From an uncultured Lachnospiraceae bacterium (lineage in GTDB: Bacteria; Bacillota; Clostridia; Lachnospirales; Lachnospiraceae): a stretch of 64,000 nt of DNA. Of the stretch, positions 1 through 64,000 are shown piece by piece. How positions within the stretch are numbered: position 1 is the stretch's first letter; the number at the start of each line of letters is the position of its first letter. Location of the stretch: assembly GCA_947629525.1 (NCBI GenBank), contig CANREB010000002.1:62001-126000 (forward strand), in the 5' to 3' direction. Below the pieces are notes generated by a model. It was not told the origin of the DNA. It saw nothing but the letters and a program-made list of their open reading frames with translations, and did no database searches. The position numbers and the translations under genes were made by a program.

Positions 1-127
1 GTGGTATACAGACCGACGCCGTCTGATACTCCAGTGCCTCATCGCAGAGTTTTTCTATATCCTCCCACTTCGCAAACGGCTTAAGCTGCGTGTGGTCTAT
101 GTGGCTTAAAATTTCCTTATCTGTCAT
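1..127 (-). CDS. deoC: Deoxyribose-phosphate aldolase, 5' end only
   Basis: The first 42 codons of a minus-strand gene that runs off the left edge of the window. The start is an ATG at 125-127, preceded by an AAGAGG ribosome site. The N-terminus begins MTDKEILSHIDHTQLKPF and continues with KLCDEALEYQTASVCIP. This is the typical opening of the class I aldolase DeoC, where the first beta strand carries the DHT-LKP motif. The family converts 2-deoxyribose 5-phosphate to glyceraldehyde 3-phosphate and acetaldehyde in deoxynucleoside salvage. The Schiff-base lysine lies outside the window and cannot be checked. Confidence 0.85.
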   Translation of the reverse strand, partial: MTDKEILSHIDHTQLKPFAKWEDIEKLCDEALEYQTASVCIP

Positions 128-183
128 ATTTACCTCTTTTCCGCGCTTCCCCGTACATAACTTACGGTATGCGCTAAGACTAA

Positions 184-531
184 CTATTCGATTCCTACAA
201 GATATTTCTTCTGTGCTTTCATAAGAATAACACCGTAAATAATGATAACTACCACTATCAAAAGACTCACAGCGGTATCAAGCAGCGGATATAGCGCAAA
301 TACACCTATAGCGTCCAATGCTCCGCCCGCAAAAAGGATTATCCCCGTTCCCAGTGTAAATGGAAACGTAAATCTGATAAAACCTTTCGGGTCTTTTGCG
401 CGGCTTAGCGGAAATCCCTTGCCTACAAGCATTGCAGGTATCTTTTGGCTGATGTTCATCTGCACTGCCCAGTACATCATATACACTCCGCAAGCCATTA
501 TCAGTATCCTGATTATCATTCCCAAACTCAT
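184..531 (-). CDS. Small membrane protein of unknown function
   Basis: A 115-residue protein with three hydrophobic segments (about residues 3-22, 53-75 and 83-104), a short basic loop near residues 37-52 and a basic tail. Its start has a good GAGGAG ribosome site nine bases upstream. It lies 15 bp after thrC on the same strand, so the two are probably co-transcribed. Size and layout recall the small integral-membrane families with three helices (DUF3784 type), but I cannot assign it with confidence. No catalytic motif is visible. Confidence 0.6.
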   Translation of the reverse strand: MSLGMIIRILIMACGVYMMYWAVQMNISQKIPAMLVGKGFPLSRAKDPKGFIRFTFPFTLGTGIILFAGGALDAIGVFALYPLLDTAVSLLIVVVIIIYGVILMKAQKKYLVGIE

Positions 532-546
532 TTTACCTGACTCCTC

Positions 547-2034
547 TTATATACCCAAGAATTTCATAACTACCGCTTTCATATCTTCCTTGCTGCATAC
601 TGTATCATGTAAAACGGGCGCTGTCCTGATTTCTTCGATTGCTCTTGGTATCTTAACTTTCGCAAGCTTTGAAAGTTCATCGGCAAGTTCAAAATCTCCC
701 ATTGAATCGTATTTTTTATCGATAGCGTTCATTACGCTTCTTGTAAATTTAAACGGACTCGCCGTAGACGCAACAACTGTCTTTGTATTATCGTTCGTCG
801 CCGCCCTGTATTTATTAAGGACTGTTGCCGCCACTGCGGTATGTGTATCTATCACATAGCCTGTTTTCTCATACAGTGCCTTGATAGTCGCCGCCGTCTC
901 ATCCTCTGTCGCATATCCGCCGTAAAAATCAGTCATATTGGCTCTCATATCGCGTGTTATCTCATATCTTCCTTCTTTTGAGAGTTTCTTCATAAACGCC
1001 GCGTTTTTGTCCGAGTCACAGTCAGCAGACATATAAATAAGTCTTTCAAGGTTGCTTGAAATAAGGATGTCCATTGACGGCGAACTTGTAAGGACAAATT
1101 CCCTGTTCTTATCGTACACTCCGCTTTCAAAGAAGTCATACAAAACTTTATTTTCATTTGACGCGCATATCAGCTTCGCAATGGGAACGCCCATATTTTT
1201 AGCAAAATATGCGGCAAGGATATTTCCGAAATTACCTGTCGGCACAGCGACATTAATCTTCTCGCCCTTTGTTATCTTTCCTTTGCCCAAAAGCTGCGCA
1301 TACGCATACACATAATAAACGACCTGAGGAACAAGTCTTCCGATATTTATTGAATTTGCGGAAGAAAACTGATATCCTGCATCTGCCATGGTCTTTTCAA
1401 GTTCTTTATCGCCAAAAAGCTGCTTAACTCCTGTCTGTGCATCGTCAAAATTGCCTGTAATGCCTACGACAAAAGTATTATCGCCTTTTTGTGTCACCAT
1501 CTGTTTTTCCTGAATAGGGCTTACGCCGTTTTTCGGATAAAACACTATTATCTTTGTCCCTTTGACACCTGCAAATCCCGCAAGCGCCGCCTTGCCTGTA
1601 TCGCCGCTTGTCGCAGTCAGTATTACTATCTCGTTGCTGACGTTATTTTTTCTCGCGGATGTAGTGAGAAGATGCGGCAGAATAGAAAGCGCCATATCCT
1701 TAAACGCAATAGTCGCACCGTGAAAAAGTTCAAGATAATAAGCTCCGTCAGCCTCCACAAGCGGCGCCATGACCTCTGTGTCAAATTTGCTGTCATACGC
1801 TTTATTAATGCAGTCTTTAAGTTCTTCTTCCGTAAAATCAGTCAAAAACAGCCTCATGACCTCATATGCCGTTTCCTGATATGTCATATGCGAAAACTCC
1901 TCAAGGCTTTTCCCAAGGGCAGGTATTGCTTCGGGAACATACAGTCCCCCATCCTGCGCAAGTCCTCTCAAAATAGCCTGCGACGCTTTGACAGGCTCAC
2001 CTTTGCTTCTTGTACTTTGGTAGAATAATTCCAT
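547..2034 (-). CDS. thrC: Threonine synthase
   Basis: A 495-residue PLP-dependent enzyme that converts O-phosphohomoserine to threonine, the last step of threonine synthesis. The N-terminus (MELFYQSTRSKGEPVKASQA) and overall length match the longer bacterial/fungal subgroup of threonine synthases. The PLP lysine is K112 in IAFKDMA, and the phosphate-binding loop TATSGDTGKA lies near residues 141-149. The start is supported by a GGGGAG ribosome site. A promoter (TTGCAG, 17 bp, TAAAAT) lies about 50 bp upstream. A small membrane protein and then deoC follow on the same strand. Confidence 0.95.
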   Translation of the reverse strand: MELFYQSTRSKGEPVKASQAILRGLAQDGGLYVPEAIPALGKSLEEFSHMTYQETAYEVMRLFLTDFTEEELKDCINKAYDSKFDTEVMAPLVEADGAYYLELFHGATIAFKDMALSILPHLLTTSARKNNVSNEIVILTATSGDTGKAALAGFAGVKGTKIIVFYPKNGVSPIQEKQMVTQKGDNTFVVGITGNFDDAQTGVKQLFGDKELEKTMADAGYQFSSANSINIGRLVPQVVYYVYAYAQLLGKGKITKGEKINVAVPTGNFGNILAAYFAKNMGVPIAKLICASNENKVLYDFFESGVYDKNREFVLTSSPSMDILISSNLERLIYMSADCDSDKNAAFMKKLSKEGRYEITRDMRANMTDFYGGYATEDETAATIKALYEKTGYVIDTHTAVAATVLNKYRAATNDNTKTVVASTASPFKFTRSVMNAIDKKYDSMGDFELADELSKLAKVKIPRAIEEIRTAPVLHDTVCSKEDMKAVVMKFLGI

Positions 2035-2062
2035 TTTGTTTTCTCCCCTTGCTTATACTTTG

Positions 2063-2076
2063 GCAGTCACAACTGC
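2063..2076 (-). other. Short hairpin at the start of the thrC leader
   Basis: A perfect 5-bp stem with a 4-base loop (GCAGT-TGTG-ACTGC on the minus strand). It begins at about the position where transcription should start, given the -10 box at 2083-2088. It may cap and stabilise the mRNA 5' end. No T-run follows, so it is not a terminator. Confidence 0.4.
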
Positions 2077-2082
2077 ATGCTT

Positions 2083-2111
2083 ATTTTAACACAGTATCTT
2101 TTTAACTGCAA
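2083..2111 (-). promoter_or_regulatory. Putative promoter of thrC
   Basis: Minus-strand TTGCAG (-35, 2106-2111), a 17-bp spacer and TAAAAT (-10, 2083-2088). It sits between the SleB-like gene and thrC. Confidence 0.6.
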
Positions 2112-2136
2112 CACAAGAATACTCGCCATCTTAGCT

Positions 2137-2811
2137 TTATCTCTTATAAAAATCATGACCGCCATATGAGAATAAGAAGGTAAGATTGTTGTCAAACCAT
2201 TTTGCGTTTTCGGCGGATGTGTATTTACGCGCCATAAAAAATAATGCCCCGTTCGAGACATCCTCGCCTCTGAGCGCGCTGTATACTACTTCTTTCGTTT
2301 CCGCAGAAATCGCAACATTATTTATAATTCCGTTCGAGACAGGGGAAAACTGCGTGACATTTCGCGACTGCTGATAGACAACATCTGTTATATTATTGGG
2401 GAACTGTTTGTTTCTGACGCGGTTTATAATAACGTTCGCCACCAGAAGCTTGCCGCGCCTGTCCTCGCCTCCTGCCTCAGCCTGTACTATTTTCATAAGG
2501 GTCTCAATGTCGGCATCCGTCGCCTTTATACAATACGGCGCCTCCAGTGTATCATAACTGATAACGCGCTGTATCGATGCTCTCGACTCTATCTGTGCCT
2601 TGCAGCTTTGGCTGCTGACGTTCTGTGTCTGTACATATGCCTCCACAGGCTCAAAACCGTATACTGTATCTCCTCTTGACAGAATAAGCGCAAACGCGCA
2701 GGCTATATTAGCGAGTAACAATAAAAAGAAATTTTTTGAATACATAAGCTGATATATTAAGTCCTTTCTTAATATGCTAATATTTGTTTTTAACCTTTTA
2801 TGGTTGTCCAT
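2137..2811 (-). CDS. SleB-type cell wall hydrolase, membrane-anchored
   Basis: A 224-residue protein with one hydrophobic segment (about residues 27-44) and a C-terminal domain from about residue 98 to the end. That domain matches the Hydrolase_2/SleB fold: the catalytic-region glutamate in IVQAEAGGEDRRGK, the motif VANVIINRVRNKQFPNNI, then QFSPVSNG and ALFFMAR-Y near the end. Family members are lytic transglycosylase-like enzymes acting on spore cortex or vegetative peptidoglycan; this sequence alone does not show which. The first ATG lacks a clear ribosome site. An internal ATG at residue 23 (2743-2745), just before the hydrophobic segment, has AAAGGA 15 bases upstream and is a plausible alternative start. 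Confidence 0.8.
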   Translation of the reverse strand: MDNHKRLKTNISILRKDLIYQLMYSKNFFLLLLANIACAFALILSRGDTVYGFEPVEAYVQTQNVSSQSCKAQIESRASIQRVISYDTLEAPYCIKATDADIETLMKIVQAEAGGEDRRGKLLVANVIINRVRNKQFPNNITDVVYQQSRNVTQFSPVSNGIINNVAISAETKEVVYSALRGEDVSNGALFFMARKYTSAENAKWFDNNLTFLFSYGGHDFYKR

Positions 2812-2877
2812 ATATTAGTTTATTCGCTTGTACACAAAATAATTCACCATATTTGAAAAAAATTGGAATATTATAAA

Positions 2878-2897
2878 TGGGCTGCCTAAGCAGCCCA
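2878..2897 (-). terminator. Intrinsic terminator of the kinase/FHA operon
   Basis: A perfect 8-bp GC-rich stem (TGGGCTGC/GCAGCCCA) with a 4-base loop. On the minus strand it is followed by TTTATAATATT. It lies directly after the last gene of the nine-gene operon. Confidence 0.75.
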
Positions 2898-2908
2898 CTC
2901 AAATGTTT

Positions 2909-4522
2909 TTATTCCCAGTAAATGCGGTATTCTGAAGAACCTATTAAAAGTATGTCGTCTTTCTCAACCTTATATTCCCCTAATACGGGAACGCCGTTTG
3001 CATATGTACCGTTTGTTGAATTTTCATCCCTTACATATACATTTCCGTCCCTGTAGATAAGTGAACAATGCTTTCCGGACAAAGCGCTGTCGTCAGCTAA
3101 TGACAACTGGCACTCTTTGTTTCTTCCTATCAGCGCCTCTCCCTTCAAAGTTATCTGATAACTCTTATCCTCGTTGGGACCGACTTTATATAATGTAACC
3201 TGTATCCTGCCTTTACCCTTTTGTGCCTGAGTGCCTGAGCTTCCACCCGAATCGGTTCCCGGCGCCATTGTCATATCGGATGAAGGCGGCTGCCATGAAA
3301 CTTCCGCGCTGCCGTAATTCTCATTGTACAGCTCTTTGTCTGCCTGATTTGATTCCGGCTGTTTTTTCCCGCTAAGCAGTACAATGATAAGAATGATTAT
3401 AACTATAACCACGCCTATGCCGCCAAATACTATATATTTGCTTTTTTCATTTTTATTACTTACTTCAACAGTCCCTGTCTCTGTTGTTTCCTGCTCTCCT
3501 TCGCTTCCCTCTTTTATAATGTAATTAATATCTCTTTTTGATGCCGCCTCTATAGCTTCTTTGATATTTCCGGCAGGCACGGTAATACCATCGGTTGCTT
3601 CCTTTGTCCCGTCTGACAGTGATACCTCTATCCTGACGGTATCATCGCCCATTTCCTTGATGCCGTCAAGGCTCGCTTTCAGGATAAGGCTTGTCTGAAG
3701 TCTTGTTTTTATTTTTCCGCACACATCATCATAATCGTATGACTCATCAAGCAAAGGCATATAGCAGTCTCCGCCCGCGGAATTTCTCGCAAAACTTCCA
3801 AGTATCTTTGTGCTTTCTTCCTCATTTTTGAGGTTTTTTCCCTTCAATGCCACGGTAAATATAGGAATATGGCTGTCCTTTACAGCGTCCTGCGCTTCTT
3901 TTTCAGTAATTCCTTTTTTCTGATCATCCTCGCCGTCAGAGAAGATCAAAAGACACCTTTTTTTGTTGACCTGCTTGTCTGTCTTTAACTCATTGAGCGC
4001 CTCCGTAATGCCGTAATACAAGTTCGTATCTTCGCTGCTGATACGCTCAATGCCTTCGATATTTTCTTTCAGCTTTGCCGTATCCGTCAGAAAACCTGAT
4101 GAAGACACGTCATTTCCCATCGTGGTAATGCAGACATTATCGTTCCCGCCCTTTGACTCTACAAGTTCCGTAAGTATTTTCTTGGTCTGTTCGATACCGT
4201 CATCTGTCATAGAACCCGAAATATCAATAAGGCAGAGGTATGTTACCGCCTCATCCGCATCTGAAAAAGATTTTACCTCTTCTATCTCCAACTTGTTCTT
4301 ACCTATAAGAAGCAGGCTGTCGGTAAGAAGAGTGTCAAACTTTCCGTCTGTATTCTGATTGACATATACCTGAATATATCCGTCAGGTAATACTTCGTAC
4401 TGGTCGATGCCAATCTGCAGCGTATCTTCCGCATAAGCTCTCTGCCAGTTTCCGAGGCACAGCAGTATACCCGTCAGCACAAATATAAAAATTTTTATTT
4501 TACATTTTCTTAAGCTTTTCAT
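2909..4522 (-). CDS. VWA-FHA transmembrane protein
   Basis: A 537-residue protein. Residues 1-31 form a signal peptide ending AYAED. A von Willebrand A domain covers about residues 92-275 with a complete MIDAS start (DISGS at 100-104) and a later SDGEDD. A transmembrane helix lies near 366-386, and a C-terminal FHA domain covers about 455-535 with all canonical pThr-binding residues (IGRN, SGKHC, NSTNGTY). The VWA domain would face outside and the FHA domain the cytosol. It is the last gene of the operon, 31 bp after a PP2C gene, with an AAGGAGA ribosome site. An outside adhesion or assembly domain linked to a phosphothreonine reader suggests it reports or executes the output of the kinase upstream. 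Its partner is unknown. Confidence 0.85.
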   Translation of the reverse strand: MKSLRKCKIKIFIFVLTGILLCLGNWQRAYAEDTLQIGIDQYEVLPDGYIQVYVNQNTDGKFDTLLTDSLLLIGKNKLEIEEVKSFSDADEAVTYLCLIDISGSMTDDGIEQTKKILTELVESKGGNDNVCITTMGNDVSSSGFLTDTAKLKENIEGIERISSEDTNLYYGITEALNELKTDKQVNKKRCLLIFSDGEDDQKKGITEKEAQDAVKDSHIPIFTVALKGKNLKNEEESTKILGSFARNSAGGDCYMPLLDESYDYDDVCGKIKTRLQTSLILKASLDGIKEMGDDTVRIEVSLSDGTKEATDGITVPAGNIKEAIEAASKRDINYIIKEGSEGEQETTETGTVEVSNKNEKSKYIVFGGIGVVIVIIILIIVLLSGKKQPESNQADKELYNENYGSAEVSWQPPSSDMTMAPGTDSGGSSGTQAQKGKGRIQVTLYKVGPNEDKSYQITLKGEALIGRNKECQLSLADDSALSGKHCSLIYRDGNVYVRDENSTNGTYANGVPVLGEYKVEKDDILLIGSSEYRIYWE

Positions 4523-4553
4523 CTCTTTATGCTCTCCTTTTAAGACACTAAAA

Positions 4554-5285
4554 TTATATGATCCAAATCGCGATAGCCGAGTTGTTGTCGTTCTCCTTCT
4601 TTGCTTTCTTATTAAGATATTGACGCATTTTGTTGATCCAGTCCTGCGGCGTTTCGGCTTCGGCTAGGGTCTGTTCCATTTCTTCCTCTGTGACATACTC
4701 CCAAAATCCGTCCGTACACAGCAAAAAAGCATTGGAAGCATTTTTATCAAAATGAATGGTCTTTGTTTCAGCCTTAACATCGTCTGATTTCCCGATTGCC
4801 TTCAAAAGCCTGCTTCTGTCTTCGTGAAAGCGGATGTCTTTCAACTCGATTTCTCCTGTCAGAACCGCCATTCTTGAAACGCTGTGGTCGAACGTATAAA
4901 ATACGCACTTGCCGTTTTCAAAATGATATATACGGCTGTCGCCCAAATGAGCCATATGCGCCGTCGCCCGTGTTTCATTTACACACAGCACGGCAAGCGT
5001 CGTCTTCATTTGGCACTGTTCGTTCTGCATTTCCATTACATCTTTATTTGCCTTGTGAAACCATTCAACCATAAGTTCTTCCGTGACAGGCATATCGTCA
5101 GGCATCCCGAGACAACACTCTTTAACTGCCGCTACCGCTGCCTTGGACGCCAGATCGCCCTGTCCATGTCCGCCCAGACCGTCGGCGATGACAGCATACG
5201 CAGCATTTTCTCTCACAGCAAATGCCCCGCTGTCCTCGTTGTATTCTCTTCCGCCCTGATTTGTATAACCATTCCCAACAATCAT
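4554..5285 (-). CDS. PP2C-family protein phosphatase (first of two)
   Basis: A 243-residue cytosolic Ser/Thr phosphatase, the usual length for bacterial Stp/PrpC enzymes. The metal-binding and catalytic motifs are intact: REYNEDSGAF near residue 15, IADGLGGHGQGD near 34, GDSRIYHF near 117, CTDGFWEYV near 191 and the terminal DNNSAIAIW. In these enzymes two or three Mg2+/Mn2+ ions held by aspartates activate water to remove phosphate from Ser/Thr. It sits 21 bp after a second, different PP2C gene in an operon with a transmembrane kinase, so the likely substrates are the kinase and its targets. Confidence 0.92.
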   Translation of the reverse strand: MIVGNGYTNQGGREYNEDSGAFAVRENAAYAVIADGLGGHGQGDLASKAAVAAVKECCLGMPDDMPVTEELMVEWFHKANKDVMEMQNEQCQMKTTLAVLCVNETRATAHMAHLGDSRIYHFENGKCVFYTFDHSVSRMAVLTGEIELKDIRFHEDRSRLLKAIGKSDDVKAETKTIHFDKNASNAFLLCTDGFWEYVTEEEMEQTLAEAETPQDWINKMRQYLNKKAKKENDNNSAIAIWII

Positions 5286-5306
5286 ATTACGCTTCCTATT
5301 CTTTAT

Positions 5307-6170
5307 CTAACATATTTCCATCATAATCGCTGTATAGTTATCCTGATTAGGCTTCCTTTTAGCCTCTATCTGCATCCCTATCTGCATCATTGCCTTGCCC
5401 GCAGGATACTCCATCAGAGCTGCAAGCTCTTCATTATCAAGCGTATTATACACTCCATCCGAGATAAGCAGTACCCTATCGCCCTCAAACAATTCAAGCG
5501 CCTCCTGATTGCAGTCGATCTTCTCAAGGCATGCAATGCCGATATAGCTTGTCAGCGCATTCCTCTGCGGGTCATTCAGCGCTTCCTCCAATGGTATCTC
5601 ACCTGCTTCAACCTTATCCTGAAGATCCGCCGCATAGTTATGCTCTTTGTTCAACTGAACGATCTCTCCGCCGCGATAAAGCAGGATATGGCTGTCGCCT
5701 ACCGATACCCAGTGCATTTTCCTGTCCTTAACAACTGCCGCGACAAGTGTAGAGCCACTTGATGTATCGGTATCCGACAAAACCTCCCTGACTTCCATGT
5801 TGGCGTTTTCAGCCATATCAGTCATATTGTCAGGCATGTTTTCCGTCATATCATGAGTATCAAAGTAATTAAGACATGAAATTATCGTCGCCATGCTTGC
5901 CCTTTCACCGTCAGACAATCCGCCCATTCCGTCCGCAACTATAGCCATGATACCCTTATCTTTGATGACTTCTTCCTTTAGTTCCGAAACGCCGAAAGAG
6001 TCCTGCTGCATGCTTCTCTTACCAATACCATGCACCTTCCCGATAACAATACCGCTTCCCTCCGGCGTTTCCATCAGATATGCCTTCTGAAGGCCTAAAT
6101 CGACTGTTACTTCACTTTGACTGTTCTTCTTCTTTTTAATGAAGCCCTTCTCTTTTATTCTTTTTCCCAT
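5307..6170 (-). CDS. PP2C-family protein phosphatase (second)
   Basis: A 287-residue phosphatase with a basic N-terminal extension of about 45 residues rich in lysine before the PP2C core. Visible motifs are GKRSMQQDSFGV, VADGMGGLSDGERA, SVGDSHILLYRGG, ISDGVYNTL and the final NQDNYTAIM, so the acidic metal ligands are present. The start overlaps the end of the upstream FHA gene by 16 bases, which suggests translational coupling. The two PP2C proteins differ clearly in loop lengths and in the extension, so this is not a recent duplication. The lysine-rich extension could bring it to the membrane or to an acidic partner (inference). Confidence 0.92.
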   Translation of the reverse strand: MGKRIKEKGFIKKKKNSQSEVTVDLGLQKAYLMETPEGSGIVIGKVHGIGKRSMQQDSFGVSELKEEVIKDKGIMAIVADGMGGLSDGERASMATIISCLNYFDTHDMTENMPDNMTDMAENANMEVREVLSDTDTSSGSTLVAAVVKDRKMHWVSVGDSHILLYRGGEIVQLNKEHNYAADLQDKVEAGEIPLEEALNDPQRNALTSYIGIACLEKIDCNQEALELFEGDRVLLISDGVYNTLDNEELAALMEYPAGKAMMQIGMQIEAKRKPNQDNYTAIMMEIC

Positions 6171-6763
6171 TCAAACTTTTCTCCGCATAAAGGCATAAAT
6201 ACAAGTTCTGTCTTACCGATAACGAGCTTATCATATGCTTTTAGTTCCACCGTTTGGAAAATCGCTTTATCGTTCACCCTGACTATGCTTCTTCCGTCTC
6301 CGGGCGAAAAATAATAATTTTTGTCTGTCGCATCGTATGTGATGATAGCCTGATTTTCCCTTGAGATAGTTTCATCTCCACGAATGCAGATATCCATCTT
6401 TTCACTGCGCCCGACATAATTGTTGTCGGTATGTATTCTGTAATCTCTTCCTTTTTCTTTGCCTGACACGCATACGAGCCAGCCGACAACAGGGTCTATT
6501 CCCATATCCGTCTGAATAAGCGCTACCGTTCTTCCCTCATCGTCGCCGCTTGACTTCTGTACCGCTTCAAACAACGGTCTTGTTACATTATTTTCCGAAG
6601 ATGAATTTGGCATTACAGGCATTGTCACTCCATTATTCCCTGACGACCCTGTATTGCCGAACGCCATAGTTACCCCTACATTTCCTTCATTGTTGCAATA
6701 AGGACACTCCGAATGGATAGACACGTCGTAATAATGTCCTCTTTCGCATTTTCTCATTTCCAT
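6155..6763 (-). CDS. FHA-domain protein with N-terminal zinc-ribbon motif
   Basis: A 202-residue soluble protein if it starts at the ATG at 6761-6763, which has AGGAGG 11 bases upstream; an upstream in-frame start at 6823 would overlap the previous gene. Residues 1-25 carry C-x2-GHYYD and CPYC, a knuckle-like zinc site. A low-complexity Asn/Gly/Ser linker follows to about residue 95, then an FHA domain from about 105 to 195. The domain has the GR of the loop (VGRSEK), but the usual S-x-x-H is S-R-E-N and the N-G-T turn is missing, so classical pThr binding is doubtful. It overlaps the next PP2C gene by 16 bases. Confidence 0.8.
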   Translation of the reverse strand: MEMRKCERGHYYDVSIHSECPYCNNEGNVGVTMAFGNTGSSGNNGVTMPVMPNSSSENNVTRPLFEAVQKSSGDDEGRTVALIQTDMGIDPVVGWLVCVSGKEKGRDYRIHTDNNYVGRSEKMDICIRGDETISRENQAIITYDATDKNYYFSPGDGRSIVRVNDKAIFQTVELKAYDKLVIGKTELVFMPLCGEKFEWEKE

Positions 6764-6791
6764 ACCTGATACAGCCTCCTTTATCATATTA

Positions 6792-8729
6792 TTATTTGTA
6801 CAGCAGAATATCCTGACCCGCAAAATTCAGATACATCGTATCTCCATCTACCTCATATCTGACATCAAATCCCGTTTCGTCGCTCACATTTTCCGTGAAC
6901 ATTCCCCACGTTAATTCAAATCCGTCATATTCCCATTGTAAATGCAATGTGTGATCATCAACTACGCTGCATTCAAATTTGGCGTAGTCGATCGCCCTGC
7001 CGTTTATCGTGCAGTATGCCATTCCGTCTTGGGTAAAAGTAATACCGTCCGCCATGCTTTCCTTAAAAATGGCGATATCTCCCAAAACAGCAACGTTATC
7101 TATGCTGTTCAACAAAATATTCTTTATATTGAACCTGCCGTCACACTGCCATGCGCCATAATATGACTGACCCTGCTCTCCGGCACTCTCGCTTGCAATC
7201 TGCTCGTTAAACATCTGCGCCGCGCCGCCCGACGTTGCAAAGAGCGCCGCAAACATAACGGCAAGTACGATGGCACAGGCGATATAAACATTTTGTCCCG
7301 ACTCCTCGATGCCGTCGATTTCATTCGTCCTTCTGCCGTACTGCATATTAGCGTCAAGCGCGTTATTATTGTTTTTGCTGACAGATACTTTATATGTATT
7401 TTCCTCCGATGCAAGATAAAACTCCGCGCCGTCGTTTAAAACATATGCCCTGCCGGCTTCAAGCTTCTCGCCGTTTTTCCAAAAAGTACCGTATGACGAA
7501 TTTCTGTCGATCAGCACATAATCCTCGCCCTGCTTCTTTATCTCGCAGTGAATGGAACTTATACCATTTGTGTCGCCTGCATATTTTACGCTGCACGAGG
7601 CATCGCGTCCGAAAACTATCGACTGGTTGGAACATACGAATTTCTTTCCGCCATGTATGCCTGATATTCCGAATATCTCAGCTCTTCCCGCATAGTTAGC
7701 CGCAATCTTGCTCTCCCATTTGCGCTTGTCCGCCCTTGCCTGCTCCGATATCTCCACTGCCTGCTCGATACCCTTTCTCGCGATAAAAAGAAGCAAAGCC
7801 CATGAAATGATAGTCAGGATTATATATTTTCCCTGATATACATATAAAAATGTATACAATGATACCGCTACATCATTATCCCAAAAACGGACGAAAAGAT
7901 CTGTCAGGTCATAATCCCACAGTACGGCGATAAGGTAAGTACCTGTCAGACAGATTATAAACAGACTGTTGCCTAAATGTCTGCCCTTTAACGGCTCTTT
8001 ACCCTTGGCAAGCGCAAGCGCGCCTCCGACTGCCGCCATCCATACTATGTTACCTCCCAGTACCATAATTATCCTTACAAGGACAATACCCATAACGCCG
8101 TCAAGCATCCCGATATATTCTGCCACATAAAACAGATCGCTTGCCGTCTTTAATATTGAATATCCGGCGCCGACTGCCGCTCCGATCAATACGCCGTTAA
8201 GACCATATCCTCTGCTCTTCTTACGCAGAAAAATACATATAAGAAGCAGTTGTGATATCTCCGACAGCAGCGGCATTGTAAATGAAGAAACATCATTATA
8301 ATCCATGCCCGTAATGTCGGAAATAAAGAAGATGACCATAAAGCATATTATTCCGCTGAATGCCGCAATATAAAACACATCCAAAATCGATATGTTCCGC
8401 GGGATATTTAACTCCCATATGAAAATAAGCATGATAAGCGGGATCATATACGGAATAACGCTTACAAGCAGCATATCGCCAAATCCATACAGATAACTGC
8501 TCGCAAGTATCAATATCATCATAACGATACAGTATATAAAAAATTTGTAAAACAGAAACGGCGGCTGCCATTCTTTTATCATATCGCTTTCATACGGTAC
8601 GTTTCCCGGAAGCCCCGACATTATCTGCCTTTCCTTCTCCTCTTTTGTCTTTGCTGCGTTAAAGCCCGAAAAAATCTTTGACCACTTAAAATTTTTGCTT
8701 CTCAGCATTTCGCTTGTGTCCTGTTTCAT
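6792..8729 (-). CDS. PrsW-like membrane domain fused to FHA and an outside domain
   Basis: A 645-residue protein in four parts. Residues 1-58 are cytosolic and basic. Residues 60-330 form about eight to nine membrane helices whose order and loops resemble the PrsW/CPBP-type intramembrane protease family (GVLIGAAVGAGYSILK, then GGNIVWMAAVGGALALAKG). Residues 357-450 are an FHA domain (FGRDAS, SSIHCEI, SSYGTFW). A further helix lies near 480-500, followed by an extracytoplasmic C-terminal domain of about 125 residues containing YYGAWQCDGRF. The expected Glu-Glu pair appears as S-E and the expected His as Asn, so it may be a pseudoprotease. Start: ATG with GAGAGG, behind a conserved mini-hairpin. 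Confidence 0.7.
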   Translation of the reverse strand: MKQDTSEMLRSKNFKWSKIFSGFNAAKTKEEKERQIMSGLPGNVPYESDMIKEWQPPFLFYKFFIYCIVMMILILASSYLYGFGDMLLVSVIPYMIPLIMLIFIWELNIPRNISILDVFYIAAFSGIICFMVIFFISDITGMDYNDVSSFTMPLLSEISQLLLICIFLRKKSRGYGLNGVLIGAAVGAGYSILKTASDLFYVAEYIGMLDGVMGIVLVRIIMVLGGNIVWMAAVGGALALAKGKEPLKGRHLGNSLFIICLTGTYLIAVLWDYDLTDLFVRFWDNDVAVSLYTFLYVYQGKYIILTIISWALLLFIARKGIEQAVEISEQARADKRKWESKIAANYAGRAEIFGISGIHGGKKFVCSNQSIVFGRDASCSVKYAGDTNGISSIHCEIKKQGEDYVLIDRNSSYGTFWKNGEKLEAGRAYVLNDGAEFYLASEENTYKVSVSKNNNNALDANMQYGRRTNEIDGIEESGQNVYIACAIVLAVMFAALFATSGGAAQMFNEQIASESAGEQGQSYYGAWQCDGRFNIKNILLNSIDNVAVLGDIAIFKESMADGITFTQDGMAYCTINGRAIDYAKFECSVVDDHTLHLQWEYDGFELTWGMFTENVSDETGFDVRYEVDGDTMYLNFAGQDILLYK

Positions 8730-8745
8730 ATTTTCCTCTCATTCT

Positions 8746-8757
8746 GCCGAAATCGGC
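8746..8757 (-). repeat. Hairpin/ribosome-site module, copy A
   Basis: GCCG-ATTT-CGGC on the minus strand, followed by AGAATGAGAGGAAAAT and the ATG of the PrsW-like/FHA gene. The 23 bases from CGGC to ATG are identical to those before rnfA (copy B). Confidence 0.6.
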
Positions 8758-8762
8758 GTCGT

Positions 8763-9167
8763 TTATTTAACTAAAAAGGTGTTGTTCGGATTTCCCACAT
8801 AAAACCCGTCTCCGGGTCCGAGATAATACAGCGTGTTCGGCGACAGCTTTTCACCGTTGTCGCGGAAAGTGCCATATCTGGACGCAAGATCGGTCACGGC
8901 GATTTTTTCACCGTCTTTTATAACCTTGCAATGCACTGAACTTACGCCTTTTTCGTCGTTTGGATAAACTATGCTGCACTTAGAAGCATCCCTTCCGATA
9001 ATGACCTCATTTCCAATCGGAAATGTCTGTCCTTTGTACATTCCGCCCATTCCGATCAGGTATCTCTCGTCACCATTGTTCTCAGGCTCGGAATGTCTTG
9101 TGCTTTTTATGTACGCCGCGATCGCTATGAGAAAAATCACTAGTACGATCCATATATAATTTCCCAC
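8763..9167 (-). CDS. Single-pass membrane FHA protein
   Basis: A 134-residue protein: one N-terminal membrane helix (about residues 4-20), then a cytosolic FHA domain from about 38 to the end. It has IGRDASKC, SSVHC and SRYGTF. The usual N of the N-G-T turn is Tyr, exactly as in the FHA domain of the next gene (SSYGTF), so these two readers form a subclass. The protein is essentially an FHA domain tied to the membrane, which would place a phosphothreonine reader next to the kinase. It lies between the propeller gene and the PrsW-like gene, in the same direction. Confidence 0.85.
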   Translation of the reverse strand: MGNYIWIVLVIFLIAIAAYIKSTRHSEPENNGDERYLIGMGGMYKGQTFPIGNEVIIGRDASKCSIVYPNDEKGVSSVHCKVIKDGEKIAVTDLASRYGTFRDNGEKLSPNTLYYLGPGDGFYVGNPNNTFLVK

Positions 9168-9205
9168 TTCAATATCCTCCTCCCTTAAAATTATTGTTAT
9201 TTTAA

Positions 9206-10252
9206 TTAATAAACTGCAGCCACGTTTTTGATCAGGTCGCCTTCAACGTTAAAACGCCATATCAGCTTACTGCTCCCCGAATATGTCATATAATACGCAC
9301 CGTTTATAATATCGATGTAATACGGTATTCCGTTGCTTGGAAAACCGCTGTTTACCGTTTCATATACGCCATTTGACAGAGTGCTCAGATCTTTTGTCCT
9401 TATTATCTTCGCCACATCCTGATTTGCCCAGTAATCAGTTGACACTGTCATATAAAAGTAATTGCCGATTGGCATGATATACGCCATTCCCGAAATATCA
9501 AAAGGCACAGGATATCTGTATAGAACCTGCATAGTGTCTTTATCCGCAACAGTGACATACGAATTTGTTCCGGATGGGAACAGCACAAGATCTCCCGCTA
9601 TCGTGAATGAGCGGACATAATAGTTTGCAAGCTCTTTTATATGGCGCATCTCCTGAATACAGACTATCCCCGTAGCACTGTCTTTCTTAAGAATATACAT
9701 ATCACCTGTCATTGAACTCCACACAAAAAAGCTGTCTGTTTCCTCGTCGTACTTAATGTAGTGCGGTCTTTTCCCTATGCCGTCAAGACGCTGCGTATTG
9801 CAGAGTATCCCGCCCTTCTGTTCAAAAACCAGTACTCTGTTGTTTTCAGTGTCAGCGACTAAATATGCTTGTCCGTCACTGGCGATGCCATGCGGCTGAT
9901 TTACATTTTTTGTCATAACTCTCCAGTTTCTCAGCGGCTTGCCAATAGAGTCGGAATACAATACCTGATTATTATAACAGTCCACAATAAAATAATAACC
10001 GCCCTGTTTCGTTATCTGCGTAGGTACATTCAGACTGCTGCACTGATTATACGGATTACCATATGACGAACTTCCCACCGATAGCTGCACCGCCGGATAC
10101 ATTCCCATATCAAACACCGTGCTTGTCTCGTAATCTCCCTTTACACTTATATTTACCTGCGGAAGCTCTGCCGCCGACACTTTAAGAGCGCAGCATATAA
10201 CAGACAGGCATCCGAATATTGCTATAAATTTTCTAAAAATACTGTTTTTCAT
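9206..10252 (-). CDS. Secreted NHL/YncE-like beta-propeller protein
   Basis: A 348-residue protein with a signal peptide (about residues 1-28, ending SAAELP). The rest reads as repeated beta-propeller blades: YFIVDCYNNQVLYSD, AYLVADTENNRVLVF, SFFVWSSMTGDMYIL and YVTVADKDTMQVLYR all follow the blade pattern with D-x-x-N-N-x-V. No catalytic site is evident; such propellers usually bind proteins, glycans or nucleic acids. Its ATG overlaps the stop codon of the phosphoesterase upstream (ATGA), so the two should be made together. A secreted sensor-like protein inside a kinase operon suggests a ligand or partner for one of the extracytoplasmic domains. Confidence 0.75.
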   Translation of the reverse strand: MKNSIFRKFIAIFGCLSVICCALKVSAAELPQVNISVKGDYETSTVFDMGMYPAVQLSVGSSSYGNPYNQCSSLNVPTQITKQGGYYFIVDCYNNQVLYSDSIGKPLRNWRVMTKNVNQPHGIASDGQAYLVADTENNRVLVFEQKGGILCNTQRLDGIGKRPHYIKYDEETDSFFVWSSMTGDMYILKKDSATGIVCIQEMRHIKELANYYVRSFTIAGDLVLFPSGTNSYVTVADKDTMQVLYRYPVPFDISGMAYIMPIGNYFYMTVSTDYWANQDVAKIIRTKDLSTLSNGVYETVNSGFPSNGIPYYIDIINGAYYMTYSGSSKLIWRFNVEGDLIKNVAAVY

Positions 10253-11346
10253 TGTTCTTTCCTCTCAGGTACAACATTAATTATTCCTATACAGCCCTGA
10301 TATGCCGGCGAAAAAATATGCTGCGGCACATATTCCGTGAGCATTCCGTCCCATTGCGCATGCAGATGCCCTGCCAGCACCTGACAGACAGGCGTATCAT
10401 CCGCATAAATCATATCAAGATACCTTTTTGTAACATCATCAGGCACATAGTCGCCATCCGTCGCGTCATAATCCCAGTAATACACTTTATTGCGCACTTC
10501 CATTGAAAGTTCTTCCAAAGATTTGTCGATCTTCGAAGCATACGGTACATGCGTCACTGCGATGACAGGTTTGCCCGAATTGTATTGTCCGTTTATAATG
10601 TCATACTGTCCCTGCGGCATATTCAATGTCGAACCGTTGACACCTACAACCATAAACTCGCCAAAGTCAAGATATTTCCTGTCAAGATCGTCCCCGTCTA
10701 TCTCTTTATGCACCTCATGCGCGTCCGGCTCTGTAAAGCTGTCGCCGCCATACCAATATCCATAATCATGGTCAGCTCTTATATACATTATCGGTACTGA
10801 CTCATTCAGCTTGTTAAACTCTTCCCTGAACGCTTTAAGATTTGACTCGCTGCAATAATCCATCATATCGCCGCCGAATATTATCCCGTCAAAATCACCG
10901 TAATTTAAGAATTTAACTACCTCCTGCCATAACGCGGCACTGCGCACGCCATCGTCGGTAACAAAAACTGAATCCCGAAGGGCAATATCATCAAGAAATT
11001 CTTCCTTGACATCCCACGACGCCTCAAAATCAGTTATCATATGCAGGTCGCTTACCCATGCAAGCTTATAGGCGCGGCTTAGACCATCAATTTCCACAGT
11101 GACTTCTTCTTCTTGGAAATCGTAGTCAGGTTCCGGATATATTACTGCCTGCGTTTCCTGCTCTGTCTCTGTGGTTGTCTCTTCCTCAGTTTCGACAGCT
11201 TGGGTCGTTTCCGTAATATCACTTTCTATCTCTGACCAGTCGATTACTGCCGGCTTTTCGGAACCTGACTTTTTCAGCATGATAAGGATAAGGACAATCA
11301 TGATCAGCAGAGAAACACACAATAATATCTTCATTATTTTTTTCAT
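10249..11346 (-). CDS. Membrane-tethered calcineurin-like metallophosphoesterase
   Basis: A 365-residue protein with an N-terminal membrane anchor (about residues 4-24), a Glu/Thr-rich spacer (about 40-80) and a phosphoesterase domain that would lie outside the cell. Metal-binding motifs are SDLHM (D100, H102), FGGDMMDY (D160), RADHDYG (191-196), AVTHVPY and AGHLHAQW. The third motif is normally G-N-H-D/E; here the metal-binding Asn is Asp. The substrate cannot be read from the sequence. It is translationally coupled to the propeller gene and follows the kinase gene, so it is probably part of the same envelope system. Confidence 0.85.
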   Translation of the reverse strand: MKKIMKILLCVSLLIMIVLILIMLKKSGSEKPAVIDWSEIESDITETTQAVETEEETTTETEQETQAVIYPEPDYDFQEEEVTVEIDGLSRAYKLAWVSDLHMITDFEASWDVKEEFLDDIALRDSVFVTDDGVRSAALWQEVVKFLNYGDFDGIIFGGDMMDYCSESNLKAFREEFNKLNESVPIMYIRADHDYGYWYGGDSFTEPDAHEVHKEIDGDDLDRKYLDFGEFMVVGVNGSTLNMPQGQYDIINGQYNSGKPVIAVTHVPYASKIDKSLEELSMEVRNKVYYWDYDATDGDYVPDDVTKRYLDMIYADDTPVCQVLAGHLHAQWDGMLTEYVPQHIFSPAYQGCIGIINVVPERKEQ

Positions 11347-11388
11347 AAATTAAGTTACTTCCCTGAAATCATATTTTATGTTATTTAA

Positions 11389-13527
11389 TCAAGGTCTTGA
11401 AAAATTGCTTTTCATATATTCACGAACTGCTTTTCTTATCGATGAATAATCCCCATAATAATCATTATCCACATTGTAAATATATATGAAATTTATCATA
11501 TCCGCATTCCCCATATAAGACATGTCAACTCTGAGAATAGCGCATATCTGCTCATACCAGCCGTAAGCCGCGGCATCGCCGTATGAGGCAAGATAATATA
11601 CCATAACGGGATTGTAATCTGTTTTTTCCAACTCGTCATAAATCTTGACCACTGCCTGCGCCGCGCTCAAACTCTCGATCTGACTTTGAAGATTAAGCGT
11701 ATATGCCGCTATATACCTGAGTCTTAAAGGGTCTTCCACATCATCTTCATCAAAGAGTCCTGTCTGATCGGCTCCTTCAAGAAGATTCCACAATGCGCTT
11801 CTTGAAACGACTCCGTTCTGATCCATCAAATCTATTGCCGTCTCGTCAAAATTAACTATCAGGCGCTGCTTATAACTCTGCGCGATCTCATTTTTCTTGT
11901 CACTTATCCTGCTGCTATCGATTGACATTGATTTTTCCTGCAGTCTGCCGGAAATCTCCATAGCGTCGTCAAGCTCCATACTCATCTGACTGTATAATGC
12001 CGGGGAAACGTCTTCCATCGCTTCAAGAAATTCTACATGTTCAATCGCCTTATCAACATATACAGGATATACCGCAGCAACTTTATCGGATATCATATCT
12101 GCGATATCATATTCATCCGCCAATTCACAATATTCTTCCAAAACGTTTTTCAGATTTTCATAACTGTTGTCCTGCAAAGCCTGTGTATTTATTTCCTCTA
12201 TTCTCTGCAAGATCGCACCGTCGGCTTCCTGAACCTCCTGAACTTCCGAAACGTTCTGCTCCTGTGCATCATCCTGAGCCGCAACGGTTTCTCCGCCGAT
12301 CATCGATACTGCTGCCGCGTCCTGCGCACTATAATTGTCTTTTCCTTTTGGAATCAATATGGCTATCACAACTATTACGGCAACCGCTGCGGCACATAAT
12401 ATTCCCATATTCTTTTTGCGGCTTAACGCCCCCTGTGCCTCCTGACTGCCTGTATGGGATTGTGTCTGCGTCCTTTCCAAAGTACCCGTGTTCTCCACGT
12501 TTTCTATATTTTCCCTGAAAGCAGTATGATGTTCCGTGTGCGTATTTTCCGCGGCTGACGTCACTCCGTACAAAGCGCTGTACAGTTCGTTCATACTCTG
12601 TATTCTGTTTTCCGCGACTACAGCCATACCTTTTTTTAACGCCGCCTCCTGCTCCCTTGAAATAGCTATGCCCATCTCGCTTGGCATCTGTAATTCGTCA
12701 TTTCTCAGGCGCTCCATTGACTCTATCGGCGTTACTCCTGTAATACACTTGTATATTGTGGCGCATAGCGCATACACATCCGACCATGGTCCCTGATTGC
12801 CGCGTGTACGGTACTGTTCCTCAGGCGCATACCCCGGTTTTAAAAGTACAGACTTACTCTTCTCATTATCTTCGCCAAAGCTTCTTGCCGCACCGAAGTC
12901 CAATACTTTCATATTGCCGTCCTTTAAAAGCATAATATTATCGGGGCTTATATCCCTGTGTATAAGTCCTTGGGCGTGAACTTCGCTCAACGCGGTAATG
13001 ATTGGTTTCATAGCCGGTATAAGCTCGTCGGAAGGTATCTTTCCGCCGCGCGACTTTAAATATTCTTTCAATGTCTGCCCTTCAAGATACTCCTGAACGA
13101 TATATACCGTGTTGTTTTCCTGAAAAAAGTCTTTTACTCCAACGACACCCGGAAGATGGGCACACCTTGCCAAAGCCTTAGCCTCTGCCAGAAAATTATT
13201 GCGCCATTTATTGACAATATCCGCGTTTTGGTTTGAATATGACGTCACCATCGTTGTTGTCGCGGATTCCCTCGTGACAAATCCATTCGGGTAAAACTCT
13301 TTGATGGCAACGCGTATCTCCAGGTTGATGTCCATTCCTATATAAGTAATTCCAAATCCGCCCTCTCCTAATACATCGCCTATCAGATATTTACCCTGAA
13401 GAATGGAAAAAGGTCTGAGCTGATGCTGCAGCTCCGCGATCTGCTGTATATTTTTCCCGCAATGCGGACATATTTGGGAATTATTACCCTCCCGCATACA
13501 GTGCGGGCATAAATTATTTATATCCAT
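11389..13527 (-). CDS. Transmembrane Ser/Thr protein kinase with N-terminal zinc ribbon
   Basis: A 712-residue kinase. Residues 7-23 hold C-P-H-C and C-P-H-C pairs forming a zinc ribbon. The kinase domain (about 47-320) is complete: glycine loop LGEGGFG at 53-59, VAIK with K76, catalytic HRDISPDN with D192, DFG at 210-212, and APEEQY in the activation segment. A Thr/Glu/His-rich linker leads to one membrane helix (about 375-393). The extracytoplasmic domain of some 315 residues has no PASTA repeats and matches nothing I recognise. The start is the ATG at 13525-13527 with GGAGG; an in-frame ATG 18 bases upstream lacks a ribosome site. It is the first gene of the operon and the likely writer for its four FHA readers and two PP2C erasers. 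Confidence 0.93.
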   Translation of the reverse strand: MDINNLCPHCMREGNNSQICPHCGKNIQQIAELQHQLRPFSILQGKYLIGDVLGEGGFGITYIGMDINLEIRVAIKEFYPNGFVTRESATTTMVTSYSNQNADIVNKWRNNFLAEAKALARCAHLPGVVGVKDFFQENNTVYIVQEYLEGQTLKEYLKSRGGKIPSDELIPAMKPIITALSEVHAQGLIHRDISPDNIMLLKDGNMKVLDFGAARSFGEDNEKSKSVLLKPGYAPEEQYRTRGNQGPWSDVYALCATIYKCITGVTPIESMERLRNDELQMPSEMGIAISREQEAALKKGMAVVAENRIQSMNELYSALYGVTSAAENTHTEHHTAFRENIENVENTGTLERTQTQSHTGSQEAQGALSRKKNMGILCAAAVAVIVVIAILIPKGKDNYSAQDAAAVSMIGGETVAAQDDAQEQNVSEVQEVQEADGAILQRIEEINTQALQDNSYENLKNVLEEYCELADEYDIADMISDKVAAVYPVYVDKAIEHVEFLEAMEDVSPALYSQMSMELDDAMEISGRLQEKSMSIDSSRISDKKNEIAQSYKQRLIVNFDETAIDLMDQNGVVSRSALWNLLEGADQTGLFDEDDVEDPLRLRYIAAYTLNLQSQIESLSAAQAVVKIYDELEKTDYNPVMVYYLASYGDAAAYGWYEQICAILRVDMSYMGNADMINFIYIYNVDNDYYGDYSSIRKAVREYMKSNFSRP

Positions 13528-13573
13528 ATTTTCCTCCGACTGCATATATTAATTACACATTTTGCATCTCCAA

Positions 13574-13602
13574 ATTTTACCGAAAATGACAACTTTTGTT
13601 AA
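13574..13602 (-). promoter_or_regulatory. Putative promoter of the kinase/FHA operon
   Basis: Minus-strand TTAACA (13597-13602), a 17-bp spacer and TAAAAT (13574-13579), about 47 bp before the kinase start. It is divergent from the AP2-gene promoter at 13671. Confidence 0.5.
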
Positions 13603-13670
13603 ATTTAATTAATATAACAAAAAAATTTTACTACAAACCACCCAAAAAAACAAGATGCTTTTTTGTACTG

Positions 13671-13699
13671 TTGACACCCAAAACTCCCGATGTTATCCT
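13671..13699 (+). promoter_or_regulatory. Putative promoter of the AP2-domain gene
   Basis: A consensus TTGACA (13671-13676), a 17-bp spacer and TATCCT (13694-13699) with an extended TG at 13691-13692. The predicted RNA would start about 25 bases before the TTG start codon. Confidence 0.6.
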
Positions 13700-13730
13700 A
13701 TATTAAGATATATTAAAAACGGGTGATAAT

Positions 13731-14528
13731 TTGAAAGGTGTATACAAAGCGCAAAAAAAAGACGGCAGTATATACTGCCGCGCCTCTTTTACATACAAAA
13801 ACAAACATATCAGCTTGGGAAGTTTTGATACGGAATTAGAAGCCGGCTATGCTTACGCCGAGGCGGGAAGACTTGTCGGCGACACCGGTATAACGATAGA
13901 TGATTACACGGAAAACTCCGCTCTTGCGTTTGAAAAATGGGTCATAATCATCAATTTCCGCGATAACGGACTGTATTTCCCCACTCCTATCTATGCGCGC
14001 CCGAAATTTTTTTATTACTATTTATCGCCCGCGTATGTCCTTAAATTTGACATAGACGATCTGTTTTACTTTTCTTCGCACAAGATAATGAAAAGGCAGG
14101 GGCATCTTTTTGTTGCGGATTATGGTATGCAGGTGAGCATTTTAAGCAGATATGATATCAAGAGCTTTGCTGTGGCAGGGCGTGATTATGTGTTCTTAAA
14201 CGGCGACGACACGGATTTCCGCCGTCAGAATTTAAAGATAATAAACAGATATCAGGGCGTATACGCGACTACTTCAAAAGGACGCACAAAGTATAAGGCA
14301 AAGATCAATGTCCCGGGGTATTATGTGATTGGAACATACCACAGCGAAACGGAAGCGGCGATCGCCTACAACAAGGCAATCGACATCCTTAAGGGAAACG
14401 GTGTAAACAGGAATTACACCCCGAATTATGTGGACGGTCTTTCCCCGTCGGCATACGCCGATATATATTCTAAATTAAAAATCTCTGACAAAATAATAAA
14501 TTATAACAAAAACAGGGACGGCATTTAG
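13731..14528 (+). CDS. Two AP2-like domains flanking a degenerate HNH core
   Basis: A 265-residue protein with a TTG start; GGGTGA lies about six bases upstream and no ATG fits. Residues 2-45 form an AP2-like DNA-binding unit (GVYKAQKKDGSIYCRASF, LGSFDTELEAGYAYAEA), and residues 181-225 form a second one (GVYATTSKGRTKYKAKI, GTYHSETEAAIAYNKA). Between them, GDDTDFRRQNLKII matches the last part of an HNH nuclease core (normally HH-x-D-G...N-x-R-x-x-N-L), but both histidines are gone. The overall plan resembles phage or intron HNH-AP2 homing endonucleases. Here it is a lone chromosomal gene with its own promoter, so a domesticated DNA-binding role is likelier than cutting (inference). Confidence 0.75.
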   Translation: MKGVYKAQKKDGSIYCRASFTYKNKHISLGSFDTELEAGYAYAEAGRLVGDTGITIDDYTENSALAFEKWVIIINFRDNGLYFPTPIYARPKFFYYYLSPAYVLKFDIDDLFYFSSHKIMKRQGHLFVADYGMQVSILSRYDIKSFAVAGRDYVFLNGDDTDFRRQNLKIINRYQGVYATTSKGRTKYKAKINVPGYYVIGTYHSETEAAIAYNKAIDILKGNGVNRNYTPNYVDGLSPSAYADIYSKLKISDKIINYNKNRDGI

Positions 14529-14536
14529 CAGTTTTT

Positions 14537-15862
14537 TCATTTTTTGCTGTAATCGACAAAGCTGATGCTAAGCGCGGCTTCGCCGTCTATACCGCTGACG
14601 CTTCCGTCCGTATCATACTGCCACATGTCAAACTCATACGGATATTTCGGTTCATCGCCGTCTTCCGCATACCATATGTCATAACCGTCAAGCTCTTCAA
14701 GATCGACCATAGTAAGAAGCCATTCAAGATCTCCGTAAAGCATAGGCGTATATCCCGCATCGGATATTTCATCCATGAATGCGATGGCGATACGCGTCCT
14801 GTCCTTTACGTCAAGCGATTCGATACGCGCCATATCGTCTTCGACATTTTCCATGACAAAGACTATCGGATAGTTTACATCGTAATCCTCTATCGCTTCC
14901 AAGAGCACTTCCGCTTCTTCCCTTGCCTCTGCCCTTGTGACTGCCTGTGAGCAGAAATACACGCCTGTATTAAGCTTTGCTTTCTGTGCGCCTTCAAGGT
15001 TGTCCTCAAGGTTTTCATCCATAACGATATTTCCGCTGCTGTAGCCTCTTGCGCCTACCTTTATCATACAGAAATCGCATTTTGCTTTTTTAAGCTTTGC
15101 AAAATCCACATCACCCTGTTCGGCAGATATATCGACTCCAAACCACGATGCGGTCTTGCCGTTTTCGATGTATCTCATTATCGGATTGTCATATTTGAGG
15201 TTATCATAATTATAATTATTCCTGTCAAGATCATCATCTATATCGACCCATTCTTTCGTACCGTCGGAATGAGTGACACGGATGCTTGTCATTTCCTCTT
15301 CATCCTCGTCCTCTTCATCTTTATCCGTGGACTTATCATTTGATTTATCAGTATTTTTTTCATTTGCCTTATCGGACTCGCTCATATCCTCTCTTTCAGC
15401 CATATCATAAACGGACGTCTTGCCTGACACAAGTTCGTCTGCCGTTGTTGTCGTCTCTTTCTCGCTGCTTTTTTCCGACGAACCTCCGACTGTCTCGCCC
15501 GTAGTCTGATTGGTGACAGTGCCGTTGCCGCTGTTTGAATTTGAAGAGCTCTGTCTGCCCGTATCGGGAAGAGTCCATATATCAAGTTGATCCGAAGTCA
15601 GTTTGCTGCTTGATATAACGTTGTCCGAAGCAGCCGTGCCCGAAGATTTGCTTTCTTCAAGCATGCGCTCCTCCCTCTGCGCCACAGCCTGTCTGTATCC
15701 GCTTCCGTCAGAGCTTTTCTTTGAGCCGTTTGCCCAAAACACAAGTGCCGTAACGGCAAAAATAACAGTTGACATTATAAGCGCCATATATATAAGCGTC
15801 ATATTAGAGCCCGAACCGCGCTCATCGTTGTCATCGTAATCGTCATCGTCATAAAATTTCAT
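14537..15862 (-). CDS. GH25-like membrane protein with altered active site
   Basis: A 441-residue protein from the ATG at 15860-15862, which has GGAGG seven bases upstream. The N-terminus is acidic (KFYDDDDYDDNDE), then a membrane helix (about residues 19-42), a long Ser/Asp/Lys/Glu-rich linker to about 195, and a GH25 lysozyme-like domain to the end. Family landmarks are FGVDISAEQGDVDF, CMIKVGARGY, GVYFCSQAVTRAEA and FDMWQYDTDGSVSGI. GH25 muramidases normally carry an L-D-I-E catalytic strand; here it reads F-V-M-E. The later V-D-L-N is A-A-L-S. Only the first Asp and the Glu survive. It lies 19 bp behind rnfB on the same strand, so it may be read through from the rnf operon. Confidence 0.8.
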   Translation of the reverse strand: MKFYDDDDYDDNDERGSGSNMTLIYMALIMSTVIFAVTALVFWANGSKKSSDGSGYRQAVAQREERMLEESKSSGTAASDNVISSSKLTSDQLDIWTLPDTGRQSSSNSNSGNGTVTNQTTGETVGGSSEKSSEKETTTTADELVSGKTSVYDMAEREDMSESDKANEKNTDKSNDKSTDKDEEDEDEEEMTSIRVTHSDGTKEWVDIDDDLDRNNYNYDNLKYDNPIMRYIENGKTASWFGVDISAEQGDVDFAKLKKAKCDFCMIKVGARGYSSGNIVMDENLEDNLEGAQKAKLNTGVYFCSQAVTRAEAREEAEVLLEAIEDYDVNYPIVFVMENVEDDMARIESLDVKDRTRIAIAFMDEISDAGYTPMLYGDLEWLLTMVDLEELDGYDIWYAEDGDEPKYPYEFDMWQYDTDGSVSGIDGEAALSISFVDYSKK

Positions 15863-15881
15863 AATAAATCCTCCCTGCCGC

Positions 15882-16682
15882 CTATGACAGTTCAAGTATT
15901 GCCTTTTTAGGGCATTTCTCCTTACATGCCCTGCATCCTGTACATTTGCTTTGGTCTATATGTGCCAGAAAATTTTCTACCGTGACAGCTCCCTGTGGGC
16001 ATGCCTTTACGCACAATCCGCATCCGATGCAGGAACTTTGGCATGCTTTCATCGCCACAGGTCCTTTATCTTTTGAACTGCATGCAACTGCCGTTTTTGC
16101 CGGATACGGTATAAGTTCTATAAGCCCTTTCGGACATGCAGCTATACATTTACCGCATGCCTTGCATTTTTCCCTGTCAACGACAGCTATGCCGTTTTTT
16201 ATATGTATTGCCCCAAAGGGACACGCCTTTACACAGTTTCCGTAACCTACACAGCCGTAGTTGCACGACTTGGCGCCGCCGTCCGGAACATACTGCATCA
16301 TACTGCAGTCCTGTACACCCGAATATTCATAGTTGCGTGTCGTCTTTTCACAGTCGCCCGCGCACTTTACAAAAGCGACATTTCTCACGGCTTCCCCTGC
16401 CTCGACTCCCATGATGGCGGCAATTTTATTCCCGACTGCCTCGCCTCCGACGGGGCATGCATTGACAGGCGCTTCGCCTTTTGCTATCGCAGCCGCAAGC
16501 CCCGAACATCCCGCAAATCCGCATCCGCCGCAATTATTGCCGGGAAGTGCTTCAAGAACCGCCGCTTCTCTTTCATCAACTTCAACCTTAAACACTATGC
16601 TCGCTATCCCTAAAAAAATACCTAAAAGCAAGCCTACTATGCCGACTACTGCCACAGCAGTAATAATTGCTGAAATGTTCAT
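15882..16682 (-). CDS. rnfB: Rnf complex subunit B (ferredoxin-type iron-sulfur protein)
   Basis: A 266-residue subunit of the membrane ferredoxin:NAD+ oxidoreductase. An N-terminal membrane helix (residues 5-30) is followed by the C-GGC-G-F-x-G-C cluster motif of RnfB (NNCGGCGFAGCSG near residue 50). Several [4Fe-4S] ferredoxin motifs follow (CVKACPFGAIH, CGKCIAACPKGLIE, CGLCVKACPQGAVT, CRACKEKCPKKAI). The subunit takes electrons from reduced ferredoxin. I chose the ATG at 16680-16682 because it follows GGGGGT; a TTG four codons upstream is possible. Last rnf gene in transcription order, 18 bp after rnfA. Confidence 0.96.
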   Translation of the reverse strand: MNISAIITAVAVVGIVGLLLGIFLGIASIVFKVEVDEREAAVLEALPGNNCGGCGFAGCSGLAAAIAKGEAPVNACPVGGEAVGNKIAAIMGVEAGEAVRNVAFVKCAGDCEKTTRNYEYSGVQDCSMMQYVPDGGAKSCNYGCVGYGNCVKACPFGAIHIKNGIAVVDREKCKACGKCIAACPKGLIELIPYPAKTAVACSSKDKGPVAMKACQSSCIGCGLCVKACPQGAVTVENFLAHIDQSKCTGCRACKEKCPKKAILELS

Positions 16683-16700
16683 AAATACCCCCAAAAAACA

Positions 16701-17288
16701 TCATAACAAACCTGAGAAACCACAGAACGCGATTGCCATAAGCCCTGCCGTTATAAGCACGATAGGCATTCCTTTAAACGACTCGGGTATGTCATTATAC
16801 TCTATCTTCTCACGTATTCCTGCCAGAATAACAATCGCTATCAAAAATCCTGCCGCTGTTGAAAAACCGCTCACAATACTGAAACCTATGCCGTATTCTT
16901 TCTGAACATTCGTCAGCGCAACGCCCAAAACCGCACAGTTTGTCGTTATGAGCGGAAGATACACTCCAAGCGCCTGATAGAGCGACGGCACATATTTCTT
17001 AAGAAACATCTCCACAAACTGCACCAATGCGGCGATGACCAGAATAAACACGATCGTCTGCAGATATGTAATGTCAAGCGGTATCAGAATAAACTTATAT
17101 ATGACAGCAGTTACCCCCGATGCAAGCGTTATGACGAAAATCACGGCTCCGCCCATTCCTGCCGCCGTATTCACTTTTTTTGACACTCCCAAAAACGGGC
17201 ATAATCCTAAAAACTGGCTTAGCACCACATTACTGACTAACGATGAACTTATCATCAAAACCAGCAGATCCTGTACTACATCAAGCAT
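16701..17288 (-). CDS. rnfA: Rnf complex subunit A
   Basis: A 195-residue integral membrane subunit with about six helices, the standard length. It carries the family signatures VLSQFLGLCPFLGVS near residue 22 and LPLITTNCAVLGVAL near 108, where the paired cysteines bind an intramembrane iron-sulfur centre in RnfA/RnfE-type proteins. It acts with RnfE, RnfD and RnfG in electron transfer coupled to Na+ or H+ export. Its ATG is preceded by GAGAGG and by a mini-hairpin module (17305-17318) that also occurs before an unrelated gene. Confidence 0.96.
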   Translation of the reverse strand: MLDVVQDLLVLMISSSLVSNVVLSQFLGLCPFLGVSKKVNTAAGMGGAVIFVITLASGVTAVIYKFILIPLDITYLQTIVFILVIAALVQFVEMFLKKYVPSLYQALGVYLPLITTNCAVLGVALTNVQKEYGIGFSIVSGFSTAAGFLIAIVILAGIREKIEYNDIPESFKGMPIVLITAGLMAIAFCGFSGLL

Positions 17289-17304
17289 ATTTTCCTCTCA
17301 TTCT

Positions 17305-17318
17305 GCCGTCGATACGGC
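17305..17318 (-). repeat. Hairpin/ribosome-site module, copy B
   Basis: A 5-bp stem GCCGT/ACGGC with a 4-base loop, followed on the minus strand by AGAATGAGAGGAAAAT and the ATG of rnfA. From CGGC to ATG it is identical to copy A at 8746. Confidence 0.6.
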
Positions 17319-17320
17319 TT

Positions 17321-18052
17321 TTAAATGTGATTACATGCGCTATTTACGCAACTTTTACAGTCGGAAACACATCCTGACTGAATTTTATCAGTACTCAGAC
17401 CTTTTTCCCCACGTTTGCGCTTTACACGGTTCTGAATTGCCGTCAACGCGGCAAGCACAAAAAACGCACCGGGTGCAAGCACAAATATACTGATCGGCAC
17501 ATATTCTATCGGTTCTGCGCCGAATATAGAGCAAATTCCCGCAAGCGCATTGTTTATAACGGCATATCCGAAAATCTCTCCCGCGCCGAGCAGTTCCCTC
17601 ACCGCGCCTATTATCGTAAGCGCGGCGGAAAATCCAAGTCCCATTCCCAAACCGTCAAAGAATGACAAAATCACCGGATTTTTAGACGCAAACGCTTCGG
17701 CACGCCCTAAAATGATACAGTTGACAACTATCAGCGGTATATAGATACCCAATGCCGAATACAGGCTTGGAATAAATCCCTCGAGTAAAAGCTCCACTAT
17801 CGTCACAAATGAAGCTATTATAACTATAAAAGCGGGTATTCTTACCCTGTCCGGTATGACATTCCTAAGAAGCGAGATTATCACATTGCTCAATACAAGC
17901 ACCACAGTTGTGGTAAGTCCCATACCCAGACCGTTTATCGCCGATGTGGTGACGGCAAGCGTCGGACACATACCGAGCATAAGCACAAAAGTCGGATTTT
18001 CCTTTATAAGCCCGTTTATAAAAACATCCATAGAACTCTTTTTGCTGTCCAC
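17321..18052 (-). CDS. rnfE: Rnf complex subunit E
   Basis: A membrane subunit homologous to RnfA with about six helices. It shows the family motifs IKENPTFVLMLGMCPTLAVT near the N-terminus and LIVVNCIILGRAEAFA in the middle. The C-terminus ends in a cysteine-containing tail (CVSDCKSCVNSACNHI) beyond the usual family end, which could bind metal. I prefer the GTG at 18050-18052 (GGAGG six bases upstream); an in-frame ATG at 18071-18073 overlaps the rnfG stop as ATGA and is the alternative. Confidence 0.94.
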   Translation of the reverse strand: MDSKKSSMDVFINGLIKENPTFVLMLGMCPTLAVTTSAINGLGMGLTTTVVLVLSNVIISLLRNVIPDRVRIPAFIVIIASFVTIVELLLEGFIPSLYSALGIYIPLIVVNCIILGRAEAFASKNPVILSFFDGLGMGLGFSAALTIIGAVRELLGAGEIFGYAVINNALAGICSIFGAEPIEYVPISIFVLAPGAFFVLAALTAIQNRVKRKRGEKGLSTDKIQSGCVSDCKSCVNSACNHI

Positions 18053-18069
18053 GTTATCCCTCCATTCCG

Positions 18070-18681
18070 TCATTGCAAAAGTCTTTCGCGGAAATATTCA
18101 AGTCCCGCATTGACACCGTTTACAATAGCGCGCGTTGTTATTGTGGCTCCGCTTATAGCGTCTATCTCGCTGTCGTCTGCCGAGCCGGTCTTGGTATATG
18201 TAAATAAATCGACTTTTTTGTCATTAAACTGAGGCACCAATACATCGCCCGCTTTCATGCCAAGCCCTGCCGTCTCCGAAATGCCAAGAAGCGAGATACC
18301 GTTAAGAGTCCCGTCAAGCGCAACGCCCATTGAAAACTGGATATCTCCGCCATATCCGTCATGATCTGTCACGGTTATCACATATCCGAGAAGATTTCCC
18401 GATCCGTCATACGCCTGCATCGCTTCGTCAATATCCGCTCCCGATATTCCCGCGGCGGTGATAAGAGCCGACGCATCGTCCGCCGAATATCCCTCATAAG
18501 GCGCAAAATCCGCGGCATCCGCAAACACCATCCTGCTCGCTTCAAGCTTAGCCTTTTCTTTTTGCTGCGCTATAGGGTCTTTCGTGACATCGTACACAAA
18601 TCCAAGCAGAAATCCCGCAACGAGAGTTATTATAAACAGTATTGCCGCGTCTTTAAGCATATCCTTTCTCTCTTTATCCAT
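18070..18681 (-). CDS. rnfG: Rnf complex subunit G (covalent FMN)
   Basis: About 203 residues from the ATG at 18679-18681 (GGAGG ten bases upstream). There is one N-terminal membrane helix (about residues 8-28) and an extracytoplasmic FMN-binding domain. The covalent flavin site S-G-A-T-x-T is SGATITT near residue 178, where the Thr binds FMN through a phosphoester bond. It overlaps the end of rnfD by eight bases. An in-frame start ten codons upstream lies deeper inside rnfD and is less likely. Confidence 0.95.
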   Translation of the reverse strand: MDKERKDMLKDAAILFIITLVAGFLLGFVYDVTKDPIAQQKEKAKLEASRMVFADAADFAPYEGYSADDASALITAAGISGADIDEAMQAYDGSGNLLGYVITVTDHDGYGGDIQFSMGVALDGTLNGISLLGISETAGLGMKAGDVLVPQFNDKKVDLFTYTKTGSADDSEIDAISGATITTRAIVNGVNAGLEYFRERLLQ

Positions 18682-19624
18682 GCTGAGCCGACCTCCTTTT
18701 TCCTTTTCCAAAGGCTGTAGGCTTTGTCACTCTCTCGATCAGAGGGACAAGCAGATTGCCAAGGATGATAGCGTATGATACGCCCTCGGCTGACGGTCCG
18801 AAAAGCCTGAATATACCTGTCATTATCCCAAGGAATATCCCGAACAGATATTGACCGTTTTTGGTAATCGGGCGCGTGGCGTAGTCCGTCGCCATAAAGA
18901 ACGCGCCAAGCATAAGACCTCCGCCCGAAAGCTGCTGCGCTATATACGTCATATCAAATCCTCTGCCGCCGAATATCAGGATGAATATCACAAAACTTAC
19001 GATATACGAACATGGCACGCGCAGGTCAATGACTTTCATTATCAGCAAAAACAGCGCGCCCGCCAAAATCGCTATCGTGCTTGTTTCGCCTATTGTTCCC
19101 GCTGTGCGTCCGATAAACATATCCAGCAGTTCCGCGGAACCTTCAGCCCCGCTTTTAATTACTGCAAGCGGTGTCGCTCCCGTATACGCGTCACACTCAA
19201 AATTTGTCATTATTGAAGTAAAAGAAATCATAAGAAAACATCTTGCTCCAAGAGCCGGGTTCATAAAATTCTGCCCCAATCCTCCAAAGAGCATTTTTAC
19301 CACAATAATGGCAAACATCCCGCCCAAAATGCCTATCCACAGTGGTGCCTTGGGCGGCAGATTAAGCGCGAGCAGCAGCCCTGTAACTACCGCCGAAAAA
19401 TCGCTGATGCTGTTTTTCTTCTTCATGCATCTGTCATATATGTATTCTGATAAGACAGCGGCGGCTACTGTCACCAAAACAAGCAATAACGCATGTAATC
19501 CGAAATTCCAAATACCGAAAAGCGTTGCGGGCATCAATGCTATGACTACATACTGCATAATGCGCGCGGTGGTATCTTTTGACCTTACATGCGGATTGGA
19601 TGATACTTTTAACATAGAAGCCAC
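18674..19624 (-). CDS. rnfD: Rnf complex subunit D (covalent FMN)
   Basis: A 316-residue membrane subunit with about nine to ten helices. The flavin attachment motif is DAYTGATPLAVIK near residue 145; the Thr in T-G-A-T carries FMN. Other family landmarks are NPALGARCFLM, TDYATRPITKNGQYLFG and GPSAEGVSYAIILGN. The start is GTG at 19622-19624 with GGGGGG eight bases upstream. Order rnfC-D-G-E-A-B, with overlaps or short gaps, is the classical Clostridia arrangement. Confidence 0.96.
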   Translation of the reverse strand: MASMLKVSSNPHVRSKDTTARIMQYVVIALMPATLFGIWNFGLHALLLVLVTVAAAVLSEYIYDRCMKKKNSISDFSAVVTGLLLALNLPPKAPLWIGILGGMFAIIVVKMLFGGLGQNFMNPALGARCFLMISFTSIMTNFECDAYTGATPLAVIKSGAEGSAELLDMFIGRTAGTIGETSTIAILAGALFLLIMKVIDLRVPCSYIVSFVIFILIFGGRGFDMTYIAQQLSGGGLMLGAFFMATDYATRPITKNGQYLFGIFLGIMTGIFRLFGPSAEGVSYAIILGNLLVPLIERVTKPTAFGKGKRRSAQHG

Positions 19625-19637
19625 GTAAACATCCCCC

Positions 19638-20957
19638 CTACTTTTTATTTTTTCTGTTATTAAGTACAGTTTTTCTCATGGATTTTATCGACTGGGTAAG
19701 CTGCCTTTTTGCCGGGCATATGTAACTGCAGCATCCGCACTCGCAGCATTCCATTCCGTCGTTTGCAACAAACGCTTCCTCGTCATGGCGCCTTGCCATA
19801 TCAGCAAGCCTGCTCGGAACTACCCTGCCCGGACACACCTCGACGCACCGTCCGCAGTTGATACATGGACCTTCTTCCGTCGCGGATACTTCGTCTTTTG
19901 TAAGACAAAGCAGCGCCGAAGCCGTTTTGGTAGTCGGCACATTAAGGTCAAACAGCGCAAAACCCATCATAGGTCCGCCCGAAATGACCTTTTCCGGTTC
20001 TGTCTTAAAGCCGCCCGCCTCAGCTATAAGGTCATTATAATTCATCCCTATCCTGACGTAAAAATTCCTCGGGTCATTTACGGCATCACCGGTCACGGTA
20101 ACTATCCTGTTCATAAGAGGTCTGCCCTCTGCCACGGCATGGTAGACCGCAACGATAGTATCAACGTTATCGACCACGCACCCTGCATCCGCGGGCAGCA
20201 TTGACGAATTTATCATCCGTCCCGTAACCGCATATATAAGCTGTCTTTCAGCGCCTTGGGGATATTTTGTCTTTAAAGCTTTTACGGTGATGCGTTCCTC
20301 GTTTTGGACAAGCCCGCTCAAAAGTTCTATGCAGTCAGGCTTATTGTCTTCAACGGCAAGTACGCCCTGCGCATTATCAAACAGCCTCAGAATGATTTTC
20401 AAACCGTCTATGAGCTTCTGCGGTTCTTCAAGCATCCTCCTGTAATCGGAAGTAAGATACGGTTCGCACTCCGCACAGTTTGCGATAACATAAGTTATGT
20501 TCTCAGGCTCTTTGGGGGAAAGCTTCACATGTGTCGGGAAGCCCGCACCGCCCATTCCGACTACGCCCGCTTCCCTGATAAGCTCTATTATCTCTTTTTT
20601 GTCAAGTTTCTCATAATCATGCGGCGTATATTCAACTTCCTCAAAAAGTTCGTCATTATCGACTATTATTGAATTTACCATATCGCCTGTAACGACCCGT
20701 CTTGGCTCTATAGCCTTTACCGTCCCTGACACGGTAGCATAAACAGGGGCTGATACAAACCCGCCCGCTTCCGCTATCTTCTGCCCGGTAAGTACTCTGT
20801 CGCCTTTTTTCACAAGCGGCTGTGCCGGTGCGCCTATGTGCTGGCTGAGCGGATAAACCATCTCGCCATGCGGTATGATCTCTTTCATCGGCTTATCCTT
20901 TGACAGATCTTTGCCGTCATACGGATGAACGCCGCCGCTGAATGTAAGCCTTGCCAT
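19638..20957 (-). CDS. rnfC: Rnf complex subunit C (NADH/FMN and iron-sulfur)
   Basis: A 439-residue peripheral subunit that passes electrons to NAD+. It has the glycine-rich nucleotide/FMN-binding region GVVGMGGAGFPTHVKL near residue 130 and the following NCAECEPYLTSDYR motif. Two [4Fe-4S] motifs lie near the C-terminus (CINCGRCVEVCPGRVVP, CCECGCCSYICPAKRQL). First gene of the rnf operon, with GAAGGGGAAG before the ATG and a near-consensus promoter about 55 bp upstream. Confidence 0.97.
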   Translation of the reverse strand: MARLTFSGGVHPYDGKDLSKDKPMKEIIPHGEMVYPLSQHIGAPAQPLVKKGDRVLTGQKIAEAGGFVSAPVYATVSGTVKAIEPRRVVTGDMVNSIIVDNDELFEEVEYTPHDYEKLDKKEIIELIREAGVVGMGGAGFPTHVKLSPKEPENITYVIANCAECEPYLTSDYRRMLEEPQKLIDGLKIILRLFDNAQGVLAVEDNKPDCIELLSGLVQNEERITVKALKTKYPQGAERQLIYAVTGRMINSSMLPADAGCVVDNVDTIVAVYHAVAEGRPLMNRIVTVTGDAVNDPRNFYVRIGMNYNDLIAEAGGFKTEPEKVISGGPMMGFALFDLNVPTTKTASALLCLTKDEVSATEEGPCINCGRCVEVCPGRVVPSRLADMARRHDEEAFVANDGMECCECGCCSYICPAKRQLTQSIKSMRKTVLNNRKNKK

Positions 20958-21013
20958 TTCTTCCCCTTCTTTCCGCAGTATTTGTTTATGTTAAACGATC
21001 AACATTTATAAAA

Positions 21014-21042
21014 ATTATACTATTTTTTAATCTGTTTTTCAA
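21014..21042 (-). promoter_or_regulatory. Putative promoter of the rnf operon
   Basis: Minus-strand TTGAAA (21037-21042), exactly 17 bp, then TATAAT (21014-21019). The predicted leader is about 50 bases. It is back to back with a plus-strand promoter at 21055-21084. Confidence 0.75.
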
Positions 21043-21054
21043 TATATGGCAGCC

Positions 21055-21084
21055 TTGATTTTTTTTGCTTATTATGTATATAAT
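21055..21084 (+). promoter_or_regulatory. Putative promoter of the YprB-like gene
   Basis: TTGATT (21055-21060), an 18-bp spacer and TATAAT (21079-21084). The two divergent -35 boxes are only 12 bp apart, so the two promoters may compete. Confidence 0.6.
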
Positions 21085-21104
21085 ACTTTAAGATATCCAA
21101 AACC

Positions 21105-21116
21105 GCCGTAATCGGC
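21105..21116 (+). repeat. Hairpin/ribosome-site module, copy C
   Basis: GCCG-TAAT-CGGC followed by AGAAATGAGCCAGAT and the ATG at 21132. This copy is on the plus strand. Its ribosome site is degenerate compared with copies A and B. Confidence 0.5.
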
Positions 21117-21131
21117 AGAAATGAGCCAGAT

Positions 21132-22232
21132 ATGAAATGTATTCAAAAGAATTTGGGAACGCTCAAACCTTACTATCAGATTGAAAGTTTATGTGTTCCG
21201 GATAAAACACTGTTTATTGATATTGAAACCACCGGACTTTATGCCAAAAGCTCCGGTCTGTATATGATAGGCTGTGCATACTACGATGACGGTAAGTGCT
21301 GCTGGCAGCTTATTCAGTGGTTTGCGGTAAATTATAAGGATGAGAAGAATATACTTCGGGCATTTGCCGATTTTGCCGCGGATTACCGTTATCTGATACA
21401 TTTTAACGGCAATAGATTTGATATCCCATATATTAAGGCAAAACTTAGTCGGTATGATATTCCTTTTGATATGGATAGATTTGAAAACATCGACATATAC
21501 CGCATGATATCTCCGTATAAAACATTTTTAAAGCTTCCCGACTGTAAGCAGAAAACCATCGAAACTTTTTTAAACATTTCCCGCGACGACATTTACAACG
21601 GCGGTGAACTTATCAGCGTCTACCATGAATATGTCCGTACCCGCGATGAACAGAAAGAGCATCTTCTCTTGCTTCACAATGAAGAAGATCTTATCGGAAT
21701 GTTTAAGATAACAGCCGCGCTTACGATATGCGATCTTTTCCGCAAGCCTGTCATTGTCACAAGAGTTGAGGCTGACGATTATCAGGACATAAACCACGAT
21801 ATCCTCACAGAGATAATTATGAGCCTTGAGCTGCCTTCTCCTCTTCCCGTTGAGATTTCATACGGGGTAAACGGATGTTATTTCAGCGGAACGGGCAGCA
21901 GTGCTAAGCTCAGAGTCCCTTTGTATGAAGAAGAGATGAAATATTTTTATCCTGATCACAAGGACTACTATTATCTTCCCGAAGAAGATACCGTGATACA
22001 TAAGTCAGTCGCGGGATTTGTTGACAAGGAATACAGGGTACAGGCGTCCGCCCGCAACTGCTATACAAAAAAAATATCATCATATCTGCCCCAGTGGGAT
22101 CATATATTCTCCCCTGTTTTCAGGCGCAGCTATGATGATAAACAATTATTTTTTGAGCTGACTGACGATTTGAAAACAAACCGTGAGGCATTTTGCCGCT
22201 ATGCGCATCATATACTGGAAATGATGGCGTAA
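21132..22232 (+). CDS. YprB-like RNase H-fold exonuclease
   Basis: A 366-residue protein. Residues 28-200 form a DEDD-type RNase H-like nuclease domain: FIDIETTGL near residue 29 (the D-x-E pair), LIHFNGNRFDIPYI near 91 (second motif), and LLHNEEDLIGM near 180 (the H/D-containing last motif). The remaining 160 residues match no family I recognise. B. subtilis YprB has this N-terminal domain; its biological role is not well defined. One of only two confident plus-strand genes, convergent with cheR with nine bases between the stop codons. Confidence 0.85.
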   Translation: MKCIQKNLGTLKPYYQIESLCVPDKTLFIDIETTGLYAKSSGLYMIGCAYYDDGKCCWQLIQWFAVNYKDEKNILRAFADFAADYRYLIHFNGNRFDIPYIKAKLSRYDIPFDMDRFENIDIYRMISPYKTFLKLPDCKQKTIETFLNISRDDIYNGGELISVYHEYVRTRDEQKEHLLLLHNEEDLIGMFKITAALTICDLFRKPVIVTRVEADDYQDINHDILTEIIMSLELPSPLPVEISYGVNGCYFSGTGSSAKLRVPLYEEEMKYFYPDHKDYYYLPEEDTVIHKSVAGFVDKEYRVQASARNCYTKKISSYLPQWDHIFSPVFRRSYDDKQLFFELTDDLKTNREAFCRYAHHILEMMA

Positions 22233-22241
22233 ATATGCTTT

Positions 22242-23024
22242 CTATTGTTTTGCCCTTAAATAAAAGAACGAATTTTTCCTTTCATAATTCAGGTCTTTAT
22301 AGTTCATTATCTGCTCTGTGCTTCCGATGAACAAAACGCCCTCGCTCTTAAGTGATGCATTGAATTTACGGAATATTTCTTCTTTTGCTTCTTCCGTAAA
22401 ATAGATAAGCACGTTCCTGCACACGATAAGGTCGCATTTGTCAGGGTATGTATCCTTTAACAGATTGTGCTGTTTAAACTGCACTCTCGACTTTATCTCG
22501 TTTGATATCTGATATGAGGGTCCGACTTTTGTGAAATATTTCTTTTTGAACTCATCGGGAACAGAAGCAATGCTCTTCTCGCTGTAGAGACCAAGCTTTG
22601 CTTTTTCTATTACCTGTTTATCTATGTCTGTCGCTATAATGTTTATCTGATTGAGCGGTATGAACTTTGAGAACGCCATGACAAGTGAATACGGTTCATC
22701 GCCCGTTGAACATGCCGCGCTCCATATCTTAAGGTTTTTACCGAATTTACTGATCAGTTCAGGAATGATCTCCTTGTCCATAAGACGCCACTGATCGGGA
22801 TTTCTGTAAAACTCAGATACATTTATCGTAAGATAATTGACGAAATCATCAAATACAGCCCTGTCGTCACGAAGCTTTGCGACAAACTTATCATATCCGA
22901 CTACCTTGTGCTTGCTTATAAGCGTGTCAATGCGGCGCTTCATCTGCTTTTCCTTGTATGCGTTGAGGTCGATCTTGGTAAGTGCGAAAACTTCCTTTTT
23001 GAAATATTCATAATCGTATGCCAT
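22242..23024 (-). CDS. cheR: CheR-type protein-glutamate O-methyltransferase
   Basis: About 260 residues from the ATG at 23022-23024, which begins MAYDYEYFKKEV and follows AAAGGGG; an upstream in-frame start would run through the hairpin at 23053. The N-terminal helical domain (YLTINVSEFYRNPDQW) and the SAM-binding domain (IWSAACSTGDEPYSLVM near residue 105, CRNVLIYF near 205) are complete. CheR methylates glutamates of chemoreceptors for adaptation. No other chemotaxis gene is in the window, so its receptor partner is elsewhere. Confidence 0.93.
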   Translation of the reverse strand: MAYDYEYFKKEVFALTKIDLNAYKEKQMKRRIDTLISKHKVVGYDKFVAKLRDDRAVFDDFVNYLTINVSEFYRNPDQWRLMDKEIIPELISKFGKNLKIWSAACSTGDEPYSLVMAFSKFIPLNQINIIATDIDKQVIEKAKLGLYSEKSIASVPDEFKKKYFTKVGPSYQISNEIKSRVQFKQHNLLKDTYPDKCDLIVCRNVLIYFTEEAKEEIFRKFNASLKSEGVLFIGSTEQIMNYKDLNYERKNSFFYLRAKQ

Positions 23025-23052
23025 GATGATAATTCCCCTTTCATTAAATATA

Positions 23053-23078
23053 GCTCTAAGAGCAAAAGCTCCTAGAGC
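23053..23078 (-). terminator. Hairpin after the S1-protein gene
   Basis: An 11-bp stem around a TTTT loop (GCTCTAGGAGC/GCTCTTAGAGC on the minus strand). The one mismatch on the plus strand becomes a G-U pair in minus-strand RNA, followed by TATATTT. It is probably the terminator of the cmk-ispH-S1 transcript, although the U-run is weak. Confidence 0.55.
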
Positions 23079-23113
23079 AATAATATCCATTCATGTCATG
23101 TCAAGATCTTTAG

Positions 23114-24277
23114 TTACTCTGACGCTTCCTCTGCATCCTGTTTAGCAATGACTGCGTCGATATCAACTGAAACCACATCCGAATCATCGTCAGCCTTATC
23201 TTCCGCCGGTGCCGCCTTAGGCTCGGGTGCAAGCAGCGCTTTAATGCTGAGGCTTATCTTCTTTCCCTCTTCATTAAAGTCTACAACTTTCGCCTTGACT
23301 TCCTGACCTACAGAAAGCACATCTGAGGGCTTCTCGATATGCTCCTTAGCTATCTGTGACACATGAAGCAGAGCGTCTATGCCCGGCTCAAGTTCTATGA
23401 ACGCACCGAAATCAGTCATCCTCGCAACTTTGCCTGTTATCACATTGCCTACGGCATACTTTGACGCCGCGTCTTTCCATGGATTTGAGTCATCAAACTT
23501 AAGTGACAGCGCCACCTTGGTGCCTTCAATATCCTTTATTAATACTTTTAATGTTTCCCCTACTTTGAATACTTTCTTAGGGTTCTCAACACGTCCCCAT
23601 GACATCTCAGAGATGTGAAGCAGACCGTCTACTCCGCCAAGATCGATGAAAGCTCCGAAATCCGTAACGTTCTTTACTGTTCCCTCTACGATGTCGCCTG
23701 CCTTGATCCTCTCGAACAGTTCTTTCTGCATCTCGGCTTTCTTCGCAAGGATAAGCTGTTTGCGGTCTCCGATATATCTTCTCCTCTTAGGATTGTATTC
23801 GCTGATGACAAACTCTATGTCCTGTCCCGCATATTTATTCAAATCTTTCTCATAGACATCCGATACAAGGCTTGCGGGGATAAATATCCTTACTTCGTCA
23901 ACAACTACGCTCAATCCGCCGTCCAATACCTGTGATACCTTAGCTGTAAGCACTTCCTTATTGTTGAATGCTTCCTCTATTCTCTTATTGCCTCTGTCTG
24001 CGGCAAGACGCTTGTATGTGAGAAGGACCTGTCCGTCCCCATCATTTACCTTAAGCACCTTGACCTCCATCTTATCATCAGGTTTTACGATAGTTGTAAG
24101 GTCAACGTTCGGTTCGTTAGTATATTCGCTGCGCGTAAGAATACCATCTGACTTGTAGCCGATATTAAGTACGATCTCGTCGGGCTTAACGTCAATGACT
24201 GTACCTTCAATTACCTCTCCTGTATGAATAGTTTTTAATGATTCTTCTAACATTTGTTCAAAAGTTAACTCTGACAT
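23114..24277 (-). CDS. rpsA: S1-domain RNA-binding protein (ribosomal protein S1-like)
   Basis: About 387 residues with four S1 repeats: TGEVIEGTVIDVKPDEIVLN, the third of type AGDIVEGTVKNVTDFGAFID, the fourth GNVITGKVARMTDFGAFIE, and a divergent second repeat near residue 100. A short acidic tail follows. Firmicute S1 homologues have four rather than six repeats. The ATG at 24275-24277 lies inside the end of ispH (20-base overlap, different frame), with its ribosome site GAGGAGG made of the ispH codons for E-E-V. In several Clostridia these two proteins are a single fused polypeptide. Confidence 0.92.
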   Translation of the reverse strand: MSELTFEQMLEESLKTIHTGEVIEGTVIDVKPDEIVLNIGYKSDGILTRSEYTNEPNVDLTTIVKPDDKMEVKVLKVNDGDGQVLLTYKRLAADRGNKRIEEAFNNKEVLTAKVSQVLDGGLSVVVDEVRIFIPASLVSDVYEKDLNKYAGQDIEFVISEYNPKRRRYIGDRKQLILAKKAEMQKELFERIKAGDIVEGTVKNVTDFGAFIDLGGVDGLLHISEMSWGRVENPKKVFKVGETLKVLIKDIEGTKVALSLKFDDSNPWKDAASKYAVGNVITGKVARMTDFGAFIELEPGIDALLHVSQIAKEHIEKPSDVLSVGQEVKAKVVDFNEEGKKISLSIKALLAPEPKAAPAEDKADDDSDVVSVDIDAVIAKQDAEEASE

Positions 24278-25109
24278 AATTTTGAACCTCCTCAATTATT
24301 TTGTTTGGGGTAGAAGCCCCCGCTGTGATGCCTACCATTTGTACAGAATTAGGTAATTCTATTGTTTGCAGGTCCTCCAGTGTTTGTATATAGTAGGTAT
24401 TCTCACACCCGCTCCTGCATAGCTCGTACAGCTTGCGCGTGTTGGAACTGTGAGCGCCGCCTATAACAATCATAACGTCGGCTTCGGCAGCAAGACCGCT
24501 TGCTTCCTTTTGACGTTCCTCTGTTGCATTACATATGGTATTCGCAACAATTATATCATAACCTTTTTTTAGAAAAATTTCAACTAGTTCTTGAAATTTC
24601 TTGTAGTTAAATGTCGTTTGCGATACGATACAGAACCTTTCGCCGTCCTTAGCCGTAAAATTCCGTGCTTCTTCAGGCGTTTCCACCACATAAGCAGTTG
24701 TTTTGCTCCATCCTTTTATCCCTTCGACTTCGGGATGTTTTGCGTCTCCTATGATGATAATGCTGCGCCCGTTGGACGACTCCTTTTCAACAATGTTGTG
24801 TATGCGTTTTACAAACGGGCATGTCGCGTCTATGCACTCCAGCCCTTTTGCGTCTATAAGATCGCATATATCCTTTGCAACGCCATGGGCGCGTATTATT
24901 ACTTTTCCGCTTTGAAGTTCCTCGAGTTCGCGCCTGCTCTCGATGACCTTTACGCCTCTTTCCTCCAAGTCCTTTACTACTTCTTTATTGTGGACTATAT
25001 CGCCATATGTATATATCAGACCGCTTTTTTCAGCCTGTTCGTATACTGTGTCGACTGCCCGTTTCACTCCGAAGCAAAAACCTGAGGCTTTAGCCAAAAC
25101 CACTTCCAC
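24258..25109 (-). CDS. ispH: 4-hydroxy-3-methylbut-2-enyl diphosphate reductase
   Basis: About 283 residues from a GTG at 25107-25109, giving the usual start M-EVVLAKASGFCFGVKRAV with AGGGAGG nine bases upstream. The three iron-sulfur cysteines are in GFCFGV, DATCPFV and NTICNATEER. The conserved VIIRAHGV and VIGGAHSSNTRKL are also present. It makes IPP and DMAPP in the last step of the MEP isoprenoid pathway and is oxygen-sensitive, as fits an anaerobe. It follows cmk by 17 bp and overlaps the S1 gene. Confidence 0.96.
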   Translation of the reverse strand: MEVVLAKASGFCFGVKRAVDTVYEQAEKSGLIYTYGDIVHNKEVVKDLEERGVKVIESRRELEELQSGKVIIRAHGVAKDICDLIDAKGLECIDATCPFVKRIHNIVEKESSNGRSIIIIGDAKHPEVEGIKGWSKTTAYVVETPEEARNFTAKDGERFCIVSQTTFNYKKFQELVEIFLKKGYDIIVANTICNATEERQKEASGLAAEADVMIVIGGAHSSNTRKLYELCRSGCENTYYIQTLEDLQTIELPNSVQMVGITAGASTPNKIIEEVQNYVRVNF

Positions 25110-25126
25110 CAAAAAGCGCCTCCCTG

Positions 25127-25783
25127 TTACCTGCACATATTTATTATGGCGTCGGCGACTTCATCTATCGTCATATCGGATGAGTCCAAAAGTACGGCAT
25201 CTTCTGCCTGCCTTAACGGTGAAAGCTCCCTGTGCATATCTCTGTAGTCCCTCTCGATAATGTCTTTTTCTATCACGTCAAGTTCACATGGTTCACCCTT
25301 TGCCTTTAATTCTTCACTCCGCCTTACAGCCCGCACGTGGCTGCTTGCGGTAAGATATACTTTGACATCGGCATTTGGCAGCACGCATGTGCCTATATCC
25401 CTTCCGTCCATTACCACGCTTTCCTTTGCGGCAAGTTCGCGCTGCAGTTCGACAAGTTTGCTGCGCACATCTTTATTTACGCTGCTCTGCGAGGTCATCC
25501 TGCTGACTTCCTCGGTGCGTATCAGGCTGTTGACATTTCTCCCGTTGAGCCATACTATCTGTTCGCCGTTCTCATAACTTATAGTGACATTTGCCTCTTT
25601 TGCCGCGCTGCTGATCTTGTCCTGTTCATCGGCGCTTATTCCTTTTTCTATAAGATAGAGTGCTATCGCACGGTACATTGCGCCCGTGTCAACATATATA
25701 AAACCCTTCTTTTTAGCAATAAGCTTTGCTATCGTACTTTTTCCCGCGCCTGCGGGACCGTCAATCGCTATACTGTAACCCAT
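25127..25783 (-). CDS. cmk: Cytidylate kinase
   Basis: A 218-residue kinase that phosphorylates CMP and dCMP. The P-loop is AIDGPAGAGKST at residues 6-17. The NMP-binding region holds KGFIYVDTGAMYRAIALY, and VVMDGRDIGTCVLP near residue 120 is the family signature for the CMP site. Length is normal. First of the cmk-ispH-S1 run, a grouping common in Clostridia; an AAAGGAAAAC ribosome site precedes the ATG. Confidence 0.97.
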   Translation of the reverse strand: MGYSIAIDGPAGAGKSTIAKLIAKKKGFIYVDTGAMYRAIALYLIEKGISADEQDKISSAAKEANVTISYENGEQIVWLNGRNVNSLIRTEEVSRMTSQSSVNKDVRSKLVELQRELAAKESVVMDGRDIGTCVLPNADVKVYLTASSHVRAVRRSEELKAKGEPCELDVIEKDIIERDYRDMHRELSPLRQAEDAVLLDSSDMTIDEVADAIINMCR

Positions 25784-25802
25784 TTTCAGTTTTCCTTTCT
25801 TT

Positions 25803-27065
25803 TTAATCTATACATGCCATTGCTGCGGACTCGCCCGCAAGATGACCTGTTGACCACGCTATCTGCAGATTAAAACCGCCTGTCAGCGCATCAAGGTCAA
25901 GCACTTCGCCCGCAAAATAAAGTCCCTGTGCAAGCTTTGACTCCATAGTTGACGGATTTATCTCCTTTACGTCAACGCCGCCTTTGGTGATAACCGCTTC
26001 ATCATACCCTCTGACGCCCGTGACGGTAAGCTCCATTTTTTTTATCACGTCGATAAAACGTTCGCGCTCCTGCTTTGTGATCCCATTCACTTTTTTATCG
26101 GGATCGATGTCCGCAAGATATGGCATTAGCGGTATCAGTTTTGCGGGAAACAGGCTCGTTATCGCATTTTTAAACTGTTTATTTTTATTTTCGTCAAATT
26201 CCCTGAGTATTCTTTTGTCAAGCTGCTCTTTTGTGAGCGCCGGTTTTAAATCTATGAAGAGTTTTGCCCTGCCGCATCCCTTATGCACAAAATAGCTGCT
26301 CGCGCTAAGTATAAGCGGTCCGCTCACGCCGTAATGCGTAAAGAGCATCTCGCCAAAGCCTGAAAATATGACTTTTTTATCCGCCTCGACTACAGCCTGT
26401 ACATTTTTAAGAGACAGACCCTGAAGCTGTCTGCACCATTCTTCGCTTACTGTAAAAGGCACAAGCGACGGCGCAAGCGGCGTTACCGTATGACCGCATG
26501 CTTTTGCAAAACGATACCCGTCTCCCGTAGAGCCTGTCAGAGTATATGAGATCCCGCCTGTCGCCACTATGACGCAGTCCGCCTCAGATGTTTTTTCAGA
26601 CTTATTTACTTTATCATAATAATAAACTTTTTTACAAGGCGTGCCGATATCCAGCTTTTTTACCTCACAGTTTATCATTACATATACATTTGAAGTTTTG
26701 AGTTTTTTCTCAAGCGCTTTTATTATATCAGAGCTGTGGTCAGATACAGGAAACACACGCTGTCCGCGCTCGACCTTAAGCTTACAGCCCGCATTCTCAA
26801 AAAAATCCATAACCGAATTATTGTCAAACCCGTATATGGCGCTGTAAAGGAACTTTGGATGTCCGACTATGTTTGCAAAAAGTTCTTCAATATCACAGGC
26901 ATTTGTGACATTACATCTGCCTTTACCCGTTATGAACAGTTTCTTTCCAAGCTTTTCGTTTTTTTCAAGAAGCGTCACTTTTGCATTGCTGCCTGCTGTC
27001 TTGGCCGCTGTCAGCGCCGCCATCATTCCCGCCGCGCCGCCGCCGATAACTATGATATTCTTCAA
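25803..27065 (-). CDS. HI0933/YhiN-family FAD-dependent flavoprotein
   Basis: A 420-residue protein with an N-terminal dinucleotide fold (VIGGGAAGMMAALTAA), LEKNEKLGKKLFITGKGRC near residue 35, VIVATGGISYTLTGSTGDG near 170 and a C-terminal FAD motif (LYFAGEVLDLDALTGGFNL). This is the pattern of the HI0933/YhiN family of putative NAD(P)/FAD oxidoreductases, whose physiological substrate is unclear. It starts with TTG overlapping the stop of the rpiR-family gene (TTGA), so the two are translationally coupled. Confidence 0.9.
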   Translation of the reverse strand: MKNIIVIGGGAAGMMAALTAAKTAGSNAKVTLLEKNEKLGKKLFITGKGRCNVTNACDIEELFANIVGHPKFLYSAIYGFDNNSVMDFFENAGCKLKVERGQRVFPVSDHSSDIIKALEKKLKTSNVYVMINCEVKKLDIGTPCKKVYYYDKVNKSEKTSEADCVIVATGGISYTLTGSTGDGYRFAKACGHTVTPLAPSLVPFTVSEEWCRQLQGLSLKNVQAVVEADKKVIFSGFGEMLFTHYGVSGPLILSASSYFVHKGCGRAKLFIDLKPALTKEQLDKRILREFDENKNKQFKNAITSLFPAKLIPLMPYLADIDPDKKVNGITKQERERFIDVIKKMELTVTGVRGYDEAVITKGGVDVKEINPSTMESKLAQGLYFAGEVLDLDALTGGFNLQIAWSTGHLAGESAAMACID

Positions 27066-28003
27066 TTCTTTTTCCTTTTCTTCTGCTCCATCTGCCCCTG
27101 AAGCGGCGTCAGAAGCATATCTTCGTCGATAAAGTTTATCTCGTCTTTAAGATATACCTGATAATTGTCCCATGCATATTCCAACGATTCAAGATTTCTC
27201 TTTACATCGTCGGGGCGTTTGAGACACAACGCTACGACCAGCGCATTGATAAGGCTTAATGGCGCCACCAGTGAATCCACTATCGATACCATATCGCTCC
27301 TTGCCATAAGGTTGCACGAAGAATACAGGCACATCGGTGAATGTATCGTATCGGTAATGGTTATAACTTTGGCGTTTTTATCGTTCGCAAGCTCCATAGC
27401 TTTCAATGTCCTCATTGAATATCTCGGGAAGCTTATGCCTATGATCGCATCCTTTGAGTCTATCCTCAACATCTGCTCAAAGATCTCGGACGTGCTTGTC
27501 GAAGACAAAAGATATACATCTCCGCGTATCATATTAAGGTAAAAATGCAAAAACTCCGCAAGCGGCTTGCAGCTTCTGATACCTATAATATATACTCTTT
27601 TGGCACTTAGGATAATGTCTACCGCCGCCTCAAACGCCTGCGGATCGACATGTTCTATCGTATCGTCTATCTTTTCTATGTCAGCATTAAGCACCGACGT
27701 CAATATCTCCGACTGTGTGCTTTTGCCATATTTTGCTCCGATCTTTTGAATAGAATTGAGTTTGTTCTTGACCCACTCCGCCAGATCCTCCTGAAATTCA
27801 GGATAGCCTTCATATCCAAGGGCATAAGCAAATCTCACTACTGTAGATTCGCTTATGCCGACTGCTTTGCCTAGTTTTGCGGCAGTCATAAACGCCGCCT
27901 GTTCATAATGATCTATGATAAAATTCGCAATCTTCTTATGTCCTTTGCTCATTTTATTGTATTTTTCGTTTATACGCGATATGGTGTCATATCTTTCTTC
28001 CAT
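27062..28003 (-). CDS. RpiR/MurR-family transcriptional regulator
   Basis: About 313 residues from the ATG at 28001-28003, with GAGG seven bases upstream. The N-terminal HTH_6 domain (residues 1-75) contains KLGKAVGISESTVVRFAYAL and GYPEFQEDLAEW. A SIS sugar-phosphate-binding domain (about 110-260) contains VYIIGIRSCKPLAEFLHFYL and IIGISFPRYSMRTLKAMELA. Such regulators sense phosphosugars. The SIS domain matches S/T-rich phosphate loops only partly, so the ligand is uncertain. Coupled to the flavoprotein gene downstream. Confidence 0.9.
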   Translation of the reverse strand: MEERYDTISRINEKYNKMSKGHKKIANFIIDHYEQAAFMTAAKLGKAVGISESTVVRFAYALGYEGYPEFQEDLAEWVKNKLNSIQKIGAKYGKSTQSEILTSVLNADIEKIDDTIEHVDPQAFEAAVDIILSAKRVYIIGIRSCKPLAEFLHFYLNMIRGDVYLLSSTSTSEIFEQMLRIDSKDAIIGISFPRYSMRTLKAMELANDKNAKVITITDTIHSPMCLYSSCNLMARSDMVSIVDSLVAPLSLINALVVALCLKRPDDVKRNLESLEYAWDNYQVYLKDEINFIDEDMLLTPLQGQMEQKKRKKN

Positions 28004-28023
28004 CTGCAAACCTCAGTTTTTTC

Positions 28024-28569
28024 TTAAGAACATTTATCGTATATATCGTTCAGAAAATCTATAGTTTCCTCCCGTGTCAGATCATAATCGCCCGTAAGCA
28101 CCATACATGCACAGCCGTAAATAAATATCCACATTTTCATAAAAAGCCCGCTGGGATTAGCACATCCGTCAGCCGCCGCCTTATTTATCTCCTTTGTAAC
28201 GGCTCCGTTCTTACCGTTCAAAAGCTCATACAGGCTTTTTTCACCTCTTATTTCAGACTGGAAAAGAAGTTTGAAAAGCTGTCCCTGCTCTCTTGCATAA
28301 TCTATATAGGCAAGCCCAAGATGCACAAACGGCGTGTCTATCTCCGACTTGTAGTTATCGTAATAATCGTTAAATGCGTCTGTCGCTTTCTGATATATTT
28401 CCATATACAGCTCATTCATATTGGAGTAAACCCTGAATATAGGCTGCGTAGAACACCCTATATGTGTAGCAAGCTTTCTTGCCGTCACGTTATCTATCCC
28501 TTCTTCTCTGGCTAAATCAAAGGCAGCTTCTAAAATCTTATCCTTTGTGATCTGTTCTTTCCTTGCCAT
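28024..28569 (-). CDS. TetR-family transcriptional regulator
   Basis: A 181-residue repressor-type protein. Residues 8-55 are the helix-turn-helix domain (ILEAAFDLAREEGIDNVTAR, KLATHIGCSTQPIFRVYSNM); the rest is the variable ligand domain, where no ligand can be assigned. Ribosome site GGAGG, seven bases before the ATG. A perfect 15-bp inverted repeat lies 23-55 bp upstream and is a natural candidate for its own operator. It sits between the decarboxylase cluster and the RpiR gene, so it could control either. Confidence 0.9.
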   Translation of the reverse strand: MARKEQITKDKILEAAFDLAREEGIDNVTARKLATHIGCSTQPIFRVYSNMNELYMEIYQKATDAFNDYYDNYKSEIDTPFVHLGLAYIDYAREQGQLFKLLFQSEIRGEKSLYELLNGKNGAVTKEINKAAADGCANPSGLFMKMWIFIYGCACMVLTGDYDLTREETIDFLNDIYDKCS

Positions 28570-28591
28570 CGTAAACCTCCATCCGTAAAAG

Positions 28592-28624
28592 CAGTATCGG
28601 GTTAAATGATTTAACCCGATACTG
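28592..28624. promoter_or_regulatory. Perfect 33-base palindrome between oadA and the TetR gene
   Basis: Two 15-bp perfectly complementary arms (CAGTATCGGGTTAAA and its reverse) around a 3-base TGA loop. On the minus strand it is followed only by CTTTTACGG, a poor U-run. It may terminate the decarboxylase operon, serve as the TetR-family operator, or both. Perfect symmetry in DNA, with no G-U pairs, fits an operator. Confidence 0.6.
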
Positions 28625-28650
28625 GCAATTAACCCCCAATAATATATACA

Positions 28651-30087
28651 TTATACAGGATATGCTCCATTCTTTGTATCAGCCTGTGACATATCAACTT
28701 TTTCCTGCTGTGCCTGACGATACTTAAAGAACTCCGTAGCAACTTGTGGGAACAGTGCATATGACAGTACATCCTCGTCCTGCTGTTTCCACTCTTTCAT
28801 TTCCTCTTCGATCTTTGCCAACTCATTAGGCAGATTATCCGCGGGACGGCATGTAATGATAGTAGCCTTCTCCTCATCAGACAGTACCTTATCCTGTACT
28901 TCTTTATTAAACGGCTTGACTGTCTGACCGTATTCGCCATGGAGAACCGCTTTTGTCTCCTTTGTCGCCATCTTGTAACGTTCGCCCATAAGTACATTAA
29001 ATACCGCCTGTGTACCTACAATCTGTGATGAAGGCGTAACAAGAGGAGGCTCGCCAAGATCTTTACGCACTCTCGGGATTTCCTCAAGCACTTCATAATA
29101 TTTATCCTCAGCATTCTGCTCTTTAAGCTGGCTCACCATATTTGAAAGCATGCCGCCCGGAACCTGATAAAGCAGAGTCTTGATATCAACGCCAAGTACC
29201 TTGGGATTAAGCAGACCGCTCTTTAAGCACTCTTCTCTGTAAGGGCGGAAATGCTCTGCAATCTGCGCAAGAAGGTTCTGGTCAAATCCCGTATCATAAG
29301 GAGTACCCTTGAAAGTCTCTACCATAACCTCTGTAGCAGGCTGTGACGTGCCAAGCGCAAAAGGCGAGATAGCACAGTCAATAACATCTACACCTGCCTC
29401 TACGGCTTTCAGATATGTCATTGAGGCAACACCTGACGTATAGTGTGTATGAAGCTGGATAGGAAGCTTTGTTGAAGACTTCATAGCCTTGATAAGCTCC
29501 TCAGCCTTGTAAGGCACAAGCAGACCCGCCATATCCTTGATGCAGATAGAGTCGGCGCCCATCTCTTCAATATCGTGAGCCATCTTCATCCAGTACTCGA
29601 GCGTATAAGCATCGCCAAGAGTATATGAAAGCGCAACTTGGGCATGACCTCTGCCCTCTCTCTTCTTGACAGCGTTTGCGGCGTTTACCGCACACTGTAA
29701 ATTTCTCAAGTCGTTAAAGCAATCAAATATCCTGATTATGTCGATACCGTTTGCGATAGACTTTTCAACAAACTCCGTAACAACGTCGTCCGCATAGTGA
29801 CGGTAGCCGAGGATGTTCTGACCTCTGAAAAGCATCTGGAGCTTTGTGTTCTTGACTTTATCCCTAATCTTTCTAAGCCTCTCCCATGGATCTTCTTTCA
29901 GGAAACGAAGCGAAGCGTCAAATGTAGCGCCACCCCAGCATTCCAAAGAATGATATCCGACCTTATCCATTGTTTCAAGAATGGGGAGCATAAGCTCAGT
30001 CGGCATTCTTGTCGCTATTAATGACTGATGGGAATCGCGAAGCACTGTTTCCGTGATCCCAACAGGTTTTTTAATTGTTTCTGACAT
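28651..30087 (-). CDS. oadA: Carboxyltransferase subunit of oxaloacetate decarboxylase type (5S-like), no biotin domain
   Basis: About 478 residues from the ATG at 30085-30087 (AGGAGG eight bases upstream). It is a TIM-barrel carboxyltransferase of the OadA/pyruvate carboxylase B/transcarboxylase 5S family. Signatures are ITETVLRDSHQSLIATRM at the N-terminus, LGYRHYADDVV, SICIKDMAGLL with the carbamylated Lys, and QLHTHYTSGV with metal-binding His residues. The usual C-terminal biotin domain of OadA is absent; a separate carrier gene stands two genes upstream. It moves carboxyl groups between oxaloacetate/pyruvate and biotin. Last gene of the decarboxylase cluster. Confidence 0.93.
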   Translation of the reverse strand: MSETIKKPVGITETVLRDSHQSLIATRMPTELMLPILETMDKVGYHSLECWGGATFDASLRFLKEDPWERLRKIRDKVKNTKLQMLFRGQNILGYRHYADDVVTEFVEKSIANGIDIIRIFDCFNDLRNLQCAVNAANAVKKREGRGHAQVALSYTLGDAYTLEYWMKMAHDIEEMGADSICIKDMAGLLVPYKAEELIKAMKSSTKLPIQLHTHYTSGVASMTYLKAVEAGVDVIDCAISPFALGTSQPATEVMVETFKGTPYDTGFDQNLLAQIAEHFRPYREECLKSGLLNPKVLGVDIKTLLYQVPGGMLSNMVSQLKEQNAEDKYYEVLEEIPRVRKDLGEPPLVTPSSQIVGTQAVFNVLMGERYKMATKETKAVLHGEYGQTVKPFNKEVQDKVLSDEEKATIITCRPADNLPNELAKIEEEMKEWKQQDEDVLSYALFPQVATEFFKYRQAQQEKVDMSQADTKNGAYPV

Positions 30088-30136
30088 TTCCAATTCCTCC
30101 TATATTATTTAATCAACAAACGCACCACTCAATTGC

Positions 30137-31285
30137 TTAGAACACGCCAAAGATTGCCATAAATGTACCTGCCGCCACTGCCGTGCCGATAACGCCTGCC
30201 ACGTTAGGTCCCATAGCATGCATAAGCAGGAAATTTGTAGGATCCGCTTCCGCTCCGACTTTCTGTGAAACACGCGCCGCCATGGGAACCGCTGAAACTC
30301 CTGCCGAGCCGATAAGCGGATTTACCTTGCCTTTTGTAACCACGCACATAAGCTTGCCGAACAATACACCCGCCGCAGTACCAAAAGCAAAAGCCGCAAG
30401 ACCAAGAATAACTATTTTTATCGTATCCCAGTTCAGGAACGCTTCCGCACTCGTCGTAGCGCCTACTGATGTACCAAGCAGTATAACAACGATATACATA
30501 AGCGCATTTGAAGCCGTATCCGTAAGCTGTCTTACCACACCTGACTCCCTAAAGAGGTTGCCAAGCATAAGCATACCTACGAGCGGAGCCGTGGTAGGAA
30601 GTATCAGGCATACAACTATGGTAACTATTATCGGGAACAAAATCTTCTCAAGTTTTGTGACGGGACGAAGCTGCGCCATCTTTATCTTTCTTTCTTTTTC
30701 GGTAGTAAGAAGCTTCATGATAGGCGGCTGGATAAGCGGTACAAGCGCCATATACGAGTACGCCGCCACAGCGATAGGTCCGAGCAGACCTGTCTGTCCG
30801 AGCTTTCCCGCAAGGAATATGGATGTAGGTCCGTCAGCTCCTCCGATTATCGATACTGCCGCTGCCGCTTTGTCATTGAAGCCAAGTGCGATAGCTCCAA
30901 AATATGCGGCGAATATACCGAACTGTGCCGCCGCTCCCAGAAGGAAGCTCTTGGGGTTGGCGATAAGCGGACCGAAATCCGTCATTGCACCGACTCCCAT
31001 GAATATGAGCGACGGAAGGATAGCCCATTCGTCAAGCAGATAGAAATAATACAGCAATCCGCCCGCCGTGCCGTCCTCGCCGATAGGTGCGATGATATCA
31101 GGGTAGATATTAACAAGCAGCATACCGAAAGCTATCGGGGTTAAAAGCAGCGGCTCAAAACCTTTCGCAATCGCAAGGTATAAAAATACGCAAGCGATGC
31201 CAATCATGATCACATTGCCAAAACTAATGTTGAAAAACGCTGTCTGGTGTATCAGATTGTTCAATGTTTCTGCTATATAAGACAT
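30137..31285 (-). CDS. oadB: Na+-pumping decarboxylase beta subunit
   Basis: A 382-residue membrane protein with about nine to eleven helices. It has the hallmark [18 protein letters not shown] near residue 150, whose Asp takes part in Na+ transport and carboxybiotin decarboxylation. Also present are [18 protein letters not shown] and the C-terminal [19 protein letters not shown] with [13 protein letters not shown]. It decarboxylates carboxybiotin and exports Na+. Shared by oxaloacetate, methylmalonyl-CoA and glutaconyl-CoA decarboxylases, so it does not by itself decide the substrate. AGGAGG precedes the ATG. Confidence 0.95.
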
Positions 31286-31319
31286 TTTATTGACCTCCTA
31301 TAGTATTAAAGGTTTACAT

Positions 31320-31682
31320 TTAATTTAATGTCGCAAGTAAAGCGCCCGCCTCTACAGCATCGCCTACAGCCACATTAATGCTCGCTACAGTACCGTCCTG
31401 AGGAGCTACTACGGGGATCTCCATCTTCATAGCTTCTACGATAACTACCGCGTCACCTTTTTTAACAGCCTGACCTACATTAGCCTCAATCTTGAATACC
31501 TTACCTGCAGCGCCTGCTTCGACCTTAATGCTTCCCTGTGCTCCCGATGCAGCCTTGGGTGCTGCCTTAGGCGCTGCTTTCGGTGCAGCCTTAGGTGCTG
31601 CCGCGGGTGCCCCTGTGCCTGTACCTTCTTCCACTACTACGTCATATACGTTTCCGTTTACGGTAATTGTATAATTTTTCAT
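31320..31682 (-). CDS. Biotin carrier protein of the decarboxylase
   Basis: A 120-residue biotinyl carrier. The N-terminal 15 residues (MKNYTITVNGNVYDV) are the usual start of Na+-pump gamma/biotin subunits. A flexible linker of Ala-Pro-Lys repeats (about 28-48) follows, then the biotinyl domain with VEAMKMEIPV, where the Lys of M-K-M is biotinylated. It shuttles carboxybiotin between carboxyltransferases and OadB. It lies between the OadG-like and oadB genes, with a GGAGAG ribosome site and a version of the mini-hairpin before it. Confidence 0.95.
   Translation of the reverse strand: MKNYTITVNGNVYDVVVEEGTGTGAPAAAPKAAPKAAPKAAPKAASGAQGSIKVEAGAAGKVFKIEANVGQAVKKGDAVVIVEAMKMEIPVVAPQDGTVASINVAVGDAVEAGALLATLN
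31549..31608 (-). repeat. Tandem 12-bp repeat encoding the Ala-Pro-Lys linker
   Basis: Five imperfect 12-bp units (plus-strand forms such as GCAGCCTTGGGT and GCTGCCTTAGGC) encoding A-P-K-A blocks of the carrier linker. Such units can change copy number by slippage and so alter linker length. Confidence 0.7.
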
Positions 31683-31698
31683 TTTTTTCTCTCCTTCT

Positions 31699-31711
31699 GC
31701 CGCTTTATGGC
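31699..31711 (-). repeat. Hairpin/ribosome-site module, copy D (decayed)
   Basis: GCC-ATAAAGC-GGC on the minus strand, then AGAAGGAGAGAAAAAA and the ATG of the biotin carrier gene. The stem is reduced to three pairs, but CGGCAGAA and the GAGAG ribosome site are kept. Confidence 0.35.
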
Positions 31712-31733
31712 TATTGATTTTTTTATACTAATC

Positions 31734-32561
31734 TTATTTGTACCAGTTTTTTGTATTTGCTCTCTTAATGCTCCTTACACGGAATCCGTCAGTGCCCGTG
31801 CCCTCATATGCCGCAACAGCCGCGGCGATAACAGCCACAAGTTCCTCGTCATCCGAAAGTTCTTCCTCCTGAACCGGCATAGCCGCAGTTACAGGCGCCG
31901 GAATATTTGCCGCGGACTCATCCTTCTTTTCAGGTTTTGCTATCAATTTAGGAATATATCCAAGCAGCGAAATTATCAGGCTTATCAGTATCAGTACAAC
32001 GAATACCGTACCCATACCAAGTAAAGTGTTGAGCGCTGCTCCTTCCATAAGTGAAGCAAACGTCTCGTCTACATTCAAAGTACATGACTCTAATGTGAAG
32101 AAAATGTCATTTGAGAAGATCAGCTCTACTTCTCCGTTCTTCTCGGTACCCGTAACGCCAACCGTTACCACAATAGTATCGTCATCCACTTTTGAAGAGG
32201 TCTCACCTATCTCAAAATCTCCGCCCATTTCTTCAATTCCGTCTTTGAAAGAAGTAAGAGCGCCTCTTACCGCCGTTCCTTCAGTGCCGTAATCCAAATC
32301 GGATCCCGCAACCTGCGCCAATATTCCTTCCATGCCTTGGCTGAACATCTCCGACAGTTCAACATTATTATAGTTGTCAAGCCATGCATCCGCTATATCG
32401 TCGTCCACTATGGACTTAAACGCTCCTACCGTATACTGTGCACGAAGTTCAGCAGCATCGAGCTTACTCTGCTGGATCTCCGAAACAGTATCATCCGCGC
32501 CGCATGCTGTCAAGGTAAAGACACAAGTAAGCATTAATAACGCTTTCGAGAATTTTTTCAT
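31734..32561 (-). CDS. OadG-like subunit fused to an outside lipoprotein domain
   Basis: A 275-residue protein. It starts as a lipoprotein (signal to residue 19, lipobox LTAC-G). Residues 25-150 form an extracytoplasmic alpha/beta domain resembling DUF3887-type domains. Residues 156-180 are a membrane helix (LGMGTVFVVLILISLIISLL) followed by a cytosolic tail ending in MPVQEEELSDDEELVAVIAA and a basic end. The helix and acidic tail match the OadG/MmdD gamma subunit that holds the alpha and beta subunits together. Typical OadG proteins are 80-120 residues, so the N-terminal lipoprotein part is an addition. Placed between the 12S-like gene and the carrier. Confidence 0.8.
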   Translation of the reverse strand: MKKFSKALLMLTCVFTLTACGADDTVSEIQQSKLDAAELRAQYTVGAFKSIVDDDIADAWLDNYNNVELSEMFSQGMEGILAQVAGSDLDYGTEGTAVRGALTSFKDGIEEMGGDFEIGETSSKVDDDTIVVTVGVTGTEKNGEVELIFSNDIFFTLESCTLNVDETFASLMEGAALNTLLGMGTVFVVLILISLIISLLGYIPKLIAKPEKKDESAANIPAPVTAAMPVQEEELSDDEELVAVIAAAVAAYEGTGTDGFRVRSIKRANTKNWYK

Positions 32562-32580
32562 AATTAACGTTCACCCTTTC

Positions 32581-34014
32581 CTAGACTGTGCCATGCTTTT
32601 TGGACGGGCGCTGCGCTCTTTTTGTATAGAGCATCTCAAATGCGCCTATCACATATTTTCTGGTATCAGCAGGCTCGATAATCTGGTCTACATATCCGCG
32701 TTTTGCCGCTCCTGACGCGCTTGTTTGAAGTTTTGCATACTCGGCAGCTTTTTCCTTTATCACATCCGCACCTTGTCCATCATACATGATCTTTGCGGCA
32801 AGTTCGGCATCCATAGATCCGATCTCTGCATCTGCCCATGCGATGGTGATATCAGCTCCTATCGCTTTTGAGTTCATAGCCACATACGCGCTGCCGTATG
32901 CCTTGCCGATAACGACATTTACCTTAGGCACCGTAGCGTTTGCAAAAGCGTATGTAAGCTTTGCAACTGCCTTGGCTATACGCTTCTCGCTGCACATCGT
33001 AGCTTTGTAACCCTTAACATTAGTAAGCGACAATACAGGTATATTAAACGCGTCGCAGAAACTTATGAAATCCGAAGCTTTCTCACAGCCTTCTGCCGAC
33101 AGTACCGCGTCAAATTTCTCCTCAGCTTCACCGTCCGAATTGTAAACCTCTGTACGGTTGGCAACACATCCCACGGTAATGCCGTTGAGCCTGATAAAGC
33201 CTGTGACCATATCACGTGCATAATTCTCTTTTATCTCAAAAAATACATTGTCGTCAGCGATGTTTGAAAGCGCTATCGAAGTATCTCCCACGCAGTTGGC
33301 AAGATCGGCGCACACCCTGTTGAGGTCGTCTGTACATTCCTCTCCGGAAGCGTCATCCATATTGTTTGCAGGAAGCATCGATACAAGCTCTCTTATCTTT
33401 GCAAAAATCTCCGCTTCATCCGCCACAACATCTACTATGCCGCTTTCCCTGCTCTGGAACTCTGCCGATGAGGAATCGCATTTTGAAATGTTGTTGCCGT
33501 CAAGGGCATTTGGTGAATTGACAAAAAGCTTCGCCTTTGAACCTTCCATAAATGTGAAATCCGTAAGAGTGGGGATAAGTGCAAGACCGCCGCCGCAGCT
33601 TCCGAAGACAGCCGTTATCTGCGGTATTACCCCTGACGCAAGCGTCTGCTTGAGATAGATCTCGCCAAACGCGTTCAGTGCGTCAGTCGCCTCCTGAAGC
33701 CTAAGACCCGCCGAATCGATAAGCCCGATAACAGGCGCTCCTGTCTTAAGTGCAAGATCATAAAGTCCTGCAATCTTTTTAGCATGCATCTCGCCTACAG
33801 AGCCGTTTAAAACCGACGCATCCTGACTATACACGTACACAAGATTGCCGTTGATAACTCCGTACCCCGTAACTACGCCGTCGGAAGGGGTCTCGGTTTG
33901 TTTCAGGTTAAAATCCGTGGCTCTTGCGGTAACAAGCGCGCCGATTTCAACGAAACTGCTTTCATCAAGTAAAGATTCAATTCTTTTACTTGCCAGACTT
34001 GAAGTTGTACTCAT
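32581..34014 (-). CDS. mmdA: Acyl-CoA carboxyltransferase (methylmalonyl-CoA decarboxylase alpha/12S type)
   Basis: About 477 residues from the ATG at 34012-34014 (GGAGG seven bases upstream); an earlier in-frame start lacks a ribosome site. Two crotonase-like halves are visible, with oxyanion-hole glycines in FGSCGGGLALIPTLTDF and GKAYGSAYVAMNSKAIGADI, plus LIDSAGLRLQE and DGVVTGYGVINGN. It transfers the carboxyl group from methylmalonyl-CoA (or a related acyl-CoA) to biotin. First gene of the cluster, so one biotin carrier serves both this acyl-CoA and the oxaloacetate/pyruvate carboxyltransferase. The length is slightly short for the family (about 510). Confidence 0.88.
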   Translation of the reverse strand: MSTTSSLASKRIESLLDESSFVEIGALVTARATDFNLKQTETPSDGVVTGYGVINGNLVYVYSQDASVLNGSVGEMHAKKIAGLYDLALKTGAPVIGLIDSAGLRLQEATDALNAFGEIYLKQTLASGVIPQITAVFGSCGGGLALIPTLTDFTFMEGSKAKLFVNSPNALDGNNISKCDSSSAEFQSRESGIVDVVADEAEIFAKIRELVSMLPANNMDDASGEECTDDLNRVCADLANCVGDTSIALSNIADDNVFFEIKENYARDMVTGFIRLNGITVGCVANRTEVYNSDGEAEEKFDAVLSAEGCEKASDFISFCDAFNIPVLSLTNVKGYKATMCSEKRIAKAVAKLTYAFANATVPKVNVVIGKAYGSAYVAMNSKAIGADITIAWADAEIGSMDAELAAKIMYDGQGADVIKEKAAEYAKLQTSASGAAKRGYVDQIIEPADTRKYVIGAFEMLYTKRAQRPSKKHGTV

Positions 34015-34101
34015 TTTATAACCTCCATTTTTATATTTATATAAAATAAAAACTTTATCACGCAATTTTTTTCAAAATATTCCAAAAATTACGTCATTTT
34101 C

Positions 34102-34110
34102 AGTATAGCA
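34102..34110 (-). promoter_or_regulatory. Possible extended -10 of the decarboxylase cluster
   Basis: Minus-strand TGCTATACT, an extended -10 about 90 bp before mmdA. No convincing -35 box lies at the right distance, so this is tentative. Confidence 0.3.
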
Positions 34111-34137
34111 CAGATTATTCCGCTCGCCTAGTAAAAT

Positions 34138-35397
34138 TTAATATTTTTTGTTATTTAATTTCAAATATTTCTCAGCCACCTGTCTTATGCACCATTTAAA
34201 GTCTGTCTTTTCTTTGTTTTCGGCAATAAGGATGTCTATACGTTTCAATTCTTCGTTTCCGACGCGGTAACTGATATGCCCCGCCTTGTCGCCTTCGCTT
34301 ACAGGCGCGCTCAAACCTCTTACTTTATGCAAGGTAACTGTTATTTTTTCATCATTTCTGAGCAATATTTCCTGCGAAATGTCAATATTTGAAATTTTTC
34401 CTTCATTTTCCGCATCGGAAAGTCTGACACAGGCATACTCTTTTCCTCCTATCATGCCGCTTTTGGCGCCATATACCGGAACAGGTTCAAGAGTCTGCTT
34501 TGGCATCGGCACTTCGTCAAGCCGCCTCAAACTGTAATTGGCAATACCATATTCCATCAGCGCTCTCGTATCGCTCCACTTATATGTCTTGTGATTTGGC
34601 CAGCCGCATGCCAGAAGCGCGACTACAAAAGTCCTCCCGTCACGCTGCAGCGCGCCCACATAGCAATACCCAGCTTTATTGGTAAAACCTGTCTTTCCCG
34701 AAAGCGCCCCCGCCATCATGTTTAAAAACGCGTTATGGTTTGTACAGCTAAAGCTTCGGGTGCCTGCAATATTTGAAAATGAATATGAAGGGGTTCTCGT
34801 TATTTCAAGGAATTGTTCTTTTTGAGGTGATTTTGTGATACAATACGACATTATCAGCGCCAAATCGTGCGCCGTGGTACAGTGGAATCTGCCGCCCTCC
34901 TCAGCATCAAGACCGTTGGGCGTGATAAAATATGTATCTTTGCAGCCTATCTCTTCTGCCTTTTTGTTCATCATAGCCGCGAACTGTTCAACGCTTCCTC
35001 CGACATGCTCTGCTATAGCCACTGCGCTGTCATTGTGCGATTCAAGCATAAGCGAATATGTCAGATCTTTGAGCCTGTACTGTTCGCCCTGTCTCATATT
35101 GAGCTGAACGTCGGGCATTGAAGCCGCATATGAGGACACCTCAACAGTGTCCTCAAGGTCGGCATTTTCAAGAGTCACTATAAGCGTCATTATTTTCGTA
35201 GTGCTTGCCATCGCAAGCTGTTCATTGCCGTTGCGTTCAAACAGCACGCGCCCCGAACCTGCGTCCATAAGCACTGCCGCCTTTGCGTAGAGCTTAATAT
35301 CGGGCGTTTGGGCGGCACTCTCTGCCGCCGCACCCGTTTTGCCAACCAGCATGGCAAAAACCGTGATAAGCGGTAACAAACATCTTTTAACAGTCAT
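34138..35397 (-). CDS. D-alanyl-D-alanine carboxypeptidase (DacF-like)
   Basis: A 419-residue penicillin-binding protein with a signal peptide (about residues 1-26). The serine peptidase motifs are S-x-x-K in MASTTKIMT near residue 65, S-x-N in ESHNDSAVA near 119, and K-T-G in GKTGFTNKAG near 240. A C-terminal beta domain follows (about 300-410). It trims the terminal D-Ala from peptidoglycan stem peptides outside the membrane. The final residues lack a clear amphipathic anchor of PBP5 type. A second, different member lies at 57419. AAAGGG precedes the ATG. Confidence 0.93.
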   Translation of the reverse strand: MTVKRCLLPLITVFAMLVGKTGAAAESAAQTPDIKLYAKAAVLMDAGSGRVLFERNGNEQLAMASTTKIMTLIVTLENADLEDTVEVSSYAASMPDVQLNMRQGEQYRLKDLTYSLMLESHNDSAVAIAEHVGGSVEQFAAMMNKKAEEIGCKDTYFITPNGLDAEEGGRFHCTTAHDLALIMSYCITKSPQKEQFLEITRTPSYSFSNIAGTRSFSCTNHNAFLNMMAGALSGKTGFTNKAGYCYVGALQRDGRTFVVALLACGWPNHKTYKWSDTRALMEYGIANYSLRRLDEVPMPKQTLEPVPVYGAKSGMIGGKEYACVRLSDAENEGKISNIDISQEILLRNDEKITVTLHKVRGLSAPVSEGDKAGHISYRVGNEELKRIDILIAENKEKTDFKWCIRQVAEKYLKLNNKKY

Positions 35398-35460
35398 ATA
35401 TTTTTCCCTTTAAACCATATTCTTCAATAAAAATATATGTCTGTCTTTTATCAAATAGCC

Positions 35461-36066
35461 CTACAACGGCTGAAAGTCAGACGCAGGGTGCTTGCACCAT
35501 GGGCAGATAAAATCATCAGGAAGGACATCGCCCTCATATATGTACCCGCATATCGTGCATATGAATCCCTTTTTCTGCGCGTCGGAAGCTTTGGGCGCTG
35601 ACTTGATGTTCTTCTGATAAAAGCTGTATGTGACAGACGCATCGCTGCCTAATACATCCGCGTCCTCCACATCCGCGATAAAGAGCGTATGCGTGCCTAA
35701 GTCCGTTGACGACACTACCTTTGCCGATATAAACGCGTTTGTCTCTTCCGTAATATATATAAGCCCGTTCTCTGAACGTTTGAAGCTTATCTCCTGCACT
35801 TTGTCAACGTCCTTTCCGCTTTGGAAGCCCCAGTGCTTATATGTGTCAAACTTTGAATTTTCCGTCAAAACGGACACGTTAAACATCCCTGTCCGTTTTA
35901 TCATGTCATGAGTGTAATTCTCTTTGTTCACAGCCACAGCTATACGGTTTGGCGTCGAAGTCACCTGACATACCGTATTCACAATGCAGCCATTGTCCTT
36001 ATCTCCCTCCTTTGCCGTGAGGATATATAAACCATATGTTATCTTGTGCATCGCATCTTTATTCAT
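35461..36066 (-). CDS. Flavin reductase-rubredoxin fusion
   Basis: A 201-residue protein with an FMN-binding flavin reductase-like domain (about 1-150: YGLYILTAKEGDKDNGCIVN, RTGMFNVSVLTENSKFDTYK). A C-terminal rubredoxin follows (about 163-201) with the four iron cysteines in CTICGYIYEG and CPWCKHPASDF. The combination matches the high-molecular-weight rubredoxin family, which in anaerobes passes electrons from NAD(P)H to flavodiiron proteins for O2 or NO removal. No flavodiiron gene is adjacent. AAGGAGA precedes the ATG; it follows the phosphotransferase gene by 20 bp. Confidence 0.9.
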   Translation of the reverse strand: MNKDAMHKITYGLYILTAKEGDKDNGCIVNTVCQVTSTPNRIAVAVNKENYTHDMIKRTGMFNVSVLTENSKFDTYKHWGFQSGKDVDKVQEISFKRSENGLIYITEETNAFISAKVVSSTDLGTHTLFIADVEDADVLGSDASVTYSFYQKNIKSAPKASDAQKKGFICTICGYIYEGDVLPDDFICPWCKHPASDFQPL

Positions 36067-36086
36067 TTTCCGTTCTCCTTTATCTT

Positions 36087-37574
36087 TTATTTTTCTTTCT
36101 TAAGTCTTTCCTCAATTGCATTCACTACAGTTTCAAGTACCTTGACGCGCGCATAGAGTTTATCGTTACCCTCTACTATTACCCACGGCGCGTCAGCCGT
36201 AGATGTCCTTACAAGCATTTCATCGACTGCTTTTTCGTACAGATCCCACTTCTCGCGGTTGCGCCAGTCCTCGTCAGTTATTTTCCAACTTTTATCGGGA
36301 TTATCCTGTCTGTCCTTAAAACGTCTCGCCTGCTCGTCCTTATCTATATGAAGCCAGAACTTAAGCACTATAGCGCCATGATTTACAAGCTGCTGCTCCA
36401 TTTGGTTCATCTCTTTGTAAGCGCGCTGCCATTCCTGCGTAGTGCAAAATCCCTCTATCCTCTCAACCATGACCCTGCCGTACCATGTCCTGTCAAATAT
36501 AGCGATATGTCCGTCCTTTGGCATCTTTGTCCAAAAACGCCACAGATAATGGTGCGCCCGCTCTATGTCATTCGGCGAACTTGTGGGATTGACTGTGTAG
36601 CCTCTCGGGTCAAGCGATCTCGTAAGACGTTTTATCGCGCCGCCTTTTCCGCCCGCGTCCCATCCTTCAAACGCCAGTACCACCGGTATCCTTTCCGCAT
36701 AGAGCTTTCCATGCAAAATCTTTAACCGTTTCTGAAGTTCATCGATGCGCTTCTCGTATTCTTTCTTGCCAAGTTTCTTTGAGAGGTCAACTTTCTTCAA
36801 TACGCTTTCATTAAAATCAGTGCTGTTGAACTTGCCGTCTATCTCGCGGCTTACAGGCGACTTTTCTTTCTTATAACGTTCTTTAAACGCATTGACTACA
36901 GTGGTCAGTATCTTTACTGTGGCAAAACGCTCGTCATCCGCCTCAACTATCGTCCACGGCGCATACTCCGTGTCCGTCTTTGTCAGCATCTCGTCAGCCA
37001 TGTTAAGATATTTGTCAAAATGCCTGTTCCTGTCTATATCGTTTGATGTAACGCGCCAGCTTGTCGCCTTTTTCTCCATAAGCTTTTTAAAGCGTTTTTT
37101 CTGCTCATGCTCTGATATATCGAGGAAGAATTTTATGAGCATCGTACCGCCGTCGGTAAGCTGCTTTTCAAAGCTCCTGATATCTTCCAAAACTACCGGA
37201 ATATCTTTTTTGGATGTCTTTTTATCGTATCTGTCAACAAGAAGCTTCCTGTACCAGCTTCTGTCAAATACCGCTATCCTGCCTTTTTCAGGCGTCTTTG
37301 TCCAAAAACGCCACAAGAAAGGGTGCATTTCTTCTTCCTTTGTCTCGGCGTCTGTCGAATAGACGGTAAAGCCTCTCGGGTCAAGCGCCTGTATAAGACG
37401 GTTTATCTGCGTTCCTTTTCCCGCGGCGCCAAAGCCCTCAAATACTATCATCACAGGCACGCCCATATTTTTGAGTTCTCTCTGAAGCTGTGCGAGTTTC
37501 GGTTCAAGCCCCGCCATCCGTTCTTTGTACTCCTTTTTGTCGATAGACTTCGTAAGATCGATCTTCTCAAGCAT
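36087..37574 (-). CDS. pap: Polyphosphate:AMP phosphotransferase (two-domain PPK2)
   Basis: A 495-residue protein of two tandem PPK2 domains. The first (about 1-235) has Walker A GFGAAGKGTQINRL and lid/Walker B FDRSWYRKLL; the second (about 255-495) has GWDAGGKGGAIKRL and FDRTWYGRVM. Class II PPK2 enzymes of this double layout phosphorylate AMP to ADP with polyphosphate. Both nucleotide loops look intact, though in studied enzymes mainly the C-terminal domain is active. A promoter lies within the end of the upstream DUF624 gene, so this gene can be expressed separately. AGGAGG precedes the ATG. Confidence 0.92.
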   Translation of the reverse strand: MLEKIDLTKSIDKKEYKERMAGLEPKLAQLQRELKNMGVPVMIVFEGFGAAGKGTQINRLIQALDPRGFTVYSTDAETKEEEMHPFLWRFWTKTPEKGRIAVFDRSWYRKLLVDRYDKKTSKKDIPVVLEDIRSFEKQLTDGGTMLIKFFLDISEHEQKKRFKKLMEKKATSWRVTSNDIDRNRHFDKYLNMADEMLTKTDTEYAPWTIVEADDERFATVKILTTVVNAFKERYKKEKSPVSREIDGKFNSTDFNESVLKKVDLSKKLGKKEYEKRIDELQKRLKILHGKLYAERIPVVLAFEGWDAGGKGGAIKRLTRSLDPRGYTVNPTSSPNDIERAHHYLWRFWTKMPKDGHIAIFDRTWYGRVMVERIEGFCTTQEWQRAYKEMNQMEQQLVNHGAIVLKFWLHIDKDEQARRFKDRQDNPDKSWKITDEDWRNREKWDLYEKAVDEMLVRTSTADAPWVIVEGNDKLYARVKVLETVVNAIEERLKKEK

Positions 37575-37619
37575 AGCATATCCCTCCTTTTAATTTTTAA
37601 TATCTCACCGTTTATTTAC

Positions 37620-37647
37620 ATTATACCAAACTATTGCTCCTTTTCAA
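37620..37647 (-). promoter_or_regulatory. Putative promoter of the polyphosphate phosphotransferase gene
   Basis: Minus-strand TTGAAA (37642-37647), a 16-bp spacer and TATAAT (37620-37625). It overlaps the last codons of the DUF624 gene. Confidence 0.6.
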
Positions 37648-38242
37648 GTTCCTGAAAGATACGTTTTGAAAATGCAGCCACGGTAAATATCCCGAACGCA
37701 CCGCCAAAAAACAATCCTATTCCCTGCAGTATCGCGTTAAAATTAAAAACCGCAAATTCCAATACAAGTATGCCCGTTATCAAAAGCGTCCTGCCAAAAT
37801 AGCGTCTTGATATCTCCATTGAATTTTGTATCGTATTTATGATGCTGTTCTCATACCGCGCAAGCAGAGGGAAAGAATAAAGCATCGCCGAAACATATAT
37901 AAAAGCCGACAATATACCTATTATCATCAGGGGGACGGAACCTTCCTCAGATACCCTGTTTATCTCATAGTCAAGATAGAGCGCGTATGTCGCGGCTGTA
38001 AATATAAGCCCCATTACCGTGCCCTGTTTAAAATTATTCTTAAATTCGCGTATAAAACTTCTTGCTATATAACTTTCTTCGTCATCTACCATTTTGAGCG
38101 CGACGCTGTACGCCGCTGTCGTCGAAGCGCCTATCGTTATTATCGGAATACATCCTATAAGCCATAAAAAATTAAGCTTTACCAAATCATAAAACCTGCT
38201 GATAAACTGATAAAAACCACCGTCTATGTTAAAAAGCTTCAT
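37631..38242 (-). CDS. DUF624/YesL-family membrane protein
   Basis: A 203-residue protein with five or six membrane helices and the YesL-family opening (GGFYQFISRFYDLVKLNFLW followed by LIGCIPIITIGAST). B. subtilis YesL sits in the rhamnogalacturonan-use operon next to an Lpl-type ABC importer, and family members are repeatedly found beside such importers. Here it lies just after the importer genes, separated from them by a terminator. Its role is not established. The ribosome site is weak. Confidence 0.85.
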   Translation of the reverse strand: MKLFNIDGGFYQFISRFYDLVKLNFLWLIGCIPIITIGASTTAAYSVALKMVDDEESYIARSFIREFKNNFKQGTVMGLIFTAATYALYLDYEINRVSEEGSVPLMIIGILSAFIYVSAMLYSFPLLARYENSIINTIQNSMEISRRYFGRTLLITGILVLEFAVFNFNAILQGIGLFFGGAFGIFTVAAFSKRIFQELEKEQ

Positions 38243-38286
38243 CCCAAAGACCTGCCTTTTTAATTCATAATATCATTATAAAACAA

Positions 38287-38315
38287 ACAGAGCCATCCGT
38301 AAAGGACAGCCCTGT
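38287..38315 (-). terminator. Intrinsic terminator of the ABC importer operon
   Basis: A 12-bp stem in minus-strand RNA (ACAGGGCTGTCC/GGATGGCTCTGT, three G-U pairs) with a 5-base loop, followed by TTGTTTTAT. It lies just after the substrate-binding-protein gene. Confidence 0.75.
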
Positions 38316-38333
38316 TTTTTTAATCCGTATTAA

Positions 38334-40148
38334 TTACTCAACCTCTGCCGCTTTTCTGAGAGCCGCTTCGTTTACGCACCAATCTACGCATTCCTGATAG
38401 CCATAGCTGTCAGCGTCAGCTTTCATCTGCTCCCATATAGCGTCAAACTCATCATCGCTCTTAGCATATATTGCCTGCCAAGAACCGTTTGTGATGCAGT
38501 TCTTGACCTGTTCCCAAGTAGTCGTAAGTTCATCGGACTTAACGCTCTCGGCATAAGTATGTGCTGCTGAGATCGAATAGTCAAAGCTTGAGAGATAATC
38601 CCTGTAAGAGTCATATCCCGTATCTTCTCTCCACTGTGCTTCCGCATCATCAACATCAAGAGACAAATACTTATCCCAATACTGGTAGTTGAATGTCTGA
38701 CCGTCAACGCCGCCGGGGATAGTCGTATTGAGCGACCATGTAGTGTTGTTCATCTGAGGGCATCCGTCGTCCCAAAGTCCTGAATACGGTTCAGGCATAA
38801 CTTTGTCCTCTCTTGCCGCAAGCGCCTTGCACTGAAGACCGAAATCCGTCAGCTCAGCCTTGCCGTTGTCAAGCCACTCCCAGCATACGCCCTGAGGACC
38901 ATACTCATAGTCGAGTCTTCCGTCAGGCGTGCACAGATAGTTGATGATAGCCATGCAAAGCTCAGGGTACTGCGAATTAGCGCCGATGCTCCAGATACGG
39001 TTGCTGCCGACCTGTCCAAGACCGTAAACAAGCGTATCCTGATTTGTTGCCGCTACAGGAAGCATCTTCTTTCCTGCTGATTTGTGCTCGTCAGTATTGT
39101 ACTGTACGGCGCCCATCCATCCAAAGATACACATAAATGCGCCGCCGTCCTGATAATCTTCCATACATCCGTCATAACCCTGTGTCATTGAGTCGGGGTC
39201 AAGCAGACCTTCCTGATAGAGCTTGTTGTAAAATCTAAGGCATCTCTCATAATGGCCTTCATCCAGCAGGCAGTCCTCAAATTCGCCCGTGTCGGCATCA
39301 TAGAAGCCGAAGTGGAACTCATCAAGTCCATAGAAGTTTGTCGCTGTAGCCTTGACAAACATTACCATATTGCCGTCCCAGTCTTTAAAGAGCGATACGC
39401 CGTATGTCTCCTTGCCAGAGTCGGATGTAGGGCAGACTTCTTTCATCTGCTTCAACACATCTATATAATCCTCAAGCTCGTTGATCTCAGGGCTTCCGAT
39501 CTCTTTGTAAAGGTCATAACGTATATCGGGGTGATAATCAAAGTCACCGTACTGGTTAGGACCTGATGCCACATCATGTCCGAAGCCGTACACAGTACCG
39601 CCCGAAATTGACGCGTTCTTTTCAAGCGCAAGGGACATATTCTCTTTGATGTACGGACCATAATCGGAAAGGATATTGTCCTCATTCCAGTCTAAGAGCA
39701 TACCGTTCTGCCATGCACGTGCGTACTGCTCGCCGTCAGAACCAAACAAAACGATGTCGCCGAGGTCTCCCGACTCCATACGTGTGTCAAACACGCCGTC
39801 GCCCTCGCTGATGATATTAAGCTTAACATTAAATTTCTCTTTCATAATGTCAGCAAACCATCCGATCTGCTCACCCTCATAGTTAGAAAGCTGTGAGTAA
39901 ACGGTAAGCGTCACTGTCTCATCAGGAATGATGTCCGAAAGATCTGCTTCCGACGCCGATGCCGCGTCTGCCGAAGTTTCCGCCTGCGTCGCGTCAGTGT
40001 CAGCAGCTTCGCCTGTTCCTGTCTCCGCCGCTGTGTCTGTTGTGCCCGCCGATGAGTCAGTGGTCGTCGTTGTCGCACCACCGCACGCCGTAAGCGATAA
40101 TGCCATCGCAGAAGCAAGCACAAGTGATAGTACTTTTCTCAATTTCAT
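38334..40148 (-). CDS. Sugar ABC transporter substrate-binding lipoprotein (LplA-like)
   Basis: About 604 residues from the ATG at 40146-40148 (AGGAGG six bases upstream). It is a lipoprotein with signal MKLRKVLSLVLASAMAL and lipobox LTAC-G, then a long Thr/Ala/Glu/Asp linker to about residue 75. An extracellular solute-binding domain of the large type seen with LplB/LplC permeases follows. These importers take up oligosaccharides, often pectin- or uronate-derived. Expressed last in its operon, after an intergenic hairpin. The neighbouring rha genes suggest a rhamnose-containing substrate, but nothing in the binding protein proves it. No ATPase gene is nearby, as usual for this class, which shares MsmX-type ATPases. 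Confidence 0.9.
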   Translation of the reverse strand: MKLRKVLSLVLASAMALSLTACGGATTTTTDSSAGTTDTAAETGTGEAADTDATQAETSADAASASEADLSDIIPDETVTLTVYSQLSNYEGEQIGWFADIMKEKFNVKLNIISEGDGVFDTRMESGDLGDIVLFGSDGEQYARAWQNGMLLDWNEDNILSDYGPYIKENMSLALEKNASISGGTVYGFGHDVASGPNQYGDFDYHPDIRYDLYKEIGSPEINELEDYIDVLKQMKEVCPTSDSGKETYGVSLFKDWDGNMVMFVKATATNFYGLDEFHFGFYDADTGEFEDCLLDEGHYERCLRFYNKLYQEGLLDPDSMTQGYDGCMEDYQDGGAFMCIFGWMGAVQYNTDEHKSAGKKMLPVAATNQDTLVYGLGQVGSNRIWSIGANSQYPELCMAIINYLCTPDGRLDYEYGPQGVCWEWLDNGKAELTDFGLQCKALAAREDKVMPEPYSGLWDDGCPQMNNTTWSLNTTIPGGVDGQTFNYQYWDKYLSLDVDDAEAQWREDTGYDSYRDYLSSFDYSISAAHTYAESVKSDELTTTWEQVKNCITNGSWQAIYAKSDDEFDAIWEQMKADADSYGYQECVDWCVNEAALRKAAEVE

Positions 40149-40233
40149 ATTTTTCCTCCTTTGCACACGTCTTATGTTGTTGGTTTCGGCTTGGACGTGC
40201 GCATACAAGCCTTTGATATGTGTGTTATATAAA

Positions 40234-40251
40234 ATACCGCTTTTGCGGTAT
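40234..40251 (-). other. Stem-loop between permease and binding-protein genes
   Basis: A perfect 7-bp stem (ATACCGC/GCGGTAT) with an AAAA loop, followed on the minus strand by TTTATATAAC. It lies 83 bp before the binding-protein start, within a 114-bp spacer. It may act as a partial terminator or as an mRNA-stabilising element setting unequal subunit levels. Confidence 0.5.
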
Positions 40252-40262
40252 GCAACACCGTA

Positions 40263-41231
40263 TTAACCCTTAACGGCGCCAAGCATTATACCCTTTTCAA
40301 AGTATCTCTGCATAAAAGGATATACCATAAGGATAGGCAGCACAGTAACCATCGAGATCGTATATTTTATCGTCTTGGCATTTAGTACGTTAGCTGCCGC
40401 CGCACCCGTTACCGAACCTGAACCGGAATTCATAACGCTCTTTAAATTCGTCGCCGCGTTAAGGTATGTATACAGCTTATGCTGCAGCGTATGAAGTGCG
40501 GGCGCATCCGGCATAAGAATGAGCGAGTCCGTGAACGAGTTCCAGTTGCCGACTGCTCCGAATATCGCAATGGTCGCAAGTATTGGTTTGCTCAGCGGCC
40601 ATATAAGTTTCCTGAAAATCGTCATATACGAAGCGCCGTCTATCATGGCGCTCTCCTCAAGTTCCGCGGGTATCGACTCGATATATGTCTTTACCAGAAT
40701 AATGTTGTAAGGCGCGACTATTCCGGGGATTATATATGCCCAAAAGCTGTTGGTCAGCCCGAGCATCGACATATTCAGATACCACGGAATAAGTCCCGCG
40801 TTAAAATACATTGTGATGATAAGGCATCTGTACCATACTTTCCTGCCCCACATCTCCTGCTTCGTTACGAGATATCCGACAAACCCCGACGCAAGCACCA
40901 TAAGCACAGTACCCAAAATCGTACGCCCTACCGTGACCATAAGCGCCGTGCCGACATCCCCGACATTCATCATCGATACATAGTTGCCAAGGTGTATGCC
41001 CCTTGGTATAAAGTTGATAGCGCCCTTTCTTACAAGGTCGTTATCGCTTATAGTATTGATAAATATGTAGTAAAACGGGAATATACACATTATCGTAAAT
41101 ATAAGGAAAAACGCATGGTTTAAGATATCAAACGTCCTGTCTCCCGCACTCTTTCTGTAACGGTTTTTGTGTTTTTTCTCGTAGAGGGCTTCCGCCTTTC
41201 TGTCAAGCTTTTCCTGCTTAGTCATTGCCAT
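40263..41231 (-). CDS. Carbohydrate ABC transporter permease (LplC-like)
   Basis: About 322 residues from the ATG at 41229-41231; GGAGG overlaps an earlier in-frame ATG, which is therefore unlikely. A basic cytosolic N-terminus of about 45 residues precedes six helices. The coupling loop that docks to the ATPase is ELEESAMIDGASYMTIFRKL near residue 210. The permease end is typical of the family (YPFMQRYFEKGIMLGAVKG). It pairs with the permease 37 bp upstream to form the channel. Confidence 0.93.
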   Translation of the reverse strand: MAMTKQEKLDRKAEALYEKKHKNRYRKSAGDRTFDILNHAFFLIFTIMCIFPFYYIFINTISDNDLVRKGAINFIPRGIHLGNYVSMMNVGDVGTALMVTVGRTILGTVLMVLASGFVGYLVTKQEMWGRKVWYRCLIITMYFNAGLIPWYLNMSMLGLTNSFWAYIIPGIVAPYNIILVKTYIESIPAELEESAMIDGASYMTIFRKLIWPLSKPILATIAIFGAVGNWNSFTDSLILMPDAPALHTLQHKLYTYLNAATNLKSVMNSGSGSVTGAAAANVLNAKTIKYTISMVTVLPILMVYPFMQRYFEKGIMLGAVKG

Positions 41232-41268
41232 ACCGTATCGATCCTCCATTTCCGAATAAATCCATTGC

Positions 41269-42705
41269 TTAAATAATACTCTCGCCGCGCATTATCTTTG
41301 AGACCTTATTCGCGCCAAACAGCAGAATAACACTTATAACCGACTTGAACATTCCGACTACCGTCGAGAGTGATATCTGCCCGCTGTTGATACCAAGTTT
41401 ATATACATACAGGTCAAGCACAGTTATCGTATTGGTATTATACGGTGTCTCAAATACAAGATACTGATCCATACCGTTATTAAGTATGCCCGCTATAGCC
41501 ATAAGCAGCAGTACCATAAATGTCGGTATAAGGCTTGGAACCGTAATATTCCACATCTTTTGGAACCGCCCCGCCCCGTCAATGGACGCCGCCTCATAAA
41601 GCTGCTGGTCTATACCCGAGATAGCCGCTATGTATATTATCGCATTCCATCCCAGACCTTTCCACATGCCCCACAGCAGCATCTTAATCCACATATGAGA
41701 ATTATCCATAAGGAAATTGGTGCCTGTGTCTATCACACCTGCGTTTACCAACAATGAGCTTACAAAACCGTCCGTAGAAAAAATAGCAAATGCAACGGCA
41801 TACACGAGAACCCAGCTTATAAAGTTGGGAATTGTCGTAAATGTCTGCACGATACGCCTGAACTTAAGATTTTTAATCTCACACAGGAAAATCGCAAAAG
41901 CCATTGAACACCAGCTTGTCGCAAGCCCCAGTCCGCTCATCGCAAGAGTATTCCTGATAACTCGCACCAGATCCGACCGCGTGGCAGGATTTTGGAAAAG
42001 GAACTTGAACCATTTAAGCCCCGCAAAATTTTCCGCCGAAAGGCTCTGTCCCGATTTATAATCAAAGAAAGCATACCGCCATCCCAGCAGCGGCAGATAT
42101 GAAAATACTATACACAGTGCCAAAAACGGAAGGAACAGCAGAAACAATTGATATTTAGTTTCAATATGGCACTTATCATCCTTTCCCACTTTGGGAAGAA
42201 GTACGAAAATCGCCGCGGATATCACCAAAATAAGCACCGCGATAACGATAAACAGCGTGATACTTGTGGGCTTCATCGGCTCGACCCTGTCGGGATTGGG
42301 CGTACCCTGAATATCATTTGCCGCCCAGTTTATCATAAAGCATCCGATAAGCGCCACTGCAGCGCCGACAACGGACGGTATCGTGCCGAGTTTTTTCAGT
42401 TTGTTAGAGCCAAGCGACATACAGCCTCCCGCGGCAGTCGCGGCAAATCCTATGATCATACAAAGCGATCCGCCAAATACCATCTGCATGGTAAGCGTAC
42501 CGACCCATCCCCTGCTGAACGCCCTTATAAAATTTTTTGTAAGAGCGCTGTATGAAGTACCACAGGTGAATACTGATGAAGTTTTTGAAATAAGACCGCT
42601 TATCCTTGCGGGATTTATCGCAGGTATAAACAGCGACATAAGCGCTGCGATGCACAATATCCGCAATACAATGTATAGTCTGTCCGCAACCTTTTCCTTA
42701 TTCAT
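41269..42705 (-). CDS. Sugar ABC transporter permease (LplB-like) with extra membrane domain
   Basis: About 478 residues from the ATG at 42703-42705 (GGAAGG eight bases upstream). Residues 185-478 are a standard LplB-type permease with EAA loop LYEAASIDGAGRFQKMWNIT. The first 180 residues are additional: about four membrane helices (around 15-32, 75-97, 108-125, 150-172) with an outer loop containing FTCGTSYSAL and another with WAANDIQGTPNPDRVEPM. Usual LplB proteins are about 290-320 residues. The extra part could bind a partner or stabilise the complex. First gene of the operon, with its own promoter. Confidence 0.88.
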   Translation of the reverse strand: MNKEKVADRLYIVLRILCIAALMSLFIPAINPARISGLISKTSSVFTCGTSYSALTKNFIRAFSRGWVGTLTMQMVFGGSLCMIIGFAATAAGGCMSLGSNKLKKLGTIPSVVGAAVALIGCFMINWAANDIQGTPNPDRVEPMKPTSITLFIVIAVLILVISAAIFVLLPKVGKDDKCHIETKYQLFLLFLPFLALCIVFSYLPLLGWRYAFFDYKSGQSLSAENFAGLKWFKFLFQNPATRSDLVRVIRNTLAMSGLGLATSWCSMAFAIFLCEIKNLKFRRIVQTFTTIPNFISWVLVYAVAFAIFSTDGFVSSLLVNAGVIDTGTNFLMDNSHMWIKMLLWGMWKGLGWNAIIYIAAISGIDQQLYEAASIDGAGRFQKMWNITVPSLIPTFMVLLLMAIAGILNNGMDQYLVFETPYNTNTITVLDLYVYKLGINSGQISLSTVVGMFKSVISVILLFGANKVSKIMRGESII

Positions 42706-42774
42706 AACCGACACCTTCCTTAGCAAAGCTTTCACAAAATGTAAAATAATGTGATATTTTTATTATATAGGTAA

Positions 42775-42803
42775 ATAATATATGAAAAAACAGTTAAAAT
42801 CAA
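42775..42803 (-). promoter_or_regulatory. Putative promoter of the ABC importer operon
   Basis: Minus-strand TTGATT (42798-42803), a 17-bp spacer and TATTAT (42775-42780). It lies in a very AT-rich stretch between the rhaD terminator and the permease gene. Confidence 0.45.
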
Positions 42804-42850
42804 CAAAAAATTTTATGTGTTTTTATTTAATATTAACCATTGACACAAAA

Positions 42851-42886
42851 AAAAGCGTATCCAATCGTCTGTTGAATACGCTTTTT
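42851..42886 (-). terminator. Intrinsic terminator after rhaD
   Basis: Stem GCGTATTC/GGATACGC (one G-U pair) flanked by A- and T-runs, with an 11-base loop. Minus-strand RNA ends in a run of eight U. It separates the rha operon from the importer operon. Confidence 0.8.
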
Positions 42887-42897
42887 GATAAAAAAAA

Positions 42898-43716
42898 TCA
42901 GTCAAGGAACTCTTCGGGAAGTGTTACCTTAAAGTCTTTTGCAAGGCTTCTGAAATCATCCGATGTAATGCTCTGTCTCTTCTCGGGAACCATAGACCGT
43001 ACCTTTACGAATATTTCCGCCGATTTCTCAACCGTGTGCATCAGTCCGAATGTCAGGTCAAAGTCCTCGCCCGATACGAAGATGCCATGATGCGCCCATA
43101 TCGCAACATCATATTTTTTCATAAGTTCGCTCGTCGCCACGGCTATATCGCGCCCGCCGGGAACCATCCACGGCACTACGCCCACTCCGTCGGGAAATAC
43201 CACGGGACACTCGGTAGCCATTTCCCATAATTCACGTGTAAACACTTTGTCTTCAAGCGGAAGCACGAAAGTCATGGCAATTACATTTGCAGGATGCGCA
43301 TGATAGATGACCCTGTGCTTTCCCCCTGTAGCGATAAGCTTTACCTCATGGTTCATAAGGTGTGACGGCAGCTCGCTCGTAGGGCGTCCGCCGTTTACAA
43401 GCCCCCACACTATCCTGTAATTTTCTCCCTTGCCGTCTATCTCGATTATCGCAAAAGAATCCTCGGGATCTATGATGACATTCCTGAAATATTTTCCGCT
43501 TCCCGTTGAAATAAAATACTCGTTGGCAAGCTTCGGGACGCTCGTGCCTATCGGCGTCCACTCTTTAGGTGAAAAATTTTCTTTCACCATATCGACTTCT
43601 TCCGGCTTCATGCGGTATGTAAGGTTGCCGCCGTTTCGCTCATGCCAGCCCTGCTCCCATCCGTCATTAGCCATACGAATATATCCTTTAATAAAATCTG
43701 CATCCAAGACTTTCAT
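42898..43716 (-). CDS. rhaD: Rhamnulose-1-phosphate aldolase
   Basis: About 272 residues, a class II aldolase that splits L-rhamnulose 1-phosphate into dihydroxyacetone phosphate and L-lactaldehyde. The start region reads GWHERNGGNLTYRM. The zinc histidines are in VIYHAHPANVIAM near residue 145 and in WAHHGIFVSG near 215, and the catalytic Glu lies in the N-terminal half of the family core. The start could be the ATG at 43716 (GGAGA before it) or an ATG four codons upstream. Last of rhaB-A-D; a mini-hairpin module precedes it. Confidence 0.96.
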   Translation of the reverse strand: MKVLDADFIKGYIRMANDGWEQGWHERNGGNLTYRMKPEEVDMVKENFSPKEWTPIGTSVPKLANEYFISTGSGKYFRNVIIDPEDSFAIIEIDGKGENYRIVWGLVNGGRPTSELPSHLMNHEVKLIATGGKHRVIYHAHPANVIAMTFVLPLEDKVFTRELWEMATECPVVFPDGVGVVPWMVPGGRDIAVATSELMKKYDVAIWAHHGIFVSGEDFDLTFGLMHTVEKSAEIFVKVRSMVPEKRQSITSDDFRSLAKDFKVTLPEEFLD

Positions 43717-43732
43717 ACTTTTCTCCATTTCC

Positions 43733-43745
43733 GCCGTTTTACGGC
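43733..43745 (-). repeat. Hairpin/ribosome-site module, copy E
   Basis: A 5-bp stem GCCGT/ACGGC with a 3-base loop, followed on the minus strand by GGAAATGGAGAAAAGT and the rhaD start. The first base after the stem is G rather than A. Confidence 0.5.
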
Positions 43746-43756
43746 TTTAGATTATT

Positions 43757-45013
43757 TTAAGCGCGTTTTGAAAGGACTTCCCTCTCATACTTCTCACAAT
43801 CTTCAAACCACTTCTCACCAACAGGCACGCCGTTCTTCTCGCAGAAGTAATTCCATACGTCGCCCATAGGATATGTCTTCATCTCCTCCTGCTGCATCAT
43901 AAGCTGCGTAAGTTTTCCCTCTTCCTGAAGCTTTGCAAGCTGTTTATTTGGCGAAAGCAGGGCGTAAAGAAGCGCTTTCTGCATATTTCTCATACCTACG
44001 GTCCATGCGCTTATGCGGTTGATGCTCGCGTCAAAATAATCCAGTCCGATAAATACTCTGTCAAGCGCATCGTTTCTGACTATCTCCTTTGCGATTTCCT
44101 TTGTTTCATCGTCAAGAAGCACTACATGGTCGCTGTCCCAGCGCACGCCTCTCGTGACATGAAGCGCAAGCTTGTCATTGAAGAGAAGAAGCGAAGGTAT
44201 TTTATCGGAAACAACTTCTGTCGGATGATAATGTCCGTTATCCATAAGGCTCAATATCCCCCTTGTAGCCGCATAGCTTATACAGAACTCCGACGAACCT
44301 ACCGTATACGACTCAAGACCGATACCGAATACTTTTGACTCAAGCGCCACATATACTTTTGACTTGTCATAATCAACAGACAAAATCTCGTCAAGCGAAT
44401 CCCTGAAACGTCTTCTCGGCGATACCCTGTCCGCGGGTATGTCCTTGTAACCGTCAGGTATCCATATGTTCATCATACACGGCTGTCCCAGTTCCGTTGC
44501 AAAATACTCTGAAATTTTGATACATGCCTTGCAGTGGTCTATCCAAAACTTGCGCACCGTATCATCAGGGCTTGAAAGCGTCAGATTATCCTTGACCATG
44601 TCATGCGCAAAGCATGTCGGGTTAAAGTCGATGCCAAGTCCTCTCTCCTTTGCAAAATCCACCCATTTTTTGAAATGCTTCGGCTCAAGTTTATCCCTGT
44701 TGACAAATTCGCCGTCCTCAAATATCGCGTAGCTTGCATGAAGGTTTATCTTGTGTTTTCCGGGGATGTAGGAAAGCGCTTTATCGATATCCGCCATAAG
44801 TTCCTCGGGTGTCCTTGCCTTGCCGGGATAATTTCCCGTGGTCTGAATACCGCCCGTAAGAGGTCCGTCATGGTCAAATCCGATAACGTCGTCCCCCTGC
44901 CAGCAGTGCATGCTGATCTTTACCTTTTCAAGCTTTGCGACAGCCTCGTCCGTGTCAACGCCTATCGCCTTGTACATTTCTTTTGCCGATTCATACCTTT
45001 CTTTTACTGTCAT
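43757..45013 (-). CDS. rhaA: L-rhamnose isomerase
   Basis: A 418-residue TIM-barrel isomerase of normal length that converts L-rhamnose to L-rhamnulose. Family landmarks are ISMHCWQGDDVIGFD near residue 31, KINLHASYAIFEDGEFVNRD near 96, LGIDFNPTCFAHDMVKD near 127, MMNIWIPDGYKDIPADR near 180, ALESKVFGIGLESYTVGSSE near 224, and LMDNGHYHPTEVV. Acidic and His residues in these motifs hold the Mn2+/Zn2+ ions. GGAGG precedes the ATG. It is followed by rhaD and preceded by rhaB. Confidence 0.97.
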   Translation of the reverse strand: MTVKERYESAKEMYKAIGVDTDEAVAKLEKVKISMHCWQGDDVIGFDHDGPLTGGIQTTGNYPGKARTPEELMADIDKALSYIPGKHKINLHASYAIFEDGEFVNRDKLEPKHFKKWVDFAKERGLGIDFNPTCFAHDMVKDNLTLSSPDDTVRKFWIDHCKACIKISEYFATELGQPCMMNIWIPDGYKDIPADRVSPRRRFRDSLDEILSVDYDKSKVYVALESKVFGIGLESYTVGSSEFCISYAATRGILSLMDNGHYHPTEVVSDKIPSLLLFNDKLALHVTRGVRWDSDHVVLLDDETKEIAKEIVRNDALDRVFIGLDYFDASINRISAWTVGMRNMQKALLYALLSPNKQLAKLQEEGKLTQLMMQQEEMKTYPMGDVWNYFCEKNGVPVGEKWFEDCEKYEREVLSKRA

Positions 45014-45048
45014 TTTTGAGTCCTCCTATTCTTTAATTTATATTTAGC

Positions 45049-46449
45049 TTAATTTTTATATGTTTTAACGTCAAATGAGTTAAATATCGTCCTGCGCGCC
45101 GTCTCAAGATCAGGAAGTGCACCCATAGCAAGCATCTGAACAGTGAGATTGCCTATCGCCGTCGCTTCTGTAGGACCCGCGTACACTGTCTTTCCCGTAC
45201 GCTTTGCGGTCAGTTCGTTCAAATACTGCGCATTCGCACCACCGCCTACTACGTGGATGCAGTCATATGACACTCCTGTCATCTTTTCTATCTCCTCTGC
45301 CGCCTCTTTGTAGCACACTGCAAGGCTGTTATAGATGACTGCCGCAAACTCCGCCGTAGTTTCGGGCACCTGCTGGTCTGTCTTCCTGCAAAACTCCCTG
45401 ACTGCTTCCTGCATGCTTTCAGGCGCAAGGAACGAATCATCGTTGCAGTCAACTATCGAAGATATGCTCTCCTTTGAAGCCATATCGCAGAGCTGCGCAA
45501 AACTGTACTTGTCATTTATTTCTTTTTTAAGCGATTGTATCATCCACAGTCCCATAATGTTTTTGAGATATCTGAAACGGTAATCATATCCGCCTTCGTT
45601 CGTGAAATTGCACTCCATGCTTTTATCCGAGCAGTCAGCCTCCTTACGCTCCACGCCCATAAGCGACCATGTGCCCGAGCTTATGTACATCGTGTCCTCG
45701 GCGTTTGACGGTACTGCAAGTACTGCCGAACCTGTGTCGTGTGTCGCGGGAAGCACTACATTACAGGTAAATCCTACCTCTTTGGCTATATCGTCTTTTA
45801 ACTTGCCAAGCACAGTGCCTGCTGTCTTTATCTGTGGGAATATCCGCGTCGGATATCCAAGCCTGTCTATCAGTCCCATATCCCATACTTTTGTCTTTGG
45901 GCTTACAAGCTGTGTTGTCGTCGCATTTGTATATTCCACGCATTTTTTACCACACAAAAGAAAGTGAAAATAATCAGGTATCATAAGAAAAACTGCTGCC
46001 TTTTCAAGCTGTTCGGGCTTTTTTTGTTTCAGCGCCATAAGCTGATATATCGTATTGAATATCTGTTTTTGTATGCCCGTCCTGTTGTAGAGTTCCTTCT
46101 GCGGGATAAGTTCATAGACCTTTTCGTCCATTCCGTTTGTCCTGCCGTCCCTGTAGCCGACCGTGCTGCCTATCACTTTGTCGTTTTCGTCAAGCAGGAC
46201 AAAATCGACCGCCCAAGTGTCAATGCCGACGCTGACGGGTATTTTGCCGATCTCAGCACATTTTTTCATACCCGTTTTTATCTCTTTGAATAGGGTCTGG
46301 GTGTCCCAGCACAGTTCTCCGTCTTTTTTGCTCATTCCGTTTGGAAAACGGTGTATCTCTTCAAGCACCATCTTCCCATTCTCCATATGCGCCAAAATGT
46401 GGCGTCCGCTTGAAGCCCCGATATCAATGCCAAGATAATACTCTGCCAT
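45049..46449 (-). CDS. rhaB: Rhamnulokinase
   Basis: A 466-residue FGGY-type sugar kinase that phosphorylates L-rhamnulose at C1. The phosphate-binding start is YLGIDIGASSGRHI. The catalytic-base region is VSVGIDTWAVDFVLLD near residue 74, and nucleotide-binding motifs include YISSGTWSLMGVE near 250 and IHVVGGGANAQYLNELTAKR near 395. Start ATG with GGGGGG upstream. Leads the rhaB-A-D transcript. No RhaR/RhaS or other rhamnose regulator lies next to it. Confidence 0.96.
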   Translation of the reverse strand: MAEYYLGIDIGASSGRHILAHMENGKMVLEEIHRFPNGMSKKDGELCWDTQTLFKEIKTGMKKCAEIGKIPVSVGIDTWAVDFVLLDENDKVIGSTVGYRDGRTNGMDEKVYELIPQKELYNRTGIQKQIFNTIYQLMALKQKKPEQLEKAAVFLMIPDYFHFLLCGKKCVEYTNATTTQLVSPKTKVWDMGLIDRLGYPTRIFPQIKTAGTVLGKLKDDIAKEVGFTCNVVLPATHDTGSAVLAVPSNAEDTMYISSGTWSLMGVERKEADCSDKSMECNFTNEGGYDYRFRYLKNIMGLWMIQSLKKEINDKYSFAQLCDMASKESISSIVDCNDDSFLAPESMQEAVREFCRKTDQQVPETTAEFAAVIYNSLAVCYKEAAEEIEKMTGVSYDCIHVVGGGANAQYLNELTAKRTGKTVYAGPTEATAIGNLTVQMLAMGALPDLETARRTIFNSFDVKTYKN

Positions 46450-46510
46450 ATGCAGCCCCCCGTTTATATTTTATTTTATTAAAATCATACCTTATTTTCA
46501 CGCGCAAAAA

Positions 46511-46541
46511 AAGGACCTTTTTAATTTAAAAAAGTGTCCTT
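46511..46541 (-). terminator. Intrinsic terminator of the padR-SEDS operon
   Basis: Stem AAGGAC/GTCCTT extended by a pairing A/T-rich inner part. Minus-strand RNA ends in a run of seven U (A-run at 46506-46512). It lies between the SEDS gene and rhaB. Confidence 0.7.
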
Positions 46542-46558
46542 ATTTGCATTTGTTGAAA

Positions 46559-47896
46559 TTACAGCCTGATATTTACCGCTTTACCGTCTTCACCTCTTCT
46601 GACGCTTATGTTCCATGCCTTTCTGCATTCCGGCGCATCTGCGCATACCTTCTCATATCTGTGCACGCTTAAAAGGATGCCGATTATAATTGAATACATA
46701 ACTGTCGTGCTTCCGCCGTAAGTGACAAAAGGCATCATTATAGTCGTAATCGGAAAATATCCTAAGTTTTCCAACACTCCCTGAACACAGTTGACGGCAG
46801 GTATCAGCATGCAGCCAAACGATATGATAAAACCCATCTGATTTTTCTGCGACCTTGTGATATTTACGGCGCGCGCTACAAACACAGCAAGCGCAATTAT
46901 AAGAAGTACCGCCGCAAGCATCCCGTATGCGCGCATAATATACGTCAGCATCAGATCCGACGACACAAACAGCTCATTTGGCACTTGACCTTCATATGCG
47001 CCTATCATATTTGCGCTTTGCAGCGTTTCCCTTATATGCGTTGGCAGATAGCCCTGCGCGTTTGCATATTCCGCGGGATTTATGACTGCTTTCAGCCTCA
47101 TCGCCTGATATCCGCTGCCATAGCTTACGCCGTAAAATATCATAAACGCAAGGACCGCCGCAGGTACTATGATAACCGCTGCTGCCGCGCATACCGCTGA
47201 TTTCCGGCTCACCTTAAACCATCCTTTAAGGATGACTGTGACAGACAAAATCATACATATCACAAAAATATTTATTCCTATAGGCAGCCTGTCGGAAAAT
47301 TTCAACGTTATATACGCCGTAAAGAACAAAATCAGCAGGCTTTTTACAATTCCGCCCCACTTTTGTCCTCTCATCCTGTATAAAATCCCTGCAAAAACGG
47401 GGACATAAAGGTATGAAAAGCTTGACAGTGCGGGCAATATGCCGTTTATCCTCCTCCCGGTAAACGCACATAAAAACATTACCGCAGTCATCGCTATGTA
47501 TATGATATGGCTGCAGCGCCCGATAAAAGTATAGTCGATAAAGCACATCCCTATTGTTATCGCAAAACCAAGTACAGTGTATGCGCATTGTCTTGAAAAC
47601 CTCTCCGAGCCGAATGCCCCATACATCACGATAAGCCCCGCGATGTTTAAAAGCAGCGTGAGCGCAAGCATTTTCCAGTCAAACTGCGGTCTGTGTACAG
47701 CGTCAAGCGCAACACCGATCTCCACGGGATCGCCCATGTCGCGCACGGCTTTTTCAAGCGCAGCGCTGTGGTCGTCGCCCGACTTTTCATATGCCGCCGC
47801 CTGGTCGAGGATATGATCTTTTATCTCCCGCGCAACACCGTCGCGCGCTTTTACGCATCTTATCTGGTCTGTTATCGTCTTTAAAAATTCTTCCAT
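46559..47896 (-). CDS. SEDS (FtsW/RodA/SpoVE)-family protein with permease-prefix domain
   Basis: A 445-residue protein. Residues 1-70 resemble the HAAS/permease-prefix domain found in PadR-linked membrane proteins (KDHILDQAAAYEKSGDDHSA, MGDPVEIGVALDAV). From residue 73 on there are about ten helices with a SEDS pattern. In the large fourth outer loop the usual P-E-x-x-T-D-F-I-F reads PNELFVSSDLML, keeping the Asp that aligns with the catalytic residue of RodA/FtsW. The terminal PFVTYGGSTTVMYSIIIGIL matches the SEDS end motif. SEDS proteins polymerise glycan strands from lipid II. This one has no paired class B PBP nearby and is controlled by PadR. Confidence 0.78.
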   Translation of the reverse strand: MEEFLKTITDQIRCVKARDGVAREIKDHILDQAAAYEKSGDDHSAALEKAVRDMGDPVEIGVALDAVHRPQFDWKMLALTLLLNIAGLIVMYGAFGSERFSRQCAYTVLGFAITIGMCFIDYTFIGRCSHIIYIAMTAVMFLCAFTGRRINGILPALSSFSYLYVPVFAGILYRMRGQKWGGIVKSLLILFFTAYITLKFSDRLPIGINIFVICMILSVTVILKGWFKVSRKSAVCAAAAVIIVPAAVLAFMIFYGVSYGSGYQAMRLKAVINPAEYANAQGYLPTHIRETLQSANMIGAYEGQVPNELFVSSDLMLTYIMRAYGMLAAVLLIIALAVFVARAVNITRSQKNQMGFIISFGCMLIPAVNCVQGVLENLGYFPITTIMMPFVTYGGSTTVMYSIIIGILLSVHRYEKVCADAPECRKAWNISVRRGEDGKAVNIRL

Positions 47897-47912
47897 TTTA
47901 CCCTCCTGTGTT

Positions 47913-48242
47913 TCAGTTCAAAAAGCATAGCACGTTTGATACAGCGTTTTGATATTCCTGCCACTCGTCTTTTTTTGCCTTGAGATATTTTTTCCCTTCT
48001 TTTGTGAGGCTGTAATATTTGCGTGTTTTACCGCCTGCTTCGTCCTCGTAAGCTGTGAGGTACTTTTTTTCCTCCAGTGAGTGAAGAAGAGGATAGAGTG
48101 TCCCGGCTTTCAGGGTAAAGACGTTGTTTGATTTTTTTTCGAGTGTTTCTATCATCTCGTAACCGTACATGTCTTTGTCCTCCAAGAGCCTAAGAATGAG
48201 CATTGATGTACTGCCTGAAATCAGTGATTTGTCGATTGCCAT
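47913..48242 (-). CDS. PadR-family transcriptional regulator
   Basis: A 109-residue winged-helix repressor: LISGSTSMLILRLLEDKDMY at the N-terminus, GYEMIETLEKKS, TLKAGTLYPLLHSLEEKKYL and KTRKYYSLTKEGKKYL are the PadR signature blocks. The C-terminal dimer helix is short, as in PadR-s1 proteins. AGGAGG precedes the ATG. The membrane SEDS gene follows after 16 bp. Its own promoter is overlaid by three similar inverted repeats, indicating autoregulation. The inducer is unknown; several family members respond to membrane- or wall-active compounds. Confidence 0.93.
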   Translation of the reverse strand: MAIDKSLISGSTSMLILRLLEDKDMYGYEMIETLEKKSNNVFTLKAGTLYPLLHSLEEKKYLTAYEDEAGGKTRKYYSLTKEGKKYLKAKKDEWQEYQNAVSNVLCFLN

Positions 48243-48307
48243 TATTGATTTACCTCCTGTTGATACTAAATTGTTACATTTGTCCGCGCAGATGTATGTG
48301 TATGGTT

Positions 48308-48330
48308 CATATATAGATTGTCGATATATG
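48308..48330. promoter_or_regulatory. Probable PadR operator O3
   Basis: An imperfect 23-base inverted repeat, CATATATAGAT and its partner around 48319, with nine of eleven pairs matching. It resembles O1 and O2 and lies within the leader of the padR transcript. Confidence 0.5.
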
Positions 48331-48340
48331 CGACTAAAAA

Positions 48341-48363
48341 AATATATAGATAATCTATATATT
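48341..48363. promoter_or_regulatory. Probable PadR operator O1
   Basis: A perfect inverted repeat of 11-base arms, AATATATAGAT and ATCTATATATT, around one A at 48352. It covers the predicted transcription start, directly downstream of the -10 box. Confidence 0.7.
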
Positions 48364-48367
48364 TTTT

Positions 48368-48396
48368 ATTATATATAGGTTATCTATATATGTCAA
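48368..48396 (-). promoter_or_regulatory. Consensus promoter of padR
   Basis: A full-consensus sigma-A promoter on the minus strand: TTGACA (48391-48396), 17 bp, TATAAT (48368-48373). The leader would be about 118 bases long. The spacer is occupied by operator O2. Confidence 0.85.
48371..48391. promoter_or_regulatory. Probable PadR operator O2
   Basis: Inverted repeat ATATATAGGT and ATCTATATAT around one T at 48381; nine of ten pairs match. It fills the spacer between the -35 and -10 boxes, so binding would block the polymerase. Confidence 0.65.
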
Positions 48397-48598
48397 GTGG
48401 TATTTTGGTTGATTTTGATATCAATGTCATCAACTTAAAGAAGATTTATTAAAAAATAATTGAAAAAAATTATATGAGGTATTTTTTTGCATCTTTGATA
48501 AGTAGCGTTTTTTCAACATTTTTATTTTTTCACTTTTCAATATCAGTGTCAAGAATAAATGCCGCAGTAGAAATCCGCAAAAAGAATTATATAAAAGC
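48397..48598. other. AT-rich gene-free stretch between padR promoter and pepE terminator
   Basis: Very AT-rich and without a credible gene. It holds a dyad at 48408-48434 (GTTGAT/ATCAAC enclosing the palindrome TTGATATCAA), just upstream of the padR -35 box, which could bind a second regulator. A plus-strand open frame beginning at 48474 runs antisense into pepE and has no ribosome site. Nothing else is recognisable. Confidence 0.5.
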
Positions 48599-48617
48599 GC
48601 ATAGAATTGCTCTATGC
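48599..48617 (-). terminator. Intrinsic terminator after pepE
   Basis: A perfect 7-bp stem GCATAGA/TCTATGC with a 5-base loop and flanking A- and T-runs, so it could work in both directions. It lies 63 bp after the peptidase gene. Confidence 0.65.
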
Positions 48618-48679
48618 TTTTTTATGCTGTATTTCTGTTTAATTATAACTGTGGTAAATTGGTTGAGTAAATCGGGATT

Positions 48680-49348
48680 TTATTCTTCATTTTGTTTCAA
48701 AATTGCACCATTTTCAAAAAAGAAAAAAGGTCTGTTACCAATGACCTCCATATCCTCACCATTTACAAAAAGTGTTACTTCTTCTGGCAAAGCCACGACT
48801 TTTCTATGTTTTGATACCTCCAACAGGTATTGCCTACTTTCCTCATCTTTTTCAGCGGTTCGATTTGTATAATGACATAAAATCGATGTTCCATTTAATA
48901 CATCAAATCCATCTATATCACTCAAATTCACTTCATTCGTATCATCAAGTCTGCAAGCTTCTAAATCTTTTCCAAAGATTATTGCACCTGCGCTTCCGCC
49001 AAAAACAACTCCTTCACCATTCAAATATTCCTTTATCTTTTCAAACGCTCCACTTATTTTTAAATCATGTAACAATTTGAATGTATTACCTCCGCCAATA
49101 AATATTACGCCAAAATCGTTCAAATTTTTAGCCGCCAATTCATCTGCGCTGTTTACCATTTCAATATAAGGAATATCAACATTTTTTAATTCATCTTTTA
49201 TCCATTCATAGCAGTCGGCATACATTCTCTGTTCCATTGCTAATGGTACATACAAGCAAGGTTTTGAATGGTCAATTACCTCATTTAATCTTTTATTTGC
49301 TTCAATCGTTTGAATACCTGCACCACCACCACATAAAAAAACTTTCAT
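48680..49348 (-). CDS. Peptidase E-like S51 serine peptidase
   Basis: A 222-residue protein of the class I glutamine amidotransferase-like S51 fold. FLCGGGAGI opens the first strand, FIGGGNTFKLLHDL lies near residue 84, and the nucleophile serine is in VFGGSAGAIIFGKD near 118; HYTNR near 160 supplies the His. PepE cleaves Asp-X dipeptides; related members have other amide substrates. The gene is much richer in A/T than its neighbours and is flanked by AT-rich spacers, which suggests later acquisition. Ribosome site AGGAGG is 12 bases from the ATG, a long spacing. Confidence 0.88.
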   Translation of the reverse strand: MKVFLCGGGAGIQTIEANKRLNEVIDHSKPCLYVPLAMEQRMYADCYEWIKDELKNVDIPYIEMVNSADELAAKNLNDFGVIFIGGGNTFKLLHDLKISGAFEKIKEYLNGEGVVFGGSAGAIIFGKDLEACRLDDTNEVNLSDIDGFDVLNGTSILCHYTNRTAEKDEESRQYLLEVSKHRKVVALPEEVTLFVNGEDMEVIGNRPFFFFENGAILKQNEE

Positions 49349-49407
49349 AAAATAAAGTTGCCTCCTAATACTTGCAAATCTCGATTTGTTTCTCTGATAT
49401 TATATAT

Positions 49408-49435
49408 ATCATACCACAAGCAATTCCACAATCAA
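49408..49435 (-). promoter_or_regulatory. Possible promoter of the peptidase E gene
   Basis: Minus-strand TTGATT (49430-49435), 16 bp, TATGAT (49408-49413). A second TATAAT at 49399-49404 lacks a matching -35 box. Confidence 0.4.
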
Positions 49436-49591
49436 CTGGTGAACGTCCCGCCTAATTCTACAAATACTTCCTGCGTGACGCGGCAGAGTGTGTCTCTTAC
49501 CAAAACACCAGCACCGCAAAGTATAACTCCTGCCGATTATTATCCTTTATCCCTTGCCAATAGTCCGACACTTCCTGTTTTTTCGCTTTTA

Positions 49592-50404
49592 CTATGGAAA
49601 AATAATGCGGAAACACTGTATGCCCTCTACATAATTCCCAGCCGTCGAATTGGCGGGATAATATACAGCACCATCACCATTCTCCTCTCCAAGCCCCTTT
49701 ACTGCTTCCGAGGCGTCTTCCCCGTCGTACTCTCTATTGGGACATGCGCAGAACACAAGACCATCGTACCCCTCGGGTACTTTGAAGATGTATTCCGTTG
49801 TGGCGCTATACCCTGATGCCGCGTTTCCTGCTTCATCATACACCCATTCGTCCCATTTTCCCTGTATTTTGCTCGAATAAGAGATCTCATAGCTTACTCC
49901 GTCTATTTCCAGTGTAAAGCTGTTTTCCTGATTATCATCGCCGAAAAAGTCGCGCTGAGGCAGCATACGTCCCGTGTACCAATCATATATGGCATATTTG
50001 TTTATCGTATTGCAATATTCCACGTCCTGCTCCGCATCATAATAGGCACCCGGGTCATATGTCTTAGTCAGCGTCAAATGAATTAACTGACGCCCCTCTT
50101 CATCGGCGGGTTCGACGTAGCAGTCTGTCTGTTTTATCGCCGCGCTGCCCACCTTGCAGTAAGTCTCCGGTTCATCTTCGTTATAATAGATATAGTCCAC
50201 AGTACAGTTTACGGGTCCATCATGTACGTCGATGCCGTGCTCCTCAAAATAACTTGGTTTCGGGCTGCCCTGCGTCTTACCGCAATTGGCGCATGTCATA
50301 GGCGCGGTGTATGTTGCTTCCTGCCAGTCGTGGTTTAAGCAGCACCCGCTCATCATGCCGCAAAGCAGTGTGACCGTAAACAGCAGCAATGGTTTCTTTT
50401 TCAT
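49592..50404 (-). CDS. Lipoprotein of unknown function
   Basis: A 270-residue lipoprotein with signal peptide and lipobox MSGC-C near residue 21. Right after it comes HDWQEATYTAPMTCANCGKT with G-S-P, a short Cys-x-x-Cys motif seen at the start of many clostridial lipoproteins. The remainder is an acidic, Tyr-rich extracytoplasmic domain with no family I recognise. It follows the GH17-like gene by six bases and ends the beta-glucan operon, so it may be an accessory surface protein of that system. Only a weak AAAGG ribosome site is visible. Confidence 0.7.
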   Translation of the reverse strand: MKKKPLLLFTVTLLCGMMSGCCLNHDWQEATYTAPMTCANCGKTQGSPKPSYFEEHGIDVHDGPVNCTVDYIYYNEDEPETYCKVGSAAIKQTDCYVEPADEEGRQLIHLTLTKTYDPGAYYDAEQDVEYCNTINKYAIYDWYTGRMLPQRDFFGDDNQENSFTLEIDGVSYEISYSSKIQGKWDEWVYDEAGNAASGYSATTEYIFKVPEGYDGLVFCACPNREYDGEDASEAVKGLGEENGDGAVYYPANSTAGNYVEGIQCFRIIFP

Positions 50405-50410
50405 ATCTGA

Positions 50411-51313
50411 TTATAACCTTTCCTGATTTTTCAGTTTTCTGTCCTCGCCATACAGTCCCCAGTGTCTTTCCACTCCGTCGTCCTCGCTCTTCCAGTATTC
50501 GTCAAACGCTTCAAAGATAAACGCCACTATCTTATTTGCATCGATATACTCCTTAAGTTCACTTATATATCTGTTCTGATTTTCTAAGGATATCTGTTTC
50601 GGGTCTATTTTGGACGATTTACCGCCGGTAGCCCATCCGACCTCGGTAAATATTACCTGCTTGTCAGGAAAAAGCGCTTTCATATCTTCGTAGTGCCCTT
50701 TGTTAAAGTCTACCGCTTCATCTATCGTCTTGCCGCTCCACAGAGGATAACTGTGTACGGAAATGATGTCAAGTATGTCTCCGAGTTCTTTTAGTTCTTT
50801 CCATTCAAGATATCCTTCGTTATAAGTTACTGCCTGTTTCACTGATGCCTTAAGTGTTTTCGCAAAATATACAAGCCTTTCCTCAGTGACGATTTCCGTT
50901 CCCCATGGCGGCGTATTCTCATTACCGACGGAAACTACTTTCAGTACATCCTCGTATTCATTTGCAAGCTTAATGAGCTTTTGCAGTTCGTTTTCGTTGT
51001 GCGCCATGTTGTCCTTAAGCTCCTGAGCCGTAAAATTCTGCTCTCCTGCTGAACTTTGCGGATTATTCCGTTCGGGTTTCGGATCTATTCCAACCATGCA
51101 GAGCATAGGAAGCTTCAATTCCCGTATAGCTGTCATCACATACTCTGCATGAATATTCGGGTCATACATCCTAATATAGCGATATCCTTCACTGCCCAGT
51201 ATCTTAATGTCTTCCTTTATCTGTTCGTAACTCGGGCATACACCTGTCTTGGGGCTTTGTCCCCGTCTGTAGCCCGAATAACAGATTGCTTTTCCATATT
51301 CTAATATTTCCAT
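50411..51313 (-). CDS. GH17-like glycoside hydrolase, cytosolic
   Basis: About 300 residues from the ATG at 51311-51313 with GGGGGT upstream. A TIM-barrel of the GH17 beta-1,3-glucanase type (clan GH-A): ICYSGYRRGQSP at the start, YRYIRMYDPNIHAEYV near 45, acid/base Glu in VSVGNENTPPWG near 128, nucleophile Glu in VIFTEVGWATGG near 215, and FEAFDEYWK with HWGLY near the end. No signal peptide, so it would act inside the cell on imported short glucans. It follows a GH94-type phosphorylase gene, which points to laminarin-type oligosaccharides. Other clan GH-A activities cannot be excluded. Confidence 0.8.
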   Translation of the reverse strand: MEILEYGKAICYSGYRRGQSPKTGVCPSYEQIKEDIKILGSEGYRYIRMYDPNIHAEYVMTAIRELKLPMLCMVGIDPKPERNNPQSSAGEQNFTAQELKDNMAHNENELQKLIKLANEYEDVLKVVSVGNENTPPWGTEIVTEERLVYFAKTLKASVKQAVTYNEGYLEWKELKELGDILDIISVHSYPLWSGKTIDEAVDFNKGHYEDMKALFPDKQVIFTEVGWATGGKSSKIDPKQISLENQNRYISELKEYIDANKIVAFIFEAFDEYWKSEDDGVERHWGLYGEDRKLKNQERL

Positions 51314-51354
51314 ATTTACCCCCAAGATTAATGATGAAACCGCATCTTATATGC

Positions 51355-54060
51355 TTAGTTTAAATACACGGATATCTCATTTTCAGTATTTTTATCAAGG
51401 TTTAAAATTTCGTCGCGCAAAATCACGGCGCTTTGAGCATGCGGATATTCTTTTCCGTTTATCAGGACTTTCTGCACATTATAGCTGCCGTACTCAAGCT
51501 TTCTTTCGTTGATATACGTGACATTAAGATCCCTGTCCGCAAACCTGCACTTAACGCTTATCCTGCCGTTACTGTCAAACTGTTCGGCAAGAAGTTTCGG
51601 TTCGAGCATAAGAGCCCCGTCTTTTCCCCTTATTCCATACATCTCGGTAAGCACTGTAAGCAAAAGCCAGCTTGCCGCTCCCGTAAGATAATGATATACG
51701 CCTCTGCCGTTTGGCATAAAGTATTCGGGTATGCCCGGATATATGCGTGAACGCTCTATATCAGCCGCATGGCTGTACAGGCTTTCGATTACCTTATATC
51801 CCTCTTTTACAAACTGTTTTTCGTAGAGTGCCTTTGCATACATGACAGCCATATGACTGAATACGGCACCGTTTTCCTTCTGCCCGTACCCAAAACCGTA
51901 CATGCGCCCCATATTGAGCTTAAGTTCATGGAAATCAGTGTTAAGTCTGTAACCGCCCACTTCCGGCTCATACAGATATTTGTCAACGGCATTTACGATT
52001 TCACCTATCTGCTTTGTTGACGCTGTTCCCGACATTATGGCAAATACTTGGCTTGTGAGCATTATCTGCGGATCATTTCCCGATGAGGCACGCTCAAGCT
52101 GCTGCCCGTCGTTGTCATAATATCCGTTAAACCATCCCTTTCCGTCGCCGTCGTCAAGCCACTCCCTGTTCTGAACATTTTTCACTATCCAGTCAGCTTT
52201 TCCTGTAAGATTTCTTACAAGGTCATCTACCGCTATTTCTTCTTTCTCCCCACTGACTTCATGCGCACAGACACCGGAATATTTTTTTAAGAGCAACTGT
52301 TTTTCGGAAATGCTGTCGTAGAGGCTCTCATTGTCCTCCAAAAGCATGACAAGCTCTTTCATAACAGATACTTTTTCAACGCCCGTAAGTTCTTTCAACG
52401 TCGCGGCGACATCGGCAAGCGACCTTAAGTTCCTGCCATACATCATCGTAAACGCTACGCTCTCCCCGCGGTCTTTTGCCATATCAAGCGCGTCGTTCCA
52501 GTCAGCGCCTCTAATGCGGATGTGGTTGTGTTCTCCCACATCGTAAAACGAGGTAAGCATCTCGACAAGCAGATGTTCAAGAACCGTTCCACGGTACTCA
52601 CTGCCTGCGCTGTCTTTCTGTACGCATCCCTGCTGCTCATTCCACATCTCATCGGCAGATTCGCCGCGGCATATTATCCTGTCCTTAAAATACGGCAGAT
52701 CTTCAAGCAGGAAACCATAATCGCCTGTCTGATCAAGATAAAGCTTTGTCGTTATGAACGGCCATACGCCATGATCCATCCATACACGCGCTATTCCGTT
52801 CCTGTCAGCGATAAACTCTCCCGGCTTTGCACCTATTATCGTTGCGTTCGTTCCGTCTATCCTGACGCCGCCGAAATTATTCGTAAGCATTTCCCTTACA
52901 CCGCCCGGATTCATCAGAAGAAGCGCAAGGCAGTCCTGCCACAGATCGCGCCATCCTCTGCCGCCTTTGCCGTAATCGTGGTGAGGCAGGAATGAGCATC
53001 CGTATATCCTGCGCAGTACAGGTTGAAAATTGACCCAATACAGCCAGTTGTCAAATAATCTGTCCGCCGATTTATATTTGATATAATTGACACCGCACCA
53101 GTGCTTTTTGGTGTCGGCAAGCGCGCTGTCAAAATAATCCTCTTTAAGAAATCTTACAGTGTCCGCCTCAAGTTTCTCCACGGTATCACTGCCATATGCA
53201 AGCGCCTGAATATATGTAACACTCTCATCAGGCTTCAATGTTACGGGACTGTATTCCAGTCCGCCCATCGCTTCATATCCGTCTATGCGCTTTCCCGCAG
53301 CCACCGTTTTTACCGAGTCCTGCGCCACGGCTCTTGGATTTTCAAGATTTCCGCCCTCTCCTATAAAGTCCTCAAGCACAGGATAAAATCCTGACGGACG
53401 CTCACCGCGGCAGCTTCCGAATACACCGTAGACGACCGTATTTTTCTTATGTCCGCGCTCGTCAAACGTAAGCGTGGGATCGATAGCCACGCCATAGTCC
53501 ATTGTGAATATCCTGTTGAGCATGCTTGTCACATTTCTGTGGTCACGTATATTGTCGGCGCTCCTGCCGTAAATAGGCACGGCGTCTATCCCCTTTACAG
53601 TAATATCCGTATCAGAGCAATTTGTTATTACTATCTTAGTAAGCTCCACCGACGACTCTTTCCACGGAACAAAAGTCGTTATCTCTGATTTTAAGCCAAA
53701 CTCGTCTGACACGCGTGTCATTTTATGGTATAAAAGCCCTGCCTCGAGACTTGTTTTTTCCTTATTGCCGGTAAACTTAAGCGCCTGCTGCGCACTTGAT
53801 ACGCCTGTCGCCGACCAGTATCTGCCGTTTTCAAGCTTTACCCAGAAATTACGCGTTGATTTATTATTGTGAAGCCCCTCACATGTCACGGGCTCAAGCA
53901 GGAATGTATTCTGACCCGTTTTGCTGTCTCCGCCAAGTTCAGGCGTTATGCTGCTCATTGCCCCTTCCTCTCCCGCAAGAGGAAAATACAGGTAACTGAC
54001 AAGTTCCGGATCATCAAGCCTGAAAGTGCCGTTTTCATCGATAAACCTTATTTTTTCCAT
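51355..54060 (-). CDS. GH94-type glycoside phosphorylase
   Basis: A 901-residue cytosolic enzyme with the clan GH-Q layout: an N-terminal beta-sandwich (about 1-300), a linker helix region and an (alpha/alpha)6 barrel with RIYGCSFLPHHDYGKGGRGW and RDLWQDCLALLL near residues 345-378. The catalytic Asp is in the IRGADWNDALDM signature near 540, and GGYRLNTDF is in the C-terminal half. Such enzymes split beta-glucosides with phosphate into glucose 1-phosphate and a shorter sugar. Length is above cellobiose phosphorylase (about 800), so beta-1,3- or 1,2-oligoglucan phosphorylase families (GH149/GH161/GH94) are possible. It overlaps the AraC gene by 13 bases. Confidence 0.85.
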   Translation of the reverse strand: MEKIRFIDENGTFRLDDPELVSYLYFPLAGEEGAMSSITPELGGDSKTGQNTFLLEPVTCEGLHNNKSTRNFWVKLENGRYWSATGVSSAQQALKFTGNKEKTSLEAGLLYHKMTRVSDEFGLKSEITTFVPWKESSVELTKIVITNCSDTDITVKGIDAVPIYGRSADNIRDHRNVTSMLNRIFTMDYGVAIDPTLTFDERGHKKNTVVYGVFGSCRGERPSGFYPVLEDFIGEGGNLENPRAVAQDSVKTVAAGKRIDGYEAMGGLEYSPVTLKPDESVTYIQALAYGSDTVEKLEADTVRFLKEDYFDSALADTKKHWCGVNYIKYKSADRLFDNWLYWVNFQPVLRRIYGCSFLPHHDYGKGGRGWRDLWQDCLALLLMNPGGVREMLTNNFGGVRIDGTNATIIGAKPGEFIADRNGIARVWMDHGVWPFITTKLYLDQTGDYGFLLEDLPYFKDRIICRGESADEMWNEQQGCVQKDSAGSEYRGTVLEHLLVEMLTSFYDVGEHNHIRIRGADWNDALDMAKDRGESVAFTMMYGRNLRSLADVAATLKELTGVEKVSVMKELVMLLEDNESLYDSISEKQLLLKKYSGVCAHEVSGEKEEIAVDDLVRNLTGKADWIVKNVQNREWLDDGDGKGWFNGYYDNDGQQLERASSGNDPQIMLTSQVFAIMSGTASTKQIGEIVNAVDKYLYEPEVGGYRLNTDFHELKLNMGRMYGFGYGQKENGAVFSHMAVMYAKALYEKQFVKEGYKVIESLYSHAADIERSRIYPGIPEYFMPNGRGVYHYLTGAASWLLLTVLTEMYGIRGKDGALMLEPKLLAEQFDSNGRISVKCRFADRDLNVTYINERKLEYGSYNVQKVLINGKEYPHAQSAVILRDEILNLDKNTENEISVYLN

Positions 54061-55058
54061 ATTCCGTACTCTCCTTCATATTCATATATTTTTGTCTGGC
54101 GGCAGTCTCTGTATTTCTTCGGCGACATTTTGTACTGTTCCCTGAAAATGCGGTGAAAATAGCTCAGATTTTCATATCCGACCGCATTTCCTATATCGGC
54201 AACGGACATTGTCGTATTTTGAAGCAGATAAGCTGCCTGTCGCAGACGTTTTTCCTGCACAAGTTCCGTATATGTTCTGCCTGTCTTTTTTTTAATGAGG
54301 CGGCTCAGCCAGTAAAGATCGTAATGCAGCGTCTCCGCAAGGCTTGAAAGCTCGCCCTCTTTGTAGTTTTCTTCTACATAACGCAGTATCGTAAGAAGCA
54401 GATCTTCCTCCTTGGGTCTTCCGCCCATAGTGACCTTGTCGGTATGGTTGATGAGCTGCAGGAACAAAAGCCCCATCGTAAACTGATTGATGCTCCTTTT
54501 ATTTGGCTGATTGTTCATAAGCGTCCATATAAGGTTTTCAACAAGGTTCTGTATCGGAAGCACATCGGCGACTTTAAAGTGCAGATATCCTATTTTTCCT
54601 GACTCTTTGCCGCGCAGGCATTCCACTATAAATTCCCTTATAGGATTTTTTTCATCGCCTATCATGCGCAGCGGCTGGTCAAAAAATTCGGGCAGAATAA
54701 TAAAATTGACACCAATATCATTTTCAGACGCGGCGTCGATCTCCTGTATCGCATTCTGCCCTAAAAATAAAAGTTCGCCCTTTTTGAGCAGGACTTCCTC
54801 GCCGTTGATATGGTGGCATGTCTGTCCCGAGCACATATATATCACTTCCACATAGTTGTGCGTATGTTTCGGGAATGCCGCAAAACGGGTATGCGGACGC
54901 ACCGTGATAAGTTTTGATGCGTCGAGAAGCTTCTTACTGTCGAACACGCTGCCGTTTGACTGTACGTAAATCTCCTCATTAATGCCCCCTCTGCCGTCAA
55001 GTATCTCCTGTTCCTCGGGCGTTATCTGTTTTAACTGTTCCAGCAATGTCTTATCCAA
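54048..55058 (-). CDS. AraC-family transcriptional regulator
   Basis: About 336 residues. An N-terminal cupin domain (about 55-160; AAFPKHTHNYVEVIYMCSG, LKKGELLFLGQNAIQEID) should bind a sugar, and a C-terminal double helix-turn-helix (about 235-330; LSRLIKKKTGRTYTELV, VADIGNAVGYENLSYFHRIF) binds DNA. No ATG fits; the best start is a TTG at 55056-55058 nine bases from AGGA, with another TTG three codons upstream. It is directly followed by the phosphorylase and GH17 genes, so it probably activates them in response to the glucan. Confidence 0.88.
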   Translation of the reverse strand: MDKTLLEQLKQITPEEQEILDGRGGINEEIYVQSNGSVFDSKKLLDASKLITVRPHTRFAAFPKHTHNYVEVIYMCSGQTCHHINGEEVLLKKGELLFLGQNAIQEIDAASENDIGVNFIILPEFFDQPLRMIGDEKNPIREFIVECLRGKESGKIGYLHFKVADVLPIQNLVENLIWTLMNNQPNKRSINQFTMGLLFLQLINHTDKVTMGGRPKEEDLLLTILRYVEENYKEGELSSLAETLHYDLYWLSRLIKKKTGRTYTELVQEKRLRQAAYLLQNTTMSVADIGNAVGYENLSYFHRIFREQYKMSPKKYRDCRQTKIYEYEGEYGIWKK

Positions 55059-55078
55059 TATTATCAATCCTATGCTTA

Positions 55079-55648
55079 TTATATCTCTACGTTAAGTTCC
55101 GCTTCCTCCTCAGCCTGTTTTTTAAAGTCTTCTATCTGCTCGGGGTTAAGCGTAGGAAGATCGCCCAATGACTTAACGCCGAACGTGCGAAGGAACTCTT
55201 CCGTCGTGCCGAATAAAAGCGGACGTCCGGGCGCATCAAGCCTTCCAAGCTCCTGTATGAGATTGAACTCAAGCAGCCTGTTTACCGCATGGTCACAGCT
55301 TACGCCTCTTATCTTCTCCACCTCAAGCCTTGTAACGGGCTGTTTGTACGCTATTATTGACAGCGTTTCAAGCAATGTATCTGACATTACATATTTTCGC
55401 GGCGCCTTTGCTACTTTTATAAGGTACTCATACAGTTCCGGCTTGGTACAAAGCTGAAACGACTCCTCAAGCTCCACTATGTATATGCCCCTGTTATCTT
55501 TTTTATATTTATCGTTCATATCCGCGATAGCCGCGCGTATATCCTCCTGCGGAAGTTCAAGCACATGGACAAGCTTTGACATCTCAACCGAATCGCCCAT
55601 TGCAAAAAGCACAGCCTCAATAACCGCTTCTGTTTTATTCTTTTCCAA
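55079..55648 (-). CDS. scpB: Segregation and condensation protein B
   Basis: A 189-residue subunit of the SMC-ScpAB chromosome condensin. Two winged-helix domains are visible: IEAVLFAMGDSVEMSKLVHV at the N-terminus and the strongly conserved LETLSIIAYKQPVTRLEVEK with IRGVSCDHAVNRLLE near residues 95-135, then GRPLLFGTTEEFLRTFG. A TTG start is used (AGGT seven bases before it). It follows scpA by 34 bp, the usual pairing. Confidence 0.96.
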   Translation of the reverse strand: MEKNKTEAVIEAVLFAMGDSVEMSKLVHVLELPQEDIRAAIADMNDKYKKDNRGIYIVELEESFQLCTKPELYEYLIKVAKAPRKYVMSDTLLETLSIIAYKQPVTRLEVEKIRGVSCDHAVNRLLEFNLIQELGRLDAPGRPLLFGTTEEFLRTFGVKSLGDLPTLNPEQIEDFKKQAEEEAELNVEI

Positions 55649-55682
55649 TATTAATACCTGACCTTTTTAAGTAATATATCCT

Positions 55683-56432
55683 CTACGCCGCTATGCTTGA
55701 AGTAATCATGATATCAGCGAACGTATCTTCCTGCTCGATGACGATGATACCCTGTTTCATCATCTCAAGCACGGCAAGGAATGTCACTATTATCTCCATT
55801 TTGCTCCCCTGCCGCTCCAAAAGTTTCCTGAAGCTGAAACGCTTATGGTTTTTGACATACTCTTCTATATAGAGCTGTTTTTCTTCAAGATTTATCTCAT
55901 CCCGCTCTATCTTGCCGAACTTGCTCCTTATAGGGTCTATCTTATCCTCCTGACGCTTTATGACTGACTTGAATATGTCGTGAAGTTTTGCCAGATTTAC
56001 ATCGCCGATAAGTTCCTCATAATCTATCGGGTATCGGTAATCCTCCACTTCCTTTGGAAGCATCGGCTTTTTGTACCAGCTCTTTGCCGCATCCACCTGC
56101 TTGTCCCTTAATTCAAACGCCATATATTTGTACATCTTGTACTCTAACAGCTTTTGCACAAGCTCCGCCCTCGGGTCTTCTTCCTCGCCTTCCTCGTTCA
56201 CTTCTTTCGGCAGCAGCATCCTGCATTTGATATCAAGCAGTGTCGCCGCCATAACAAGAAATTCACTCATGACATTCATATCCTCCGTCTCCATCTGACG
56301 GATATAGTCAAGATACTGTTCGGTGATGACCACTATCGGGATATCATATATATCTATCTTATTCTTCTCTATAAGATGAAGCAGCAGATCCAGCGGTCCT
56401 TCAAATACTTCAAGCTTAACTGATAACGCCAT
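55683..56432 (-). CDS. scpA: Segregation and condensation protein A
   Basis: A 249-residue kleisin subunit of the SMC complex. The N-terminal SMC-binding helices start VKLEVFEGPLDLLLHLIEKN, followed by YDIPIVVITEQYLDYI and MVMAATLLDIKCRMLLPK-type residues near 70. The C-terminal winged helix contains FLAVLEMMKQGIIVIEQ. It bridges the SMC heads and binds ScpB. AAAGGAG precedes the ATG. Confidence 0.97.
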   Translation of the reverse strand: MALSVKLEVFEGPLDLLLHLIEKNKIDIYDIPIVVITEQYLDYIRQMETEDMNVMSEFLVMAATLLDIKCRMLLPKEVNEEGEEEDPRAELVQKLLEYKMYKYMAFELRDKQVDAAKSWYKKPMLPKEVEDYRYPIDYEELIGDVNLAKLHDIFKSVIKRQEDKIDPIRSKFGKIERDEINLEEKQLYIEEYVKNHKRFSFRKLLERQGSKMEIIVTFLAVLEMMKQGIIVIEQEDTFADIMITSSIAA

Positions 56433-56511
56433 TTCCTACTCCTTTCAAACTTCATGCACCTGTTTTATTTTACATATTTTTGGGAAAAAGCGCAAGACAA
56501 ACTGACATTCG

Positions 56512-57372
56512 TCATTTAGGAAGAACACACACTTCATAGAGCTGCGCGGGATTAAAAAACCTGAACGGGATAGTGTGCGAACCGATCCCGCGCCCGAGAA
56601 GCATCGTCGAATTTTTTTCCTTAAAAATACCGCCGTCATATTTGGGGAATATCCTGTATGACGGCGCTATGACTCCTCCGATAACGGGAAGCCGCATTAT
56701 ACCTCCATGGACATGCCCCGAAAGCACAAGATCGGCTCCCCACCCCGCGTATTCCTTAAAGTAATCGGGATTATGCGCTATCAGTATATTACAGCGCCCG
56801 CGCTTTGCGCTCCCTATGGCGCTTTCAAGGTAATCCTCTTCCATTCCGCGTATTCTGAAATGAGCAAAGTATTTGAGGTCAAGTTCAAGCCCCGTAAGGG
56901 CAATATTATACTCGGGCAGTATGACACATTCATTTTCAAGTATCGTAACATTCGGACTTTCTATGCTCTTTTCCAGCACGTCATATTTATCCCTGAACTC
57001 ATCCCGGCGCACCCTCATCTTTGTCTCATGGTTTCCAAGCCCGTAATATATATGGTAGTCACGGCTTAATTCGTTCACAAGATCGATGGCGGGCGTCATG
57101 TCCTCTTTGACCTTTGATGTGACAAGATCTCCGGCGGATATGATAAAATCGGGATTTATGTCTCTTATCGCATTTATCAGTCTGTCATTTTTGCTGCCGT
57201 ATACCTTATTGTGAAGATCCGATATAAACACAAAGCGGCACGGTTTCGTGACGTTCGGAAGCGTAAACTCATCCTTTTCAACAACGAACCTGTTCCCGTC
57301 AATTATACCGACTATAAGCAGCGCTATACATATTATTGCGATAAACGCCCCAAGTATATAAAATATATTCAT
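56512..57372 (-). CDS. YaeI-like membrane metallophosphoesterase
   Basis: About 286 residues from the ATG at 57370-57372 with AGGT upstream; a TTG one codon earlier is also open. One membrane helix (about 3-25) and a complete calcineurin-like domain: FISDLHNKVYG near 49, FIISAGDLVTSK near 80, YGLGNHETKMR near 111, LIAHNPDYF near 195 and VLSGHVHGGIMRLPV near 215. Unlike the phosphoesterase at 10249, all metal ligands are canonical. Relatives include YaeI/LpxG-type lipid or wall phosphodiesterases; the substrate is not known here. Confidence 0.9.
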   Translation of the reverse strand: MNIFYILGAFIAIICIALLIVGIIDGNRFVVEKDEFTLPNVTKPCRFVFISDLHNKVYGSKNDRLINAIRDINPDFIISAGDLVTSKVKEDMTPAIDLVNELSRDYHIYYGLGNHETKMRVRRDEFRDKYDVLEKSIESPNVTILENECVILPEYNIALTGLELDLKYFAHFRIRGMEEDYLESAIGSAKRGRCNILIAHNPDYFKEYAGWGADLVLSGHVHGGIMRLPVIGGVIAPSYRIFPKYDGGIFKEKNSTMLLGRGIGSHTIPFRFFNPAQLYEVCVLPK

Positions 57373-57418
57373 CAAAACAACCTATATAACCTTTCCTGTA
57401 TTATACGGCACTTTACAG

Positions 57419-58594
57419 TCAGAGCAGATACTTAAGCACAAGACGCTTAAGATAATCAAGGTAATAAGCTTTCTCCACCGCCTGCACCGTCCTTAACGGC
57501 ACGCTGCCTATTATGCTGCCGTTAAGCCTGTAAACTATGCGTCCTGCCGCAGCGCCCTCTTCCACCGGCGCCGTCAGTTCTTCGCCGTACTCATAACTTT
57601 TCTCAATATCGTTAAAATCCGCTCCCGTAATATCGAGATATCTGAAAGCATTCTCCGCGGCTACATCCACGAAATCCTGTTTTCCGCCTTTTACGCTTAT
57701 AGGCGCCATCCTGTCAGTATTCTCATCCACATAGAGCTTTGCCATCGAAAATCCATAGTCCAAAAGACTCTGCGCTTCCGAGAACCTCACTTTGAAATCG
57801 GGCGCTCCCATTATAACGGCAATAAGATCGATACCGTCTTTAGACGCAGTGGCGCTGAAACAATATTTTGCAAGATTGGTCGATCCTGTCTTTAATCCCG
57901 TAGTCCACTGGTACTGTTTGAGAAGCTTGTTAGTGCTTGACAGCGTAAACGGCGTACTGCCGCGCCCTGTAACATGCGTGATATCCTCCTGCCATATCTG
58001 CGTGTAATTATAGACTTCGGGATGTTTGGTTATAAGCTCTCTTGACATGACCGCCACATCCCTTGCCGTAGTGTGGTGCTCCATATCATTTGAAAGACCG
58101 CAGCAATCGACAAAATGTGTGTTTGTCATTCCAAGTTCAGCCGCTTTCGCATTCATCCGCTCCACAAACTCCGCCTCGCTGCCTGCGAGAAACTCAGCCA
58201 TCGCAACCGACGCGTCATTGCCGCTTGCAACTGCTATGCACTTTATCAGCGTATCTACAGTCTGTACTTCGCCCTCCTCCAAAAACACCTGCGAACCGCC
58301 CATCGACATCGCATATTCACTCGTCGTCACCTTATCTTCAAGCTTTATCCTGCCTTTTTCAAGTTCCTCAAACGTCAGAAGAAGCGTCATTATCTTGGTA
58401 ATGCTCGCAGGACTTCTCACTTCGTCGGGATTTTTTTCAAATAAGACAGTACCTGTCGTCGCCTCCATAAGTATTGCTGACGGCGAAGTTATCTCAGGTC
58501 CCGCCGCCCTGACAATAATCACGTCTGACGCGGCAAGGGATATCGTCATTATGAACGCCATTAGTATACTGACAGCCTTTTTTTTATGCCACAT
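57419..58594 (-). CDS. D-alanyl-D-alanine carboxypeptidase (PBP5/DacF-like)
   Basis: A 391-residue exported enzyme with signal peptide (about 1-30). Motifs are S-x-x-K in SPASITKIMT near residue 64, S-x-N in VASGNDASVA near 122, and K-T-G in GLKTGSTNLAK near 236. The C-terminal beta domain (about 280-370) is followed by an amphipathic tail (YLDYLKRLVLKYLL) suited to membrane attachment, the standard PBP5 layout. It removes terminal D-Ala from stem peptides. AGGAGG precedes the ATG. It differs from the homologue at 34138 in length and in having this anchor. Confidence 0.95.
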   Translation of the reverse strand: MWHKKKAVSILMAFIMTISLAASDVIIVRAAGPEITSPSAILMEATTGTVLFEKNPDEVRSPASITKIMTLLLTFEELEKGRIKLEDKVTTSEYAMSMGGSQVFLEEGEVQTVDTLIKCIAVASGNDASVAMAEFLAGSEAEFVERMNAKAAELGMTNTHFVDCCGLSNDMEHHTTARDVAVMSRELITKHPEVYNYTQIWQEDITHVTGRGSTPFTLSSTNKLLKQYQWTTGLKTGSTNLAKYCFSATASKDGIDLIAVIMGAPDFKVRFSEAQSLLDYGFSMAKLYVDENTDRMAPISVKGGKQDFVDVAAENAFRYLDITGADFNDIEKSYEYGEELTAPVEEGAAAGRIVYRLNGSIIGSVPLRTVQAVEKAYYLDYLKRLVLKYLL

Positions 58595-58661
58595 AGGAAT
58601 CCTCCTATCGGTTATTCACCGTTTATTAAGAAATCTATGCGGATTTTGTCTCTCTTATGCA

Positions 58662-58692
58662 ATATGGACGGCAATAAAACTGCCGCCCATAT
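58662..58692 (-). terminator. Stem-loop after the CmpB-family gene
   Basis: A 12-bp stem (ATATGGGCGGCA/TGCCGTCCATAT) with a 7-base loop. The single plus-strand mismatch is a G-U pair in minus-strand RNA, so that strand is the transcribed one. No U-run follows; it could end or stabilise the transcript. Confidence 0.5.
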
Positions 58693-58701
58693 AAAATCTG
58701 T

Positions 58702-59301
58702 CTATTTTCTTCTGAATTTGTGATACAGCTCCGACAACTCATGCCTTGTCTCGTCCTTTATCTTTACGGACATTGCAAAGTGATAGCCGAAATCAAAGAC
58801 GATCATAACAAATATCAGCGCAATCGTCTTGATGCCCCATGAATATGGATATCTGTCCACAAAGCTCATCACCTTGTCAAACAGGAACGTTATGATTATA
58901 ACGGCATACAGCCCCCACGCCAGTGTGCTTTCAAGACATACAACACCTTTATAGTTGCAGAACTTATCATTGTAATCCCACCACACTTCTCCGAAAAGCC
59001 TGAGCATAAGCTTTGCCACGACAAACTCAAAAGCTGTGGCAAGCAGCGCCCCTACGATATAGAGCGCGATTATATTATCGGCAAAAGGATGCAGCAATAT
59101 ATATCCGACTGTGGCTCCAAATCCGTATATAGGACAAAACGGTCCTGTCATAAATCCTCTGTTGGTAAGCTTTTTGTTGCAGAAAGACATGTAGATGGAC
59201 TCAACTACCCATCCGATAATGCTGAACAAAAAAAAGCAGGCAACAAGATGATACAGATCGTATCCCGCGATATGGATTTCTCTCAGCATTGATATCCGCA
59301 T
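58702..59301 (-). CDS. CmpB-family (PF06541-type) putative permease protein
   Basis: A 199-residue membrane protein with about five helices. The family signature is GWVVESIYMSFCNKKLTNRG with FMTGPFCPIYGFGATVGYIL, near residues 30-70; then LRLFGEVWWDYNDKFCNYKG and ESTLAWGLYAVI near 105-135. Annotated generally as a putative ABC-transporter type IV membrane protein, but no ATPase is adjacent and function is unknown. A good AGGAGG lies before the ATG. Confidence 0.85.
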   Translation of the reverse strand: MRISMLREIHIAGYDLYHLVACFFLFSIIGWVVESIYMSFCNKKLTNRGFMTGPFCPIYGFGATVGYILLHPFADNIIALYIVGALLATAFEFVVAKLMLRLFGEVWWDYNDKFCNYKGVVCLESTLAWGLYAVIIITFLFDKVMSFVDRYPYSWGIKTIALIFVMIVFDFGYHFAMSVKIKDETRHELSELYHKFRRK

Positions 59302-59338
59302 CGATATTCCTCCTTATCACTTCCAAAATAAATATGAA

Positions 59339-59367
59339 AAAATCCCTGACTTATAGCCAAGGATTTT
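59339..59367 (-). terminator. Intrinsic terminator of rpsU
   Basis: A 12-bp stem on the minus strand (AAAATCCTTGGC/GTCAGGGATTTT, two G-U pairs) with a 5-base loop and trailing U residues. It lies seven bases after the rpsU stop. Confidence 0.8.
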
Positions 59368-59373
59368 ATTTCA

Positions 59374-59550
59374 TTAATTATATTTACGCTTTCTGGCTGC
59401 TTCAGACTTTTTCTTGCGTTTTACGCTTGGCTTCTCATAATGCTCTCTCTTGCGGATTTCCTGCTGGATTCCGGCTTTAGCACAGCTTCTCTTAAACCTG
59501 CGTAAAGCGCTGTCCAAAGTTTCGTTTTCTTTAACGATTACATTTGACAT
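59374..59550 (-). CDS. rpsU: 30S ribosomal protein S21
   Basis: A 58-residue basic protein, recognised by direct translation: it begins [19 protein letters not shown], continues [20 protein letters not shown], and ends with a Lys/Arg-rich tail. This matches S21 across its whole length. S21 binds the 30S platform near the anti-Shine-Dalgarno region and helps initiation. It has its own promoter and terminator, so it is a single-gene unit. GGGAGG lies 14 bases before the ATG, with a closer AGGTG. Confidence 0.96.
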
Positions 59551-59585
59551 ACTATCACACCTAACCTCCCTCCAGCCCTATTATC

Positions 59586-59620
59586 GTGTGCCAGACTGTT
59601 CGGGTTTCTTCACTGCACAC
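59586..59620 (-). other. 5'-terminal hairpin of the rpsU mRNA
   Basis: An 8-bp stem (GTGTGCAG/CTG-CACAC with one bulged G) and an 18-base loop. It starts at the predicted transcription start and ends about 35 bases before the ATG. It could stabilise the mRNA or serve in autoregulation. Confidence 0.45.
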
Positions 59621-59625
59621 CTACG

Positions 59626-59653
59626 ATTATACCATATATTGAGAATACGTCAA
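59626..59653 (-). promoter_or_regulatory. Putative promoter of rpsU
   Basis: Minus-strand TTGACG (59648-59653), 16 bp, TATAAT (59626-59631) with a TG just upstream of the -10 box. It lies in the 133-bp spacer after alaS. Confidence 0.75.
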
Positions 59654-59683
59654 CAGTTTTTTGGAAAATTATTTTAATTAAAA

Positions 59684-62344
59684 TTATTTTAATTGTGCCT
59701 CAAAAACTGTTTTTGCCTCCTCGACTGCCTTATCAATGCCCTCAGGATTTTTGCCTCCTGCCTGTGCCATATTTGGACGTCCGCCGCCACCGCCGCCTAC
59801 CGTGGCTGCGATAGCCTTTATGAGATTACCCGCGTGGGCGCCTTTTGCCATAGCGCCGTCAGTCGCCATCGCTACAAGATTGACTTTGCCGTCAACGCCC
59901 GACGCAAGCACAACCATGCCTTCGCCAAGCTTGCCTTTTAACTGATCGCCTAAATCTCTCAGACCGTTCATATCCACGCCGTCAACCCGTGCCGCAAGAA
60001 GCTTCACGCCTTTTACCTCAACGACCTTGTCCATAACATCGCCGAGCGCATCTTTTGCCGCCTTGCTCTTTAAGGACTCATTCTCGCTCTGCAGTGCCTT
60101 GACCTCCGCCATAAGATGTTCAAGCCTCTCCACAATGCCTGACGGTGCAGTCTTTACTATCTTGGCACACTTTTCAAGCTCTTCCTCCAGATTTTTATAA
60201 TATCTGAACACGCCGTTTCCGGTAAGCGCTTCTATTCTTCTTACGCCCGATGCCACACCGCTCTCGGAAATAATCTTAAACGCCATTATAGCACCTGTGT
60301 TCCCGACATGTGTGCCGCCGCACAGCTCTGTAGAGAAATCTCCCATCTTTACTACTCTTACGGTCTCACCGTACTTTTCGCCGAAGAGAGCCATCGCGCC
60401 CGTCTTTTTAGCCTCTTCAAGCGTCATTACCTCTGTTGTCACATTCAGATTGCACGCAATCTGCTCTATTACCATCTGCTCTACCTTTTCAAGCTCCTGT
60501 GCGGTCATAGCCTGAAAATGAGTGAAGTCAAACCTTAATCTGTCCTCATTCACGAACGAACCCGCCTGCTCTACATGAGTGCCAAGCACTGTCCTTAAAG
60601 CCTTCTGCAGAAGATGTGTCGCGCTGTGGTTTTTACATGTGTCTGCACGCTTTGCCTCGTTTACGCTGAGCGTCACATTGTCGCCAAGCCTGAACATTCC
60701 CTTTGTGACAACGCCTACGTGGCCTACTTTGCCGCCAAGAAGTTTAACAGTGTCCTTTACTTCAAACTCGGCATTATCGCCAAGCGTAATGATGCCTGTG
60801 TCGGCTTCCTGACCGCCCATTGTGGCATAAAACGGCGTTTCTTCCACTATGACAGTACCCGTCTGTCCGTCGGTGAGCGCCTCAACTACCTCGTCCTCAG
60901 TAGTAAGCGCCGTCACTTTTGAAGTGTATGTAAGCTTATCGTAACCTACAAAAACAGTAGTTATTGACGGATCAAGCGACTCATAGACAGTCACGTCCGC
61001 GCCCATATAATTTGTTACTTTGCGCGCTTTTCTTGCTGCTTCTTTCTGCTCTTTCATCGCCGCCTTAAAGCCGTCCTCATCAACGCCAAAGCCCTTTTCC
61101 TCCAATATCTCTATCGTAAGGTCAAGCGGGAACCCGTACGTGTCATAAAGTTTAAACGCGTCGGCTCCGTCAAGCGTCTTTTTGCCCTCTTTGTTTAATT
61201 TATCCTCCATCTCGGCTAAGATAACAAGTCCCTGGTCGATAGTCTTGCTGAATTTGTCCTCTTCCTGAACAAGCACATTGAAGATAAAGTCTTTCTTCTC
61301 CTCAAGCTCGGGATATCCATCCCTGCATTCGTCAATAACAGTCTGAGCGACTTTGGTGAGGAATTTACCCTCGATGCCAAGAAGCCGTCCGTGCCTTGCC
61401 ACGCGCCTGATAAGCCGCCTGAGCACATATCCTCTGCCCTCGTTTGACGGAAGTATGCCGTCCGATATCATAAATGTTGACGAACGCATGTGATCCGTGA
61501 TAAGCCTTATCGAAACATCTTTCTTCTCGTCGGCAAGATACTCCGCGCCTGCTATCTCACATATCTTGTCCCGGATAGCTTTCATGGTATTGATATCAAA
61601 TACCGTGTCAACGTCCTGTACCACTACGGCAAGACGTTCCAAGCCCATGCCTGTATCTATGTTTTTCTGCGCAAGCTCTTCATAATGACCATGTCCGTCG
61701 CCGTCAAACTGTGTGAATACGTTGTTCCAAACCTCCATAAAGCGGTCGCAGTCACAGCCAACTTTGCAGTCGGGCTTGCCGCAGCCGTACTTTATGCCTC
61801 TGTCATAGTAGATCTCAGAGCAGGGTCCGCATGGACCCGCGCCGTGCTCCCAAAAATTATCGCACTCACCTGTCTCGGGATCGCGGTAAAAACGCGTAAT
61901 CTTCTCGGCAGGCACACCAATCTGCTTTGTCCAAATCTCGAACGCTTCATCATCCTCACAGTAAATCGAAGGATAGAGCCTATCGGGATCCAAACCTACT
62001 ACTTCAGTAAGAAACTCCCAGCTCCATGCGAGAGACTCTTTCTTAAAGTAATCTCCAAAAGAGAAATTGCCAAGCATCTCAAAGAACGTAAGATGCCTTG
62101 CCGTCTTGCCTACGTTGTCGATATCGCCCGTCCTGACACACTTCTGACATGTGGTGACACGTCTTCTCGGCGGTATCTCCTGCCCTGTAAAATAAGGCTT
62201 TAACGGCGCCATTCCCGAATTGATTATCAATAAACTGTTGTCGTTGTGCGGCACCAGTGAAAAGCTCTTCATCGCAAGATGCTCCTTGCTCTCGAAAAAC
62301 TCAAGGAACATACGCCTAAGCTCGTTTACTCCGTATTTTTTCAC
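59684..62344 (-). CDS. alaS: Alanyl-tRNA synthetase
   Basis: About 886 residues from a GTG at 62342-62344, which gives the standard start M-KKYGVNELRRMFLEFF and lies eight bases from GGAGG. The class II catalytic core (about 1-460) has TTCQKCVRTGDIDNVG and FEMLGNFSFGDYF. The editing domain has the zinc motif HSATHLLQKALR near 570 and CGGTHVGNTG near 670. The C-terminal part holds a coiled coil and the C-Ala domain (GGGGGGRPNMAQAGGKNP). All expected domains are present. It follows glyS by 26 bp. No T-box leader is visible between them. Confidence 0.98.
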   Translation of the reverse strand: MKKYGVNELRRMFLEFFESKEHLAMKSFSLVPHNDNSLLIINSGMAPLKPYFTGQEIPPRRRVTTCQKCVRTGDIDNVGKTARHLTFFEMLGNFSFGDYFKKESLAWSWEFLTEVVGLDPDRLYPSIYCEDDEAFEIWTKQIGVPAEKITRFYRDPETGECDNFWEHGAGPCGPCSEIYYDRGIKYGCGKPDCKVGCDCDRFMEVWNNVFTQFDGDGHGHYEELAQKNIDTGMGLERLAVVVQDVDTVFDINTMKAIRDKICEIAGAEYLADEKKDVSIRLITDHMRSSTFMISDGILPSNEGRGYVLRRLIRRVARHGRLLGIEGKFLTKVAQTVIDECRDGYPELEEKKDFIFNVLVQEEDKFSKTIDQGLVILAEMEDKLNKEGKKTLDGADAFKLYDTYGFPLDLTIEILEEKGFGVDEDGFKAAMKEQKEAARKARKVTNYMGADVTVYESLDPSITTVFVGYDKLTYTSKVTALTTEDEVVEALTDGQTGTVIVEETPFYATMGGQEADTGIITLGDNAEFEVKDTVKLLGGKVGHVGVVTKGMFRLGDNVTLSVNEAKRADTCKNHSATHLLQKALRTVLGTHVEQAGSFVNEDRLRFDFTHFQAMTAQELEKVEQMVIEQIACNLNVTTEVMTLEEAKKTGAMALFGEKYGETVRVVKMGDFSTELCGGTHVGNTGAIMAFKIISESGVASGVRRIEALTGNGVFRYYKNLEEELEKCAKIVKTAPSGIVERLEHLMAEVKALQSENESLKSKAAKDALGDVMDKVVEVKGVKLLAARVDGVDMNGLRDLGDQLKGKLGEGMVVLASGVDGKVNLVAMATDGAMAKGAHAGNLIKAIAATVGGGGGGRPNMAQAGGKNPEGIDKAVEEAKTVFEAQLK

Positions 62345-62370
62345 AACATTTTCCTCCACTCTCACACATA

Positions 62371-63759
62371 TTAAAAGTCAAACTTGTCCGCAAAGTAAGC
62401 GTCCAGTTCGTCGATCTTAACACGCTCCTGCTCCATTGAATCACGGAAACGTACCGTAACGGCATTGTCATTTTCCGATTCAAAATCATATGTTATGCAG
62501 AACGGCGTGCCGATCTCGTCCTGACGGCGGTATCTCTTGCCGATATTTCCCCTGTCGTCAAACTCGCAGTTATATTTCTTTGAAAGCTGTGCGTAAATCT
62601 TCTCAGCGCCCTCGTTGAGCTTCTTGCTGAGCGGAAGCACGCCTATCTTTACAGGTGCAAGCGCGGGATGAAAATGAAGCACTGTCCTCATATCGCCATC
62701 GCCCAAATCTTCCTCGTCATATGCCGCGCAGAGGAAAGCAAGCACTACTCTGTCCGCGCCGAGAGACGGTTCTATAACGTATGGTATGTATTTTTCTTTC
62801 TTCTCATCGTCAAAGTATGTCAGATCCTGACCTGACGTGTTCTGATGCTGTGTAAGGTCATAGTCCGTCCTGTCGGCGATGCCCCAAAGCTCGCCCCATC
62901 CGAAGGGGAATAAAAATTCAATATCCGTCGTCGCCTTTGAATAGAACGAAAGCTCCTCTTTCTCATGGTCACGCACACGCATCTCCTCGTCTTTCATGCC
63001 AAGACTCTTTAGCCAGTCGATGCAGAACTGCTTCCAGTACGCAAACCACTCCAAATCCGTGTCCGGCTCACAGAAAAACTCAAGTTCCATCTGCTCAAAC
63101 TCTCTTGTCCTGAATGTGAAGTTGCCGGGCGTTATCTCATTTCTGAACGACTTGCCTATCTGACCTATGCCGAACGGTATCTTCTTTCTCGAAGTCCTCT
63201 GAACATTTTTGAAATTCACGAAAATACCCTGCGCCGTCTCGGGTCTTAAATATACGGTATTCTTAGCGTCCTCGGTAACGCCTTGGAACGTCTTGAACAT
63301 AAGGTTGAACTGACGTATATCGGTGAAGTTGTGCTTGCCGCATGAAGGACACGGGATGTTATTGTCTTCTATGAATTTTTTCATCTTTTCCTGTGACCAT
63401 CCGTCAACGGAACCGTCAAGCGCTATATTGTTTTCAGCCGCGTAGTCCTCTATTATCTTGTCAGCGCGAAAACGCTCGTGGCACTCTTTGCAATCCATAA
63501 GCGGGTCTGAAAATCCGCCGATATGACCTGATGCGACCCATGTCTGAGGGTTCATCAGTATTGCACAGTCAACGCCCACATTGTAAGGATTTTCCATGAT
63601 GAACTTCTGCCACCATGCTTTTTTTACATTGTTCTTAAGTTCTACTCCAAGATTGCCGTAATCCCATGTGTTCGCAAGCCCGCCGTATATCTCCGAACCC
63701 GGATATACAAAACCTCTTGCCTTTGAAAGATTAACGATTTTTTCAAGTGTCTTTTCCAT
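62371..63759 (-). CDS. glyS: Glycyl-tRNA synthetase (alpha2 type)
   Basis: About 462 residues from the ATG at 63757-63759 (GGAGG 11 bases upstream); an in-frame TTG seven codons earlier overlaps the ribosome site. It is the single-chain, eukaryote-like alpha2 GlyRS rather than the alpha/beta form: [20 protein letters not shown] at the N-terminus, motif 2 region [13 protein letters not shown] near 205, and [16 protein letters not shown] near 285 with [18 protein letters not shown]. The anticodon domain closes the protein. Upstream gene partner is the partial frame at 63785. Confidence 0.97.
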
Positions 63760-63784
63760 TTTATTACAAACCTCCAACAATTTA

Positions 63785-64000
63785 TTACCTGAATAAAACT
63801 ACAGCCGTACCGTCATTTAATGTATAGTCAACGCTTTTTCTGCTTACTGAGGAAATTCCCTCTCCCACATACAAAACATCGTCGAAGCAGTTAATTCGGA
63901 CAGGCTCTATAATGAAAGCGTCCCCTTCGTCACCGGACTCACGTTCCATAATAACGATATGGTTCCCGCCCATATTTAAAATATCCTGCTTTGATATAAC
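63785..64000 (-). CDS. C-terminal end of an unknown protein
   Basis: An open frame with no stop up to the right edge of the window, so at least 71 residues of a longer protein. Visible segments are [20 protein letters not shown], then [20 protein letters not shown] and [14 protein letters not shown] at the end. It lies 25 bp before glyS on the same strand and may share its transcript. I do not recognise the family; the short beta-rich end gives no motif. Confidence 0.5.

Follow-up and report, generated by a model that had tools for sequence, protein, structure and literature searches.

A Lachnospiraceae kinase/PP2C/FHA operon as a putative membrane phospho-threonine switch with exchangeable input and output layers

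Several described bacterial systems share parts of their protein content with the locus analyzed here. The T6SS regulators PpkA/PppA/Fha bring a kinase, a PP2C phosphatase, an FHA protein and a VWA domain together, the TerY-P triad is composed of a VWA protein, a PP2C and a zinc-ribbon kinase, and the Rv1747-type proteins are FHA-ABC transporters. Within the first of these sets, it is PpkA that has the VWA domain (PMC1262709). PrsW-FHA signalling peptidases, in which a PrsW transmembrane domain is followed by an FHA domain, were noted by Zhang et al. 2012 (PMC3482391). Moreover, the T7SSc-T7SSj clusters encode a membrane kinase, a PPM/PP2C phosphatase and an FHA protein, to which T7SSc adds a VWA protein (Garrett et al. 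2024, PMC11217815).

The window studied here is a stretch of 64,000 nucleotides from an uncultured Lachnospiraceae bacterium of the gut (GCA_947629525.1, contig CANREB010000002.1, positions 62,001 to 126,000 of the forward strand). Nine genes run on its minus strand from 13527 to 2909, separated in the ORF list by gaps of 21-42 bp or joined by short overlaps, and they encode a zinc-ribbon transmembrane kinase, an anchored phosphoesterase, a secreted NHL propeller, three FHA proteins, two PP2Cs and a VWA-TM-FHA protein. The ORFs and the Pfam matches across the operon (Pkinase, Metallophos, NHL, FHA, PP2C twice and VWA) bore out the original prediction of nine same-strand genes with these domain types. 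The features are as follows:

13574 to 13602, minus strand: promoter-like site TTAACA-17-TAAAAT, 5′ of the kinase gene, not above chance by itself
11389 to 13527, minus strand: KIN, with a zinc ribbon (CPHC twice), a Hanks-type kinase domain, a TM helix and an all-helical outside domain (ORF, Pfam, motifs, structure search)
11389 to 12228, minus strand: outside domain of KIN (ECD) as modelled, 12 helices (model pLDDT 93.8)
10249 to 11346, minus strand: MPE, with an N-terminal membrane anchor, a Thr/Glu-rich linker and a calcineurin-like phosphoesterase domain (Pfam, motifs)
9206 to 10252, minus strand: NHL, with a signal peptide and an NHL-type propeller, overlapping MPE by 4 bp (Pfam)
8763 to 9167, minus strand: FHA1, with an N-terminal TM helix and an FHA domain, GTG start (Pfam, motifs)
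6792 to 8729, minus strand: pseudo-PrsW-FHA, with seven PrsW-type TM helices, an FHA domain, a further TM helix and an outside beta domain (alignment, Pfam, model)
6155 to 6763, minus strand: ZNFHA, with a zinc ribbon and a divergent FHA domain, the most conserved core marker
5307 to 6170, minus strand: PP2Ca, a Stp1-like PP2C phosphatase (Pfam, NCBIfam, motifs)
4554 to 5285, minus strand: PP2Cb, a second, distinct Stp1-like PP2C phosphatase (Pfam, NCBIfam, motifs)
2909 to 4522, minus strand: VWA-FHA, with a signal peptide, an outside VWA domain, a TM helix (364-382) and a cytoplasmic FHA domain (Pfam, motifs)
2879 to 2896, minus strand: GC hairpin GGGCTGC-TTAG-GCAGCCC of 18 nt, a possible terminator with a weak T tract

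KIN is the first gene of the operon, since the neighbour bordering it on the kinase side (13731-14528, plus strand) runs divergently. Its start is probably M7 (13527) and not that of the longer ORF, because a GGAGG Shine-Dalgarno sequence sits within the longer ORF and the homologues begin at M7; the start of ZNFHA, earlier given as 6823, was corrected to 6763. Transcription from one promoter to one terminator, as formerly proposed, is plausible only, because promoter-like sites occurred at the frequency of shuffled sequences (45 observed versus 39.6, sd 5.9) and the terminator scan did not call the hairpin at 2896-2879.

A single operon carries intact active-site motifs of both kinase (K82, HRD196 and DFG216) and phosphatases (PP2Ca and PP2Cb) together with a phospho-Thr reader, the make-up of a Hanks kinase/PP2C/FHA cluster, which supported the kinase/PP2C/FHA logic attributed to the locus. 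VWA-FHA preserves the MIDAS (DISGS100) and the GR, S..H and NG motifs of its FHA domain. FHA1 presents GR and SSVHC, with YG replacing NG, and the FHA domain of pseudo-PrsW-FHA likewise reads YG in place of NG. In ZNFHA the Pfam FHA match (E=0.001) fell slightly short of the FHA cut-off. The original prediction announced four FHA readers, and four FHA proteins are indeed encoded, but in ZNFHA the phospho-Thr site is without its usual His and NG. The predicted topology agreed with expectation in placing the C-terminal domain of KIN, MPE, NHL and the VWA domain outside.

This gene content was beyond chance, because a kinase was found in all 51 well-covered related loci (those located through ZNFHA for which 17 kb or more of context was available) and a PP2C in 49 of them. 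At least two PP2Cs were present in 41 and at least three FHA proteins in 35; a VWA domain occurred in 35, with no match in the other 16. ZNFHA itself was present in 33 of the 295 genomes of the order. Zinc-ribbon-FHA, two PP2Cs, VWA-FHA and a kinase make up a core that recurs in Bacillota, Pseudomonadota and other phyla. The public annotation of an Azospirillum plasmid gives consecutive FHA, FHA, PP2C, PP2C, trypsin-like peptidase and kinase genes. No relative was found in viral contigs, and no published description of the core was found in the literature searched, in which subscription journals were thinly covered.

The outside domain of the kinase, whose TM helix spans aa 380-398 in the numbering of the longer ORF, had been expected to lack PASTA repeats, and this was borne out by Pfam, which found no PASTA domain in KIN, and by the NCBIfam PASTA-kinase model, which reached 164 bits versus a cut-off of 450. 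The domain had no Pfam match at all and no PDB match at E <= 0.001 (best 0.095); it is predicted, with confidence in the model, to be a helical fold without PDB match. Single-sequence searches came up short, with no relative of this domain in the 295 genomes of the order and, for the PrsW-FHA protein, FHA domains only, in 79 relatives, and profiles were therefore needed.

The order KIN-MPE-NHL is preserved in the window and in three related loci (L065, L069 and L094), and in L161 MPE and NHL neighbour a kinase whose outside domain is related. The same outside domain also occurs on kinase-less zinc-ribbon-TM proteins beside MPE, usually with NHL as well (L156-L160, L162 and L215). MPE, which had no PDB relative by sequence, presents the metal-site motifs DLH, GGD, TH and HLH, with ADHD where GNHD is expected, a substitution common to all four triad members aligned. 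Together, the outside domain of KIN, MPE and NHL form a unit separate from the core. The triad loci as one clade of the core tree were rejected (AU p=2.5e-5), and with them the nine genes as one inherited unit, and the tree grouped the window with L049, L050, L052 and L053, which have other kinases and no MPE or NHL. Consequently, the self-contained nine-gene system originally put forward did not hold: core and unit each occur without the other, and their histories differ. With the combined alignment of outside domain, MPE and NHL, the kinase-fused triads as one clade were rejected as well (p=5e-5; 0.0015 without L161), whereas one clade of kinase-linked MPE was not rejected by MPE alone (p=0.175) or by the kinase domain (p=0.26), the rejection coming from the combined alignment only. 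Loss instead of exchange could underlie the differing histories of the unit and the core.

A further FHA gene fills an output slot that is swapped between lineages. Across 84 loci this slot held trypsin-like-FHA (33), PrsW-FHA (21, including the degenerate ones of the window group), M48-FHA (2), kinase-FHA (14) or ABC-2-FHA proteins (7); in 49 of the 84 a membrane protease domain of the trypsin-like, PrsW or M48 type was tethered by FHA, and GxSG was retained in 27 of 35 trypsin-like domains. The PrsW-like protein of the original prediction is homologous to the PrsW-FHA proteins, with 25 homologues aligning over its TM region, but its catalytic residues are gone: it reads SEISQ, K, N and A where PrsW has EExxK, E, H and H. 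These residues are kept in the homologues outside the L049-L052 group, and PF13367 (PrsW) matched seven of nine tested homologues and not the window protein or its close kin in L049 and L050. The core relatives resemble the described PrsW-FHA peptidases (PMC3482391), from which the window group differs by this loss and by an extra TM helix and an outside beta domain. No recognisable enzyme activity was found in the window's own output. The C-terminal beta domain of pseudo-PrsW-FHA (model pLDDT 79) resembled lipocalin/fatty-acid-binding folds only weakly (best E 0.026, TM <0.45).

Compared with the other systems, the operon shares a Hanks-type transmembrane kinase and Stp1-like PP2C with the PASTA kinase PknB/PrkC and Stp, but has an N-terminal zinc ribbon, two PP2Cs and four FHA proteins, and no PASTA domain. 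It combines kinase, PP2C, FHA and VWA as PpkA/PppA/Fha do, with the VWA fused to FHA and not to the kinase, and no T6SS part was recognised among ten genes scanned with Pfam. The three protein classes of the TerY-P triad are all present, but the VWA domain is predicted outside (signal peptide, and TM helix ahead of FHA) and is fused to FHA, and no TerY_C domain was matched by Pfam in the operon. The likeness to Rv1747-type transporters lies in the FHA-FHA-ABC-2 proteins in the output slot of seven related loci, absent from the window.

The T7SSc-T7SSj clusters (PMC11217815) raise the reading that the operon is a regulatory wing of a T7SS, with kinase, PP2Cs and FHA proteins controlling EssC assembly and the window copy detached from the secretion genes. 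T7SS loci are known to contain kinase, PPM and FHA genes (PMC11217815), and a link exists. In L069 and L094, two of the nearest gene-content equivalents of the window and members of the small set of loci that share its MPE, NHL and type of kinase outside domain, genes for an FHA-bearing EssC, YukD and WXG100 stand directly beside VWA-FHA, ZNFHA, PP2Ca, PP2Cb, the kinase, MPE and NHL; in L111, EssC lies about 12 kb away. Yet the operon stands without a T7SS in its own genome (a draft, 97.8% complete), because no WXG100 (PF06013) was matched there and the best EssC/TsxC candidate, an FtsK/SpoIIIE-type frame of 886 aa, reached 107 bits versus a cut-off of 778. Moreover, EssC exceeded the cut-off in 11 of 45 genomes with the core or the MPE unit and was linked in two of 51 well-covered loci, and the core extends to Pseudomonadota and other phyla. 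The VWA protein TscE is predicted cytoplasmic and the separate FHA protein of those clusters is DUF6382-FHA (PMC11217815), against a VWA predicted outside, PrsW-FHA and zinc-ribbon-FHA here. Therefore, the independence from T7SS claimed at the outset holds for this genome and not for all its equivalents, EssC and WXG100 being found near homologous loci without being regular there, and a T7SS wing is quite unlikely.

A modified cell-wall growth control of the PknB/Stp kind, in which KIN would sense peptidoglycan or a different wall polymer and tune wall synthesis while MPE and NHL process the polymer, also seems unlikely. It would fit the transmembrane Hanks kinase with Stp1-like PP2Cs, the SleB-like wall hydrolase gene 97 bp downstream of the operon and the MBOAT acyltransferase genes close by in L059/L060; however, no PASTA or other wall-binding domain was found in KIN, the SleB-like gene is outside the conserved core, and five other Hanks-type kinases in the genome could serve this role. 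Far less credible is an anti-phage or conflict system with a toxic output triggered by the kinase. The PD-T4-6 and MAD6 kinase profiles do score on the KIN kinase domain, and L065 has an RHS-repeat gene after its triad, but these profile matches are generic for kinases (NCBIfam MAD6 model, 123 bits versus a cut-off of 460), defence-system profiles gave generic kinase and PP2C matches only, with no specific defence match for eight of the nine proteins, and no toxin domain was found in the window operon.

The reading preferred here, to which we assign a probability of about 0.6, is a membrane phospho-Thr switch with three exchangeable layers: input, core and output. For its signal, phosphorylation targets, FHA assembly and outside effect we infer the following course. 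In the input layer, the helical outside domain of KIN, whose sensing role is assumed from its position, would with the anchored MPE and the secreted propeller monitor or modify an envelope component and set kinase activity. In the core, KIN would phosphorylate its own Thr residues and those in the tails of its partners; the phospho-Thr would gather the FHA domains of VWA-FHA, FHA1, pseudo-PrsW and possibly ZNFHA at the membrane, and the two PP2Cs would reset the phosphorylation state. In the output layer, cytoplasmic FHA domains would hold variable membrane proteins, and phosphorylation in the cytoplasm would thereby cluster or gate outward-facing activities; this output would be an envelope protease in most relatives and, in the window, the protease-dead PrsW protein serving as a scaffold, with its outside beta domain, together with the outside VWA domain.

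More tentatively, and at somewhat less than even odds, the locus may belong to a class of kinase-controlled envelope switches that spans phyla and has so far gone undescribed. In such a class, one conserved phospho-Thr core, usually including VWA-FHA, would accept plugged-in sensors outside the cell and FHA-tethered outputs in the membrane; most of these outputs would be envelope proteases, others ABC-2 exporters or kinases and, in places, a T7SS. The window version would combine a new helical sensor domain, working alongside a phosphoesterase and a propeller, with a dead protease that acts as a scaffold. Two pieces of this proposal are testable. One is the helical outside domain, which matches no known fold and accompanies a phosphoesterase and a propeller, kinase attached or not; the other is a protease family turned into a dead scaffold in one lineage. 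If true, several phyla would share a switch whose sensors and outputs are exchanged like cartridges, and Thr phosphorylation inside the cell could control outward proteases, transporters and binding domains. This would account in a general way for the many kinase/PP2C/FHA clusters that lack an explanation and for the sporadic association of such clusters with secretion systems.

The operon comprises nine genes on the minus strand, spaced by gaps of 21-42 bp or by short overlaps, and the named domains of all its proteins were backed by Pfam and motif checks, which bears out the original prediction of nine same-strand kinase, phosphatase, FHA and VWA genes. Its outermost genes are:

13527-11389, minus strand: zinc-ribbon transmembrane kinase (KIN), first gene
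4522-2909, minus strand: VWA-TM-FHA protein (VWA-FHA), last gene

The KIN start should be placed at 13527, and that of ZNFHA, a zinc-ribbon protein with a divergent FHA domain, at 6763. The 3′ side presents a GC hairpin whose T tract is weak, followed by a SleB-like cell wall hydrolase gene on the same strand (2137-2811, minus; 97 bp downstream and outside the conserved core), and a single promoter and terminator are plausible. Upstream of KIN, a divergent gene (13731-14528, plus strand) encodes a repeated KYKA..N..G.YH....A..AY..A motif resembling, by eye, AP2-type DNA-binding repeats. At 14537-18711 (minus strand), inspection by eye suggested a GH25-like lysozyme gene, whose product has a TM segment and a linker, and after it Rnf-complex-like genes for ferredoxin-rich RnfB and RnfA/E-like membrane proteins.

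A neighbourhood survey seeded with ZNFHA retrieved 339 relatives in GTDB genomes, and the best 80 were taken with up to 10 kb per side. These 80 loci belonged to Lachnospiraceae, Oscillospiraceae, Bacillaceae, Comamonadaceae, Methylomonas, Synergistaceae, Acidobacteria, Rhodothermota and others, and ZNFHA was found in 33 of 295 genomes of the order. Where 17 kb or more of sequence was available (51 loci), a kinase was present in all 51, PP2C in 49 (at least two in 41), VWA in 35 and at least three FHA proteins in 35. An annotated Azospirillum plasmid carries an equivalent gene set, including a trypsin-like peptidase. The core of ZNFHA, two PP2Cs, VWA-FHA and kinase is thus widespread across bacterial groups.

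Most core loci encode at least one larger FHA protein beyond ZNFHA and VWA-FHA, often between both PP2C genes. This output slot, in 84 loci, held trypsin-like-FHA (33), PrsW-FHA (21), kinase-FHA (14), ABC-2-transporter-FHA (7) and M48-FHA (2) proteins; at least one FHA-tethered protease domain occurred in 49 of the 84, and the catalytic GxSG was kept in 27 of 35 trypsin-like domains. The PrsW-FHA fusion was known earlier (PMC3482391). The window's protein groups with PrsW-FHA in the alignment and presents SEISQ, K, GGN and A, as opposed to EExxK, E, GGH and H in the rest of the group; the Pfam PrsW model matched neither it nor its close kin in loci L049 and L050. It is best called a pseudo-PrsW-FHA, and it has acquired a further TM helix together with a beta domain on the outside. 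Rv1747-type FHA-FHA-ABC-2 transporters were observed in core loci L111, L125, L128, L107, L067, L039 and L090.

The input unit combines the KIN outside domain with an anchored metallophosphoesterase (MPE) and a secreted NHL propeller (NHL). The outside domain is predicted by AlphaFold2 to form twelve helices (pLDDT 93.8), and it matched no Pfam family and, at E ≤ 0.001, no PDB structure. The order KIN-MPE-NHL is shared by the window, L065, L069 and L094; in L161, NHL, MPE and a PP2C accompany a kinase whose outside domain is related, and the L054 and L216 contigs of one MAG end at the input-unit point. In L156-L160, L162 and L215, a kinase-less zinc-ribbon-TM protein bears the window-type outside domain, with blastp E values as low as 2e-30 and an hhalign probability of 100%, and adjoins MPE, usually also NHL. 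In L065, a gene encoding a signal peptide and RHS repeats (10575-11261, incomplete at that end) directly follows NHL.

In a tree of ZNFHA and both phosphatases (PP2Ca, PP2Cb), the window grouped with L049, L050, L052 and L053 (100/99), which carry two other kinases and no MPE or NHL, and the other loci with all three input-unit genes formed a distinct clade (100/100); a single clade of such loci was rejected (p=2.5e-5). The input-unit tree, built from the outside domain together with MPE and NHL, likewise rejected a single clade of kinase-fused forms (p=5e-5; p=0.0015 without the long-branched L161), which neither the MPE-alone nor the kinase-domain-alone tree rejected. The rejections by the core and input-unit trees argue that unit and core were joined, or parted, more than once, and loss in some lineages may also have produced the differing histories.

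The original prediction also held the operon to be independent of a secretion system. In its own genome, a draft of 3.08 Mb with 97.8% completeness, WXG100 gave no match and the T7SS EssC model reached 107 bits against a cut-off of 778, in a sole FtsK/SpoIIIE-type frame; the claim therefore stands for that genome. EssC or WXG100 genes do not regularly adjoin homologous loci, since EssC occurred in 2 of the 51 longer core loci, and the reading as an independent system is to that extent retained, but some linkage exists. In L069 and L094, EssC (FtsK/SpoIIIE plus FHA), YukD and WXG100 genes adjoin VWA-FHA, ZNFHA, PP2Ca, PP2Cb, kinase, MPE and NHL, so that the T7SS link is real for loci that themselves have the window's sensor unit. 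EssC lies about 12 kb away in L111 and exceeded the cut-off in 11 of 45 tested genomes with the core or the MPE unit. MAG NALB_7813_21 carries two copies, the T7SS-linked L094 and L065, where no T7SS genes are visible. Published work already describes T7SS subtypes whose genes include those for a kinase, a PPM phosphatase and an FHA protein (PMC11217815).

Clusters of kinase, PP2C and FHA genes, and T7SS loci that include a kinase, were known before; neither a core with a protease-bearing FHA slot nor a separable outside-domain/MPE/NHL unit was found described in the literature searched, which covered few subscription journals. Other such gene sets were also observed. The window's own genome carries a second, different one (L031, C10, 9061-14007), with an FHA protein bearing an N-terminal receiver-like region, a PP2C and a kinase that has one TM segment and lacks a zinc ribbon, and, by eye, a Tad-pilus-like gene row (L030, C12, 7560-17331) including prepilin peptidase-like and secretion-ATPase-like proteins, with an FHA protein at its end. 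Leisingera plasmid NZ_CP081085.1 (L241) carries a ZNFHA relative among kinase, FHA and PP2C genes, after which come two dynamin-family GTPases. Two genomes of one genus encode, close to zinc-ribbon kinases, a small GTPase-like domain fused to an FHA1-type FHA (L036, 3529-4902; L038, 12200-13390).

Hanks kinases add phosphate to Thr, FHA domains bind the resulting phospho-Thr and PP2Cs remove the phosphate. Weak points for a mechanism of this kind are that the customary His and NG are missing from ZNFHA and that two FHA domains of the operon carry YG in place of NG. Beyond the anatomy, each step is inferred from family knowledge applied to it: together with MPE and NHL, the outside domain would sense some condition of the envelope and so set the activity of the kinase, and the phospho-Thr marks would collect FHA proteins at the membrane. 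Their outside-facing partners, the VWA and beta domains here and proteases or transporters in relatives, may thereby become clustered or gated, and the PP2Cs would return the switch to its starting state.
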